From: Amanita rubescens
Lineage: Eukaryota > Basidiomycota > Agaricomycetes > Agaricales > Amanitaceae
DNA length: 64,000 nt
Assembly (NCBI GenBank): GCA_015039365.1
Contig: WION01000186.1
Location: 1 to 64,000, forward strand
Direction of reading: 5' to 3'
A model generated the notes under the pieces. The model was not told where the DNA came from and did not search any database. It saw only the letters and a program-made list of their open reading frames with translations. Each line of letters opens with the position of its first letter. The stretch's first letter is position 1. Made by a program: the position numbers and the translations under genes. Positions 1 through 64,000 of this stretch are shown one piece after another.

Positions 1-1203
1 CATAACAAGCATTTAACTGATCTTTGCAACCACCCCTCTTGTACCAATCATTCCGCATTTCTTGCAATACAGAGTCGTTCTGCAACTGGCCATATCCAGG
101 TGCATTCGTCGCAAAGTCCAGGTAAGATTTGTATTGGATTAATGGATCATACCAACCACTTCTCGAGTTAGCTCAGCTTAATCATCAATACGTACGATGC
201 TCACTTGTTTATCATCAGCGCGCTAACGACGATTTTCGATACCCTTTGTTTTTCCGCTTCGAATGAGGGCATTCTGGGTGGTCGAAATCCGCGACAAACT
301 CGGGCCCGTAATGACCGCCATAACTCTCAGTGGCAAAAATAAATCTGTAAGTGGGATGAAGAGTCAGCATGTTTCATTGGTGCACAGATAGAGAATGGAC
401 TGACTCCCGGCTTTGGTATTTAGAAAATGCTTGACTTTCGAAAAGGATTTGAAAAGTTTTCACATACGGGCGGGGCAGCTGCAGATGTGCTATCGACGGT
501 TGTCGGTTGCCATAAGAAAATCCAGTGCCAATGGGCTGGTCGATATAGATTACTGTCATATTTTTTGTAAGGACGTGTTCGCTATTTAATTCATATCTTG
601 TTACCGTTACTGAGATTGTTCCAGCTGTACGGAAAATTCAAGAGTCGATATATATTTTAAAATCACAAACTAAAGGGGCCCGACCTGTACGGGTTATGTA
701 ATATCGTTTGACCGTCGGGTGCAACATGACAAGGCCCATTTTCTGTTGTCCGTTATATACGTGAATGGAATTTAAATGCATCTAAATCACCTTGAAAAAG
801 GACCTATCATGGACGAACAGCCGGGGCCACCGTTTAACCTGTATACAATATATCCGACAAACCTCCTTCAAACAATCCAGATCACGTACCAGAGTGTGAA
901 TGGTGCTGTCTCCGCGTTCTCTCGTGCCTCGAAAAACCAGAACCACTGTCAAGAGTGTTCAATAAACTGGTTTAAGTGTGTTGACCGAGAGCATACTATA
1001 TGCTGTGTGTCTGCGATGTCGACGTAGCCAGATTTTTGGTGGACGCCAGGGGTCGTCTCGCACACCCCGGAATCAGAAACATAGCGTAACTTGCTATCAG
1101 GCTGCGCAACGGAATCAAAAGTTGTGTGCTTGACAGACGTTATGGCATAGACGTAGCTCGCGAGGCAGAGCCAAAGTGGGAACCGAAAGCGAACAAAGAC
1201 CAT
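1..1203 (-). pseudogene. Serine carboxypeptidase (peptidase S10), partial and frame-broken
   Basis: This is a secreted S10 carboxypeptidase that removes C-terminal residues from peptides. It starts at the ATG at 1203 with a hydrophobic signal peptide, followed by CETTPGVHQKSGYVDI, the usual S10 N-terminus (exon 997-1203). Conserved blocks follow across short introns: WFWFFEARE, LNGGPGCSSM, YIDQPIGTGFSYG and the nucleophile block FATESYGGHYGP (Ser codon about 323-325). Further down come INN/GWYDP and QYKSYLDFA, and the gene runs off the left edge before the catalytic Asp and His. Exon borders from 1203 down to about 520 splice cleanly. After SYG the reading frame changes at least four times (about 519-505, 475, 285 and 265), each fitting a one-base insertion while the protein-level match continues. 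It is therefore either a very young pseudogene or a consensus-sequence error. Family assignment is secure. Confidence 0.85.
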
Positions 1204-1223
1204 TGGAACCGAAAGCCAAACAG

Positions 1224-1330
1224 GCGTTCCTTTCCCCGATAGTTATACCATCCTCGGGATGCCGAACCAACGCTAAATAGGTATTCCTTTCCCCGATAGT
1301 TATGCCGTCCTCGAGGATGCCGAACCAACC
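1224..1330. repeat. Two-copy tandem repeat, about 57-bp unit
   Basis: Two near-identical copies share the core CCTTTCCCCGATAGTTAT and end in GCCGAACCAAC. They lie just upstream of the carboxypeptidase start. A shorter echo, GGAACCGAAAGC, occurs twice inside the first exon's start region (1179 and 1205). No function can be read from it. Confidence 0.7.
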
Positions 1331-1707
1331 AATAGGGTCCACATGGTGCACGTTACGAAACCGCTGCGAATCTCATTGTGTCAAATCTGTTGTACGAGAA
1401 CGTTAACGTACGTATTAACAACTTCTATTGAAATCGCCTGAAAACACTCGTTCTGCATCAAATTTCACATGGTTACTTGATTGAGCAGGCCATACTACGG
1501 AGATGCGCATCGCTATCATAGTATCAACGGCGCATTAGGAAGTACTTACAGTAGTAATGAGTTGCTTGTCTAACAGAAATTCAAAACCTGCCTTACTTGG
1601 ATACTGACATAACTAGGTGGCGTTGTTTCCAGGGCGGCGATACCGGAAAGCATTTTGGAATGAAGGAGTTGTTGAAACAAGGGAATGGAATATAGCCAAA
1701 AACAAAA

Positions 1708-1789
1708 GGCGCTACCAGGGTTCGAACCTGGGTTTCGGGAAGTTGAGCACGGTCAGAATCCCGAGTGATAACCACTACACTATAGCGCC
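1708..1789 (-). tRNA. tRNA-Gln (CTG anticodon) with a short intron
   Basis: On the minus strand the acceptor stem is GGCGCTA paired with TAGCGCC. The D-arm carries AGTGGTTATCAC, and the T-arm CCAGGTTCGAACCCTGG has the standard GTTCGAA loop. The anticodon arm is CGGGA / TCCCG with loop TTCTGA, giving anticodon CTG (glutamine). About 11 nt interrupt it at the canonical 37/38 intron position. A T-rich run (TTTTGTTTTT) follows on the transcribed strand as a Pol III terminator. Confidence 0.9.
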
Positions 1790-1955
1790 TTAACTAAGGC
1801 TGGATATCCTATCCAACAAAACCATTGGTTCTACCGCGCCATCACTTCTCTAAAATATCAAAAGGGTTCCCAAGACATTCAATAAAGGAACTAATAGAGA
1901 AGACCGGTGGTGTAGGACTTGTAACATCACCCCCTATTAAATATTGACGTTGATG

Positions 1956-3619
1956 TTATTTTGCCCTTCGTAGTACTCGTAGACTGACGGGATAGGCGTT
2001 CTGGTCGGTAATAGATTTGTCCAATTTCAAGGCAACTCCAATGGGCTCGATACGCTATTCCCCAATGTCAAACAAAATCTTCGAGTGTAAGGAAGAGCCC
2101 TACATCGAATGCTGCTTTCAGTTGCGGATAAAACTTTATAGCCTCCAACATTGTGAAGTTGCTAAGCTCGTGTGTCAAGAATATGGGGCCTATCTGTAAT
2201 CATAATTGGAATTAAGTGTATGGAAGAGGACGAGGCGCCATACAGTATTGAACCGATTCGAGACGGCGTCATTAATGAATTGTTGATAATTGGCATCAAT
2301 ATCAGCGGCGGTAACACCGCGCACGCCTCTAACGCCAATCTTCTGAATCATAGCCCCACATAATCGTCCGCAGACCTAGCCCATTGGCAATGGCCCGAAT
2401 GCGGTCGTCAACGTCGCCGTATGGTGGCTAGTGTAAGGTCAATCGAACTGACCTCAGATATTGCGTGAGCTAGTTACCCGCCAGCACGTCGGCGTTATAC
2501 CAGTCACTAACTCGATTGCTTGCATCTGAAAATCGTATGAGCTAGCGTTATTCAGACGGTAATTCGAGTTACACCTATGTCGTCATCAGGTTAAACAGGA
2601 GCCAGAGCACATTTGCATCACGTACTATAGTATAGTTCGGCAAATGCATCCTCACTAGTGAACGCGGTCACTACTGATACGCATTGAACAAGGATAGGTG
2701 AGATTGTAATCAGGATTCTTACTGTAATGGTGTGACCAGGTATCTGCGACCGTAAACACCCCACTAGCTAGCAAATAAGGAGTTTACTCACGGGCACACA
2801 CTTCATGTCCTGACCATCCCATCTGTGTTACTCTCAAAGCAATTGGCGAAGAAATTAACTTACCAGTCAGCAGGGGCTCTCTGTGCCTCAAGTGGCCAAT
2901 CCATGACATTGCTACCGATATAAAACATTCGCTGTGGAAGAAATCCATCAAGAAGAGATAGTAGGAATTGTCTGACTAACTGGCTCTCTGGTTATTATTG
3001 GATAGAAAATCGTAAAACGCGTTATGTGAGCAATTTGGTCCGTCATCAAAGCCGTATCCCAGCGTGCGTGGCTGACAACCTGTAAGAAGGGTAATGTATA
3101 CATCAGATAAATTTCCAAACCTCCGGGAGTTGATAGACGTCTTGGGGCAAACCCTGATATTTCGGAAGTTACACATCCATTAAATGACCACCAGCAGTCA
3201 GGATCGCTCCGTGGATACGACCGAAAAGTGCCCGGAGAGTTCCCAGTTATCGTGCCCTTGCATACAAGGTTAGTAGACGTGGGGACCTTGCTGGAAACGC
3301 GTCACCTTAACAGATATATTTGGAATATTCGCCGGATATGGAATTCCACAAGTCGCGTGCGGTATCGTCAGTTCGGTAGAATTGACGCGGGGTGCCAAAT
3401 GGGAGGGAATAACGACAGGACTATTCGTGACGAGAGAATACGAATACGGCTGGCATTCTACAGCACCATCTACAAGTACGTCAAAGGGTCAAAATTACAA
3501 TGTGCGAAATTGCTAATGCGCATACCGCTTATAGCAGCCTCACCAGCTTCCGTTGTGCGGTTGTAGGCGAGACTTAGTGGAAAAAGCAACGCAGAAAGAA
3601 TGAGCCCAGCCCGCTGCAT
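1956..3619 (-). pseudogene. Chitin deacetylase (polysaccharide deacetylase, NodB domain), frame-broken
   Basis: Chitin deacetylases convert cell-wall chitin to chitosan. The ATG at 3619 opens a signal peptide (MQRAGLILSALLFPLSLAY). In order follow a fungal N-terminal region (FPPIWHPAS), DCWWS, the NodB motif 1 block GYGFDDGPNCSHNAFYDFL (about 3050-2990) and FYIGSNVMDWPLEAQRA. Next come the metal-binding TWSHHYMTAF, then [19 protein letters not shown] (motif 3), [11 protein letters not shown] and LTHELSNF. All pieces lie in order between plausible short introns, but at least four frame changes are needed, for example an extra base before FYIGSN (about 2925) and before GHEVCA. Several again look like one-base insertions. 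Typical family length is about 400-450 residues and the pieces here would cover most of that. Confidence 0.8.
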
Positions 3620-4078
3620 TGTCACCAATGGCGTGTCGCGTTAACTACAAATACCAAGGAGAATGCGGGGGAGGTTGGGGGGTCAGAACGACTTAGGGGA
3701 AGAGTAGGTGAGGTTCATGAAGAGTCGCTTAAAACCGCACTGACCGTCTTCGATCATTGCCACAGTGGGATATTGCGTGTATCCATGCGGCTAATTATGA
3801 GTCTAGCGTGATTCCGGGTTATCGGCGCTGGCTATAGACGTTGGGAATAAGTTGAGTCTGCCATGCACCCGTACCTCTGTTTGGGCTGACATTTGCTCCT
3901 AACTTAATTTTGACGTAATGAACCCAAGGCCAGCAGTCGTGTGTTGAAGGCGGACTTAGCCCGTGATAAAATCCCCTAGTTATAGCATTGTCAGTGAAGA
4001 ATCGAGACGTGGCCATTCGGAGCCGTCATGTATAACGCATCAGCTTTAGGTGTTCACAAAAAGAGCCGCGCATTCCAT
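3620..4078. other. Intergenic, nothing recognised
   Basis: There are only short open frames on either strand and no motif that I recognise. The interval separates the chitin deacetylase 5' end from a diverged duplication. Confidence 0.4.
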
Positions 4079-4265
4079 TTCTAGACATATTGACTCCTGA
4101 CTTGTATGTGTATTTGATAAATAACGATAATACTAAGACAAGATAAAGCACCTTGCAAGATGATGACCCGGGGGATAAGATATGTCGCACACATCTGCAG
4201 ATTTGATGCGTAATTCTGGGATGTCAAGGACCCAGAACGACGCACTCGCGGGAGAACGCTGACCC
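4079..4265. repeat. Diverged duplicate of the 5400-5635 flank
   Basis: Two blocks match sequence about 1.32-1.37 kb to the right. The first is an AT-rich block with GACTTGTAT (about 4080-4150 against 5400-5463). The second is AACGACGCACTC...GAG.ACGCT (about 4229-4262 against 5597-5632). Together with the coding similarity at 4290-4510 they show an old tandem duplication of the 3' end of the 5681-8753 gene and its downstream flank. Confidence 0.55.
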
Positions 4266-4526
4266 ACCTTCATATCCATAGTCGACTCCAATTTCCTTCG
4301 CCAATCCAGCACTTTGCGTAGTTAGGATATTGCTCCGCGCCGATGATCCTGGGCAATTTGAGAACAGGTGGCACCATGTTCCAGTTTCTCTAATTTTCCC
4401 GCTCGATACCTGTTCTTTCGACGAAGTTGCTTTCACACTTTTGACGAGCTTGCTCTCGTCGTCATCGGAGAATCCATCAAATAGGAGCAGCTGTATATGT
4501 ATCTCCGCTCGGCCTAGTGACTGCAA
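4224..4526 (-). pseudogene. Truncated copy of the C-terminus of the Ser/Pro-rich gene next door
   Basis: The translation contains LVKSVKA, TGTWCHLFSNCPGSSARSNI and a trailing hydrophobic segment. This aligns colinearly with FVKRVEA...RNWNAVPPVPKLPESLARSNI at the C-terminus of the 5681-8753 product. DNA identity is obvious by eye (for example the block around CGCGCC.ATGAT.C.GGGCAATTT.GAACAGGTGGCACC). Nothing upstream of this C-terminal segment is preserved, so it is a relic of a partial tandem duplication. Confidence 0.7.
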
Positions 4527-4609
4527 GTTGAATTCAGGCGTGCCACTCAGGCTGTGATCGTAAGTATCCCAGAGTCACATTCTCACATCTCTCAGGCTCT
4601 AGTCCAGGA

Positions 4610-4800
4610 TGGACAGCTCCCCGATTTTCCGCCGCTTGACGGAGGTATACATTGACTCCTTCGCATCTGTGAGTGGCGGGTTGGTCCTATATATATGCCG
4701 TCAGCCCCATAACAACAGAAGGATTTCTAGATCATTGGGTAACTTTTGATCACGAAAACACCGCAGAATGTTATGGGCCTCTTTCCGCCCCACGCCCACC
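4610..4800 (+). pseudogene. Protein-kinase N-lobe relic
   Basis: The frame contains LDHWVTFDHENTAECYG, which matches the alpha-C/beta-4 segment of the two kinases further on (DRWAILDHKNIAKCYGY near 12,100 minus and GRWVTLDHKNVAKCYGY near 22,470 minus). Only this short block is recognisable, with no HRD or DFG segment nearby. It is a third, dead member of the same kinase family, inserted between the two halves of the tandem duplication and on the opposite strand. Confidence 0.5.
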
Positions 4801-5680
4801 CGCATTCAACCATAGCTCGACAGCAGACATCAAGCTCAGCTTTGATATGACGCACCGCCGGATCGCGGGCTCGTGCTTTTCCGTAGCAAGGTGCGTCTCG
4901 CATGCTTGCAATTCAAACAGGGTATGCGAGAGTTTGGAGTACTGCCTCCGCTTGACGACTGGTAGCGAGAGAGGAAGAGGAAAGGAATTGCGTTGCGCGC
5001 TGCAGATTTCCTGTGTTTTGTTTAGGTTTTGTAGCCTTGTGAACTTTTGCAACACTGTAAACGAATAATTTCAGTCGTGCGGAAGCAGGTCCGAGGGGAC
5101 CTCTCTGTACCATGGCCAGCATGCTCGACACGCTTTGTGCTCGCAACCGCATCCGGAAACTACTGAAGCTACTCCCGCTCTGAAGTGGCTCACCTTAGTC
5201 GCTGGTCGTGTGATCAGTAGAGGTCGAGCTACTTCTGGGATGCGTTGGCAGTTCACTAAGAGGTTTCACGGCACGTAAAGAGGCCATCGCCGCTGCGATA
5301 TATTTGAGGGAATCACTACCAGCGTTAGACTGTACGTTCGTAGCACTGTCACAGAGCTCGATCGTGACATACGAAATTAGAAACATCCATGCAATTCATT
5401 TTTCTAGAGACCAACTATTGACTTGTATATTTGCACAATAATGTAGAATAAATACGATAGATGCCAAAACAACCAAAAGACAAAGAAAGCACCTGGCGAC
5501 GTGAAGACGTTCTGGGGTGTAATGCCAGCAATAATGGTATGTCGTCTCCCCACCGCTCGTCTGCGGGATTTATCCATAATTCCAAGATATTAACGGCCCA
5601 AAACGACGCACTCTCAAGAGAGCGCTACCAGAAAAAAGAAAAAGAAAAGTTAACGTGACCACTTGCATGCTTCAAAACTT

Positions 5681-8600
5681 TCAAAACTGAATCCAGGTTG
5701 TTTCGCCCACCCCAGCACTCTTCAACTGGTTTTGCCGTGTCAAGATATTACTTCGCGCCAATGATTCGGGTAATTTAGGAACAGGTGGCACCGCGTTCCA
5801 ATTTCGTTTGTTTCCTCGCTCAATACCTGCTTCGTCCAACATGGCTTCCACTCTCTTAACGAACCGTGACCTCGTTTCCTCACTCTTTTGAGGATCCATG
5901 AAACTGCCGCGGCTGTATACGCTGCCACTCCACCTGCTCAGCCTAGGATCCGCACCATCTTCGTGATCTGAATAGTAAATCGTCGATCGTCGCTTATTCG
6001 AGAACTCCTTGCTGTAGAAAGATTCGTCTTCGTCCACGTAGCTCTCGACGTCAGTCCTGGAGCTTGCCTCAGGGGGTGGCACCACAGGAGGTGGTACCAC
6101 TTCGACGGAAAGGGCTTCGAAGGATCTACTTCGGCCTAGTGCTCTACCCTCTGCTTCATGCTCATCTCGATGATTAGGCGTCTCCGCGAATCGATCTAGA
6201 ACGTCTTGCATTTCTTGACCATCAGCGGCATCGCCATCAGGCTCCGTACCCTTCGAACTGTCTGATTGACGGCGATACTCCGCTCCGTTGACGATCATGC
6301 GGTGTTCTGAGATGTGCTGCTTAGAAACTTTTAACCCTCCTTTCGCTCCATCATTGTTCTTGACACTCTGATAAGAACCCGCTCGAGCACGAAGCCTCGA
6401 TAAAAAAGGTACATCCCTGCTGCGGTCCGTGGGACTCAAAGAACGTATAATCGATGAGCCATTGACGCCGAAAGGATCGTCCTCTCCCTCATTCGGAACC
6501 ACATCAGGAATCTTGGGCAAAGGAGCATTGGGTGGAGGACTAGGCGGTGGTATATCGTAGTAAGATAGCGAGTTAGGCGTTGGATATGATAGAGTTCCAT
6601 TGCTTGTGGAGCATACGGAAGTTGTGTTCGTCCCAGATGGTGAAGGTACAACCCCTTCCGACAGAGAAATGGGGCTTGGTCCTCTGCCGTTGGTCGAAAG
6701 ACGTGTCAGTGATGGCGCAATACTTAAATTTGTAGCAACGGTCAAATTGGAGTACCGAGGCCGGCGAGAAGGCGCCCGGGAGATAGTAGGAGAAGACGGC
6801 GCAGATGCAGATGCAACAACCGACAACGAAGGGGGCGAAAGGAAAGTAGGTGAGATAGGACCTTGCAGGTAAGTGGGCGAAAGCAAAGCAGGCAGCGTAA
6901 GAGAAGTATGTTGTCCGCGGCTTTCCAGACCGCCACTTCCAGCCTGGGGGAAGGGACTAAGGGCACGTAGCGAATCACAGGGGAGGGCTTCGGGCCGGTC
7001 CTGGTATTGAATATGGTTGCTGGTTGCTTCCGAAGGCGATGGAGAAACAGACCTCCCGAGGGGAAGAGAAATGGCAGGAAACTTGGAAGGTGATGCAGGC
7101 GATGATTTGGAGCTAGAAAAGAACCGAAGACCTTTATGCTTTGGCATTCTAGTCTCACGCGAAGGTCCATTGCTGATGTTACTTGTGGAGGACCTGGACG
7201 ACTCGCCAGATACATGCGAATCTCTAATTCTCTTCTCGGACGAAACCTCGCTCTTGAGATCCGTAGATTTGGCCTGGGGAAATGGTGTATTTGACATCGT
7301 GGGTGGTGCTGAAACGGGAAGAACCGGAGAAGTATGAGGTAAGATAGTGTCTGCAAAACTCGTATCCAAGGATGGTAGCACCGGCAGAGTAGGCAGTTGC
7401 GTCGGCCCAATACCAGGCGGTGGCCAGTTCTTCGTCGAACCGGTCTTGAATGACTTTCCACCAAGCTTAAAGAACGTGGTTCTCGACTTTTTCAACCCAG
7501 GACCTGGAGAAGAAACACAGCTGGTATCAGTTTCGTATCCAGCGGTTTGTTTCTTCTTCTTGCCGAATCTGCTTCTTCGCGAGGGCGCGTCTGTTTCATA
7601 TCCTTTAAAAGCTAAGCTCTCTCCAGCTTCCGTGCCCTTCTTAGTCCCTCTGGACGTGAAGCTCGTGGCTCTTTGCCGCTCTACCTCTTCCTTCTTTGCA
7701 GACTCCCCCTCTTCTTCCGCGCGTGCTTCCTCATCCTTCGCTTCGGCCCCTTTATCTCGACCGGCCTTCTTTCTGCCCGCCTTACCGCCGCTCTTTTCCT
7801 TCCCCTTTACATCGCTTGCGTATCCCGCATCGCTTTCATAACCGTCCCCCCGACGTTTTCTCAACTTGGCGGGTATGCGAACTGAAGGTAGGTGCATAGC
7901 TGACGCGTCTGGAGATGTCACAGGAGTCAGAGTGAGGATGCCTGAAGTGTTGGTAGATTGTATTCCTGTCCCGTCGTGCGCGTCGGAAAGAAGGAAAGGT
8001 TCTTCAGGGATTGACAATGTACCTGGCACGAAAGATTTTTGCGGAGAGGAAAAGCTCCTCGTTGACGATGCTAAGGATCTACTGGATGAGGGTGGTGAAT
8101 ATGGGAAACGAGCGGAAGACGTCGAGGACCAGTCTTCTGAAGCAGCGGAAGAGCCGTAAGTTAAGCCAAGGGAAGAGGTGGACTCCTATATATGGTTGTG
8201 GTCAACGAAAGGTGTCTTCTAGGGCATCAGAGTGAGGTAAACAGAACAAGTTAATCTAGGGTAACGCCGAGAAAATTACCCCTAGCCCATTAGGATTAAG
8301 AGCGTCCGTTTGGCTCTAAGCTATGTCCGGCACATATACTTAGTTCCACGGTATTGTCATAAGTTCGGTAATTGAACGTCTTTACCATGACACCGTGGTC
8401 AAATGCCATAAGACAGCGGAGATGTTCGGGTGCCCGAATCAGAAATTGAAGGTGTGACAATGCCCACTGAGCCCCAGCCATACAACATATGAAAGCGAAA
8501 TAATGCAATTCAACATTTGAAAAACTCAACGCACCTCTTCGTCCTCATGAACGGAGTTGTTGTACACCCAGTCCGTGACAGCACCGTTTGTTCCCATACC

Positions 8601-8753
8601 GATCTGCATTGCAACATCGAGCACGGACGCCCTCAACAAATTGGAATCACGCTTGATTGACATATTCCGCGTCGGTGCAATCCTCGGACGGGCAAAAGGA
8701 GCCCCTGGGGCGCGCACAGTATTTCCAACGGCACCGATTTTTTGGCTTTCCAT
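5681..8753 (-). CDS. Conserved basidiomycete Ser/Pro-rich protein of unknown function
   Basis: The main exon (5681 to about 8185) is one long open frame. It contains degenerate repeats around a GYESDAGYASD / GYETD motif, a Lys/Glu-rich stretch, FFKLGGKSF, long Ser/Pro-rich disordered segments, PPPSPPPNAPLPKIP, and a conserved C-terminal tail ending ARSNILTRQNQ...TTWIQF. The frame stays open upstream of the GTG at 8029, through SFVPGTLSIPEE, to a possible splice acceptor near 8186. A first exon at about 8535-8753 carries IKRDSNLLRASVLDVAMQIG, a block I associate with the N-termini of similar basidiomycete proteins. It ends in GAG|GTGCGT and would join in phase. The 350-nt interval between them is long for an intron and may hide another small exon. 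The start is set at the ATG of MESQKIGA (8753), and an upstream exon is possible. A nuclear or cytoskeletal scaffold role would be a guess. Confidence 0.65.
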
Positions 8754-10450
8754 GCCTGACGCGAAAATGAAGGGAGATGTTCGGATCGACTTGCGACCGT
8801 TGAAAAACACGATAAAGTGAAAAGACCGTTAGACGCTTGCGTGAAAAGAATGGTAGAGGGTCAGAACAGTCACAAAGCCATGGAGGGAGAACAAGTAGAC
8901 GAGGGGTTCTCGGGTTTCTACAAATTTAAGTCACGTGACAGGCACGCATCAACGGCACGCTTTTTACCGTGGCATGCCGCACGGCCAAGTAGACTCCTCC
9001 AGGATTAACGTCCAATCCGTTCCCTTGGCGATGTACCCGGAATGAATTCATGAAAGCATGGCATGTCTATGATATGGTGGACAAAGTGCGCTTCAACGCC
9101 GATACTTGGCATAATGATATCGTAAATGCTACGTGAATGACGAGAACCCAATTCTTTGGGATTTTCAAGTAAAAAATGGCGAAAACAAGTGCTCTCTTTC
9201 GGTTCAGGGCTCCATTGATGGTATGAACCTTAGGTCTGCTCCTTTTGATCTCATTTCGTCGCACCAACAAGCTTAAGAGTAAGATCGCCGCGCTTGCGTG
9301 CGAGATTTCAAGCTTCAAGCTTCAAGGCCACCTATCAACGACTTACGTTACATAAATAACGTGCATCGCAAGTGGTTTAGTCTTTTCAGGCTTTCTCGTC
9401 TCCACTCTGTTAACTTTGATGTGAAGGTGGTTACTTGAGGTTGACACGGGCAGAGATCCTAACGAGGTCGACCATTTGTTCTGTACGCGGTTACTTAACT
9501 AGTGATGTAAATGATGAATGATGATAAGTGATATAACCTCCGTACGTTTTATGTAACAATGTCCGGCCCATCAAATATGAAAACTGGGCAGCTGGGGAAG
9601 CTTTTTTTTTTTCATGATCACTTGCGGCCTCGTACCTTACTCGGGGACCGAGACAATCATTATTTCATTTCGACGATCGTTGACTGTTGACATGCGCGAC
9701 ACTCCCTAGTATCACGAAACCATAATCATTGCCTCGGGGATATACGCCAGTGTTATTACCAGGAATCACTAGACAGAAGACCTCGGAGGCCCTTATCCGT
9801 GCACAAAGCCCAAGTAATGAGTAAGATTGGTTGCGATCAAAAGATCGTGCCCTGAAATGAGTGACTGTCATTCCAAGACAAGCTCTGCAAAGATCGACAT
9901 TTGAGTTGCTAGGTTTCTGTTGACAAGTCCCAGTTTAGCAAAATTTGGCAAGAATGCGGTTGAGCCGGAATTCATTTTTGCGAGGAAGGTAAGGTAAGGT
10001 AAGGAGAGGTTGATGACTTTGTTCACCGTCAACTGTCGGTCCAAGTCCTGTTCAGTGTTCAAAAGGGTTTTCAAAGCAGTCGCGTGGTCGAAGTGTGCGA
10101 ATTTTTGCAAGCGGTACTTACTATATAACGCGCGTTTCCCACACGGGTCAGCAGAGAAACCTACGTGAAAGGTTCCACATCGAGATGTTGTGCCAAGACG
10201 AGGTGGTGACGACTTATGAAGGATGCTATGTCCGTCGCCCAGACCATTCCGTGCTTCGATTTGAAAAGAAACGATGAAGAGGCTTCAAGGAGCGACGCGA
10301 CAACAACGTAAACTTGCCGCGATATGCTTATATCCGATGCGAACCTGGGCCTGATTGTGGGGAAATGGGACTGGGGATCTCCTAACGAGGAGAAATTTTA
10401 CTCAAGTGCGTGCATATAGGATTGGTCCCGATCTGTCATTTTGAAACACA

Positions 10451-10483
10451 TGATTCACAACTGACATCGTCAGTTGTGAATCA
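10451..10483. repeat. Perfect 15-bp hairpin
   Basis: TGATTCACAACTGAC (10451-10465) and its exact reverse complement (10469-10483) are separated by ATC. There is no T-run next to it, and no gene end lies within 800 bp that it could serve. Confidence 0.85.
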
Positions 10484-11216
10484 GGCCAGAAAGGGTGTAA
10501 CCTTCGTCGTTATGTAGAGCCCCAAGTCATCCCATCGAACCCAGGCTGCCAGCCCGCCGCCAACTTAAAGTTAGCATGCACTGGCATCAGGGGTATGCAA
10601 ACCTAGAATAGCTCAGCTGTAGAGAAATCGTAAATGGTAAATGGAAACGTCACTACTTCCCACTGAATCCCGGTGCAGAAACTGTGCATAATCGTGATTG
10701 TGCGTCTGCACCGCATGTCCAGTCATTTTTTGAACTACAACGACACGTGTCGCGGTAGAAGAGCGTATAGAGCGATGGTCGTTGATCCAATTTCTCACGC
10801 TGTGCTCGGGTGAAATGGAAGTTGTGAAAGCTGTATGAACTATGCGTTGCGGAAAGATAACATTTGACAGTTACCACTTGTTGCTCTCGTGAAACCCGTT
10901 TTGTTCAGATGCTATTCAGTGTTATACTACGACTCTACGAGGAATACAGCATGGAAGGCAATGCCTAATGGAACGAGTCATTATTTATTCGATCTTCTGA
11001 GGAACCTCACGCGTGCTAAACGATGCATAGCAATAAGGTGTACACCTAGTATAGTAGACCATCGTGAAAAGCCAGCTATTTGGCCAAATCATCCAGAAGA
11101 GCCGGGGTAGCGCTTGTGCATTATGACTCAAGCGAATTCCATATGTCGTGTGTGAGACTCCCGTTCATCGGTAACAATTCACGCACCGAAAACAGTCAAA
11201 ATTGGCGCCGTAAGCG

Positions 11217-11250
11217 AAATATTTTCTCGTGCATAAACGAGAAAATATTT
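11217..11250. repeat. Perfect 14-bp hairpin
   Basis: AAATATTTTCTCGT (11217-11230) and its exact reverse complement (11237-11250) flank the loop GCATAA. It sits about 60 bp beyond the 3' end of the minus-strand kinase gene, so it could lie in that gene's 3' UTR or terminator region. Confidence 0.8.
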
Positions 11251-11307
11251 GTCGTTAGTCGTCTTGGCCATCGGGTATGCTTCTGTGGCAGATGAGGGTT
11301 AAAACGA

Positions 11308-12461
11308 TTAAGGGTAGTGACAAAAGCATACTATTAATATTTCCCTGACTCGGCTTGTGATCGGTCTCACAGTCGGGTTTTGGTCCCAACACTGCTCGAG
11401 CATTCTTGAGAGCCATCTACGATTGCGAATGTCTTCAGGTATACCGGGACGTTTCCCCTCCCTTATGATTCGCAGAACATCCGGGACCCGCTGCTCTGTC
11501 GAAAAGGGGACGTCCTCTGTGAAAATCTGACGATGGTATAATGTAAAGATAGCGAAAGGGGTCTGAGCAGGGCTTATACCTCAATGACAGTCATGGCGAA
11601 TGCAAAAATGTCAGTGGCTATGGAATAATCGGGGCTTTCATCTTCTGAGCCTGCTGAATCGGAGAGCTCTGGTGCCATCCATCTAGCCGCCGCTCGTGGT
11701 TCATAGCCAGCAAACTTCCGTGAATCACCGACATGAACAAGCTCATAATCCGCAATTACAGCATTTCTTTCCTTGTCCACAAATACATTCGCCTGGCGTA
11801 AAACCGTCTCAGCAAATGGATGTCAAGATTTTCGACTCACGTACGCCACGCAAGTCCCCGTGAATGACGGGTTCTTCCAGTGTATGGAGATAGTGGAGTC
11901 CTTCTGCTATGCCTCGGATCTATGTATATTAGTCAGTATTGCATGCGTGTAACATTGGAGTAATAACCAGATGTATCCTGTGGCTAAATGACATGGTCTT
12001 CGCCTTCAGGTATTCAATGACGTTGCCTTGAGCGTAGTATTCCATGACAAGTGCAGGCATCACTCCGCAATCACGAGTGTATCCATAACATTTTGCAATA
12101 TTTTTATGATCTAAAATGGCCCAACGGTCGACGTATCGTTCCAGTCTCTATTGTTAGCATCAAACATAAATGACTACTCCAGTAGCCTAAACAACTTACA
12201 GCGGTGAAGGTTTCAATGAACTCCTTGCTCCAAATATGGCGCGGACGGAATGCTTTGATGGCGAGGACACAGGGCAATGTAGAGTCTGTTAGGCAGGTCA
12301 GTCGTAGTATCCGGCATTAGAAAAGCTGCTTTAAAACTTTGTACTGTGTGCGTCCCGGTGTAAAGGTCAGAGAACTGGCCTTCTCCTTCTGGGGTGGCAG
12401 ACATTTTGTGGAGCTTTCCTGTGAGATCCCGGACGGGGTCGGGTTCGAGGAGAAGAGACAT
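11308..12461 (-). CDS. TKL-like protein kinase with DYE in place of DFG
   Basis: A complete kinase domain can be assembled over about six exons with GT-AG introns. Landmarks are the Gly-loop GEGQFSDLYTG, the catalytic lysine in LAIKAFRP, LDHKNIAKCYGY, hinge MPALVMEYYAQGN, catalytic loop VIHGDLRGV, ADYELVHVG at the DFG position, RWMAPELSD (APE), ATDIFAFAMTVIE, and C-lobe MLEQCWDQNPTVRPI. The catalytic HxD Asp and the VAIK Lys are present. The metal-binding DFG reads DYE, so the Asp is kept and Phe-Gly is replaced. The last codons read ILIVCFCHYP before a TAA. This fits the expanded fungal tyrosine-kinase-like families. Its closest relative in the window is the gene at 21,668-22,856. Confidence 0.85.
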
Positions 12462-12769
12462 GCCTTGAGCCCAAAGGAACGACAGCTACGCCACGTCAAA
12501 GTCCCTTTTTAAGCTAGCAAGGCGCCAAATTGGGCTCTGTAATGGCAAGGTGGGAAGAAAGGAGCACAGGCCGTATGGGAATGAATCCTTTGTGATCGAT
12601 GGGCAAAATCGAGTCACGCATAGACGAGCAGTATAGCTTAGCGATGCATGCACACTGCATTCAGGGTTGAAGCTAATAACGTTGAATGCTTATCTGAAGT
12701 GTCTCTTGCTTTCGATTACGTCGTCCCATACCACTGCTTATCTCACTAGCTCATACGTGCATTATCTGA

Positions 12770-13104
12770 TCAGGACCATTTACACCAGCTGCCGCACCGA
12801 TCCAGGACTGTTCCACCATGCTGAAATGTTTTCAAAAAGCGGAAAAAGAGAGAATACCTCGAGCAGCTCAATGTCCATTCGGTCCTTCAGCGCTTCAAAG
12901 CAGTCATGAACCTAGTGCACCGTTATCAGTCGATGGCAAACACAGGAAAGCGATCAGTACCGCATTGAGATCTTGAAGCGTCAATACATTTTTTAACGTT
13001 CTCGATCCGACGAAGCGTTGATGAATCTTTTGCATAATGCTATCGATACCGTGCTCGTCAAGTACCAGCAGAACCACGTTGCGTAGTCTTCCGTCTAAAC
13101 TCAT
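12770..13104 (-). CDS. Small hypothetical protein, two or three exons
   Basis: An exon starting MSLDGRLRNVVLLVLDEHG reads to LQDLNA, then a 49-nt GTACTG...TAG intron joins to VHDCFEALKDRMDIELLE. A possible further intron leads to a TGA near 12,770. The total is roughly 80-85 residues. I do not recognise the family. It lies head-to-tail behind the kinase start on the same strand, about 310 bp upstream of it. Support comes only from the tidy splice sites and charged, helical-looking sequence. Confidence 0.35.
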
Positions 13105-14825
13105 GTTTCGCGAGCGTTAATATAAATTTGGCGGGCGATAGCAATAGTTTCTATCTCAGTGTCAGTATGACGATTAACAGTTCATCGTCCACGCAGCAGC
13201 AAAAGATGCCTCATCTCCAACATTCCTCGACCAGAACGAGCCTAGAAGAGTCAAAGTTCGTTAGTCATAGGAATAGGAGAATATGCTGCGTACCTCAACG
13301 TATTGTCGAACGAACATTGACTGCAGCTGCAAGTTTCGGAAGCGTGCGACATAATACGGTCGAAGGCCGAGGGCAAACGGATGCCAAGGCGCGTGCGCAG
13401 GAGTCGCTTGGGCAGAGAAAACGGACATTGCAATCCGACCTTTGGAAATTCAGGTGAACTGTGTTGACTCGTCATTGCCCTCGTGAGGACGGCGGTGAGG
13501 GTAACGCTCGAGGACTAGAGACAAGGACACGAAAGACGCCGACACACGAGAACTGACCTGTCAGGAGAGGACCACAAAGGCTCCTGTAACGATTGAGCCG
13601 CGGATGAGCGGCAACCGGGCAATTCAACTTTCCGAGCCTATGAGCTACGAGGGGAAATCCATATCGGTCCCCAGAGTCGTCTCGTCTGCAGTACTCTCTC
13701 GCACACCCAGTCTCAACCCCGGATGTTCTCTCTGCATAACAATGTTAGGCTATTGTCCCCGAATCCGTTGTAGAAACTAACTGGTCCAACGTCGTCCTCG
13801 AACCAGCTGTACCAAGGCTTCTTCGTTTCGCAAAACCACCTTTAGTTGAAGTCACCATTGATTTCACGAGGCGTCCTTCGTTCCAAGCCGTCCTTGAACC
13901 ACTGGTGGAATGTGCCGAGCCTATGTTTGACTCCGAGCCCACGTTCGATCTTGGTGGATTCCGTTCCCGAAGAGCAAACTGAGCGGGAGTTTAGAGCGAT
14001 TTCGCTGATGTCATGGTTGAAGAAACAGCTTACTCTATTCACTGGTTGTGACGATATGCAATTGTGGGCGTCTATCAAGTGGAAGTTTCAGAAGATGTGG
14101 GTACCGAAGGTGAAGCATACACAATGGTTGAAACGCAAACAAACTATTCTTTGCTGACGGGAATGATCTGGTGGACAAGCGGTTATACTAGTCTTTTTCT
14201 TCTTTTTCGCCTCTTTATTTTCTTCCGGTTAGGGTTGGAATATTATTGCATCTATTACATTCAAGTCGAGATAATCACAGGCATGCGCAATTGTACAATC
14301 TTTATGTGACGGCTTAACTGTACTCTATGCAACACAAATGGAGAAGTAAAAGATGCTGCCCTAAAGAAATCACCATGCTGGTTCACGCCGGTCCATGTTG
14401 GTTCACAATGAAACATGATGAACTTGTAAAGAAACATGGATTTTGCCCGATATTGCAAGTCATAATCCCTGCTCAATCTTTGTACAGCTGCCGGTTAACG
14501 CCCGTTCGCGATGCATCATGTTTTCTTTTGAGTTCGCAACCCTTTGAACCAAGTTCCAGATGTCGATGCCTTTGGCGCCTCTTCAGGCCTTTCAACTTCC
14601 TCAATAGCTCGTTTCTACCATTGTATGCACCCTTGTCAGCAATGGATTGGGACGACAATCAAGTTCCACAAACCTTTCCCTTCGATGATGACTCTTGCTC
14701 TGCCAGCTCTTGAACCCCCTCGCCATCATCAGCCTCCACGTCTGGATGAAAGTCCTTATAAGTCAGAATGTTATCTATGAATATTGACTTTGCATACCAT
14801 ATACTGAACCCCTTTCACCGCAGGA
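13105..14825. other. No confident gene; one coding-looking segment at about 13,751-13,999 (+)
   Basis: After a possible acceptor (TTAG) at about 13,750 the plus strand is open for about 80 codons (IVPESVVETNWSNVVLEP...FDSEPTFDLGGF) up to a TGA. The composition looks coding, but I recognise no domain and find no matching start exon. The rest of the interval shows only short frames. Confidence 0.25.
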
Positions 14826-16403
14826 TCACACCTCAGCCCATGCGATGGGTACACTGTTCTTTTTCGTTGGGAAGAATAGCTCACCAGCCCAGTCGTTTGC
14901 AACTGACGAGGCTGCTGTACTTTCTTGTCCAATGAATACTACTTTCCATGTAATATCCCGCAATCGATGGGGCAAGTGTTCTCGTACTTTCTTCATGCCG
15001 TCAATCAGTGAACCGTGCATAGAACTTATCGTTAGTTGAAACACATGGATATCCTTTTCAAGCACAAGCGCGCTGTCGATCCCAGGGGCACCCTTGGGTG
15101 CAACCCAAAAAAAGGGAGGCACCCCAGTAGTCAAAGCTCTCCACGTTGAGGGAATGACCTTAGACGATTCTGTTAACCGGATGACATTGGGACGTTTCTT
15201 AGGCTGCATCCATTCGCACTGTACGGGTCTTCCAGCTGCAAAGTAACTGTGGAACAGATGTTCATAAATGTACCCAGCGGCTGAACGTGTCTCGCTGTGT
15301 TGACTCAGTGCTCGGAAGAACGTCAGCCTGATATTGTTGTCAGACTCTCGAAGAGCTTCTCCTAAGACCTGGCAAATGGTTTCTGTTGGCACAAAGGCGC
15401 GGGGAATAGTGCGATCGACCTCGGACTCCCGGGAGATAGACGGCCGGCAAAAGTAAAATTTCGATGGCGACAGGGCATTCTGCTCTATCGCCAATAGCAT
15501 GTCCTCGCTTCTTTTCACGGCCACTGGGGCTTCAGCTCTGTACGCGCACTCAATCTCTATATCCGTATCACCTGCTTCAATGAAACCCAGTAGGGTTCGT
15601 GGATCACAGCCCCACTTTTTACTCAAAGACGTCATACGATTGACATCAAGATTCAGCAGATTGCTGGTAATTATATCAACCCCAACCTATGGAAAGAGTG
15701 CGAGTCACTTACGCAAGGATTTCAATCTCATTCAGAGTCCAAAGATCCATAATGTAGCATGAAGCACGAGCCTCCTTGCTCCAACTCTTCCACCGGTCTT
15801 CCTTCGGCGATGTTGCTTGGATTACACGGACCTTGCCAGGTCTAGACAGAAAGATGGCACTGGGACTTCTCATTTGGTAGTTCGAGTCCGAAAGGGCCCA
15901 CATGAAGTCGAACAAGTTATTAATGGGTGGTAGCATACCATCAATAGAGTGAGTAGTGAATCCTGATTCTTGAAAGAGTGCGTAAAATGGCCTGTCATCC
16001 GGAAAATCCAGTGCAACTGGACGCCTCTCCCCGAGAGATACGACAAGCACATAGATAAGAAAAAGGGTTTTTCCTGGCAGAAGGTATGACGTCCAACTCC
16101 CCAGGTGTGGCAAACAAACCTACCTATGCCGGGTTGTCCTGTGACATAAGCCCCTCGATGGTACCTAGGTCCCTTCAATGCCTGCAGCGCGTCGCGATAC
16201 TCTTGTCGAACAAATATTTTATCAGAATATGTGACGGCGGTGGGAAAGAGCCTCTGAAAGGCCTCGAGATATCTGCCAAGGTTGATATATTCGATATTCA
16301 AGTCAGGGTCCGTGAACAGCACGCTGTTGGATCTACCCCAAACTGCGTGAGTAAACTCGTGCAGTTGGCCATAGAAGTATTCCAATGTAGGTTCAGTGCT
16401 CAT
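14826..16403 (-). CDS. Crinkler/RHS-like P-loop NTPase with C-terminal nuclease-type domain
   Basis: Three exons give a protein of about 485 residues. Exon 1 (MSTEPTLEYFYGQ...) ends inside the Walker A motif GQPGIGKTLF, split by a 50-nt intron near 16,075-16,125. The second part reads YVLVVSLGERRPVALDF. The third exon begins at an intron near 15,690 (ILALGLIITSNLL...) and runs to IAWAEV. Near the C-terminus, GAPGIDSALVLEKDIHVFQLTIS matches the acidic-hydrophobic core of the PD-(D/E)xK-like nuclease found in RHS and Crinkler proteins. In other organisms these act as translocated or nuclear toxins and effectors. In basidiomycetes the role is unknown. The reading frame is intact, unlike several neighbours. 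Confidence 0.75.
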
Positions 16404-16827
16404 GATCCCAAAAGGTGAAGGGTTTTAGAAGTTGTCGCTTAGGATGTCTCGGACGTCTTCCACCTGGAGATCCCACAGTTTGAGCCTTTTATGGCTGGTT
16501 TAACATGAATATGACTCACTAGTAATGAGGCTGAATGTCGCTTTTTCTCGACACCGGCGTTAAATCTTCGCGTAATTTGTGGAATCCTGTCAAGAGCAAC
16601 TTGAATAATAAAAGTTTGCTCGTAGCCCGCTGATGTAAACCATACCAATTTGGGAATCTGATCCATCGCTAAACAACGTAATGTGGGGACGTTGTGAATT
16701 AAACCGTTGGACGCGGACCTCTCTTGCTCATGAAAGAAATATACAGAATATTCTGAGAATTCTGCATTATGTTGTCTTTGCGTAAACAAACACACATAAG
16801 GGCCCTATGAAAGCCAGCGCAAAAGGT
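16404..16827. other. Intergenic, head-to-head promoter region
   Basis: This lies between the divergently oriented Crinkler-like gene and the carrier relic. A minus-strand open frame at 16,439-16,795 has no recognisable motif and is not called. Confidence 0.4.
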
Positions 16828-18222
16828 ATGAGCGACAGTCGAATTTCTCAATTCTATGCTCATGGACGCGGGCGTGGGCAATCACCAGGCTGGCCTCCAC
16901 CGTTGACTTTATCGCTGGCACGCTCTCCGTGAGAGCACTGACAGCTACCATTTATAGATGTTCAAATGATTACTGCCAGGGAATCGCTGGTCTCATAGTA
17001 GGACATCCATTCGATACCAGTAAGCATCAGAACTTTTCGCCTTAATCATCTTTTCACTCAAATGAAAACGCAGTCCAAGTCCGCTTTCAGAGCCCGACAA
17101 TCGCCGGGAAATATTCTTCTACTCTTCATGCCTTTGTGTCTATCGTCCACGAAGAGCGTTTGGCTGTTCTATTCAAGGGAATCACGTCACCCTTGGTACG
17201 CCGTTTCAAATTTCAACCACTATCGGGGGTGCGCTGACAAAGTAGCCAATGCATAGATTACAGCAGCGCTTTTGAACGGCCTCATATTTTCCTCGTATCA
17301 CTTCTTCCTCAAGGTTCAACGCGAGAATATCGATGCAATACCCGACACCGATGGAGCTTATCAAGATCCGACAACAAGACCAGCTCGTTCGCACCTCCGC
17401 CAGCCAAATCGCGCTCAAAATTTTCAAAGAATCCGGCATTCCGGGACTTTATCGTGGAATGACAGTCACGATTCTTAGAGATATTGGATACGCAGCCTAC
17501 TTTGTCGGAGTACATCTTTCAAACCCGAAAACTCGTCGCCACCTTTGAGCTAATCGATACCAGTACGAAGGTACTTTACGCTTTTTCCCGGGATCTACCG
17601 CGAGACTGGTACGCTACCTTGGTAGCTGGCGGTGTAGCAGGGATAGGTAAGCTTACTTCGAGAGCAAAAAACTCTTACATATATGCGCTCGTTTAGTCGG
17701 CTGGACGGCAATGTTCCCTCTGGGTGTAGTCAAGACAAGAATGCAAGGATCGGCTGGGGCATATCACGTCTTGCAGACACACGAACTAGAAGCGACTATG
17801 CCCCAATCTCCTTCCTTGGCACAACAGCCCCTTCTGAACACGATGGGGGCAATAGAGCCTGATCCATACCGTAGTGTGGCCTTGACCATCAGCAACTCCT
17901 ATAGAGCAGAAGGCTTTAGAGAGCTGGCCCCAACCATCATCTGGTGAGAGTGCTATTCCAGATTCGCGCATGAGACGAAATCTATTTGAGGTTTCATCAA
18001 ATTTCACGTGTGCTCGAGCCTAGTTCTATCTTTCTCCAGCCTCTCTCTCGCATAGATTAATTCAGCCGGCTAATTGAATGACGCAGCGCTATACTTGTCA
18101 ACATGGTCACATTTGCCACGTTCGAGATGATGACGGCCTCTTTTTTTTATTTTCAATCAATCCGCTGGTGTCTAGAGCGGTGTAGACTTGGGTTCCCCAA
18201 TGCCCTTACTTTTATTTTTTAA
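16828..18222 (+). pseudogene. Mitochondrial carrier (SLC25), internally deleted
   Basis: SLC25 carriers move metabolites across the inner mitochondrial membrane. The three carrier signatures are present in order: HPFDTIQVRFQ, TPMELIKIRQQ and FPLGVVKTRMQ. Between them lie FKGITSPL, GIPGLYRGMTVTILRDIGYAAYFVG and LVAGGVAGI. The set resembles the carnitine/acylcarnitine-ornithine branch. Damage is visible in several places. A frame change sits just before VDFIAGTLS. About 20 codons (transmembrane segment 3) are missing between ENIDAIP and TPMELIKIR, with a frame change. A disrupted stretch precedes WYATLVAGG. Four codons are lost at GFR/ELAPT, where relatives have GFWRGLAPT. In signature 1 the usual basic residue is Gln. 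The protein could not form six membrane helices. Confidence 0.8.
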
Positions 18223-18726
18223 TCACCCTGCACTTTTTAACATGACTCTCTTGATCCATGGGCGAAACCTATCATGCCATCTAGTACCCAACAGACTCTG
18301 AAGCTTATCTGCCAGTACCGCCAGAGTCGATGAAATGGACCGCCGTGTCTTCAGAAGTGGCAGCTGCGGGTTGAGTAATGAGAATAGAACGACGACGAGC
18401 CTGGCAAAGCATCGTGCCCCATCCTCTAGCCTCTACCCTCGGGCGCAACCGGAATTCGTGAGCTCGCTCCGGAGTCCGCTTACAGGACGAATTCCAAATG
18501 CTACTTCTAAGGTTGTAGGTGGGTCGAATGGGTCGACCTGGCGAGGAAGATGAAAATCAAAACAAAACGCTTGATCCCTGATCGGGTGGGCATGCCCTCA
18601 ATTAGATGATTTGAACTTCCCTCGCATCCAATTTATCGCGAATCGAATAAATGCGTGGCATGGTTAATTTCAACTAACTTGGATTAAAAACCGTCAAGAT
18701 ACTTCAATACATAGATAAAGCTAGAT
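18223..18726. other. Intergenic between convergent genes
   Basis: No gene is seen here. This is shared 3' flank of the carrier relic and the secreted-protein gene, with only short frames. Confidence 0.4.
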
Positions 18727-19408
18727 TCAGAGGTGTTTTTTGAACCACACCTTAGCCTTGCCAAACAAGGCAACCAACCCATTCTGGCCCTGGCCCTTTC
18801 CGGGTTTCGGGATATTGGGGTTAAAGAAATTCTTTGGATCACCGCATATCTGAAAAAAGTTGTCCTTCCAATAGTCGTCGGACACGGAAACAATTTGGAT
18901 CTCCCTCGGTTTTGCCACCTGTACAAAGTCAAGTGTGTGTGTAAGAGATGTCTACACGTTCAAATGGTATACTACTGACCGCTGGCCCTGCTTGTACCCA
19001 AATGGCACCGGTAGCCAGATCCGCGCCGGGTGCTGTTACAGGATCCAAATCTTGGCTGACGGCTGATATTGTGGCCCCGCTGCTATAATGTATTTCAACC
19101 TTCATTGCAGATTCATTGGTGGACCATATAAGCTGCGTTATCTTTGTAGGCACCTGCGAAGGGTGTGAGATGACTGCCGACATGGATCCAAAATACCGAT
19201 ATATAACTTCGACGCTGACTGTCAAGAACAGTGTCAGACGGTGTTTTTAGTAAAATAAAAAGTACCGACCGATGGTTTCCAGACGCCACCGTCCTCTGAT
19301 AACAATTTCTTCCAATCTAGGAACGCCTGGTCTCGCGATACGTAGGCTGGCGCCGCGAATGAAAAAGTGATAAACAACGAAAAGAATATTATGTATGAGA
19401 ACAACATG
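18727..19408 (-). CDS. Small secreted protein, conserved-looking, unknown function
   Basis: The start at 19,408 gives a signal peptide (MLFSYIIFFSLFITFSFAA). Three exons with GT-AG introns then join APAYVSRDQAFLDWKKLL...VWKPSV to VSVEVIYRYFGSMSAVIS...GAIWVQAGPA, and on to VAKPREIQIVSVSDDYW...AKVWFKKHL and a stop. The total is about 180 residues. There are few cysteines, and the Lys/Gly-rich C-terminal part follows an aromatic, beta-looking middle. I do not know a named family. Length, signal peptide and clean frame fit a secreted cell-wall or effector-like protein. Confidence 0.65.
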
Positions 19409-20103
19409 TTTGAGAATGCGTCAGCCGGCGTTTGATCTGGCACGGAGAAAAAAAGGGAATGTGCAGTAATGGAGACCAGCTCTGGTGTGTGGTTTGAAGT
19501 TAGCACCTTTTATACGTTCGATGCTAATGTTGGCAATCACGACACCTGATAGGAGACTTGAGAAATATCAGGGAATGATGGTTGTATTGGATCAGATCAT
19601 CCAGACACTGGAATTTTGAAGGGGCAGAGAAGTTGCTGTTGGATGCAATGAAGGCTAGGGCTGCAGCTGGCTGCACACCGTACCCGTGCCGTTGCCACTC
19701 TACGTGACCATCCAAACTACGGCCGTCAACGGGATTAGACGGCATGGACGGGAATGTCCGAACAAATTTTATTTCTTTTGATGATGGCAAAAATACTTAT
19801 TGATTGTCCATCTCCTGAGCTGATGCCGCTGAACACCGTGTGCATGCCGGCCGTGCTTTTTATTTGGTGATGATGTCAAGCCTGGGATCGCACTCAGACT
19901 AGCTCGGCCATTGACAACTCAAGAAATGGACGGAACAATTGGAAAGAAATTACTAGATCGCTCCAACTTGAACGCACTGCCGCCGAGGAAGTAGCTGGCA
20001 ATGTGGTCCTAGATCAGGTTGATTTGTCATGTCGATGGGGGACACAGTCAAGCTTGAGTTACTGTCTCGGTCTCACCATTGGTTATGACTAAGAATTGTT
20101 CAT
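19409..20103. other. Intergenic, nothing recognised
   Basis: No supported gene is present. A short minus-strand frame (19,524-19,790) lacks motifs. Confidence 0.35.
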
Positions 20104-20318
20104 CGAAGCTCAACGCGAGCAGCCGCTGCTATTGCTGCAGAAAAGCTTGATGAATTTGGTAAGTAATTTCATTCCATCGTATTTCCGGCACATTGTACAG
20201 CACCACTAAGCGCAAGCGAGCAACTAAGTCTACCCACAACGATCAGGCAGATATTGATGTAGATGACGGCGATTTTGCATCCGATACTTCTTCTAGTGTT
20301 GCCGCCGAGTCAGCTTAG
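20104..20318 (+). pseudogene. Possible hAT-type transposase N-terminal relic
   Basis: An alanine-rich block (AAAAIAAEKLDEF) is followed by a GTAAGT...ACAG intron, then TTKRKRATKS and an acidic/serine tail (DDGDFASDTSSSVAAESA) ending in TAG. I associate this Ala-rich, then basic, then acidic-serine arrangement with the N-termini of basidiomycete hAT transposases. No BED finger or catalytic domain follows, so at most a fragment survives. Confidence 0.3.
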
Positions 20319-21667
20319 CTCAGCCAAACGAGTAATGGCCTTCGCGTTGCTCTCCCCTCTCCTTTAGCCCGTGTGCTCTTGGAACTAATTTTCCTGCCAT
20401 CCCATCATCGGTTGAGAGTCGTTCCTGGAAACTCTGCTTACAGTAGGTTGCTTACTGGGATCTACTGTCAGTCTATCAAAGGTCACCTGCTGCCTGCCAC
20501 CTGCACCTGTGATCTCATCAACGTGCGTGCTAGTTGTGTCCTCTGCCACGGAAAAGGGTAAACCCTACCCCACCTAGCATTTGTTTCGTTCCTCTGCCGC
20601 CCAAAAGGTTCGTAAATCCCTCGCTGATTTGTAAACTGTTTCGTTATCTAACAGACTCGGAATCTGCACGCTCCGGCTTCGTCGCCCGCTGCACACACCG
20701 CGCGCACACTTTCACCTGCTATCACCTGGTGCTGCCATTCGCACCTCATCTGCATGCTCCAACCGTCCACCCACTGCGCACACCTGCTAGTTGTGTTCTC
20801 GAGACAGAACCGACCCTTCCCTCTCCTATGCGCAATACCCCCCAACATCATACCCACACGCTCCCCACGGTCTCCTCAATGACACCCAACCTTCGGAATG
20901 CGCAGGCGATCATGACTGAGGGACCGTAAGTTGCCATCAGGAAAACACTGGGGTCCGCTTTGGTCCACTTTGGCCTCTTCAGACAAGAGGTCAAAGCACT
21001 AAAGCGGTCAAAGAGGTGACCACTTTCCAAAACTATCCTCTGAAAGTGGTCAGAATTACTTTCGGAGAGGGTGTGGCGCTTTCCAGAGAGATTTAGCTCC
21101 GGTGAGAGGGGGCATTTAGGTACACTAGTTAAAAATAGAACATAACTACAACATTTATTTCTTGCAATAATGCGACTCGTACTAATACAAATATAGTTAC
21201 CAAACAATACAGTGTGATGATTGGAGCGACATGCGGAAGGAAAGTCCCAGCGCGGTTACCGATGACGATGTTGAACTCGAGCGCGATTTCCGGCTTGGCA
21301 TTGTTGTCCGTAATTGTTGTCCGTAAAGAAACTGGACTAGGTCATAACCGAGGGTGTGGGTTAACAGGGCACTTCAACCCGCCTGTGGGGCAACAGCCTG
21401 AAAAGGTATCTAGTACCTTAATCTCTAGCATAACTACTCTCACGCACAATTCGTACTGTACATCGAGTCACTGGTCAATGGGCGTTAATCCACCAAGCTC
21501 AACTAAAACAAAAAATACTGTGTACGAATCCGGATATAGAATGACAGAAGAAATGATACTAAAACAATGAAAATCACTGCTGAAATCATTTTCAGGTTAT
21601 TCGTCAAAGTCAATAAGGGGGAATTGTGCGACCGGTTCTCAACATATTCCTATATATAAGGTAAGTT
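20319..21667. other. No supported gene; contains two adjacent hairpins
   Basis: The plus strand is C-rich and low in complexity from 20,500 to 20,900. The open frames there look compositional. The structured segment at 20,955-21,051 is listed separately. Confidence 0.35.
20955..21051. repeat. Two tandem hairpins
   Basis: The first hairpin is imperfect, about 24-bp arms at 20,955-20,979 and 20,985-21,007 around loop CAGAC, with GGCCTCTT opposite AAGAGGTC. The second is perfect: GACCACTTTC (21,018-21,027) and GAAAGTGGTC (21,042-21,051) with a 14-nt loop. The motif GACC/CTTT recurs in both, so they may be a single folded element or a small inverted-repeat mobile element. Confidence 0.6.
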
Positions 21668-22856
21668 TCAACGTTGATGGCGGTGACGGAAGCGTACAAT
21701 CAGTGCATCAACGACTTGATTAGCAGTTGGTCTAACTGCCGGATCTTTGTTCCAACACCGTTGAAGGAGCTGTGAAAACCACTGATGACTGTTGATTTCT
21801 TCTGGCACGTCCGGTCTCCGACCTTCTGATATCATACGTGCAACAGCCATATCCGACCTTCTTGATGTGAAAGGAACATCCCCCGTGAAAATCTGAAAAG
21901 ATAGCTTCGTGTTTCAACGATTGAAGATGAATTTTGAGTAGGTTAATACCTCAATGACAGTCATAGCAAACGCAAATATGTCAGTGGCTGTAGTGAAGTG
22001 GGGTCCGTCATCTTCGTCATCGCCCAACGACAGCTCGGGTGCCATCCACCTAACTGGGCCTGCAGGTTTGTTGGTAGTGAAGTTACTGCGATCAATAACA
22101 TGGCGAAGCTCATAATCGGAGAGTACAGCATGTCTGTCATCATCTACGAATATATTTACCTGTCACGCAATTCCATGTAAGCGCAGGATCCTAACGAACA
22201 TGTAACACACATACACCGCGCAGGTCTCCGTGTACTATAGGCTGTTCCTGTGAATGTAAATATTCGAGCCCTTGCGCGATATCCCGAACCTATCCACAAA
22301 GCTACCGTCAGTATTGAATTGCAAGCGCAAGGTATCATGATAGTAACCAGAAGAAGCCGGTCGTCGAACGACGGGCTTTCATTATTCAGATATCGTATTA
22401 TATTGCCTTTGGCGTAATACTTTATGACAAGCGCCGGCAGCGGCGGCTGTTTGGTGTACCCATAACATTTCGCGACATTTTTGTGGTCAAGGGTGACCCA
22501 ACGACCCACACATCGTTCCAGTGTCTATCGAAAGCGTCATGGATAAACGTGTTACACCAACTTCCAGCACGCACGGAACCAAAACGATCAATGTACTCCT
22601 TATCACGAAGATGACTCCCTCGGAATGCCTTGACGGCGACGACCTCGGGCAAGCCTAAGTAAGTCACTAAGATTATCCCCAGCAACATTAGTAAGATATA
22701 AAAACCTTGCACTTCGTGGTTCGCAGTGTAGAAGTCGGAGAACTCTCCAACGCCCAGAGGTTCACCACTTCTGAGTCGAAGTCTCCCTGTTAAATCCTCA
22801 AGCAGGTTTAGCACGGGATAAGAAAGATGATAAATGGGACACACAAGTTCGGGCAT
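21668..22856 (-). CDS. TKL-like protein kinase, paralogue of the 11.3-12.5 kb gene
   Basis: Over about six exons the kinase landmarks appear in order: Gly-loop GVGEFSDFYTA, lysine in VAVKAFRG, RWVTLDHKNVAKCYGY, hinge LPALVIKYYAKGN, catalytic loop IVHGDLRGV, LSDYELRHV at the DFG position, VRWMAPELS, TATDIFAFAMTVIE, and C-lobe LLQRCWNKDPAVRPTANQV. It shares with its paralogue the HGDLRG loop and the DYE replacement of DFG, and intron positions look the same. About 380 residues are expected. The segment between VKAFRG and RWVTL, near 22,520-22,590, is poorly matched, so an exon border there is uncertain. Confidence 0.8.
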
Positions 22857-23854
22857 TTCAGAGCCAGGTCAAATCTGGGTGGGTCTCCCCGAGGCCAGCC
22901 CCCTTTTAAATGCTTGTGGGCGTCTAGTCTGCAAAGTCTAAAATGCTGTTAGTAGTATGTCGAAGTTTGGTTGAATACAAGGGAGATCCGACACCTGACT
23001 TTTTCCAGTACGCGTTTTTCCATTGCTGTGAGTTGATAAAGTTTGAGTGATAGTGCATGTGATGGACTTCGCTGTGAACACTACTTATAGAAAGAGGTGA
23101 CGGTATTATAGCGTTGTTTAGTATTGCATGCTGACAACAGGATCTAATGATTCACTGACCCTTGCATACAAAGTTGCCTTTATCGTTGACGATACGGGTC
23201 GATGGAATCTCCGTGAATCTCCTCTCTACGGATATCACCGTCTTCTTACTATGGCAGCTGTGGTGGGAAAAGGGAGTGAATGAAACATTGACTAAACTGC
23301 CGGATGAAGAGACCTTGCTGTTGAACAACTGCCCTGTGCAAGACCTCGTGAAGCTGCAGGCCTGTATGCTACCGGCGATACCGGCTTGCCGGTGCCTCTC
23401 TTGGTGTGCGTTCCGCCAGGGTTTAGGATCCAGTGCACGAAGCCCATGTGGTAAGTACTAAGGACACCAGTTGCACCACAGATGCAAGACAAGATCTGCC
23501 CATGTTTTACGTCATCTTCAGTTTTGCGGGAGTTGCCCTCGATAACGCCATTAGAGTAGCGCGCGCTTGATCGAGAACTCAGAACACCAAAGAAAGAAAG
23601 AAAGAAAGAAAGAAAGAAAACTTATTTCGCGCATTTACTGTATGAAAAAAGGGGAAAACGCCGCAAAATTGGTATACTTTTAGGTGTTACACTCGTATCG
23701 TAAAGAGAGGAGAAATGAAGAATTCGAGATCGGAGTCGAGAGAGTCTAAGTTAGTGCCCAGTCTTGTCCTAACTATAATAAGTTCGGCGAGGCCGTGCCG
23801 TAAAGTAACAAGGACTAGTTGAAGAGAACAGCATGGAACGCGGAGCCGTGATTA
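22857..23854. other. Intergenic; (AAAG)n microsatellite at about 23,590-23,619
   Basis: A plus-strand frame at 23,162-23,461 has no recognisable domain. A clean AAAG tetranucleotide repeat of about seven units lies at 23,590-23,619. Nothing else is supported. Confidence 0.45.
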
Positions 23855-25763
23855 TTAGATATCAAAGAAAGGCCTCTCGTTATTCTGCTGCTGCTGAGCG
23901 AACGGGTTGTGGTGGGAACCTCCAGTTCGCTGAGCCAGGATGGCACGTCCGGCGTCAGTTTGGCCGTACCTGGAAGCCAAGAGTCAGAAACGCGCACTTC
24001 TCCATGCCCCAAAATCACGAACCTCAGTGTACCAATGTTACCGAAGGTATCTTGGCCATCATCGCGATTCGCAAACAGGTTTGCGAGATGTTGCTCATGT
24101 TCTGTGGCTTCTTTTCTTACTTGGACATTGACGGCAGGATGAGGACTCTGGCGAAGTTGAGATGAAGGTGTCGTGGAGGTCGACAATGTGGATAGATTAG
24201 ATGTGGAATGGGTGTCGTAAGTTCCGTGCAGATTAAATTGCGGTTGCTGTTTCTGAGTAGGTTGAGGGGATGGATTAAAGGACGATGGCGTTCCAGTTGG
24301 TTGGGGCGGAGCGAATGGGTTGTTTGACCTGCCAGAATCCGTCAGCTGGGATCCACAGGTAATCGTGTTAGTTACTGACCCAAATCCAGTGGGCTGTGCA
24401 GAAAGCTGTTGCGCTTGTAAAAATAGATTCTGGTGTTGCTGTTGTTGTAATTGTTGCTGTTGTAACTGTAGCTGCTGCAGTTGTTCTTGTTGTTGTTGCA
24501 TCTGGAGCAACTGTTGCTGGCGTAACCATTCTTCCTGCTGCGCTTGTTGTTGTGCCTGCTGTTGTGCCTGCTGCTGTTGAAGGAGGAACGCTTGTTGTTG
24601 ACGCAGATACTCAGCCTATGACGTGGGTCAGGGTCACGAAGGTAGGCCTATCATTGTAACATACTTGAGCGGCTTCTTGTTCAGCTTGTTGTTGATACGG
24701 GTTGAACGACGTGAACTGAGTTTGGACAGCAGTGAATTGAGGCTGTATCTGCGTGAGCTGAGGCTGCAATCCGACTGCGTAGGGTGAAGGGTCTGAGAAG
24801 GGGAAAGAGTTTGATGTCGAAGTCGGCGAGCTACTATCAAAATGGTTGAGCCATGATTTCGACCAAGTTAATAACGGACTCACAGTTGATTTTGCTCGTC
24901 AAACAGGGCGGCAGCATTGGAACTATCCACGGCTTCTTTTCTACGTCTCTCCTCCTCCTCGCTGAGCTTGATGGCCCGTTCAACGTCTCTGTCCTCCGCC
25001 GCCCTCAGTTCTTCCGCTGCATGCGATTTCTTGCTTTCTTCAATAGCACGCTTCAGATCTTCTTCATCCCGGTTAGGTCTCTTACTCGCAAGAGAGCCAG
25101 AGGGAACGGCTCCATTTTGTCTATTTGCGTTCTCGTCATCTTCATATCCATGGTCGTTCTCTAGGCCGATGTCGCCACCACCACGAATCATCCGATCGCG
25201 CATTTGCGCTCTCTGCCGCCGAGCCTCCCGCAGTCGTGACTCGTCCATCAAAAGCGCGGTGATGTCTTTCGCTTTTTGTCTGACGTTTGCACCTTGGTCT
25301 TTGCCGTCCTCATCGATGTACTGGAACTCTTTGAGCGTCTTGATTATGTACAAATTATCGCGGAAATAAATGACAACATTCTCCGATCCCTGATGCAAGC
25401 AATAATCGAGTACTGTCAAGCTCTAAGTGAAAATCAGTACGTTCGCCAAGTATGACGAGAACCGGAGCACCTTGAATACATGTCGCCAATTCTTGCCCTT
25501 GTCATTCAGCCGCTTATCGAGCATTTCCATGATCTCAACAAAGTCAGTTCTGAATGTCAGAAAGCGGATCAGAGAGGGTGAGGTGATAGATAAGTTTGGT
25601 CACTCAACTGGTTGTACGTCAGCTGGGCGATTTCGTTCATCTGAGTTCCCGATGGGCCCCATGGGTCATTAGACGTGGCATCGCGGACCTTTGCCTGCGT
25701 ATCCGAGTAACCTTTGGTGTAGTTTTTTGCCACTCGAAGGGCACCTTTCCCGAAGTGCTGCAT
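23855..25763 (-). CDS. ENT1: Epsin (ENTH domain, two UIMs, NPF motifs)
   Basis: Epsins bind PI(4,5)P2 and clathrin adaptors during endocytosis. Starting at the ATG at 25,763, the ENTH domain is built from several exons: KNYTKGYSDTQAKVRDATSNDPWGPSG, EIAQLTYN, EIMEMLDKRLNDKGKNWRH, TVLDYCLHQGSENVV and EFQYIDEDGKDQGANVRQKA. Two ubiquitin-interacting motifs follow (EEDLKRAIEESKKSH and RDVERAIKLSEEEE). Then come a long Gln-rich region (about 24,400-24,600), an NPF in SNNPFAPPQ, ANLFANRDDGQDTFGN, and, after a last intron near 23,985-24,036, a second NPF in HHNPFAQQQQ before the stop. Reading frame and splice sites are intact. The symbol denotes the yeast ENT1/ENT2 type, not a specific orthologue. 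Confidence 0.9.
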
Positions 25764-25867
25764 CTGTAGAGAATAATAGTGAGACGCAGCTGCGGCTGTC
25801 GGTTGTAGTAATAGTATTTATTAGTCAGCATAAGACTGGTGATGCGAAGATGATTACAATTTACAAC

Positions 25868-25939
25868 ACACCGATGGTGAAGCGGTTATCATGCTTGCCT
25901 TCCAAGCAAGCGGCACGGGTTCGACTCCCGTTCGGTGTA
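25868..25939 (+). tRNA. tRNA-Gly (TCC anticodon)
   Basis: It is 72 nt with no intron. The acceptor is ACACCGA/TCGGTGT and the anticodon stem is CTTGC/GCAAG around loop CTTCCAA (anticodon TCC). The T-arm CGGGTTCGACTCCCG is canonical, and a T-run follows directly as a Pol III terminator. It sits just upstream of the epsin start, on the opposite strand. Confidence 0.93.
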
Positions 25940-26044
25940 GTTTTTTTTGTCTAGTCACAACCACGCGTCGCCGCACGCCTTCATTGTCCCCGGGACCGAC
26001 GGCATGCTACTTACATCACCCTTCGTTTGCACCGATTCAAAGCC

Positions 26045-26741
26045 ATGGCAGTGAGCGCCTCTAGACCTCCTCACAAACGTCTTAGGACCTCCGCCTCTCC
26101 AATTCCTACCATCTCTTCCATAGACTCCACAACGTCACGTACAGCACCTGTCCCAAGCAAATCTCCTAATCCTCTCGGATGCAGCTCATGCCACCGCTTA
26201 TTGTCTGTCATGCAAGGACAGCTTCTTTTCTGCTCTCGGTGCGCGTATAGAAGCGCGTCTAAACGTCAGAGCAAACCAAATTAACAAATTCTATATCCAG
26301 GTGTTCTGCACCGACCTGCGCTGTCTGCTCTCGGACTTGCACCGCACGTGTTCCGTCGCAGCCACCCACACCCCACCTCACCTGGTCGCCCTCGCCTTCA
26401 CCTCCGCAGTCTCCCCGCTACCCTAACACGTCAGATTTGGAATCGGACGTCCACATAACGTTCAGCAGTAGTAGCACAGGAAAAACCGGCCATGTCACGG
26501 GCAAGCGCAGAAAAGCATCCCAGGACGATTTCATAGACCAGATCAGTAACAGCGACGGATCTGAGGACGATTATGGCATCGGACCCGGTTGCGGCCGCAC
26601 CGTCTGTCGGGACTGCAGCGTTGAGAATATCCAAAGGTCGATCATTTTTTTTCATTTCATGTCCGACGTTTTTGATCTCTGACATTTCCCATTTTCACGT
26701 GCAGTAATACGATATCCTGTTATGACTGTTACGGCCATTAA
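26045..26741 (+). CDS. Small Cys-rich (zinc-binding type) protein
   Basis: Three exons give about 190 residues. The start chosen is MAVSASRPPHKRLR (26,045). An in-frame ATG at 26,027 is possible. Cysteine pairs occur as CSSCHRLL, CSRCACSAPTCAVCSRTC and, near the C-terminus, GPGCGRTVCRDCSVENIQ, followed after a 68-nt intron by SCYDCYGH and a stop. Between them is a Pro/Ser-rich linker (SPSPSPPQSPRY) and GKRRKAS. The regularly spaced CxxC pairs at both ends suggest two zinc-binding sites brought together. It looks like a conserved fungal protein, but I cannot name it. Confidence 0.7.
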
Positions 26742-27374
26742 GCTAAGTATTATAATGCACGGGTACTCTTAGGACCTGCTTGCTTTATCCTCCCGCTAGG
26801 GTAATTAATCGCATTCTTTTTTCTTTTTTCTTTGATACCGTGATGCCAACATCTAGTTATCCTCGTTCCTCCAATGTACTGCTACATGCACTTGCACAAT
26901 ACGCCTTCTTACTGTTTAATTAATGTCACTGCTGATAAAGATCTTATCACTCTAGCATGTCATACTTATGTCGTGTGGGCGCGAGCGGTGATATTATTAT
27001 TACGAAACTCCACGGCCTTGCTCAATGGGGCCCAGGACCATGCCGTCATGCTCAAGGTCGCAGTCTACTACACTTGCGGGGATACTTATTGGGCATTTTT
27101 AGTTACGATTTAAGTTCTAGCTCCTGTTACAGGACTGTTAGAAGCGACACGAGGCCACATGTGATCAAGATCGTCGTTGCGTCACCGAACAAGGCCACCA
27201 CCAGCTGACTTTTTTGATGAATCTTAAGTAAATGCTACAAATAAGTCTATTGTGGGAAGTACCACGAATGTATGTAAATATGTTATGCCAGGTAATGCGG
27301 GTTGATGTCTATTGCTACATGGGCGCAGTACGTTGCGTTATAATCAATAATAACCGAGTCTCGAGAAGCGTCAT
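26742..27374. other. Intergenic between convergent genes
   Basis: No supported gene is present. The open frames at 26,874-27,208 lack motifs. Confidence 0.4.
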
Positions 27375-29624
27375 TCATTTATGGAACCGTACCCAAAGAC
27401 CGCCCTATTAAATCAAATGAGCATGACGACATCAAAGTTACTCGGGATTGCACCAACCTTGACATAAAGCGTTAGAGCATTGCTAGGCCAGATCTTTTCA
27501 GTAGCTTGTCGGCCTTTGCGCTCTTTCCACTCAGGAGGAGGTAGTGAACCTTCGGGCTGATATTCTGGAGCGAGGGAGAAGGAGGAAAATTGTTGCAAGA
27601 GTCGGATCAAGAAATATGTCAACTCGTTGTACGCATAATTTTGGCCGAGGCACTAACGATGCACGAAAAGATTAGCCTTTAGAGCGATCAAAAGCCATAG
27701 AGATATACTTACGATACGCGGGCCCGCGCTGAAAGGCAGGTACATGGTAGGATTGGCCAAGAACTGCGCGAGCCGATCAGGCTCCAACCATCGCTCTGGC
27801 TTAAACTCGTCTGCGTCGGCGCCCCATAGCGCCGGATTACGTTGAGTAAGTAGAGGGAGATAGGTAAGAATGGTTCCTGCTGGCATATAGAAAGATTGAG
27901 GTTCCGAGCCTGGATATGTTCCATCCGCGGGGGGTAGGACACAAGCGGATCTCGATTCGCGCACGTTCAAGGGAACCGGGGGGAATAGTCTGAGCGTCTC
28001 GTTGATAACGGCGCGCACTGTTGAATCGGAGTTATCAACCCTGTGAATATTTTCCTAGACTTGGCTGCGTACCGTATTTCATCTGCTTTATACTTTCGTA
28101 CGTAGGAACTTGATCGCCGCAGATATTTAAGACTTCGGCACGCATTTTTGCGGCGACATCGGGATGAGAGGCCATGAAGTAGGTAACAAACGTCAATGTG
28201 CACGACGTCTATTTATTTAATCGGCTTTAATAAGTTTGATATATTCCCACTAGTCGGTACTTACTGTATCCCTAGCAGCGAGGAGCATGCTCAGCAACTG
28301 GTCTCGAATGAGTACAGGGTCTGAAACGATCATCAGCGTTCCTCCCAGATGGGTATCAACGGGGCGCCGGCTCACCATCTGTGCTATCCGCCAAATGTTG
28401 CAGAAACGTCTTATCTCCTACGGGGCTGCTGGTCCCGTAAAATTTGGATCGTTCTTTTTCGTGCAGAGCCATTTTGACGAGGGGATCGAGCCATTCGCGT
28501 ATACGATGTGCATTTTCTTGGTTTCTATCCCGGAACAATTCAAATAGCGGCCAATAATAGCCAATCCGTGCTCGTCGTGTGACTTCCTGCTGGGCCATTT
28601 CAAACGCTTCCACGAACGAACCCCATGTATCTTCTGTGGCGGAGCCTTTGGGACCCATGCGGGTAGAACCTGGAACAGGTAGCGAAGCCGATAGCGTTTC
28701 GAGGTTCGTTCCAAATAGAAATTCGGAAGCAGCGTCTATCGAGAAGCGTGCGTATAAATCTTGCGCTTCGCACGCTTGATTGGACGATGAGAGGTTACAT
28801 AGTATCGACAACGTTTGCGACGTGAATTTCTCAAACGTATCAAAATCGGAAATACGTTCTCGGGCAAAAAAGGGCCGCGCGACGGCACGATGCTGATGTT
28901 CCGTGAGTGGCTGACCTAGCGAAAACGGGAACAAGGACAAACCATTTTCCATTGCTAATACACGAAAAAGGCATGAGATAGGAATTATCTGCGATAGTGC
29001 GATGCTTACCTCGTCATCGCGGTTAAAGATGCCTTGGCCTAAAAAGGTCTCCCTGCGCCCAAATGAGCATGACAGCGGCGATAAAGGTTTATTACCCACA
29101 TTCTCTCCTTTTGCAACTTGCCCCTCCAGAAGTGATTGAAACCGGAAGCAAGCGCGAATTTCGCGTGCTGCTGATCCATCGTTATGATCTGTCCGTGTCA
29201 AGAGCACTGTCAGTTTATAAGGCACGGAACGAGGAGTGTCACGAACGGTGTCAGTCCAAAGTATCCTTAGGTTAAGCGTAGTACTTCTGTATTCTTCGAA
29301 GAGGCGCAAGTATACGTCGAGGGTATAACTGTTCTTGAAGTCGCGCATCATCTGGAGAAGAATGTCGATATTCCCAGGCCATTTCCCGACGACTCGAGGA
29401 ATGGGCGCGGCACCTAGTTGCCGGGCCTCTCGGTGTTGCGATAGCAAAGTCCATTGTCTTCTGGCGATGGTGGACAAAATCATAAAGGAAATATACACTG
29501 GAAGGGAGAGCCAACCAGGATTCCATTTAGAAAATCGAATAACGGCGACAAAGGCAAGAGAGGGTACAGCGATGGTGCGCCATAGATCAAGGGCAAGTCT
29601 GAGACGGAAGTTGGAGGGGTCCAT
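27375..29624 (-). CDS. Cytochrome P450, CYP63-like monooxygenase
   Basis: A haem-thiolate monooxygenase anchored in the ER by an N-terminal hydrophobic segment (about residues 12-50 from the ATG at 29,624). Landmarks in order over about ten exons are ETFLGQGIFNRD, HRAVARPFFARERI (C-helix), LYARFSIDAASEFLFGTN, the I-helix oxygen-activation motif AARDTTS, the ExxR in NETLRLFPPVPLNVRESR, and FKPERWLEPD. The haem ligand loop FSAGPRI|CLGQNYAYNE is split by an intron, and the end is VKGGLWVRFHK. The Phe-x-x-Gly-x-Arg-x-Cys-x-Gly core is intact (FSAGPRICLG). The pattern is closest to the CYP63 alkane/fatty-acid/xenobiotic hydroxylases of wood-decay fungi. Substrate cannot be inferred. Confidence 0.88.
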
Positions 29625-31383
29625 TGTGAGGAAAGTAGTAGCATCGATTGGAATTTATAAAGCTTCGCGTTCGGGCACTGTAGTCATGCATCGTGATTTG
29701 CAAAGTCCACATGAGAAATCGGGAACAGTCGTGATGCGCAGGGTTGATCAGGGTCATCTATGTCGGAGTAAACAGGACCAAACCGGATATTGCCCTGAAC
29801 CGACCGAACCCACGTGTAATATGTCTGTCGGACGTCCCCGCATCAGTACTTTGCCCGAGCGCAGTGCCCGGAACAAAGGCTTTGAGGCGCCAAGCACCAG
29901 TGCGCCATGCCGAGGTCCCGTACAGACATACGGATGCCCGGCTATCTGACATAGGCGGACCAGGGCGGACCTGAACAATGGCCTTTATCGGTTTCCTGAT
30001 TCTTAGTCTGATCCCATACCTAAGCTAGTTTGACCCTGCATTCCCAACTGGCTTGTGAATACTTACCTCGCGGGTTTCACGGGCAGCATAATTCGGTTGT
30101 CGCCTGTGACCGCGCTGCGATAGGCTAGGATAGGCCGTATTTAGATGGTGCCGTTTGACAAGATCATTAGGTAATAGTCGTTTCAACATAAATCTGTTCC
30201 TGTTCCTCACGCCTCTGTCGGTTCCTCGTTTCCGTTCGGTCATTGCCCGGGGACTGAATATCCACATCCGACTTTCTGTCACACAACTTCCAAACCTGCG
30301 CTTGATTGACGATACCGAATACCGGAGGCACAACGTCCGAACCTAACTTGCGATGTGTAAACGTGGTACAAGGCAGGTCACGTCAATGTAGCAGAACCGA
30401 ACCTCATCGATATTGTTTAATCGGTCGGTCGGAGACAAATTCCGCAAGCGAAACCGTTATTCAATGCCTGGGTTCATTGGGCGATGCGCTGTCAATTAGC
30501 TGGGACGGCTGGAGATGTTCATTTTGAGGCCTAAGGCGACTTATTCCCGACATGTTGAATTCATCTGACGGCGCTCCCTGTCCATTCTGTCGGTTAGAAT
30601 CAGATTATCTACGGCAGATGATCGATGGCAAATGACCTAGGATATTTCCTTCTGGGTGTAAACGACTGGCTCCAAAATAGAACAGCGGAAACCTGGTATC
30701 GGACCATCTTGCTCTGTTTAAACCATCTCCTGATTGGAGGATGGGTCGCCGCAACAGAGAACATCAGCGCAAGCTGGAACTTTCATCCTTCCATAATTTT
30801 TGGGGACAAGAAAGAGATAATTAGTCAACTCTTAGTGCATCTCGCAGATGTCATGCAAAGACCGCCAACATCACGTATCGTATGACAAAACGCCGTATCA
30901 CCCTACAAATTCATCAAGACATCCTTGAATAGAATTGCTGTTCTAAAAGGATATTTCTTGGACGGTTGCGGTCGCGATTAGATTATCTGATGGTATGGAG
31001 ATGTGCTTAAATGACAACGTCCTTGCTGCGGCCGTTGACAATGTTTGTTGCTTCTATTCGGTTCACGGCAGGAGCAAACACAATCCGATGACACATATAC
31101 CACTTTTGTATGCGTGAAAGTAAGAAGCTTTCAAGCTCAATCTGTAACGTCCCAGTTTCGTTTCATTTACCTTCTCATTTTCAAACACCCGCAGGGATCC
31201 TCGATGTATCTCTTAACACCCCACATTTTCGGTCACAACTTGGCTACCCGTTTGACACTCATGGGGGTAGTAGAATGGGACCGTGATGCTTACTGCGCAC
31301 AAGAATTTAACGATGATATTAATAGGAATTCATAACTCATGCCAATACCTTTGTTGGGTAAGGTGGATGAATTAATTTTGGGT
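29625..31383. other. Intergenic, nothing recognised
   Basis: There are several short frames on both strands (for example 30,625-30,885 plus) without recognisable motifs. No repeats are evident beyond short direct repeats near 29,690-29,740. Confidence 0.35.
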
Positions 31384-32100
31384 CCAAACTCAGCATGCAA
31401 ACCTGTGCTGATTATTACATCCGAGCGCTGAGCGCTGGGCCATGAATGTCGTGGGCGTCTGTATTGAAAACGCTGTGCAAGGTGCTAATGCAAACACTAT
31501 TCACACCTACCATGGGCTCCTTCCCAACTTTTTCTTCGGCTTTTGTCAAGACGGTAGGGACTCGGGCCGCTGCCATTGCAGGTTTATAAGGTGTCGGAGA
31601 AACATTCTTGCGACCACTGCGCCCCAGATCCCTCTCGCAACTCAACCTTTCTCTCTGATTCCCTTGTATAGGATGCCGTCCGTGAACCGGCAGAGAGATG
31701 TCGACATCTGTAGGGGGCTTCGGAACAGTACGAGGCTACGAGCGAATGCCTTTCGCTGATCTGCCAGACAGACATGTCTAAGTCAGTCGTCTGGTCTATG
31801 TTTTATTGATGACCTGTAGGTGTCTCTGGAAGGTGATAGAAAAATGATCCGGGAGAAGCTGGCTGTTTATGTTAGTAACCGTCGACCGGACACTGTCGAT
31901 TGCGATATCAAAATTTTCGACTGCCTTGCAAGCGCTTTGAGTATCTGTGACTTCGAAAAGGTGAAATTTTAGATTGCCTCCCTAGCGGAATTGCTGGCAC
32001 GCCCAGGAAGACGACGAAAGACGAAAAAGAAATCTTCAGGGGGGTCGCGATGGCAACAGTAGTAAACGTAAAGCCATGCTGAGAGCATTTGCTGCTGTCA
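31384..32100 (+). pseudogene. Degraded copy of a three-member helical-domain family (copy 1)
   Basis: Pieces in different frames match copies 2 (41,704) and 3 (61,785). These are a 5' block with GTCGTGGGCGTCT, then FSSAFVKT/TRAAAIAG/GVGET, a DAVREPAERCRHL/ASEQYE block after the intron, and a C-terminal block ending ASLAELLARPGRRR. Stops and frame changes occur throughout, for example a stop inside the AAIAGL*GVGE segment. It is clearly the oldest of the three copies. Confidence 0.6.
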
Positions 32101-32239
32101 AGTCATGCTGGTTCGACGGTCAGTGAAAAGTACGCTTTCGCGATGCCAGAAAAACCTGGGGCGCTCTCAGTTCTTTTTTTTGTTTTGTTTTTAATCCTGA
32201 CTTGTAATGGACGTCCTGATTAGGGATAACCTCGTTCAA

Positions 32240-32300
32240 GTCTGGAGCTTCTGGACATTATGTAAGGCGTCATATTATATAATGTCCAAAAGCTCTAGAC
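32240..32300. repeat. 25-bp near-perfect inverted repeat
   Basis: The arms at 32,240-32,264 and 32,276-32,300 match at 22 of 25 positions around an 11-nt loop. All three mismatches are transitions. It lies about 65-125 bp upstream of the HMG-CoA synthase TATA-like box. Confidence 0.7.
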
Positions 32301-32364
32301 GAGAATGGGAAGAAGTTTGGGATCGTACCATGTGTCTTGTTTATTATTTTCTCAACCTATGGGC

Positions 32365-32370
32365 TATATA
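32365..32370 (+). promoter_or_regulatory. TATA-like box of the HMG-CoA synthase gene
   Basis: TATATA in GGGCTATATAACC lies about 60 bp upstream of the ATG at 32,426, with a pyrimidine-rich leader between. The position fits a fungal core promoter. Confidence 0.45.
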
Positions 32371-32425
32371 ACCCTGTCACTCTGCTTCTCACCTTATCCT
32401 CCGTTGCTACTTTTCTTTGACCGAG

Positions 32426-34072
32426 ATGACCATTTCCCTCACTTCCGCTGCCGTTGATATCGATGTGCCCCGCCCAAAAGATGTCGGTGTGCTCGCAATG
32501 GAAGTCTACTTCCCCCGTAGAGTTCGTATTCACGTGCCTCTTAGTTCACTTGCCCTGAGACTGACGTGTTTTATCTATCCAGTGCGTGTCTGAAGATGCA
32601 CTCGAAGATTTCGATGGTGTCTCAAAAGGAAAATACACTATTGGTTTAGGCCAAGAGTACATGGCTTGGCCAGATGACAGAGAGGATATCAACTCGTTTG
32701 CTTTGAACGGTGAGTACTTGTGTGCATGCGTCGTCGGGCTATCTTCTGAATATATGGCTTAGCTGTTTCCGGTTTGCTCGAAAAGTACAAAATTGACCCC
32801 AAGACAATTGGCCGTATCGATGTCGGAACCGAAACCATCATCGATAAATCCAAGTCCGTAAAGACGACTCTGATGGATCTCTTTGCGGAGTCTGGAAACA
32901 CGGACATTGAGGGTATAGACTCGAAGAATGCGTGCTACGGCTCCACTGCGGCACTGTTTAATGCCATCAATTGGATCGAATCCGCGTCATGGGATGGTCG
33001 ACTTGCAATTGCTGTTGCAGGTGACATCGCTGTCTATGCCGAGGGTGCCGCCAGACCAGCTGGTGGTGCAGGAGCCGTAGCCCTTTTGATTGGCCCTAAT
33101 GCTCCGGTTGTATTTGAGCGTGAGTCGATCAACTGTTGTTTTCGAATGCACTAACGCAATTTGAAATAGCCATTCATGGTAACTACATGGCCAATACCTA
33201 CGATTTCTACAAACCTCAGCTTTCGTCCGAGTACCCCGAGGTTGATGGACCAGTGTCCGTTGTCACATATATCGCGGCCCTTGATGCCGCCTACTCTCGC
33301 TTCCGTGAAAAAGTCGCACGGGCTACAAAGAAGGCGCAGCTCAACGGCCATGGAAATGGCGAAACTTCTGAAACCGTTTTCTCCCTCGAAGATGTTGATT
33401 ATGCCATCTTCCACAGTCCTTACGGCAAGCAAGCCGTCAAGGGCCACGCAAGGCTTATGTATAATGATTTCCTCACTAACTCGGAAGCTACCCGCTTTGC
33501 CAATATCCCCAACCGCGACGCTCTCCTTGCTATGTCACGTCCCGATTCACTTACGGACAAGAACGTTGAAAAAACCTTCATTTCTGCTTCGAAAGCTTCC
33601 TTTGCTCAAAAGACCAATGCTGGTATGGCTTGCTCACGCCGCCTTGGCAACATGTACACTGCCTCCCTTTATGGATGCCTTGCTTCACTGCTGTCGCAAG
33701 TTGAACCTGCCCAATTACAAGGCAAACGGGTCAGCCTTTTCGCCTTTGGTAGTGGTTGCGCTGCCAGCTTCTTCTGCCTCCGTGTGAAGGGCGATACAAC
33801 TGATATTCGGGACAAGCTTGACTTGATCAATCGTCTTGCAAGCATGAAGGTTGCCTCGCCGCAAGAGTTCGTTGACGCCCTTAAAGTAAGTGATGTGTTA
33901 CTATATTTATATCTAACGAATGCTTATTTCACCTCAGCTGCGGGAAAAGAACCATAATGCCTCCTGCTTCACGCCGGAAGGCTCCGTTGACAATATTTGG
34001 CCTGGCGCATATTACTTGGAACATATTGACCACAAATACAGGCGAAAATACCTTCGTGCACCGCTCGTCTAA
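32426..34072 (+). CDS. ERG13: Hydroxymethylglutaryl-CoA synthase
   Basis: It condenses acetyl-CoA and acetoacetyl-CoA to HMG-CoA at the start of the mevalonate/ergosterol pathway. Five exons encode about 460 residues: [20 protein letters not shown], then [48 protein letters not shown] (general base Glu), [16 protein letters not shown] (nucleophile Cys), [38 protein letters not shown], and [16 protein letters not shown] (catalytic His). The end is [41 protein letters not shown]. All frames and GT-AG introns are intact and the length matches the family. The last intron is 52 nt. Confidence 0.95.
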
Positions 34073-34261
34073 AGCATTGCATTCGTTATACCCACTTGCA
34101 TTCGTTCCTGTCATCTATTAACTGTTAACGTTAACTAATTGAGATTGAGTAACAAATAGGTAATTGGAGTAATTTAGGATTGCATGTACCCGCAAGTTGC
34201 GTCAACGATTATGAACGCGCCTGAACTTGGGTCAAGTTCGGATTAGGACGTCAAAGGTTTC

Positions 34262-35625
34262 TTATGTTCTCCCAAACATAGTTCCCGATATTTCTGACAA
34301 AACATTCGTACAATGTTCACCACATTCCTTAATCCAATCCTGTACCATTTTCGGTGAAATCCCCACTATATCTAACTCCTTCCTAAACTCCCGCCTGATC
34401 TCGTCCCTTCCGTCGTCGTCATGGCGTGTCTCACCAAGTTCCTTGTCAAAGACCAAACGTAGCTTCACCTTTTCCCAGTTCTCCCAGCACTCCACCCTGA
34501 CCGGATCCGTATCTCCTGGGGCAAGTGGCTCCTCTTCTGTAATCTCTGGACCAAGCAGGAACTGTGGGTACGTGTCTTCCCAGTGGGGTCGAGTACCGAC
34601 ACACTCCCAGTCGACGATTCCCGTAATCTGGTGTGTTGCCGGGTCGACGAGGATATTGCGAAGCGAAAGGTCGTGATGATGCAATGCAAAATTACGGGGC
34701 TGAGATGGGAAGAGTGCAAAGAGAATCGGTTGGAGCTTGTCCAACGCCTGAATAATGTTTTCCGCATCCTCGGCGAGGTCCTTGTCAAAGTCGCTATGTA
34801 AACGGGCATCTGGCGATAGTAGTAGTTTCATGTCTTCCAGCTCCGAAGCAGCTAGCGCGGCGATATACTCCGCATCGTTGGAGTACGGTCCGAGATCCCT
34901 AGGTACACGCAGTTTGCGCCCCCCAGCAAACATGTAGGGTGTGACGAGAGGACCGAGGACATGTTTCTCATCCTCCACGCGTAACACGCGAACTGGGGCG
35001 TTGAACGTATCAATCTCTTCACAAAAATAGAGAGTTCCAATCCCAGTGAAGCACCGTTGGCAGAGATCTCGAAGTCGGCGCACATAGCCCACGACGGACC
35101 TCGTCACCTTATTCTTAGTTTCCGGGTCAATGTCACTCCAAGCATCTGCCAGAGCAACCCTGGTATCTTTTCCATGAGGGTCCACTCGCAGCCAACCTCA
35201 TTATCTGAGGTAGAGCTATGGGCAATGATACGTGGTACTGGAATAGAAGTATGTTCCTGTAGGTAGGAAAGGGTCGCGACCTCGCCTGCGGTCTTGAAGA
35301 AAGGCTCCACGGGCGCGGTTGCGCGGAATATGTACTGAGGGGTGCCGAGGGTGCTACTACCGCTATTGGAAACGGTGATAGTGAACAATTTATTGAAGGC
35401 CCCTTCTGCGAAGAAGGTTGCAGAAATGTGATCGCCCGCAGAGAGCTGGAGGTGCTTCCTGGGCAACTGATTCAATCGCGGTAACATTGGGAGGCGAAAG
35501 CCAGCGCGGAATGGGACCCCAGATGCCAGATTCCCAGATAAATCGGGGCTGGTACACGAACTGGCAGGTAAGGCAGAGTTGAGGTATAATCTAGAGCTAA
35601 TACTCACCGTCTGTGGACTTGACAT
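34262..35625 (-). pseudogene. Aminoglycoside phosphotransferase (APH)-family protein, two frame breaks
   Basis: These are small-molecule or protein kinases of the APH fold, abundant in basidiomycetes. The start MSSPQT, a short intron, and FVYQPRFIWESGIWGPIPRW lead, after a frame change near 35,445 fitting one extra base, to FFAEGAFNKLFTI (lysine-region loop), YIFRATAPVEPF and WTLMEKIPG. A second frame change near 35,160 joins VALADAWSDIDPETKNKV. The catalytic loop FALHHHDLSLRNILVDP and the metal-binding GIVDWECVG are intact, and the end is ISGTMFGRT. Apart from the two shifts the sequence is fully family-like. Confidence 0.75.
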
Positions 35626-36846
35626 GGGCGGGAATGTTCCAAACTACGGATAGTAACGTACTTCATGGAAATTTCTGGAACGCCCGTCCGTTCTCTTGAG
35701 GCTCAAGCGCTCACTGATTAACATTTATACCGAGTTATATCGCGGTTCAGTATTGAAATCTGATTCTGGTAGGTTTCGTGAGATTTCGAGTGGAGCTTTG
35801 CCCTCCCACCCATTGATTTCTCTCGATTTTCACACATCTACACATCGGATCGTTGTTCTGAACCACATTGATTGCATTCTATTCTATAATCTACACTTAT
35901 GCTGATTTCTCGCTCCTTTGATTTCTGTCGATTTCCTCTATTCCTTTCCATTCCCATTGATTTTCACGCGTCTTCTAGTGATCCTATGTTGAATTTCTCC
36001 AAGTCCGAATGTATACATGCACGAGAAAGTCTTGCATGAAAGTGGTACGTTGCGAGAAAGTGCGTTCATGTGATGGTGTGTAGTAACTGTATCAACACAT
36101 TGTCACCCACGTCAGCCACCGCCAACTTGATCACGTAGGAAACACACCTGAGCATTTACTGACATCTGCAACGCCAGTCTTGCTGCCTCTGCTAACTTGG
36201 GGATAGGTGTTGTTTCTGGGTTGTCCTTTAACGTGCACATCACCATTCCGAGCTTCTCCTCATCCTTCTCGCCTGACGAACTGGGCGTGGCAGTTGCCGC
36301 ATAAAAAGAAAACAAGGGAGAAAATTTTAAGCGGAGATATCCACCATCCATATAATTACGCTGTAATGTACGTAAAAACGGGGAACGCAGGACTCGACAT
36401 GCATCATATGTCCTCCCGGGTCTCTATCCGGTGTGGATGATGAGAACAAAAGACCGGAGTATCGTTCCATGATCCATCCGGGTTCTCGACGGCCTGAAAC
36501 ACGAGGGCGCAGAATCCGCGAGATACAGGATATATCTTGAGAGGGTGATGCGGAGTCCCACCATCGTGAGCAACGGCGTTGTATATACAAGTACAAATAA
36601 CTCGCCAAGTGTGCTTTACCGCCTCATTGCTTCTCAATGCGGGCTCGGATTTCGCTCGCATATGCTAACATCACTTGCTTCAAATACTGGTGTACTTAGA
36701 ACAGGTCTTGAACCGGCTGTTTGGCACCGGGCAGCTACTTTTTCCACCATGACTGCTATTGTTGGCTGGCTCTGTTTTATTATAGCATCCGGCGAGAAAC
36801 TTGGGATGAATAACACTTTTGGGGATATTGGCCAAGGTGTTTTTAC
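35626..36846. other. Unassigned stretch upstream of the synthase fragment
   Basis: Minus-strand frames at 36,112-36,351 and 36,404-36,661 look moderately coding (for example LKDNPETTPIPKLAEAARLA), but I recognise no domain and could not link them into a gene. Confidence 0.3.
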
Positions 36847-37200
36847 TATCCGGGAGAAGCTTGACTTGAACAAGGTTGCCTCACCGCAAGAGTTCGTTGA
36901 CGCCCTTAAAGTAAGTGATGTGTTACTATATTTATACCTAATGCTTATTTCACCTCAGCTGCGGAAAACGAACCATAATGCCTCCTGTTTCACGCCGGAA
37001 GACTCCGTTGACAATATTTGGCCTGGCGTATATTACTTGGAACAAATTGACTACAGGCGAAAATACCTTCGTGCACCTCTCGCCTGAGGCATTCGTTCCT
37101 GTCAAATTAACAGTCAACTAATTGAGACTGAGGTAGGTAATTGGAGTGATTTAGGATTGCATGTACCTGCATTGCGTCAACGCACCTGAACCTGAAAACC
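36847..37200 (+). pseudogene. Partial duplicate of the HMG-CoA synthase 3' end, intron retained
   Basis: From IREKLDL through [13 protein letters not shown], the last intron, and [20 protein letters not shown] to the stop and about 110 bp of 3' flank, this copies 33,800-34,232. The intron is present, so the copy arose at DNA level rather than from mRNA. It has lost 4 nt (48 instead of 52) and has no stop in frame. The exon-intron-exon stretch therefore reads through as one frame (36,545-37,087) fused to unrelated upstream sequence. The active-site regions are absent. Confidence 0.85.
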
Positions 37201-37697
37201 TTCGGATCAAAGGATTGTCGTCCCTTCGCATGGGGTAGTTTCAAAATCACAGACGAATCACGATTCAGCTTCAGATTAAAGGCAAGACCTGGTATGCAGA
37301 GGGGTACTAGCGCAGATAAGCTGGACGGGGCTGATTGCCGTGGATGCCGCAGTAGCATTATATACAGCATACTCGTACTTATGGTGCAGATGACATTACT
37401 AACTTCAAGTTCCGGTCATCTACGCCACTCATATCAATTATCAACCTCCGGTTTGTAGTGACATGCGCAACATATCGGAAGACTCGGTGCTGAGGGTGCC
37501 CACGTTCCTGAGTTTCCCCGCATCGAATTTGAGCCGTCCTTAGTGAAATACCCGAGTCGGGCATGTGAAATAGGACATTCGGCCGGAACAAGCGGAGTTT
37601 CGGTCCGCGCGGCCACAGTGCTGGCGGGGTTTGTCGGGACTTATACAACGTGCTGCTGCTGCTAAGTTCTCTCTTCCATCGGCCACCTTCTCGCTTC
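37201..37697. other. Intergenic, upstream of the Reg1-like gene
   Basis: No gene is recognised. The interval contains the promoter region of the next gene. Confidence 0.4.
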
Positions 37698-40600
37698 ATG
37701 GCAAATTACCTGCCAGTCCTTCTGGTATCAGTTACAAATGCTAGCATCGTACCAGACGACTCATCCGTGTCCACCTTACCTCGCGGACAAGTCGATTATC
37801 TCTCCCATGACTGGCAGGAAGAAGATGTTTGGAGGTCATGGAGGAACATGACCAGGCAGAAGAACGAGATTGCAAACGGTGTTAGGCTCGAGAATGCTAG
37901 CTGGAGGACATGGTGGAAGCAGAGGAATAAGCTGAAAACTGTCACTCCAGAAACACTTAATTGGTGAGTGCTCTGAGCCGATGTCGTTTCTCCCAACTGC
38001 GCACGGTTGGGACCCGCTCGCCAATTCTCATAATTATGGGTTTATTATAGGCTGAAAGACTCAGACGTCACTTGGCTCTACGGTCCTCTACATACGGCTA
38101 CTGAGTGGACCCCACCAGCTAGACTTAAACCTGACGACCCGGAGTCGTCACCAAGGGCAACAGACCAACCGCGGCACAAACCTATCCTCAAGTATCGGAG
38201 CATAAGCGAATTACTCACAAGCGAATTGCCCACTTCCCCAATCTTCAGCCCTACTGAATCCGAAACTGAGGCAAAGCCGCAGACCTCGGAGACTCAAAAC
38301 GTTTCAGTGCTCTACAGGCAAAGCACGCTGTCCAAACCTCTTAATCCCAAGCGACCTGCTCTTGTACACACCAAGAGTGACACTCATATCGCGCGTTGGG
38401 GTCCTGATCGTGCTTTCCGCAGGGACTCGCCTCCGCGGATAGATCCTCCCGGATCTTCTTTAAGCTGCATAGCCACAAATCAAAGTAAATTGGCAAGTGT
38501 TGATGGTTACTTCTCTCAATCCCAGATTCGCTCGTCACACTCGCAAGATTCCAACTCAAGTACGGGGACGAGTACGACAGGTCTCACTAATCGACGATCA
38601 CGTCATACAGCCGACAAGAAAAAGCATATTAGCTTTAATACTTTCGTAGAACAATGTATTGCCATCGAGAAGCCTAACAACGACGATGATACTCCAAAGG
38701 TTTGGGGCGAACGAAAATGGGACTCTGATGATGGGTAGGTCCACGTCATTATTCCCCATGTTGGTGATGATTGACTATCTTCAAGTTATGAGGAAGACAA
38801 AGAGGATAATGATGAAGACGATGGCGAAATATGGATAAGACATACCCCTCCCCATCTTAGTGGGAGCGCTATCGCTGGAAGTGATTCAGAGTCCGGAGAC
38901 GATGAAGGGAAAGAAGCGGAGGAAGAAGAAGACGTGCTGGAGATACGCCCAAGATCATATAGCTACATCAGAGGGACACCAAGGAAGCAACGTGCGGCTC
39001 GTTCACCCTCTACTTCAACCTCGATATCCACACCTTCATCTCGTTCGAATTCAACATCTTCCCCTTCACGTTCGCTATCACCTTCATCACCCCGGAAGAG
39101 GCAAATGTCTACCTCCACGGCCCGTCCAATAGTGCATACACCCAGAGGGTCGATTCGACGATCTAGCACTACTAGTGCTTATCGTCCCTGTCCCCGTCTA
39201 TATTCTACCTCTCATCACCCATTCATGCGAACGCGGGCACGCGGCGGGAGTGTCAGCGGCTCGAATAACACCCACAATAGAAATGCCCCGCATGTCCATG
39301 TAACGATCGCCCCAATAGCGCCGACAGTTCTCAAGACAACTGATTCTGCTTTTGACGGATGGGCTGAAGGTTTTGGAGATGAAGGTGGCAGCGACGATGG
39401 CCTCTGGGGTAGCAGATGGGGTGCATACAATGACGGGGAGGGATGGAAGGAGCACGACAAGGTTCAAAGTCAGGACGATGAGGCAACACCTGTGGAGTTG
39501 GTCTATGTTCCACCACCGCTTGTGGGCCGTCATTCCGTTGGTTCGGACGACGAAGATGATCTCGATACCGACAGATTTCAGGAGCAAAAAGACGACAATA
39601 CCCCTCGCGCATCATCTAGCTTTGTAACACCGCGAATCGTTGACGACGCACCAATTGCCGAAAGCCCACAGTCAACAATAAACAAGTTGCCTTCTGTTTG
39701 CACTGTAACGCCTCCTACCCCAACCGTCGTTGTAGAATCTCAGCCTCCCCAAACAAGTGAAGCGCAGGAGCATTCTACCTCTGTATCCGTGAATGAAGTG
39801 GCATCGCGCAGTCCTTCAAATGGCCGAGATAGTCTATCACACCGGCCATCTAGTCCAGAATATAGACGCTCTACCTCTCGATCCAGCTCACGAACTCACT
39901 CAAGATCCCGCACGCCGTCGCCCGCTGTCAATATACCCTCCTCTGAGACATCCAGAAATGTCGCAGCGCCAATACCCTTATCAGCTCGCGGACGGAGTTC
40001 ATCCACTTCCCCTCCAGAACCCCCATCCTCTTCTTTGCTGTGCCCGCCTGTGCAACGTGGAAGGAGTGTATCATATCAGGACTTACCCTCACGGAGTCAA
40101 CGGGGCAGGTCAAGCACTCGAACGCCACCATCTTACTCAGATCGCGAACGTCAAGGAGAATCGCCGATAGGTAGCTTGTCGCCCGACAGCTCATTTGTCC
40201 GCGTAGCTGGCATCGTTGGTGGCGTCTATGCCGGTGGGAGGACAGATAAGGAACGCCAGAAAGAGAGGCGAGAGGAGCAATATAGAGACAGAGGAAGAGA
40301 AGGGGAGCGGGGAAGAGATCGAACTGGTAGGACGCCAAGTCAAAGCTTGAGTCCTGATGTGGATACGAAGACCTCGAAGAGGGAAAGTTTGTCTCCTGGA
40401 GGAAGGGCTGATGATAGTTCCGCTCCTCCGATTAAAAAATCTTCAACCTCGGGTGTCGTCGGTAAGCCCAAGTCTGATGTTCCAGCCAAGTATCTTACCG
40501 CTTCCCCTTTTGTCAGGAACCGTGCAGGCACCTACAACGACTCACCCTCAGGAAGCCTCACGCTCATTGTATAAATCTCCATTACTTGTACCCCCACCTC

Positions 40601-40776
40601 ATCCCGTAGAGCCAAGTACATCATTAAGCATATCACCGCCAGGGCCTATTCAGTCATTACTCGTCAAGATACCCCAACAACCTCAAAGCCTTGCAAGTCC
40701 GACAGAAAAGGAATCGACGATAGTCGAGAAGATCGTGTCAAGTGCAGGTGCCTTCCTGGGACTGTGGCACCCATAA
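37698..40776 (+). CDS. REG1: Reg1-like regulatory subunit of type-1 protein phosphatase
   Basis: In yeast, Reg1 targets the PP1 catalytic subunit Glc7 to the Snf1 kinase and to glucose repression. The start at 37,698 gives VDYLSHDWQEEDVWRSWR...QKNEIANGVRLENASWRTWW...TPETLNW|LKDSDVTWLYGPL, the conserved fungal N-terminal domain, with an 86-nt intron inside. A PP1-docking block KKHISFNTFVEQCIAIE follows (RVxF-type). Then comes an acidic Asp/Glu stretch, and a long Ser/Arg/Pro-rich disordered region in exon 3. Reading straight through exon 3 gives an early stop at 40,574. A GTAAGC...GTCAG intron (about 40,461-40,517) instead restores the frame to the family-like end IVEKIVSSAGAFLGLWHP. Predicted length is about 950 residues. 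Confidence 0.88.
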
Positions 40777-41495
40777 CACCGGCGGTATGTTGTTATTGAT
40801 GCCAGCTACTGTATCGTTGCCTGATAAGCGGTAGACATCACTACTGCTTGCTTGATAGCAAACACACACCGCCCTGTCGACCATGACTTGGCTACGACTA
40901 TAACGAAGACCACTTCTCAATCTCCCATCTCGTCCTCCTTTTCTTGCGTGCTATCTTCGTTGTCTGCATAATGGACTTTGCCATAATCAATTTTTTGTTA
41001 CTTTTTACTCGTATACTGTGCTATTGTTGTTTTTATTTTATTCACACATTCTCGGACTGATTGTGCCCAGCGCGGAGATTTTGCCTTTATCCTTCGTGAG
41101 CTGGGTGCGAATGGGCCTTGGTGTCTTTAAGTAATTGCTTTTTTTCTTTTTTATCTTGTGTACAAGGTTCAATTCAGTGGATATTTCCACAGTACATATC
41201 TTATTTTTTTTTCGTATCTTGTTTCGACGAAAAGAGGGCTTCTTAGACCTCATGTCCCATAGTTATTGATGTATACGTATATCCTGTATCCCCTCATGCT
41301 GTTCTGGAGAAAAATATATGAATATATGTTGTTGACGACAATACTTAAATTCCTGCCACTTCAGAAACCGACCCGAAAGACGCCACATGCGACCTGTTGT
41401 AACTTACATTTTCAAGCATTACTGTATGCACGTAATGAACAGGGATCATTCATGATCCCCGACGTCATGCTTAATACGACAACTCTTATCACAAT
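40777..41495. other. 3' flank, no gene
   Basis: AT-rich 3' flank of the Reg1-like gene with T-runs near 41,135-41,215. No gene is seen. Confidence 0.4.
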
Positions 41496-41703
41496 ATGCC
41501 CAGTTCAATAGCTGATATTGATATCCTGTATTGCGGTTTGCAGGTGGATGGATCACTTGTGTTCGAGAACACGGAATGCAAATCTGTATGCGCCGTGGAC
41601 GCTGTGGGCGTCTACATCAAAAAAAGCTGTGGAAAAGCTGTGAAAGGACTCGAGGGCGCTAAATCGCATACCTTTCCTTTGCGTCGATTTCCATGAGCCT
41701 GCC

Positions 41704-42156
41704 ATGCGTTTCTTTAGGACCTTTGCCTCAGCTTTTGTTAAGTCGGGGACGCAGGCCGCTGCCGTTGGAGTCCCAGGCGGCTTAGGAGGTGTCGGAGAGA
41801 TCCTCTCTGTCATTATCATGCTGTCCGACAGCGTCCCCCAGAATAGGTACATAAGATACTTCTCATGACGCAATTATTCTCTGATTGGTTTATATAGGGA
41901 TGCTGCACGCAGGCTTGCAGAGAGATGTCAGCAACTGCACAAGGCTTTGGAGCGGCACGAGCAAATGCCTTTGCCTGATCGCACAGTTCTAGAAGATAGT
42001 GCAAGAGTAGAGCAAAATCTCACGATCGATGTCCGTCACATCCGTTTAACGGCGCGACGGCCGTATTTCCACGGCATCCCGTCTGCCGTCCGTCTTTGCA
42101 CCTGCTACAAGTTGCAACGGCACGGGTACGGCAACCGTACAACGGCGCTACGGTAA
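41704..42156 (+). CDS. Helical-domain family protein, copy 2, with a divergent C-terminus
   Basis: The start MRFFRTFASAFVKSGTQAAA is chosen because copy 3 has the same start. Exon 1 ends SVIIMLSDSVPQNR. An intron of about 51 nt (GTACATAAG...TATAG) joins DAARRLAERCQQLHKALERHE. About 200 bp upstream are also conserved with copy 3. The helix-breaking glycine patch (GGLGGVGE) and the following amphipathic helices resemble N-terminal four-helix (HeLo/MLKL-like) domains that precede fungal signalling NTPases and kinases. This resemblance is weak and by eye. After MPLPDRT the sequence no longer matches copy 3 and ends in a basic tail (stop at 42,156). It is therefore a truncated member of about 130 residues. 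Confidence 0.5.
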
Positions 42157-42654
42157 CGGTGTACAGCCCTAAGCCTGAACATGACGATGAGCCAGGTCTA
42201 CCAGATCAAATGGAAATATCTTATGAAGGAAATCAACTCTACACTGAGAAGATAACTAGGAGAAAGAGGATCACTGGTTCAGCCTTAATACATGTCAAGA
42301 CATCATTAAGACGTCTGACCTCCGGATAAGACTGGGAAGGAGCCTTAATTGTAGTAGGGCGGCTTCCACAGGTCTACCCCAGGTTCAGCCCAAAACCAAA
42401 GACGGAGGACGAAGATTGCTAACTACTAAGTTGTCGTACTTCCTAATTGAATTGCTTGCCACTTCTTTCCCTTTCTTCTCATTATCTCCGATTATCGTTT
42501 GCTTCTTCAAGCGCTGGTCCCTTCCGCGACATGATTCTTACTTTAGGTCACTGAACCTGAACGTTAACTGCGAAAGAGGTTGATCTATAGTTGTCCCTTC
42601 TTGGGTTTTAGACCTTCATAGCAACTTATCCCAAACAATAAGTTGAAGTTGTAA
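42157..42654. other. 3' flank; short unassigned frame
   Basis: A plus-strand frame to 42,329 reads VTVYSPKPEHDDEPGLPDQ... and could be a further exon of the preceding gene in another phase, but no splice joint is convincing. Nothing else is seen. Confidence 0.3.
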
Positions 42655-44232
42655 TTACACCGAATTCTCGGAGTTATAATCATCAGGTAAAAGTTGAGTG
42701 CTGTGGGCCCTAATCTGCGGATGGGCATCAAAGTAGGCTTGTTTTCTCCTGTCAACAATCACCTTCCCTGGGTACCAAGTAATATTTTCATAGTGCCTAG
42801 CGGATGCTTTGACATTCGGATCCACTATGATTGATATGTCAAGAAGCTGTTAACGCGGATTTGCATACGAAATACTTACCGAAGAAAGGAAGGGTGCGAG
42901 CTGCTATCTTCATGTCCTTTTCAAGTTCTCGGGCTTCACTATCAAGCAACAGCTGGCTATCAGCTGGTTCAATGATATCAGCATACAACTCTGGGAGGTG
43001 TGATGTTGGCCAGGCTCTACCTTCTCGTGGAAAAGTATCAGACGTGGCACCCATGCCATAATGGGGTTCGTCATCTTCGTTTTGATCCTCGCGTTTGCGT
43101 TTTACACCACCGCGACCGCGACCACCGCCTTTGCTTCCGTGACCACCGCGGCCGCGTCTGCCTCTACCGCCATCGCGTCTGCCGCTACCGCCGCCCCCAC
43201 CACTGCGTCCGCCGCCTTCGTCTCCGCCACTATCGTCACCTCCACCCCTACCGCCTTCGTCGTCTTCGTCTCCGCTACTATCGTTACCTCCACCATCGGT
43301 GTCTGAGGCCGTCAGAAATCTAAACTCTTTCATGTCTGCCACCGGGGAGCTCTTGACAATTTTCATCAACGCCCACGCAAAACGAGCATAGAGAGCTTCA
43401 TGGGACAATGTGTTTTTGTGATCGAATTGAACGTTGTGATATAGTTGGGCACTTTGATTGGTGGGTTGGAGGAAATGAACAACGAGTTGACCAAGTTTTG
43501 GCACGATAACAAATCCCGCCTGGTCAAATAGGCCCAGGTATAAGTCCCACCGAAGAGCGAAGAGGTTGCTGGGGCTGTCGGTGAGCGAACGTTGGTTACC
43601 ACTTAGGTAGACGTGCATCATATTCTGAACCAGCTGATAAGACGACGGATTAGCGACAAACCTACGTCGAACACAAGCATTTTGCGTACCCATTTCAGGT
43701 TAACCCTGGGAACGACATGGGAAGTAGTAAGGCAATCCTGCGATTCCGATATGAGACACCGGGTGAATCGGGTTTTGACTTTTTCGCTTATTGCAGTCCA
43801 ATTTGAAGGCCAAATGCTAGTCGTTTGATTGGGGAGCTCGCTCTTCCAGGCCGGGGGGAATTGTGCGTGCGGAAATTTCCAGCAAGGAAAATCACAGCAT
43901 ATAGGGTATAGCGCATCGGATTTTTGGGAATTAATATGGTAGTAATATATCCCGGGGGGTATAATTGAATCCAGGCCAACATTTATGCGTCCATGGGCAT
44001 GGTGATCACGAGAGGTGGAGAGATAGCCATCCTCGTTACAGGCCAGTATCCGACATGCGGTGATTGCGGTTCCATAGTGAATACCAAAGGTAGGAGGATG
44101 AGGACACCAGTCAAGAGCGGGAAGGTTTAGAAAAACAAGATTATTGGCTGGATGCCAAAACTGAACCCAAGTTGGATTGGATAGGGGTTCATGCGGAGCT
44201 ACGTGTATCTGTGGTCGTTGTCGAATAGCCAT
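42655..44232 (-). CDS. HNH-nuclease-like protein with Gly/Arg-rich region (one frame break)
   Basis: The start is the ATG at 44,232 (MAIRQRPQIHV). The N-terminal half reads PGIYYYHI and ends in TRFTRCLISESQDCLTTSHVVPR. This matches the HNH core of the large basidiomycete HNH-like family (C...C..SHI.PR). A frame change near 43,660 then leads to RRFVANPSSYQLVQ, SNLFALRWDLYLGLFDQAGFVIVP (the conserved 'NGI.LR.DLH..FD' block of this family) and HEALYARFAWALMKIV. A low-complexity Asp/Gly then Arg/Gly-rich stretch (about 43,100-43,290) follows with KRKRED. A last intron (GTAAGTATTTC...CATAG, about 42,830-42,885) joins VDPNVKASARHYENITWYPG to the stop at 42,655. Whether the protein cuts DNA is unknown. 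Confidence 0.6.
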
Positions 44233-44838
44233 TCCTGCTGCTGCATCAGGAGCTGGCAATTAACTGGTAGACGGCTCCATGGTAGGACGGGTCTTAGGTC
44301 AATTCAAACTCCGACTTATCGCGCTAGCCTGAAAGGTCCCCGCAACCTATTCCTGCAACCTTTAGGTTGAGGGTCTTACGAGGCTGAGACTGTCATATGT
44401 ATTGCATGTATCATGTATGTGACTTGTTGGGCAAGTGTGTCATATATCAAATGATCCAGCCTCCAGGTAAGATGTCTTCATGCTCGAACTCTGCAGGAAC
44501 ATTCTCATCTTACATATAAGTTTATAACAACAAGTTCAGGACAACATATGTCACCGGGTGAGAAAGAAGTTTTGATTGGGTTGCCTGGCTGAAGTTGGAC
44601 AAACAATGGATATTCGCAATTCCAATCCATCAGGAAAACATGCTTTACCCTTTTGCGAATTTTGTGAATTTTGCAGCTTTTGAGTACTTTTGCAAAAAAT
44701 TTTGTGCAGTTCTGCACAATTTAGCCTATTCTAGACACCTGAAAAAGGACACAAAAGGATAGGGGGGCATGACTTTTTCTGGCTTTTTCTGCTTTTGCAG
44801 ACTTTTTCCAATTTTTATGGTCATAAAATGAGGCAAAA
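44233..44838. other. Left border of the CpG-poor, AT-rich island
   Basis: No gene is seen. From about 44,660 rightwards CG dinucleotides become very rare. The last cluster of them is at 44,290-44,350. Confidence 0.5.
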
Positions 44839-44998
44839 GTGGAAAAAGGTGGAAAAAGGTGGAAAAAGGTGGAAAAAGGTGGAAAAAGGTGGAAAAAGGT
44901 GGAAAAAGGTGGAAAAAGGTGGAAAAAGGTGGAAAAAGGTGGAAAAAGGTGGAAAAAGGTGGAAAAAGGTGGAAAAAGGTGGAAAAAGGTGGAAAAAG
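44839..44998. repeat. 10-bp minisatellite, GGAAAAAGGT x about 16
   Basis: There are fifteen exact copies plus 8 nt of a sixteenth. Because 10 is not a multiple of 3, each strand's three frames encode the same ten-residue periodic peptide and all stay open (WKKVEKGGKR on plus, FHLFPPFST on minus). The several open frames here are therefore artefacts of the repeat. Confidence 0.97.
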
Positions 44999-44999
44999 C

Positions 45000-45659
45000 C
45001 ATGTTGCAAAAGGATGCAAAATGAACTGCACCTTTTCCTGATGTCTTGATATGGCATACCCCATGATGACAACAATGGAGTATTATTGTGATTAATGCAA
45101 TTTGCATTAATCCCCTATCAATGCCCTGGGATGGATAGTGAAGCCAGACCTTCCTAGATGGCATTGTGCACATGGGTGGACCAGGGTAGACCAACCTCTA
45201 CAAAGCGAGATAGTAACTCTCATGTTGCCAGATCACAATAAAGCACCTATGCCAAGTTTGCCAGAAGTTGATTCTCAACATAAAACTCAATTCCTCTCTT
45301 CATTCTCTTCAATCTTGTGTGACTGTTCTTTTCTGAGCCTAGTATCACATCATATTCACATGTGCACTGCCCCATTATGTCTATGACACTATAAATCTCA
45401 AGACTGCCAGTGGGGACATATAAGCAATAGAATTCAAATTACAACACCAATAATGTCTACATCAGAGAGAAAATTTGAGACAGATGCATAGGCAGCCAAG
45501 GGAACACATATGAGAAAGTTGATCTATGTGCAGATAAATATGATCTCAATGCAGAGGTGGTGCAGCTAATAAATCACCTGGATACCATGCCATGTGTTTC
45601 AGCCTGCCATAAATTGTTCATAAGTAGTCCATGACTAGGCAAAGTACATACCATCAATA
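45000..45659. other. CpG-poor, no gene
   Basis: AT-rich sequence with a local palindrome (ATTAATGCAATTTGCATTAAT, about 45,091-45,111) and no supported gene. Confidence 0.4.
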
Positions 45660-46262
45660 TGAGTTGGCACCTGCCTATGGAGTAATGTGACAAAATCATG
45701 ATGACCAGAGTGCATAAAGTTAGGAGTAATGTCAGTCTTCAGCTTCTGGACATAGCCTTTTTGCTTGTATTGATCCAAGGCCTCTGTGACTGATGGCAGA
45801 AATGGTTTATTGATCCAAAAGGATAGCTTGGCAATGATAACAATTGCTTGAAAGTTTAAGCATAAATACAGTAAATGAAAGAAATAATTTACAAACTAAG
45901 ATCTGGCAATCAGTTATCTTATTCTGCAATGGCATCAGTTGTTTGCTACACACTGGAAAAGAAACAAATAAAAACCTTGATGTTCCTTTCCTTGTCTCTA
46001 AACATGAACTTGCTGGCTGCAAAGTCCCTTTGCTTGTCTCCAAACATGGAGCAAAGTTCACCCTAGTAGTTATCAGATAGAGTAAAGCATCCAATGTATC
46101 ATCAGACCTACAGGCTAGCATGCAAGCCAATATCAACATCAAAATCTCATGAACCAGCAAGGCTACTCACCTGGAAATCGAGGAAAGTGATATAAGTGAG
46201 ACTAATGATCACATGAGGTGGCAGTGGGCCAGCTGGAATCTTACAATCTGTGATGATAATAA
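45660..46262 (-). pseudogene. Decayed transposase fragment, possibly Plavaka-type
   Basis: A spliced-looking segment CKIPAGPLPPHVIISLTY (about 46,245-46,175) is bounded by CACAG and GTGAGT. Its IPAGPLPPHVI core resembles a conserved motif of basidiomycete Plavaka (CACTA-like) transposases. Further down, ALDQYKQKGYVQKL...DITPNFMHSGHHDFVTLLHRQ (about 45,780-45,660) also looks coding. Intervening sequence is broken. It lies downstream of the intron-like array on the same strand and may be the remains of the array's 3' partner. Confidence 0.35.
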
Positions 46263-46365
46263 TGTAAAAGGAAGGCATGTTGGAAAAGATATGGCAACAT
46301 GCTCACTTTCTATAATGATATATTGAACATCAGTGAATTGAAGAATGTACTAAGATCAGAAAATT

Positions 46366-48889
46366 TGCAATGTCACTCACAAGCTGTTGGTCAAAGGAAA
46401 AGAAGTCATGAGACTGCCTGTCACAAAATATACTATGTCATTCACTCCCTGTCAGTCACAGGAAAAAATGTGATGAGACTGCCTTGGAGAGAATATACAA
46501 TGTCACTCACTTGCTATTGGTCACAGGATTGAAAGAGCTTTTCACAAAATGTGCAACATCACTTACCAGCTGTTGGCCATAGATGAGACTGCCTTTCTCA
46601 AAATGTCCAATGTCACTTACTTCCTGTTGGCCATATTGATGAGACTGTCTTTCATAAAATGTGCAATGTCACTCACAGACTGTTGATCATAAGAAAAAAT
46701 GTGATGAGACTGCCTTTCACAAAATGTGCAATGTCACTCACTTGCTGTTGGTCATAGGATAAAATGTGATGAGACTGCCCATCACAAAATGTGCAATGTC
46801 ACTAACTCGCTGTTGGTTATAGGAAAAGATGCAATGAGATTGGCTTTCACAAATTGTGATAATGTCACCTACAGACTATTGGTCATAGAAAAAGATGTGA
46901 TGAGACTGTTTTTCACAAAATGTGAAATGTTACTCACTTCCTGTTGATCAGTTCAATATGGTGCTGAGATTGCCTTCAATAAAATGTGCAATGCCACTCA
47001 CAAGCTATTGGTCATGGAATAAATGTGATGAGACTTCCTTCCTTTCACACAATGTGCAATGTCACTCACAGACTGTTGGTCATAGGAAATGCTGTTTACA
47101 AAATGTGTAATGTCACTCACAGACTGTTGGTCACAGGAAAAGAGCCAATTCACAAAATGTGCAATGTCACTCACAAGCTGTTGGTCATAAGAAAAGATCT
47201 GATGACACCACCATTCACAAAATGTGGAATACAGTCACTCACTCCCTGTTGATGATAGGAAAAGATGTGATGAGACTGCTGTTCACAAAATGCACAATGT
47301 CATTCACTTCCTGTTGGTCATTCAAGGAAAAGATGTGATGAGATTGCCTTTCACAAAAAGTGCAATGTCACTCACAGACTGTTGGTCATAGAAAAAGAAT
47401 GTGATGAGACTGCCTTTCACACAATGTTCAATGTCACTCACTTGCTGTTGGTCATAGGGAAAGATCTGATGAGGCTGCCTTTCACAGAATGTGTACTGTC
47501 ACTCACTTGCTGTTGGTCATAGGAAAAGATGTTTGGACTTTTATTATTATTACAAATCACACAACATCAGTGACTCACTTGCTGGTTGTCATAGGAAAAA
47601 ATGTGATGAGACTGCCTTTCACAAAATATGCAATGTCCCTCACATACTGTTGGTAAAACATGTAATGAGACTGCCTTTCACAAAATGTGCAATGTCACTC
47701 ACTTGCTGTTGGTCATTGGAAAAGATGTGATGAGATTGCCTTTCACAAAATGTGCAATGTCACTCACTTGCTGTTGGTCATAGGAAATGATGTGATGAGA
47801 CTGCCATTTATAAAATGTGCAATGTTACTCACTTGCTGTTGGTCATTGGGGAAGATGTGATGAGCCTTCCACAAAATGAACACCACTCACAGACTGTTGG
47901 TTATAGAAAAGGTGTGATGAGATTGCCTTTTACAAATTGTGCAATGTCACTCACAAGCTGTTGGTCATAGGAAAAGATGTGATGAGGCTGCCTTTCATCA
48001 AATGTCACTCACTTCCTGCTAAAGATGTGATAACTTGACTGCCTTTCACAAAACATCACTCACTTGCTGTTGGTCATAGGAAAAGATACAATGAGACTGC
48101 ATTTACAACAAGATGTCCATTGAATGCCACTGTGTCACTCACTTGCTGTTGGTCATAGGAAAAGATGTGACAAGACTGGGGCCTTCCACAAAATGTCTAA
48201 TATCACTTACTTCCTGTTGGTTGTAGGATAAAATGTGATGAGACTGCAATTAACAAAATGTCTATGTGACTCACACGCTGGAGTCAGTCATAGGAAAAGA
48301 TATGATGAGACTGCTTTTCACGGAATGTGCAATGTCACTCACAAACTGTTGATTATAGGAAAAGATATGATGATGAGAATGTCTTTAACAAATGTCCAAT
48401 GGTCACCATGTCACTCACAAACTGTTCCATGGTTAGAGGAAAAATGTGATGAGGCTGCCTTTCACAAAATGTCCAATATCCAAGTCACTCACAAGCTGTT
48501 GGTCATAGAAAAAAATGTGATGAGACTGCCTTTTACAAAATGTCCAATGTCACTCACTCGCTGTTAATCATAGGAAAAGATGTAATGAGGCTGCCTTTCA
48601 CACAGTATATGTAGTATAATGTCACTCACAAGCTATTTGTCATAGGAAAAAATGTGATATTATGTCACTATGTCACTCACTCGCTATTGGTCAAAGGAAA
48701 AGATGTGATGAGATTGCCAAGTTTTCACAAAATATCCAATCATTTTACTCACTTGCTGCCATTGGTCATGGGGAAAGACATGATGAGGCAGCCTTTCACA
48801 AAATGTGCAATGTCACTCACTTCCTGTTGGTTATAGTACAGGGAAAGTACTGCCTTTCACATAATATGTAATGTCACTCACTCTCTGTT
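46366..48889 (-). repeat. Array of 65-bp intron-like units separated by 3-nt exons, left part
   Basis: About 40 units with a modal period of 65 bp (for example ATGAGA at 47,665, 47,730 and 47,795). Read on the minus strand, each unit is GTGAGTGACATTGCACATT...CCTATGACCAACAG followed by a variable triplet, then the next GTGAGT. Every unit has an AG before the triplet and GT(R)AGT or a close variant after it, and its length (about 62 nt) equals a normal basidiomycete intron. Triplets read mainly CAA, GAA, TCT, CTT, CGA, GGA, TTT and TAT. None that I could read is TAA, TGA or TAG. The right part resumes after the retrotransposon. CpG is nearly absent. Confidence 0.85.
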
Positions 48890-49313
48890 TGTTATGTTTG
48901 TTCGTTCACTGATAAGTCAAGCCTATCAGGTACCGTAGGTTCCTCAAGGGAATTCCGGCACTTAAGAACGTTCAATGAAATAGGAGTGTTATCGGATAAG
49001 TCCTCAAGGGAGCTTAGACGATAACGAGACAGATTTTGACTGTTAAAACTAGACTGAGGTCTAGTCGTATATTTGCGTGATTTATATAGTACAGAGTACA
49101 TACGCAAATATGGTAAGTATATATGCATGTGATAATGAAAACGGTTGCATGTGATAATGAAACGGTTAACATGTGAAAAACGAACATACATGTGATAAAG
49201 GTAATTGGCATATGATAAACGATGAATGTTCCGGAAGGAACGCATATGCAAATAACGGCATAGGAGGGATGATAAGGTAAGAAAAAGACAGGCCATGACG
49301 TACGTTTGTAACA
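48890..49313 (-). repeat. 3' LTR
   Basis: 424 bp, the same as 56,955-57,378 in length and, by eye, in sequence. It contains the short palindrome ACTAGAC-TGAG-GTCTAGT. Confidence 0.95.
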
Positions 49314-49316
49314 TAG

Positions 49317-49326
49317 CCCTTCTCCT
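49317..49326 (-). other. Polypurine tract
   Basis: AGGAGAAGGG on the element's sense strand, 3 nt from the 3' LTR, is where plus-strand DNA synthesis would be primed. Confidence 0.65.
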
Positions 49327-49370
49327 ACATACGAAGTCCAATATTCACCGAATATTGAAATAATTTGTGA

Positions 49371-51581
49371 CTACGTGTCACGGTTGTGTTCGGCATCGCT
49401 GTCGTAGGTGTAAGAGTCTTCATTTCCTTGCCAGGGATGACGACGGCGGCGGCGGTTATCAGTAAGTCGTTCTTGAAGAGTCGATCGCTCTTCTCGTGTA
49501 TTCGAGGCGGTCATAGTGGCGATATGTCGTGTTGATTGTCCTCGTGTGGATTGGCCTCGACGGTTTCCAAGGTTTCGTCGTGATGGTGGAGGTCCAGTAG
49601 TAGTAGTAGTGAAACGGTTACCTGGAGGACGAGTATTTGTTCCTCGTTGTCTTCTTTCAATAAGTGGGGAAGGTTCGCCTTGTTCAAGTTGGGCGGAATC
49701 GATAGTAGTAGCGGGTGAGGCGGTAGAAATTCGTCTTTCAGGGATTTGTTCAAACGGTGTGGGCAGCGACGATTGTGTCATAGCGTCTGGATAAGTGGGA
49801 GGCGGGGTTTCCTCATGCATCGGTCCTCGGCGTATTTCTCGTCGTTGATGGTGCTCGGTAGTGTGATGTGGGGCTCCGCACATGTAACAGCCTTGAGTTC
49901 CAGGGATATCTTCTCCTTCGAAGGCTAGGTTATTTGGTTCGAACGACACCAATCGTTCGGCTGAGGGATCAGGTCCGTGCAGGTGAAAGATAGTGCGACG
50001 TGTCGGATTTTCAAGGATAGGGACATCGCGTCCTTCAATCGTATGTCCTGTTTGAAGTGCGATGACGGCGGCGTCTTGGTATTCGTTATTGGTATTAGGT
50101 CTGTTAGGGCTACGATCGTGCCTCCATACGAGATTATTAATCGTCGTTTGTAGTTGTCGTAGTATAGTTACATCCCAACCATCAGGGGTCATCATTGGGT
50201 TGAGACGGTCGCTAAGGGTTCGAATACGTTCGAACGTAGCATTGACGGGAGTGCGGGGAAATACAGGGCGTCCGTGCATCCAGGCCATGCCAGTGTCTAA
50301 AGCGGGTTGTCGTGTTGGTTGGATGAAATGGTGACGATGTCCGGCGGTGGTAAGACGGGTTGCTTCTTCGAGGTATACGTCTCCTCGTAAGTCACAAAAC
50401 CAATGAATATTGTTCCAGATCATCAGGGTGATCCAGCGGTTGCGTTGCGGTTCTCGGAACCGGCGGGTAAGATTAATGATGACGTTAACGAGGGCCATCA
50501 GATCAGGGCGAACATATCTATTCAAGATGAACAGATAGTTGTTGGCAAAGGTCCAGGATGTGAATAACGTCCAGATTCGGTAAAAGGCTCGTCGAATTAT
50601 TGGATCCACGAAGGAGGGGATGGCGTAATGCGTCAGGATGACGTTTATAGCGGGAATGTCAGGTGCGGGCACATTAAAGTTGTCGTCATTGACAGAGGCG
50701 TGCTGGAAGTAGAACCTAGGAATAGGTCCTTCGGCAGGGAGTCTAGGTACTGGACTCATGGATCGAGCGTGAGTTTCCCTCATTAAATCCAATGGGGTGT
50801 AAAGGGGCCTTGGCGATGGAGTGTCTTCTGGGAAGACAATAGGGATTGAAATGGGATTGACGAGTCTTTCATTGATCTCATCATCGATAGCAGCATTGGC
50901 GGTGATGGTATCGATTTCGGCGGCAACAGCGTTAGCGGCGGCAGAGATGGCAGCGGTGGTTGCGGCATTGGTGGCAGCGATGGTTCTTGCCCTTTCGAGG
51001 TAGTCGTTGACGAGTTCTTCATCAATAGGAGGAACTCCCAGGGTAAAGGCGGTGGTATTGAACATGAGTAGTCCTTCTCGCATGATCCGGATATCCTCAG
51101 AGGTGGTGTCGGGACGTGGTCCGCGTGCGTAGGTGATAACCATTTGGTCTCTGGTGGCGAATACTTGAGCCACCATTTCCTGCATTTCGGGTGGCACAGG
51201 GGTATCAGGGAGAATAGCGTTCCCCATATCTGTGACGTTTCGCATTAGTTCTTCTATCGTAGAAGCGTTTGATGGTGGGAAGGTATAGGATGAGTCAGAA
51301 GATGAAGAATCTTCTTCTCGTGGCATGAATTCCTCGTCAGAAGGAATTATAGGGAACCATTCTGTACCGATGGATGTGTAATGTAACATACAGATGGGAG
51401 GAGGAATTGGCAATGGTGCGGGTGATTCCTCTCTAGAAGGGGTCGGAGGGACGGTTTCCTCGACGACTGTTGAAGCGGCTGGAGTAGCAGCGGCGGATAG
51501 GTTATCAATGGGGGAGGACATGGTTTCAAGAGCGGCGTTTTCGTGGTTTACGAATAGTGGGGGTAGTTGCTGTGATTCCAT
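49371..51581 (-). CDS. Retrotransposon ORF3, 736 residues, unknown, with a CCHH zinc knuckle
   Basis: A complete open frame lies downstream of pol, where some retroelements carry env. Its ATG at 51,581 overlaps the pol end by 56 nt in another frame. The N-terminal third is acidic, Pro/Ser-rich and then Ala-rich (about residues 200-240). The middle (about residues 290-520) is helical and Trp/Arg-rich (IRRAFYRIWTLFTSWTFANN, FREPQRNRWITLMIWNNIHW). Near residue 580 is CYMCGAPHHTTEHH, which has CX2CX4HX4 knuckle spacing with His in the last position. An Arg/Thr-rich tail follows. I see no signal peptide or membrane anchor, so it is unlikely to be an envelope. The layout is that of a second Gag-like, nucleic-acid-binding protein. 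Confidence 0.85.
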   Translation of the reverse strand: MESQQLPPLFVNHENAALETMSSPIDNLSAAATPAASTVVEETVPPTPSREESPAPLPIPPPICMLHYTSIGTEWFPIIPSDEEFMPREEDSSSSDSSYTFPPSNASTIEELMRNVTDMGNAILPDTPVPPEMQEMVAQVFATRDQMVITYARGPRPDTTSEDIRIMREGLLMFNTTAFTLGVPPIDEELVNDYLERARTIAATNAATTAAISAAANAVAAEIDTITANAAIDDEINERLVNPISIPIVFPEDTPSPRPLYTPLDLMRETHARSMSPVPRLPAEGPIPRFYFQHASVNDDNFNVPAPDIPAINVILTHYAIPSFVDPIIRRAFYRIWTLFTSWTFANNYLFILNRYVRPDLMALVNVIINLTRRFREPQRNRWITLMIWNNIHWFCDLRGDVYLEEATRLTTAGHRHHFIQPTRQPALDTGMAWMHGRPVFPRTPVNATFERIRTLSDRLNPMMTPDGWDVTILRQLQTTINNLVWRHDRSPNRPNTNNEYQDAAVIALQTGHTIEGRDVPILENPTRRTIFHLHGPDPSAERLVSFEPNNLAFEGEDIPGTQGCYMCGAPHHTTEHHQRREIRRGPMHEETPPPTYPDAMTQSSLPTPFEQIPERRISTASPATTIDSAQLEQGEPSPLIERRQRGTNTRPPGNRFTTTTTGPPPSRRNLGNRRGQSTRGQSTRHIATMTASNTREERSTLQERLTDNRRRRRHPWQGNEDSYTYDSDAEHNRDT

Positions 51582-54500
51582 GTTGTTCCTTATATTCGTT
51601 TAAGGTCTCTTCGGAGTGTTCTAAGTTTTCCTCGGTTTCCCATGAATTGTCAGATGTCGGATAACCTTTCCATTTGACTAAAAATTGCCATTGGTTTCCT
51701 TTTCTTCGGTGCGAGACAATCGTCTCGATTTCGTATTCTTCTTTGTTATCTATAAGGTCTGGGGTTGGTCTGGTAAAGTTTGGACCATGTGTTTCGTTTT
51801 CATGATAAGGGGTAAGGAGTGAAACATGAAAAACGGGGTGAATCTTCCATCTTGGGGGAAGTTCAAGTTTAGCGGTGACAGGTCCTAAGATCTTTTCGAT
51901 CTTGAACGGTCCTTCTCGTCTAGGCGAGAATTTTCTTATTTGTCCAGTTTTCAGGTTTCGTGAGTCTAGCCATACCAAGTCTCCTTCTTTAAATGCGGGA
52001 GATTTCCCTTTGACACGTTGAGTCATTAGCTGTCTAGCTAATTCGTGTGCGGCGAGAGCTTCGTCTCGTATTTGTGTTAAGACCTTGAAGCGGTCTTCAG
52101 CGGCGGGTACGTTGATTCGCGGGAATGCTGTGGGGATAGCCACAGGCTCTATTCCAAACATGATTTCAAACGGCGTCATCTTGGTAGATTGATGTATTCG
52201 TTGATTGTGCGCGAATTCTGCTAATGGCAGATGATCTTTCCATTGTTTTGGATGATCAACGCAGTATAACCGGAGGTAGGTTTCTAGCTCTTGATTGAGT
52301 CGTTCCGATTCTCCGTCAGTTTGCGGGTGAAAGGCGGTCGACTTTCTATGGTTAATTCCGAAGATCTTGCAGATTTCTTCGAAAACTTTAGAGGTAAATT
52401 GTGGTCCTCTATCGGAAATGAGGGTTGTTGGTAACCCGTATCGTTTATAAACATCGTTAATATAAGAGTTGGCGGTATCCATAGCGGTAAAAGATTTTTT
52501 GCATGGTATGAATATTACGCCCTTTGTTAAGCCTTGATCGACCACGGTCAAAACAGAATCAAAACCGTCGATAATTGGCAGATCTGTGATGAAGTCCATT
52601 GAAACTTGTTCAAATGGGCGTGTGGCGTGGGATTTAATAGGCATCAAACCCGGTGTGATCGGATGTGTATTAACCTTCATTTGTTGACATAAGGCACAGC
52701 CTTCGACCCATTTAGATACGGTCGTTGTCATTCCAGGCCAATAATAGTCGCGGCGGATAAGCTCTAGTGTCTTTAATCGTCCAGGGTGACCCATAACTAC
52801 GGGGTCGTGATGTGACTTGATTATTTCATTTCGTAATTCTTCGTTTTGAGGAACATAAACGCGTCCTTGATAACGAATGATGTTGTTATCGTTCTTCCAG
52901 TCATTAAACTTTGATCGGAGGGGTAGTTTTCCGTGTTTGAGACCGTCGATTACAACTTTAGCGAATTTGTCTTGTGGCAATAATTCAGTGATTTTATCTG
53001 CCCAAGATACATTGATTGCGGCGATAACCATGTCATCAGTGATCATGGTTTGTGGGATTTCTTTTGCTTTTGCCTCTTCTTCGTTAATATGGTCAGGGCG
53101 TCTCGATAAAGCGTCTGCCTGAATAAGTTTTGATCCAGGGACGTGTTCCAACTTGATATCAAACTCTGTGATTTCTTGCCACCAGCGTGACTGTCTGGCG
53201 GTCATCTTTTGTGGATGTTTGTAATATGATAAATTCTTATGATCACAGTGGATCATAATCGTGTGTGGGCTTCCTTTTAGAAGGTGTCTCCAGGTTTCAA
53301 ACGCTTTCTTTATTGCTAATAACTCGCGATCGTATACTTGATATCTTTGTTCGGTATCGCTTAACCGATGACTGATAAATCCGCATGGGTGCAGTTCTCC
53401 ATCAGATCCCCGTTGTTTCAGGACGGCTCCTACCGCCCAGTTTGATGCATCGGTCTCTAATAAAAACGGTTTCGTCGGATCTGGCATTACTAGAACCGGT
53501 TCTTCTAGGAATTTCTCCTTTAACGTGTCAAATGCTTTTTGACATTCTGCATCCCATCGGAAGGGAACTGTTTTCTTTGTAAGTTCCGTGAGCGGAGCTA
53601 CTATTTCGGCGTAATTTCCTATAAATTTCCTGTAAAAGTTCGCGAACCCTAGAAATGACCGTATTTGTTTAACAGTTTTCGGTTCGGGCCATTTGCTGAT
53701 TCCAGCGAGTTTTACGGGGTCCATCATGATCTTTCCTTCTTTGACGATCATCCCAAGGAATTCGACTTCCTTGGCGACGAATTTACATTTTTCCAGTTTC
53801 AGGAACAGATCGTTTTCTTTCAGCCGTTGCAAGACTTGCTTAGTGCGCTCCCTCGTTTCTTCCTCGTTCGCTCCATATATCAACATATCGTCAATATAGA
53901 CGACTAGCCATCCTTCGGCTATCATGTCACGGAAGTATTCGTTCATCATCGTTTGAAATGTTGACGGTGAATTGCATAATCCAAAGAGCATTACAGTAGG
54001 CTCGAAGAGACCACGGTTTGTCGTGAACGCGGCTTTCCATTCGTCGCCTTTCTTTATTCGCACATTATTGTAACCCCATCGGAGGTCTAACTTGGAGAAG
54101 TATTTTGCTTTTCTTAGTTTTAATAATAAGTCGGATACTAAAGGAAGGGGATAGGCATTTCGTTTCGTCCAGCTATTGATGTATCGGTAATCTTGGCAAG
54201 GTCTCAACTCTCCTTTTTCTTTCTTTGCAACGTAAAAGAAAGGAGACGCTTGCGGAGATTGTGATGGTCGAATGTAGCCTTTTTTGAGCTGTTCGTCGAC
54301 CCATTTATTCATTAGCTGTTCTTCGTGGATTGATAACGGGTAGTTCTTCGCCACTTTAGGTTTAAACCCTTCTTTTAGATCTATTGCATGATCCCATTGT
54401 CGTGAAATGGGAAATCGTTCTGATGTCTGTTTATCAAAAACTTTTCTCCATTTGTCATATTCAGGGGGTAATTCTACTTTCGTAGATTTATCTTCGTGTT

Positions 54501-55122
54501 CATGTGCGAGCGCTTGAGACGCTGATGTTTTCGCTTGGATCCAAAGGTGATCAGTCTCGAGATCTTCGTCCTCTTCTGCGTTCAATTCTTCTTCTTTTTG
54601 GATATACCGAAGGTACATTTCGGTTTCTTCGTCGCAATTAAACGTAGTTTCTTCTTCCGGATCGATCTTCCTTTCGTCGGGGAATCTAACTGTTCCTTCA
54701 GACCAATCTATTCTGGGGTTGATTTCTCGGAGCCAAGGTAATCCTAATATCAGTCGTTGATCGCCTAGTCGTGTGACATAAAACCAGTCTTTAAACCGGT
54801 TGTCTTCGATGTTATAGCTTATCTGGATTTTATACCGTATATCTCCAGACTTGTTATTTGTTCCGTCCACATTTCGCACTGGGATGGGTTTCTTTAAGCG
54901 AGTGATTTCGTTCCAATTGACGAGTGAGCTATCGACGAATTTTCCTTGTGCGCCTGAGTCGATAAGGGCTTTGGTTTCAGCGGTTTTTAGATTCGAACAT
55001 TTGGTAATGGGAATGGTGATTTTATTTCTGGATATAGAAGATACTGTTACACCATTTATACATAGTTGTTCGTCTTCAGAGACGACGGACGCTGATTTCT
55101 CGTCGTCTCGTTCTAAAAACCC
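51526..55122 (-). CDS. pol: Pol polyprotein: protease, reverse transcriptase, RNase H, integrase, chromodomain
   Basis: The frame opens in the -1 frame relative to gag at about 55,122 (GFLERDDEKSASVV...). In order it carries the protease active site ALIDSGAQGKFVD, RLILGLPWL, RT blocks FSKLDLRWGYNNVRI and YIDDMLIYG (YxDD), RNase H FLLETDASNWAVGAVL, and a zinc-binding HHCC (HHDPVVMGHPG ... CALCQQ). The integrase core is MDFITDLP / LISDRGPQFTS / SERLNQELE, followed by GPF/Y (RREGPFKIEKIL). A C-terminal chromodomain reads EYEIETIVSHRRKG...FLVKWKGYP..DNSWE. The frame is uninterrupted for about 1,190 codons, so the enzyme set could be functional. The chromodomain suggests targeting to modified histones. 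Confidence 0.95.
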   Translation of the reverse strand, partial: GFLERDDEKSASVVSEDEQLCINGVTVSSISRNKITIPITKCSNLKTAETKALIDSGAQGKFVDSSLVNWNEITRLKKPIPVRNVDGTNNKSGDIRYKIQISYNIEDNRFKDWFYVTRLGDQRLILGLPWLREINPRIDWSEGTVRFPDERKIDPEEETTFNCDEETEMYLRYIQKEEELNAEEDEDLETDHLWIQAKTSASQALAHEHEDKSTKVELPPEYDKWRKVFDKQTSERFPISRQWDHAIDLKEGFKPKVAKNYPLSIHEEQLMNKWVDEQLKKGYIRPSQSPQASPFFYVAKKEKGELRPCQDYRYINSWTKRNAYPLPLVSDLLLKLRKAKYFSKLDLRWGYNNVRIKKGDEWKAAFTTNRGLFEPTVMLFGLCNSPSTFQTMMNEYFRDMIAEGWLVVYIDDMLIYGANEEETRERTKQVLQRLKENDLFLKLEKCKFVAKEVEFLGMIVKEGKIMMDPVKLAGISKWPEPKTVKQIRSFLGFANFYRKFIGNYAEIVAPLTELTKKTVPFRWDAECQKAFDTLKEKFLEEPVLVMPDPTKPFLLETDASNWAVGAVLKQRGSDGELHPCGFISHRLSDTEQRYQVYDRELLAIKKAFETWRHLLKGSPHTIMIHCDHKNLSYYKHPQKMTARQSRWWQEITEFDIKLEHVPGSKLIQADALSRRPDHINEEEAKAKEIPQTMITDDMVIAAINVSWADKITELLPQDKFAKVVIDGLKHGKLPLRSKFNDWKNDNNIIRYQGRVYVPQNEELRNEIIKSHHDPVVMGHPGRLKTLELIRRDYYWPGMTTTVSKWVEGCALCQQMKVNTHPITPGLMPIKSHATRPFEQVSMDFITDLPIIDGFDSVLTVVDQGLTKGVIFIPCKKSFTAMDTANSYINDVYKRYGLPTTLISDRGPQFTSKVFEEICKIFGINHRKSTAFHPQTDGESERLNQELETYLRLYCVDHPKQWKDHLPLAEFAHNQRIHQSTKMTPFEIMFGIEPVAIPTAFPRINVPAAEDRFKVLTQIRDEALAAHELARQLMTQRVKGKSPAFKEGDLVWLDSRNLKTGQIRKFSPRREGPFKIEKILGPVTAKLELPPRWKIHPVFHVSLLTPYHENETHGPNFTRPTPDLIDNKEEYEIETIVSHRRKGNQWQFLVKWKGYPTSDNSWETEENLEHSEETLNEYKEQHGITATTPTIRKPRKRRS

Positions 55123-56917
55123 TTTTTGTTCAATTTTCGGCGGGCGCTACGTGGTAATGTTTTCGCCATTTCTCGTATGACGGCGATTCTCTGGTCTTCG
55201 TCGTTTTCACTGTTGGATTCTTCACTTGACGAGCCACTGTCGTCTTCATCGTTATCCGCATCCAGCGCTCTGATTCTTTTTCCTTTTCCTTTCCCTTTGT
55301 TGCGGTTACTATTTCGGCCGCGTGGTTTTCCTCGAAATTGTCCTCTAGGGGCTGCCCTTCCTCGTGAATTCCCAAGGTTTTGTCGTTTCTTTTTTGGATT
55401 AGGGCAGTCCGAGATTAAATGTCCTGTTTTTCCACATCCATAGCATACAGCGGTTTTTACCCATTCCATGGAGGTTTCAGCAATCTGCATTTGTCGTGCC
55501 TGTCGATTTAATTCAAGTACAGCCTCGTCGACTTCCATTTTGTCATCAAACTCTTTTACTTGGCCAAAAGTGGAGAATAAGGTGTTTGCCACTTCTATGT
55601 CAAGGATACGAGTTCGTAATGATTTATAGGTTGTCGGGGCACCTCCTAGTCGTAGCTTTCTCTCGTAAGGTGTTTGGTAATCCTAAAACTAGGAGATGAC
55701 ATTTCGTCGTATCATCAGTGATTTTGGCTAAATTGATGTCTCGATCGACGCGCGCAATATATTGATTAATTGATTGCTTTGGGAGTTTTCTCCATGTGAG
55801 TAATCTGTGCATGGCTAGTCCTGCTTCGTCTACTTGTCCCCAATCTTCTTTCAGTTCTTTAATAAAAGCGTCATAGTTGGCGTATTTTGTCGTTTCGGCA
55901 TCATATTCAGGTTATTTTGTTGTCGCGCCATTGTTGAGCGTTGCCATCAATATGATACATAATGAACTGTATCTTATCTTGAGCATCCGTCATTTTATTC
56001 ATTTTCATGAATAATTCGGCTTTCGCTATGAACGGATTGAGATATTTTCGATCTCCTTCGAACGGTTTAGGAGGTTTGATCTTCGGTAGATCTGACCTTG
56101 GTTCGGTCCGGGGTCCTGATCCACTCATATCTCGTTCTTTTCCTTTTCTAGAAGGAAATGGGTTGATTGGTGGGGCAAACAAGTATGGAAATACGACAGG
56201 GGGTGATGGTGCGGGTCGTGTAGCTTCGAGTTTAGATTCGGTTGCAAGGGATAAGGAAGCGATGAGTTGAGCTGAGGTTTCGTCTTCAACTCGTTGTTCA
56301 ACTGTGGGTATAACAACGTCTTCGGTTCCAGGTGCGTATTCAAGTTTATCTTGGGATTCTTCTTCTTTCTCTTGTTCAGAGAAGGAATCTTTATTGTCTT
56401 CTTTATCGGACTCTCCTGACGGTTCAGCGCTTTCTCTATAATGAATGTGCGGTGATACAACGGGAGTTTCTTGGCTAATGATTAAGGTTTCTGGTTCATT
56501 CGCTTTCTTCCAACGTTGTAGTGCGGTTTGTGTTAACTCCTCTTTTCCTCCTATGAAGGGTTCTCCTTCAAAGTATTCGTCTCTAATAAAGTACGGTTCT
56601 TCTCCTGTTTCTGATTCAGTGGCGTACCAACGTTTACTTCCTTCGTGAAAGGCAAGTTTGCGTTCGTTTAGATATAATCCTCCTTCGAACGGGAAGGATT
56701 GATTTGGTGGTCTTCCAAGTTTTTGTTTTACCCAGAACTGGTGACCTGGTACGGGTTTCCCTGAAGCGGTATAACACCAGCCGTTTTCTCGTTTATCCCA
56801 ATAAATGGAATGTTCGTTGAGATAATAGAGATGGTCAAGGGGGTTTTGTTTGGCGTTATTCGGAGGGGTACTTTTAGATTGTCGTGGAGCAATGGTGAAT
56901 GATGGGAGGTGAGAGCG
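55113..56917 (-). pseudogene. gag: gag, with two apparent single-base insertions and no AUG at its 5' end
   Basis: The frame is open from 56,917 to about 55,915. It begins PSFTIAPRQSKS, continues through a Trp/Tyr-rich conserved-looking block (HSIYWDKRENGWCYTASGKP), an acidic stretch, and KPPKPFEGDRKYLNPF, the start of the capsid region. It shifts near 55,915 to EYDAETTKYANYDAFIKE and again near 55,660 to LRLGGAPTTYKSLRTRI. It then runs through the zinc knuckle CYGCGKTGHLISDC and an Arg/Gly-rich tail to the TAG at 55,113. The first in-frame ATG is at 56,128, about 260 codons into the open frame. Both shifts fit one extra base and so may be sequence errors. Confidence 0.8.
55116..55122 (-). 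promoter_or_regulatory. Slippery heptamer for -1 gag-pol frameshifting
   Basis: On the sense strand the gag frame ends G-GGT-TTT-TAG. G GGU UUU is a canonical X XXY YYZ slippery site, directly before the gag stop. Slipping back one base enters the long pol frame (GGG TTT TTA GAA). Confidence 0.7.
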
Positions 56918-56941
56918 TTAAAGCTATCGTGCTCGGAGAGG

Positions 56942-56953
56942 AGTCTAGTTTTA
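56942..56953 (-). other. Primer-binding site of self-priming (Tf1-like) type
   Basis: The 12 nt next to the 5' LTR read TAAAACTAGACT on the sense strand, one base from the LTR end. They are exactly complementary to AGTCTAGTTTTA inside the 5' LTR (57,109-57,120). I see no match to a tRNA 3' end. This is the arrangement known from Tf1 and sushi elements, in which the mRNA 5' end folds back to prime reverse transcription. Confidence 0.65.
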
Positions 56954-56954
56954 T

Positions 56955-57378
56955 TGTTATGTTTGTTCGTTCACTGATAAGTCAAGCCTATCAGGTACCG
57001 TAGGTTCCTCAAGGGAATTCCGGCACTTAAGAACGTTCAATGAAATAGGAGTGTTATCGGATAAGTCCTCAAGGGAGCTTAGACGATAACGAGACAGATT
57101 TTGACTGTTAAAACTAGACTGAGGTCTAGTCGTATATTTGCGTGATTTATATAGTACAGAGTACATACGCAAATATGGTAAGTATATATGCATGTGATAA
57201 TGAAAACGGTTGCATGTGATAATGAAACGGTTAACATGTGAAAAACGAACATACATGTGATAAAGGTAATTGGCATATGATAAACGATGAATGTTCCGGA
57301 AGGAACGCATATGCAAATAACGGCATAGGAGGGATGATAAGGTAAGAAAAAGACAGGCCATGACGTACGTTTGTAACA
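56955..57378 (-). repeat. 5' LTR
   Basis: 424 bp, with the promoter and R region. The self-priming model predicts that transcription starts at about 57,120. Confidence 0.95.
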
Positions 57379-59290
57379 CTGTTGGTCATGAGGAAATATG
57401 TGATGAGACTGCTTACACAAAACATGCAATATCACTCACAAGCTGTTGGTCATAGGGAAAGTGCCTTTCACAACAACTGTGCAATGCCATGACTCACTTC
57501 CTGTGAGTCATTGTAGGAAGAGATATTTTTCTCAAATTGTACAATGTCACTCACAGACTGTTCAAGGTCATAGTAAAAGATGTGGTGAGGTGTCTGCCTT
57601 TCACAAAATGTCCAATGTCACTCACAAACTGTTGATCATTGGAAAATATGTGATGAGACTGCCTTTCTCAAAATGTGCAATTCCATAACTGACCCCCTGT
57701 TGATCATAGTAGGGAAAGATGTGATGAAACTGTCTTTCACAGAATGTGCAATGTCACTCACTTGCTGTTTATGAAATGAGATGTGATTTTCACAACATGT
57801 GCAACTTATGATGGAGTGCGGCCACTCACAGACTGTTGGTCATAGCAACAGATGTGATGAGATTGCCTTTCACAAAATGTGCCATGTCCCTCACATACTG
57901 TTGGTAAAAGATGTAATGAGACTGCCTTTCACAAAATGTGTAATGTCGCTCACTTCCTGTTGGTCATAGTAGGAAAAGATGTGATGAGATTTCCTTTCAC
58001 AAATTGTGCAATGTCACTCACAAGCTGTTGGTCATAAGAAAGATGTGCTGAGACTGCCTTTTCCAAAATGTGCAATGTCACTCACTCGCTGTTGGTCATA
58101 GGAACAATGTGATGATACATACTGCCCATCACAAAATGTGCAATATCACTCACTCGCTATTGGTCATGGTATATGATGAGACTTGCCTTTCACAAAATGT
58201 GGAATATAGTCACTCACTCCCTGTTGGTCATATGGAAAGATGTGATGAGATTGCCTTCCACACAAATCTTCAACGTTGCTCACATCCTGTCAGTCATAGG
58301 GAAACAATACATAGAACAGTTTTTTCAGTAATATTTACAATGTTACTCACATACTGTTGGCAATAGGCAAATTTTTGATGAGGTCATCTTTTGAACAACT
58401 AAATCAGCTCGACATGTTGCTAACCACCTATGTTTTATAGGAAGACATGCAATTTTGCTGCTTTTCACAAAACTTGCAATATCACTTACAATCTGTAGAA
58501 CAAATGAATGTGTCCAAATTGTCCTGTACAAAATGGCCATCATCACTCACTTCCTTTTAGAATGGAATTAGCATCATGAATTTGGAAAAAAGAATGCACT
58601 GCACTAACTCTCTTTTGCTATAGTGTTCATATCATGAATTCTCACAAAAGGATCACATACATCCTATTTGTCTTGGAATAGCTTGTGAAGAGGCTTTGAA
58701 AAGGAGGAATATCTACCATCTGTTGTTTTGGGACAAGATGTAATGCTAATGAGCAGACAGGAAGGAAATGTCACTTGCTTTCTGTTATTGATTCAATGAA
58801 GTTGAGACTTGCTTTCAGATAATTATATGTCACCCAACTTTCTATTGTTCATTGAGTTACATGTCTGGTACCTGCACAAAAACCAATGTTGCTTACTTTC
58901 TTTAAGTAGGTCAGATGTGGTGTGAAGCAGTGTTGTATTACATACTCACCCCCTGTCCATGAGAGACTGGATTAACAACTCTGCTTACAATGATAGATTG
59001 GCAACTCACTTGCTATTGGTCATATGATGCACCATGGGACCATTTACAAAAGAAATCAAAATTAAGTCATGGCACTCACTTCCTGTAGATTATGAGACAA
59101 CACTGTTGATCACAAAAAGAAGCACTGTTACTCACAAACTGTCTTACCCACTGATATCAATATCATCAGATCTTGCACCAAGAATATGGTGAAAACTAAC
59201 CTGCCCTTCATCCAGTTGTTCATTGATCATCTGAATCATGACTAATCTTGTTTTCATGTGAAGGCATTGGAGTGTTACTTACTTCCTGAT
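57379..59290 (-). repeat. Array of intron-like units separated by 3-nt exons, right part
   Basis: About 30 further units continue the array. From 57,380 to 58,370 they resemble the 65-bp consensus. From 58,370 to 59,290 their interiors have diverged almost beyond recognition, yet each still has the AG|NNN|GT pattern on the minus strand. Examples are TTCTACAG|ATT|GTAAGTGA, AACATAG|GTG|GTTAGC, TCTACAG|GAA|GTGAGT, CAATAG|CAA|GTGAGT and TCATCAG|GAA|GTAAGT. One unit uses GCAAGT (a GC-AG type donor), and one has a 6-nt exon (GGGCAG). The upstream end abuts the GTPase gene on the same strand. Confidence 0.85.
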
Positions 59291-59347
59291 GAACTTTGAA
59301 AGTATTTATCATTCCATATGAAGGCCACCTACTGCCCTGTCCACCTA

Positions 59348-60705
59348 TTACCATTTAAAGCTTTCTGTGCTAATGTGCAGTGTGACAAGAATACACACCC
59401 AGAAATGTGGAAATTTTGAAAAAACTACAAGAATGACTTGATCCCATGTCCACCAATCTTTGTGTTTCAGAACATGTCTGAAGTTTGAACAATGTTGATG
59501 TTAATAAGTAACATGTTGAATGTTTAAGTGACCCTCACTGAAGTGCAGATTTAACACAAAGGTCAAGATTATTCATCTGTGTTGAAACAAATAGTTGATG
59601 TATGCTGTCATCATCTATTGCATCAGCAGTTTTCTGAGTTAATTCAGCACAATTCTTGTCCAGTAAATCCATGTCTACGAAACAATATTAATCCCATCTT
59701 TTGGCAGAAAGAAAAATCTTACCTTCCAATCGTACACATGCCTTGGGAGGATATTTGGTGTTCAAAACTTTAGGAAGATATACTGTCTGAAAAGTGGTTT
59801 CAGCAACTTCCCTGGCTCTCCCCCACTTATCTTCATCATGTGCATCAGTCAAGTTGACAAATTCACTGGATATTTGACCATCAAATTTAGTGAATATAAC
59901 CACCAAAGGAACTGTTAAGGAAATATTTACTGGTCAACACACTGTAAAATTAGTATTTAGCAATAGTTACCTTTGCCTGTTCCTTTATTAAAGAATTCAA
60001 GTTCTGCAGGTAGGATGGGACGAGGACTGTCCATGGGTATGCAGTACCTACAGAAAGCCAGGTCAGCCAGTACTGTAAAGAGATAGAGCAAGATACCAAA
60101 TTGCATGCAACTGGTTTTTCAGCTCAGTTTCTGCAGACTTCTTTTCAATGAACCTCCAAGCAGCATCCAATTCCTCAGTTGAACCTGATTCAAAACCCTG
60201 AGAGTCATGGAAGATAAAATTACTTCCAGGGTATGTAATTTGATGCTCAATATCATGCAGGCCTCTCTGTTAGAGTCATTTGCATGTGAATAAGTTCATA
60301 CATCATCATCTAACTCACCTCATGTGATGGCACCAAATGAATAGGAGACTGTACAAGCTGATTACCTGCAAGAAATTCAAAATCAAAGGAAGCACAAAAC
60401 TCAAACTGACTGTAGTACCACTCTTGTCATATATGATGGCAATTGTCCCCTTTGCTACACCACAAACCTTCTCAAGGATGGTTGTCTTGCCTGCATTAGC
60501 CCTCCCAATAAGAAGGATGTGAAAGTGCGGGCATTGATAGCGTTCCCTGAGCTCTTGAACATGTGTCTCAGAGTCTGTATCTGCAGTGATATGTGTCAGC
60601 CAAGGATTAGCAATGCTAGATCACACAAATTAGCCTACTACTCAAAGAACTTGGAGGTGCACCACTAGTTGTAGTAGCTGCCATGACTGAAGATGAAGTA
60701 CTCAT
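59348..60705 (-). CDS. P-loop GTPase (G-domain) protein of the expanded basidiomycete family
   Basis: The start at 60,705 (MSTSSSVMAATTTSG) is followed by HFHILLIGRANAGKTTILEKVCG (Walker A/G1) and GTIAIIYDKS. After introns come HEIxYPG-like HQITYPGSNFIFHDSQGFESG (G3 DxxG as DSQG), an alpha region with ELKNQLHAIW, YCIPMDSPRPILPAELEFFNKG, and VVIFTKFDGQISSEF (the G4 NKxD position reads TKFD). Then come WGRAREVAETTFQTVYLP, YPPKACVRLEDMD and MNNLDLCVKSALQ (exon ending about 59,539). A final exon QHVLKHKDWWTW... can be read to a stop at 59,348. Alternatively the transcript continues into the array of 3-nt exons immediately downstream on this strand. Relatives are numerous in Agaricomycetes, with unknown roles. 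The gene lies in the CpG-poor island. Confidence 0.75.
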
Positions 60706-61574
60706 GTTTTGCTAGGATCAAGATCAGATTGTTTGATTGACTCAAGTCTCGAGACTCGGAGGGGTGGTGAAAGGGAAATGCCCACAAGAGATAATGGAAA
60801 AAGGCAGAGACAGCTGGGTGTGTGAACTTGAATCAAGACAGAGGCAACACTGGATGACTCTGTATCTGAACTCTGGATTAAGATAGCAGCAAGTTCAATG
60901 ATGTGGCTTGACCTACCAGTACGTGAAGGTAGATGGCGTGTGCTGGGTCGAGATCAGATGACCGTGGGATAGGTGACAGCTGGCCAGAAACGATGCGTTT
61001 CAAGGTCAAGACTAGTACTTGGGCTTGAGCGCGCACAGACTCGCGATGCGAGTGTACTGCCTGGCGCAAAATCGAACAGTGCGTCTGGTCAAAGGGTCGA
61101 GAGCGCGCGGGACTATAACTTGTTCACGAGGCTGCACTGACCCCAGGAAGCTCTCAGGTCCAGTCACATTACATATTTGGATATCTTCTCCATTCAGTAA
61201 CGTGGGTTACCCCGTCCCGTATTCCTTCCGATATTCTAGCTCTTTCTCGAAACTACGGAACTCTCAGGTGACGCAATTCACTACGACGGGCGTTCGCTCA
61301 AGAGCTCCGTCCCTGGATCGGATGGCGTTAGTCCATAACAGGGTCACTAGTAGGTAACTACTGTGGGTCCCCGACTCCCCGTGCTGAGCTCAGATCATGA
61401 CCGATGATCGACGATCGTCTATATAGTAAATGAAGTACATTCGACCACTTTTCTCCTCCCGATTTGCCACCACTGGCCAACTCTACACTTTCAGGTTCCG
61501 CTCCTCAGGCTTATCTCAACGACGCCCGTATTATTTCCTAGAAACTATACGATCAAATCCTATAACAGCTGTTC
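60706..61574. other. Right border of the CpG-poor island, promoter side
   Basis: CpG frequency rises again from about 60,750. No gene is supported. Direct and inverted GATGATCGACGATCG-type motifs and a TATATAG (about 61,418) lie upstream of the next gene. Confidence 0.45.
61395..61445 (+). promoter_or_regulatory. Palindromic GATC-rich promoter block of helical-family copy 3
   Basis: CCGATGATCGACGATCGTC is followed by a TATATAG and GTACATTCGACC. A closely similar arrangement recurs at about 62,565-62,665 (ATCGATGATCGATGATCG, then ATATAAAAG, then GTACATAC and TTCGACC). Confidence 0.45.
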
Positions 61575-61784
61575 TTGATACCCTGTATTGCGGTCTTCAG
61601 ATCACCCTATATTCGCAAACATGCAAATCTGTACGCGCTCGTCGTCGTGTTGCATGATCATGTGCCATGGACGTTGTGGGCGTCTATCTTGAAAAAAGGC
61701 TGTGTGAAAGCTGTGACAGGACTCGAGGGCGCTAAATTGCATACCTTTCCTTTGCGTAGATTCCACGACTCGAAGCCTGCCACT

Positions 61785-62444
61785 ATGCGTTTCTTTCAGG
61801 CCTTTGCCTCAGCTTCTGTAAAGTCAGGCACTCAGGCCGCTGCCGTTGCAGTCCCAGGCTTAGGAGGTGTCGGAGAGATTCTCTCTGCCATTATCATGCT
61901 GTGTGACAGCGTCCCTCAGAACAGGTACATAAGATACCTCTCACGGCGCAATTATTCTCTGACTGATTTACATAGGGATGCTGCCCGTAGGCTGGCAGAG
62001 AGATGTCAGCAACTTCACAAGGCTTTGGAGCAGTACGAGCAAACGCCTTTGCCTGATCGCACAGTCCGATATAGGGCTGACGTGTTTAAGTCCGTTATCT
62101 GTCCCTCGACGATACAATGATTTTACTCACCAAGTGTAGATGTCTTAAGAAGGTCAAGGATACGATGGAGAAATGGTCCGGGAAAGGCTGGCTTCGCATG
62201 TTAGTGAATCAAGGGCAAATTCGAAAGGGACGTCGATGATTGCAGTAGCAAAATATCGGACTGCTTTACAATCTTCGCGGTGAGCACTTTGCGTCTGGAT
62301 TGTGAAAGGGATAGTGTCATGATTTTTCAGACTGCCTCCCAAATGGAATTGCTGGCACAGCGCCAGGAAGAAGTCGAAAGGGGGAAAAAAGGCCTGAAAG
62401 AGAGTCGTGATGGCGACTATCATCGTAAAACGAGTTCTTCTTGA
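61785..62444 (+). CDS. Helical-domain family protein, copy 3 (most complete)
   Basis: Exon 1 is MRFFQAFASASVKSG...LGGVGEILSAIIMLCDSVPQNR. A 51-nt intron (GTACATAAG...ACATAG) joins DAARRLAERCQQLHKALEQYEQTPLPDRT. A later exon reads CLKKVKDTMEKWSGKGWLRM, then, after one frame change near 62,235, DVDDCSSKISDCFTIFA. A GTGAGC...TTTTCAG intron leads to TASQMELLAQRQEEVERGKKGLKES and a stop at 62,444. The all-helical composition and the SQMEL..RQ ending resemble the N-terminal four-helix adaptor regions (HeLo/MLKL-NTD-like) of fungal cell-death or signalling proteins. That resemblance is an inference by eye. No kinase or NACHT follows, so it stands alone. Confidence 0.55.
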
Positions 62445-62562
62445 GAGTTTGACGCTGTCAAATTCATGTCGGCCCGGCTAGTGACAAATATGGTTATGGA
62501 TAGCCTCGGAGCGCCCTCGGCCTTTTTTTTTTAAGTCGTTTGGTCTTCACGAGCCGTTCATC

Positions 62563-62665
62563 TCATCGATCATCAATAATCGATGATCGATGATCGTCGA
62601 TCACGCTAACCTTCAGGCATATAAAAGCAGTACATACTATGAATACAGTTCGACCCTTAGTTTCA
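62563..62665 (+). promoter_or_regulatory. Orphan copy of the family promoter block
   Basis: Overlapping ATCGATGATCGATGATCG motifs, a TATAAAAG box, GTACATAC and TTCGACC repeat the order seen at 61,395-61,445, but no family coding sequence follows. It may be the remnant of a deleted tandem copy. Confidence 0.4.
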
Positions 62666-62855
62666 GGAATAACGCGTGTCGCGTTGCTAAAACATCTAAT
62701 ACGCTGGCAAGCGATTGAGATACAGAGCCAAACCGAAAAATGTAGAGTTGGGTGGTGGCAACTCGGGAGATATATTTAATCAAACCATCAAATACAAATT
62801 AAACCGTCGGGATGCCACTAATATTAGATCCTAACAATTACAAACAGATAACAAC

Positions 62856-63776
<921 letters not shown>

Positions 63777-63906
63777 CTTCCCACCGTTAGTTTAGTTATG
63801 CAGTCTCTCGAAACATTAACTCTCACACGAAGACGTAGTTGGGGTCAAGCTAATTCAAATGTTGTCTCTCCCATGAACCTCGACACTTTCAACCACGACC
63901 CCGCGT

Positions 63907-64000
63907 GTCGTCGACGCGTTTGAAGACACTGAAGATGATCAAGCTCGTCTCACTCAAAACATTTCACTCACAATCGACACTTCCCTCAGCCATGATACAG
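63907..64000 (+). CDS. Possible start of a gene running off the right edge
   Basis: The frame VVDAFEDTEDDQARLTQN is open to the window edge and looks coding. The ATG at about 63,875 (MNLDTFNHDPA) is one frame away. There is too little sequence to name it. Confidence 0.25.

What the first reader, a model, noticed from the sequence alone, without database searches (positions are those of the whole stretch)
46366..59290. Array of about 70 consecutive intron-like units separated by 3-nt exons
Seen directly: on the minus strand every unit I checked reads ...YAG|NNN|GTRAGT..., and each 62-nt interior has the length of a normal basidiomycete intron. Most variation I see between homogeneous units is in the triplet between the two splice sites. 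In the old, diverged units (58.4-59.3 kb) the interior has changed almost completely while AG|3 nt|GT persists, which is the reverse of neutral satellite decay. Triplets of type NAA (CAA, GAA, AAA) and NGA (CGA, GGA, AGA) are frequent, but TAA, TGA and TAG are not seen, as if each triplet were a codon. The array lies immediately 3' of a GTPase gene on the same strand. Inference: a transcript joining dozens of single-codon micro-exons, or serial insertion of introner-like elements leaving 3-nt exon remnants. I know of no described system like it.
Basis: partly seen in the sequence, partly recalled or inferred. Interest (0 to 1): 0.93.

Follow-up and report, generated by a model that had tools for sequence, protein, structure and literature searches.

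The report
Gene segment spelled codon by codon
In a mushroom genome that matches Amanita rubescens, a large family of GTPase genes holds runs of dozens of consecutive three-base exons, predicted to be spliced so that a stretch of protein is spelled one codon at a time; the introns between them are nearly identical while the codons differ greatly, which likely lets these genes diversify that stretch quickly.

Summary
The array is real, and it lies inside a gene, not 3' of one. On the minus strand, eight GTPase exons (60705-59399) lead in phase 0, through a few short exons, into about 70 three-nt exons and then C-terminal exons (46062-45434). An 8.5-kb LTR retrotransposon with identical LTRs splits the array; another copy (C108) has the empty site. 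Contig lengths identify the genome as Amanita rubescens. At least 2,407 such units occur there; 56 of 61 listed clusters lie before this family's C-terminal exon. A full model of one paralog has 68 exons, 53 consecutive three-nt ones, all GT-AG, and one 459-aa open frame. Two contigs from relatives encode the conserved first block without introns and without a gap, so those codons are spliced together in RNA. In the variable block introns are nearly identical (0.4-8% pairwise) while triplets differ at 33-67%; in the old block introns differ more than triplets. Best reading: a hypervariable, probably disordered linker of an IRG/septin-like GTPase, encoded codon by codon, with codons likely swapped as cassettes between homogenised introns. 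RNA across the variable block, and function, are untested; 5 of 16 paralogous arrays are not open.

The parts
59399..60705 (-). Eight GTPase exons: 60705-60639, 60580-60419, 60365-60319, 60266-60097, 60047-59971, 59911-59723, 59674-59539, 59477-59399; 309 aa ending ...SKFPHFW
   Evidence: joined, GT-AG throughout, no stop; homologs; MMR_HSR1 match below the curated cutoff
59333..59344 (-). 12-nt exon VDRA
   Evidence: found at the homologous place in 16 of 18 fetched loci; relatives P0003 and P0033 have VDRA and VGRD there
59283..59285 (-). first 3-nt exon (GAA)
59201..59230 (-). 30-nt exon MINEQLDEGQ (MANEQLSEAQ type in paralogs)
   Evidence: found in 17 of 18 fetched loci
59136..59150 (-). 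15-nt exon TGGGTAAGACAGTTT; in the other paralogs aligned, two 3-nt exons TGG and TTT with an intron between
58218..59082 (-). Conserved old block of 3-nt exons (GAA CAA GGG AAA AAA AAA ATG GAT AGA GAA ATT GTG TAT GAT GGA), introns diverged
   Evidence: matching residues in P0003 and P0033
57440..58156 (-). Variable block of 3-nt exons, 5' of the retrotransposon
48890..57378 (-). LTR retrotransposon (reverse transcriptase, integrase, chromodomain) inserted in the array; LTRs 57378-56955 and 49313-48890 identical; target duplication AACAG
   Evidence: empty site in L040
46381..48884 (-). Variable block of 3-nt exons, 3' of the retrotransposon
46245..46309 (-). Last two 3-nt exons AAA (46309-46307) and ATT (46247-46245); AAA ATT or AAA AAT ends many of the paralogous arrays
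45976..46062 (-). Exit exon GELCSMFGDKQRDFAASKFMFRDKERNIK, phase 0
45893..45902 (-). 10-nt exon ATCTTAGTTT
   Evidence: inferred; used at the homologous place in the L043 model
45652..45846 (-). C-terminal exon ...IVIIAKLSFWINKPFLPSVTEALDQYKQKGYVQKLKTDITPNF...
   Evidence: resembles the C-terminus of P0046 and P0080 shown (by eye)
45434..45456 (-). Predicted last exon with stop codon
   Evidence: inferred; weakest part of the model

Best explanation
This is the middle of a GTPase gene whose linker is predicted to be translated from about 70 three-base exons, one codon each, spliced together across introns that in its younger relatives are nearly identical. Shown: the gene frame enters and leaves the array in phase 0, and one paralog was read open from start to stop codon. 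Shown in sequences from relatives that lack the introns: the conserved first block is joined codon by codon. Inferred: the variable block is spliced the same way, intron by intron, each splice adding one codon and leaving a new donor directly behind it. Inferred: because the introns are alike within and between paralogs, recombination or gene conversion between units can add, drop or swap single codons without touching the frame, and diversifying selection keeps the codons different. The product would be a GTPase with a helical C-terminal domain and a hypervariable, probably disordered linker between them; a role in recognising non-self partners is a guess from that pattern and from the IRG-like fold.
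For: Frame: upstream exons (L043) and downstream exons are in phase 0 with the triplets; of 16 complete paralogous arrays parsed, 11 have only 3-nt exons and read open into the exit exon (two pairs among the 11, L042/L045 and L043/L046, are near-identical copies). A whole-gene model of L043 has 68 exons, 54 of 3 nt, 53 in a row, 67 GT donors, 67 AG acceptors, 459 aa, no internal stop. RNA: P0003 (contig of 1,446 bp) and P0033 (1,903 bp) encode ...FPHLWVDRAVTNEQLSETKWFEKGKKESDREIEYDG... and ...FPHFWVGRDEMANKQLSEAQWFEHGKKDTDKQIVYDG... without introns; the window's codon-exon peptide WFEQGKKKMDREIVYDG scores 76 and 73 against best shuffled scores of 48 and 41 of 2,000. One gene: 88 of 107 GTPase-exon hits have the C-terminal exon downstream on the same strand within 16 kb, against 3 upstream. 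Diversity: within arrays triplet columns differ at 0.33-0.67, intron columns at 0.004-0.084, ratio 6.6-85 in 16 arrays. Paralogs 1.3-1.8% apart in the 5' gene have quite different peptides. Array introns are closer between paralogs than the genes are in several pairs, at best 0.9% against 8.9%. In the old block the relation is reversed: exons 94/2,233, introns 3,605/46,679 differing. Codon replacement: L043 and L046 differ by CGA CGA to ATC GGA with the introns beside them unchanged. Cassettes: in L045, 9 of 16 unit pairs sharing a non-consensus intron share the triplet, 2.3 expected. Product: P0046 and P0050 are 94% and 95% identical in GTPase and C-terminal parts, 45% with 21 gap positions in the linker; the linker is the low-confidence stretch 295-357 of the model.
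Against: No RNA read from this species was mapped; the tools hold none. The two RNA-like sequences come from unnamed sources, their library type is not shown, and beyond ...YDG their tails match none of 12 array peptides better than chance (2 of 24 comparisons near 0.02). A targeted search for tails found nothing, and it missed P0033 too, so it is uninformative. Of 16 paralogous arrays 5 are not open: L051 has TGA; L039, L047, L052 and L055 hold exons of 0, 1, 2 or 4 nt and end out of frame. In L039 length changes hit 5 of 47 exons and 1 of 48 introns, which selection on amino acids does not explain; a targeted mutation process or consensus errors in a repetitive assembly might. The stop statistic is confounded: sense TTA/TCA are also rare (2 in the genome), so T-N-A triplets may be avoided for another reason; units and paralogs are not independent. 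The close copies L042/L045 and window/L040 show no triplet substitution (0/246 and 0/195). The cassette test was significant in L045 and L043 only; of 8 other arrays 3 had no shared variants and 5 no significant excess. Intron homogeneity between loci is uneven: L050/L043 4.0% against 4.1% in the gene, L053/L045 4.6% against 8.7%, L040/L043 9.2% against 13.4%, and the comparison used only 62-nt introns within 8 differences of the consensus, which biases it low. The window's own copy is split by a retrotransposon and may be inactive.
Confidence: 0.82

Rival explanations
1. The variable array is removed as one large intron; the triplets are not exons and the repeated splice sites are decoys or recursive-splicing steps whose 3-nt pieces are lost.
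For: The annotated A. rubescens protein P0080 joins the GTPase to the C-terminal domain directly. Donors and acceptors are nearly interchangeable, so long-range skipping is possible. No RNA for the variable block was seen.
Against: The first block is included codon by codon in P0003 and P0033; full-length P0046, P0050 and P0055 have a variable segment of tens of residues at this place, though the structure of their genes is unknown. Stop triplets are nearly absent and 3 nt is kept in 563 of 587 junctions.
Confidence: 0.08
2. Introns invaded an older, continuous low-complexity coding sequence (introner-like), so the introns are young and alike while the triplets are simply the old sequence.
For: It explains identical introns between different codons, the similarity of array introns across some diverged paralogs and odd exon lengths in four arrays.
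Against: Insertion gives no reason for a spacing of exactly 3 nt; 56 of 61 listed unit clusters belong to one gene family; no continuous coding copy of the L045 peptide was found, although that search had no proven power; units with the same rare intron variant share triplets in L045.
Confidence: 0.2
3. The triplets are diversified by a mutation process aimed at the exon positions, rather than by selection on random mutations.
For: Odd lengths: 5 of 47 exons against 1 of 48 introns in L039, 17 of 43 exons of 3 nt against 13 of 46 introns of about 62 nt in L052, even though they break the frame; in the four closest pairs with changes, 9 of 13 changed triplets differ at two or three bases.
Against: Multi-base changes also follow from exchange of whole units; odd exons may be assembly errors in near-identical repeats; L042/L045 and window/L040 show no triplet change.
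Confidence: 0.2
4. An ordinary non-coding satellite with splice-like motifs.
For: Tandem units of about 65 bp, homogenised within arrays.
Against: Phase-0 entry and exit, open frames in 11 of 16 arrays, spliced relatives, variable triplets in fixed introns, conserved codons in diverged introns.
Confidence: 0.02
5. Assembly artefact.
For: Some copies are near-identical and on separate contigs (L042/L045/L048, L043/L046).
Against: An empty site and a filled site of the same array, and many distinct arrays with conserved flanks on different contigs.
Confidence: 0.02

Closest known systems
Micro-exon genes (MEGs) of schistosomes (passages of PMC4350168)
   Same: Most of a coding region in very small symmetrical exons; a pool of similar proteins; skipping stays in frame.
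   Different: No array of one-codon exons between near-identical introns is mentioned in the passages that I saw; there the variation is ascribed to alternative splicing, here the codons differ between genes in DNA. (Usual MEG exon sizes above one codon: recalled.)
Bicycle and megacycle genes of aphids (passages of PMC9168663)
   Same: Fast-evolving family with many microexons, more than 100 in megacycle.
   Different: No single-codon arrays or homogenised intron unit in the passages that I saw; unrelated proteins (recalled that exons are longer than one codon).
Single tiny exons: 1-nt exon of Arabidopsis APC11 (PMC4674806, passages), 1-nt exon of Fusarium CYP621A (PMC12940212, abstract), 3-bp exon of Drosophila homothorax (PMC7392893, search listing only)
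   Same: Show that exons of 1-3 nt can be spliced, in a fungus too.
   Different: Isolated exons, not dozens in a row.
Introner-like elements of fungi (PMC4457414, passages; PMC9860276, passages)
   Same: Many near-identical introns in one genome.
   Different: Those sit in unrelated genes; two close ones are 145-626 bp apart in the passage that I saw. Here one gene family and 3-nt spacing.
Recursive splicing at ratchet points (PMC5126111, PMC2773006, PMC8605326, search listing only)
   Same: Acceptor directly followed by donor, so splicing goes step by step.
   Different: There no residue is added; here each step would add one codon.
Repeat-based fungal non-self recognition genes such as HNWD of Podospora (recalled, from no call)
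   Same: Repeats kept alike by recombination while a few positions are hypervariable.
   Different: There whole protein repeats; here the homogenised part is intron and the variable part a single codon.

Membership tests
Micro-exon gene (as in schistosomes) | much of the coding sequence in very small symmetrical exons | tested here: met
   54 of 68 exons of L043 are 3 nt, phase 0, though they give 54 of 459 residues
Micro-exon gene (as in schistosomes) | homology to a known MEG family | not tested
   relatives by sequence are fungal GTPases; no MEG comparison made
Micro-exon gene (as in schistosomes) | isoforms by skipping of exons | not testable with these tools
   no reads available
Introner-like elements | near-identical introns inserted in unrelated genes | tested here: not met
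   56 of 61 listed unit clusters lie 5' of this family's C-terminal exon on the same strand; the 5 others were not examined further
Introner-like elements | target site duplication or terminal inverted repeats | not tested
   none computed; identical neighbouring triplets only mildly enriched
Spliceosomal U2-type introns | GT or GC donor and AG acceptor at every unit | tested here: met
   67 of 67 GT and AG in the L043 model, which was built with these sites; GC donors at single units elsewhere
Spliceosomal U2-type introns | removed from RNA | tested here: inconclusive
   met for the conserved block in relatives P0003 and P0033; not shown for the variable block
Recursive splicing sites | zero-length exon between acceptor and donor | tested here: not met
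   0 nt in 1 of 587 strictly flanked junctions, 3 nt in 563
Immunity-related GTPases (IRG) | IRG fold of GTPase plus helical domain | tested here: inconclusive
Immunity-related GTPases (IRG) | match to a Pfam IRG model | tested here: not met
   no such family among the matches of the window GTPase at E<=1 nor of P0046 at E<=0.001

The most novel reading that the evidence does not exclude
A codon-cassette diversity generator: introns serve as recombination handles around single codons, so that a fungus rewrites a recognition segment of dozens of IRG-like GTPase genes codon by codon, always in frame; and because donors and acceptors match, each gene may in addition yield a large set of in-frame isoforms by skipping.
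Probability: 0.4. Interest if true: 0.97.

Novelty: categorically new. Interest (0 to 1): 0.94.

Why it matters
Very small exons are thought to hinder spliceosome binding at both of their ends (passage in PMC4674806); here one genome holds thousands of three-nt ones, in runs of more than 50. It would be a natural test bed for stepwise splicing without exon recognition. It also turns the usual rule upside down: introns are held constant and coding triplets vary, which makes it possible to ask directly how codons are added, lost and exchanged. Annotation misses it: the six public A. rubescens proteins of the family that I read stop at or near the GTPase or jump over the array.

Tried and rejected
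Reading the triplets out of phase: one shifted frame gives frequent stops (CTT GAA reads as T GA), the other conflicts with the 30-nt exon and the exit exon; phase 0 fits both ends (worked by eye, then). My first entry model (FPHFW directly to a 3-nt exon) was wrong; the relatives showed the extra 12-nt exon VDR(A/E), found then at the homologous place in 16 of 18 loci.

Search for a continuous coding copy of the L045 peptide: nothing, but without a control. Search of protein databases with the L043 tail: nothing at E<=10 among 508 candidates, and it did not return P0033, so no conclusion. Profile search for further full-length relatives: its 120 listed rows were nearly all proteins; three new ids (P0121-P0123) I did not read. 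Tails of P0003 and P0033 against 12 array peptides: no match beyond chance. Literature: searches showed no array of single-codon exons; the library holds only open-licence papers and I saw listings, abstracts or passages.

Excess of identical neighbouring triplets: mild, 12 of 13 arrays above the mean of shuffles but only L039, L054 and L055 at P<0.05. Fold search: no conclusion on the C-terminal domain by itself; it was not folded apart.


Full report
WHAT IS THERE. On the minus strand of the window, units of the form AG|3 nt|GT run from 59285 to 46245. I count 70 three-nt exons. Intron length is 62 nt most often. An LTR retrotransposon with reverse transcriptase, integrase and chromodomain sits at 57378-48890, between an AG and its triplet; its two 424-nt LTRs are identical, the target duplication is AACAG, and contig C108 (L040) carries the uninterrupted array.

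WHICH ORGANISM.

IT IS INSIDE A GENE. Eight upstream exons join to a 309-aa GTPase ending FPHFW. Then follow a 12-nt exon (VDRA), a 3-nt exon, a 30-nt exon (MINEQLDEGQ), a 15-nt exon and the further three-nt exons. After the last two (AAA, ATT) comes an exon in phase 0 (GELCSMFGDKQ...) and a C-terminal exon (...AKLSFWINKPFLPSVTEALDQYKQKGYVQKL...). The same order holds in paralogs: 30-nt exon in 17 of 18 fetched loci, 12-nt exon in 16 of 18. Of 107 GTPase-exon hits that I took from the capped list, 88 have a C-terminal exon hit (150 listed) downstream on the same strand within 16 kb, 3 have one upstream. For the paralog L043 I built the whole gene: 68 exons, 54 of them 3 nt, 53 in a row, all introns GT-AG, 459 aa, no internal stop.

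HOW MANY. The pattern of the unit occurs 2,407 times at up to 3 mismatches, 0 times for the reversed control, and 992 times exactly in a 24-base core. I read 18 further stretches. The 16 complete paralogous arrays hold 25 to 84 parsed units. Of 61 unit clusters in the capped listings, 56 lie 5' of the C-terminal exon on the same strand.

ARE THE TRIPLETS CODONS? Four lines. (1) Phase 0 on both sides. (2) Of 16 paralogous arrays parsed from entry to exit, 11 have only 3-nt exons and are open (L040-L046, L049, L050, L053, L054; L042/L045 and L043/L046 are near-identical copies); L051 has one TGA; L039, L047, L052 and L055 contain exons of 0, 1, 2 or 4 nt and end out of frame. L048 and L056 are incomplete and were left out. 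Some old units were missed by the parse and seen by eye; being 3 nt they do not change the frame. (3) Genome-wide, exact-core units hold 0 TAA/TGA against 562 other NRA triplets, while T is the first base of 103 of 335 NNT triplets (Fisher P 9e-50). The units are not independent, and sense TYA triplets are rare too (2), so this line is weaker than its P value. In the 849 parsed triplets of 17 loci outside the window there are TAA 0, TAG 0, TGA 1. (4) Spliced sequences. Two proteins from JGI contigs of 1,446 and 1,903 bp continue after the GTPase with WVDRAVTNEQLSETK-WFEKGKKESDREIEYDG and WVGRDEMANKQLSEAQ-WFEHGKKDTDKQIVYDG. The window's exons give VDRA-E-MINEQLDEGQ-W..F-E-Q-G-K-K-K-M-D-R-E-I-V-Y-D-G. 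The 17-residue peptide scores 76 and 73, best of 2,000 shuffles 48 and 41. The library type and species of these contigs are not shown, but frames that run through where the paralogous genes have introns mean processed RNA or a copy of it. This shows splicing of the conserved block in relatives, including positions with AAG acceptors here. It does not show splicing of the variable block, and the two tails after YDG match no array that I read.

THE REVERSED PATTERN OF VARIATION. Within 16 arrays other than L040 and the window, triplet columns differ between units at 0.33-0.67 on average, intron columns at 0.004-0.084; the triplet columns are the three most variable of all 65 in 14 of the 16. 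In the older arrays L040 and window the introns have drifted to 0.19. Between paralogs: L043 against L044, L049 and L039 differ by 1.3-1.8% in the 5' gene and 1.0-2.2% in the 3' flank, yet their array peptides are quite different; L047, a close relative of L043, differs from L039, L044 and L049 at 38-43% of triplet bases and 0.6-0.8% of intron bases. L043 and L045 differ by 6.4% in the gene but by 1.5% in array introns; L041 and L045 by 8.9% and 0.9%. The effect is uneven: L053/L045 8.7% and 4.6%, L053/L043 6.7% and 4.5%, L040/L043 13.4% and 9.2%, L050/L043 4.1% and 4.0%; and only 62-nt introns within 8 differences of the consensus were compared, which biases this low. In the conserved old block the opposite holds: exons 4.2%, introns 7.7% over 66 pairs. 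Against a simple picture: the most recent copies L042/L045 and window/L040 show no triplet change (0/246, 0/195).

HOW CODONS CHANGE. L043 and L046 align over 49 units without a gap; CGA CGA has become ATC GGA while the introns beside them are unchanged. L054 and L055 differ at 13 of 72 triplet bases and 3 of 1,488 intron bases, but L055 is out of frame. In the four closest pairs with changes, 9 of 13 changed triplets differ at two or three bases (counted), which point mutation at the intron rate does not predict; exchange of whole codons does. In L045, 9 of 16 unit pairs with the same non-consensus intron share the triplet (2.3 expected), in L043 2 of 2 (0.2 expected); of the 8 other arrays 3 had no such pairs and 5 no significant excess. 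Repeated four-triplet words exceed shuffles in L039, L044, L045 and L054 of 13 arrays. I infer cassette exchange plus selection for difference. The odd exon lengths in L039 (5 of 47 exons, 1 of 48 introns) and L052 (17 of 43 exons, 13 of 46 introns) are unexplained: exon-aimed mutation, or consensus errors in repeats.

NOVELTY. My searches found single tiny exons, genes rich in small exons, introners and recursive splicing, but no run of single-codon exons. The library lacks most subscription journals. I call the arrangement categorically new because three traits have no match there together: one codon per exon in runs of dozens, homogenised introns, hypervariable codons.

LIMITS. 

Noticed in passing
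window 48890-57378: Young LTR retrotransposon (identical LTRs) inside the array, absent in the second copy on contig C108: an insertion difference between copies or haplotypes.
   Followed up: yes
L039, L047, L052, L055 (arrays): Exons of 0, 1, 2 or 4 nt among 62-nt introns; per base, length changes fall on exons far more than on introns.
   Followed up: partly
arrays of the fetched loci: Triplets rarely end in G or C; Arg is nearly always CGA, Glu GAA, Gln CAA, Gly GGA; CAG, GAG and TAG do not occur among 849 triplets and AAG 4 times, perhaps to avoid a second acceptor.
   Followed up: partly
genome contigs C12:154266, C111:54738, C124:112260, C3:133741-135558: Unit copies without a detected C-terminal exon downstream; possibly fragments or diverged genes.
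   Followed up: no
window 44835-44998: 10-bp tandem repeat AAAGGTGGAA, 16.4 copies, 99% matches, 3' of the gene.
   Followed up: no
window 5681-8029 (-), 28356-29624 (-), 38934-40574 (+): Long open frames without a Pfam match at E<=0.001.
   Followed up: no
L042, L045, L048; L043, L046: Near-identical arrays on different contigs, probably haplotype copies; L042 and L045 differ by one CGA unit.
   Followed up: partly
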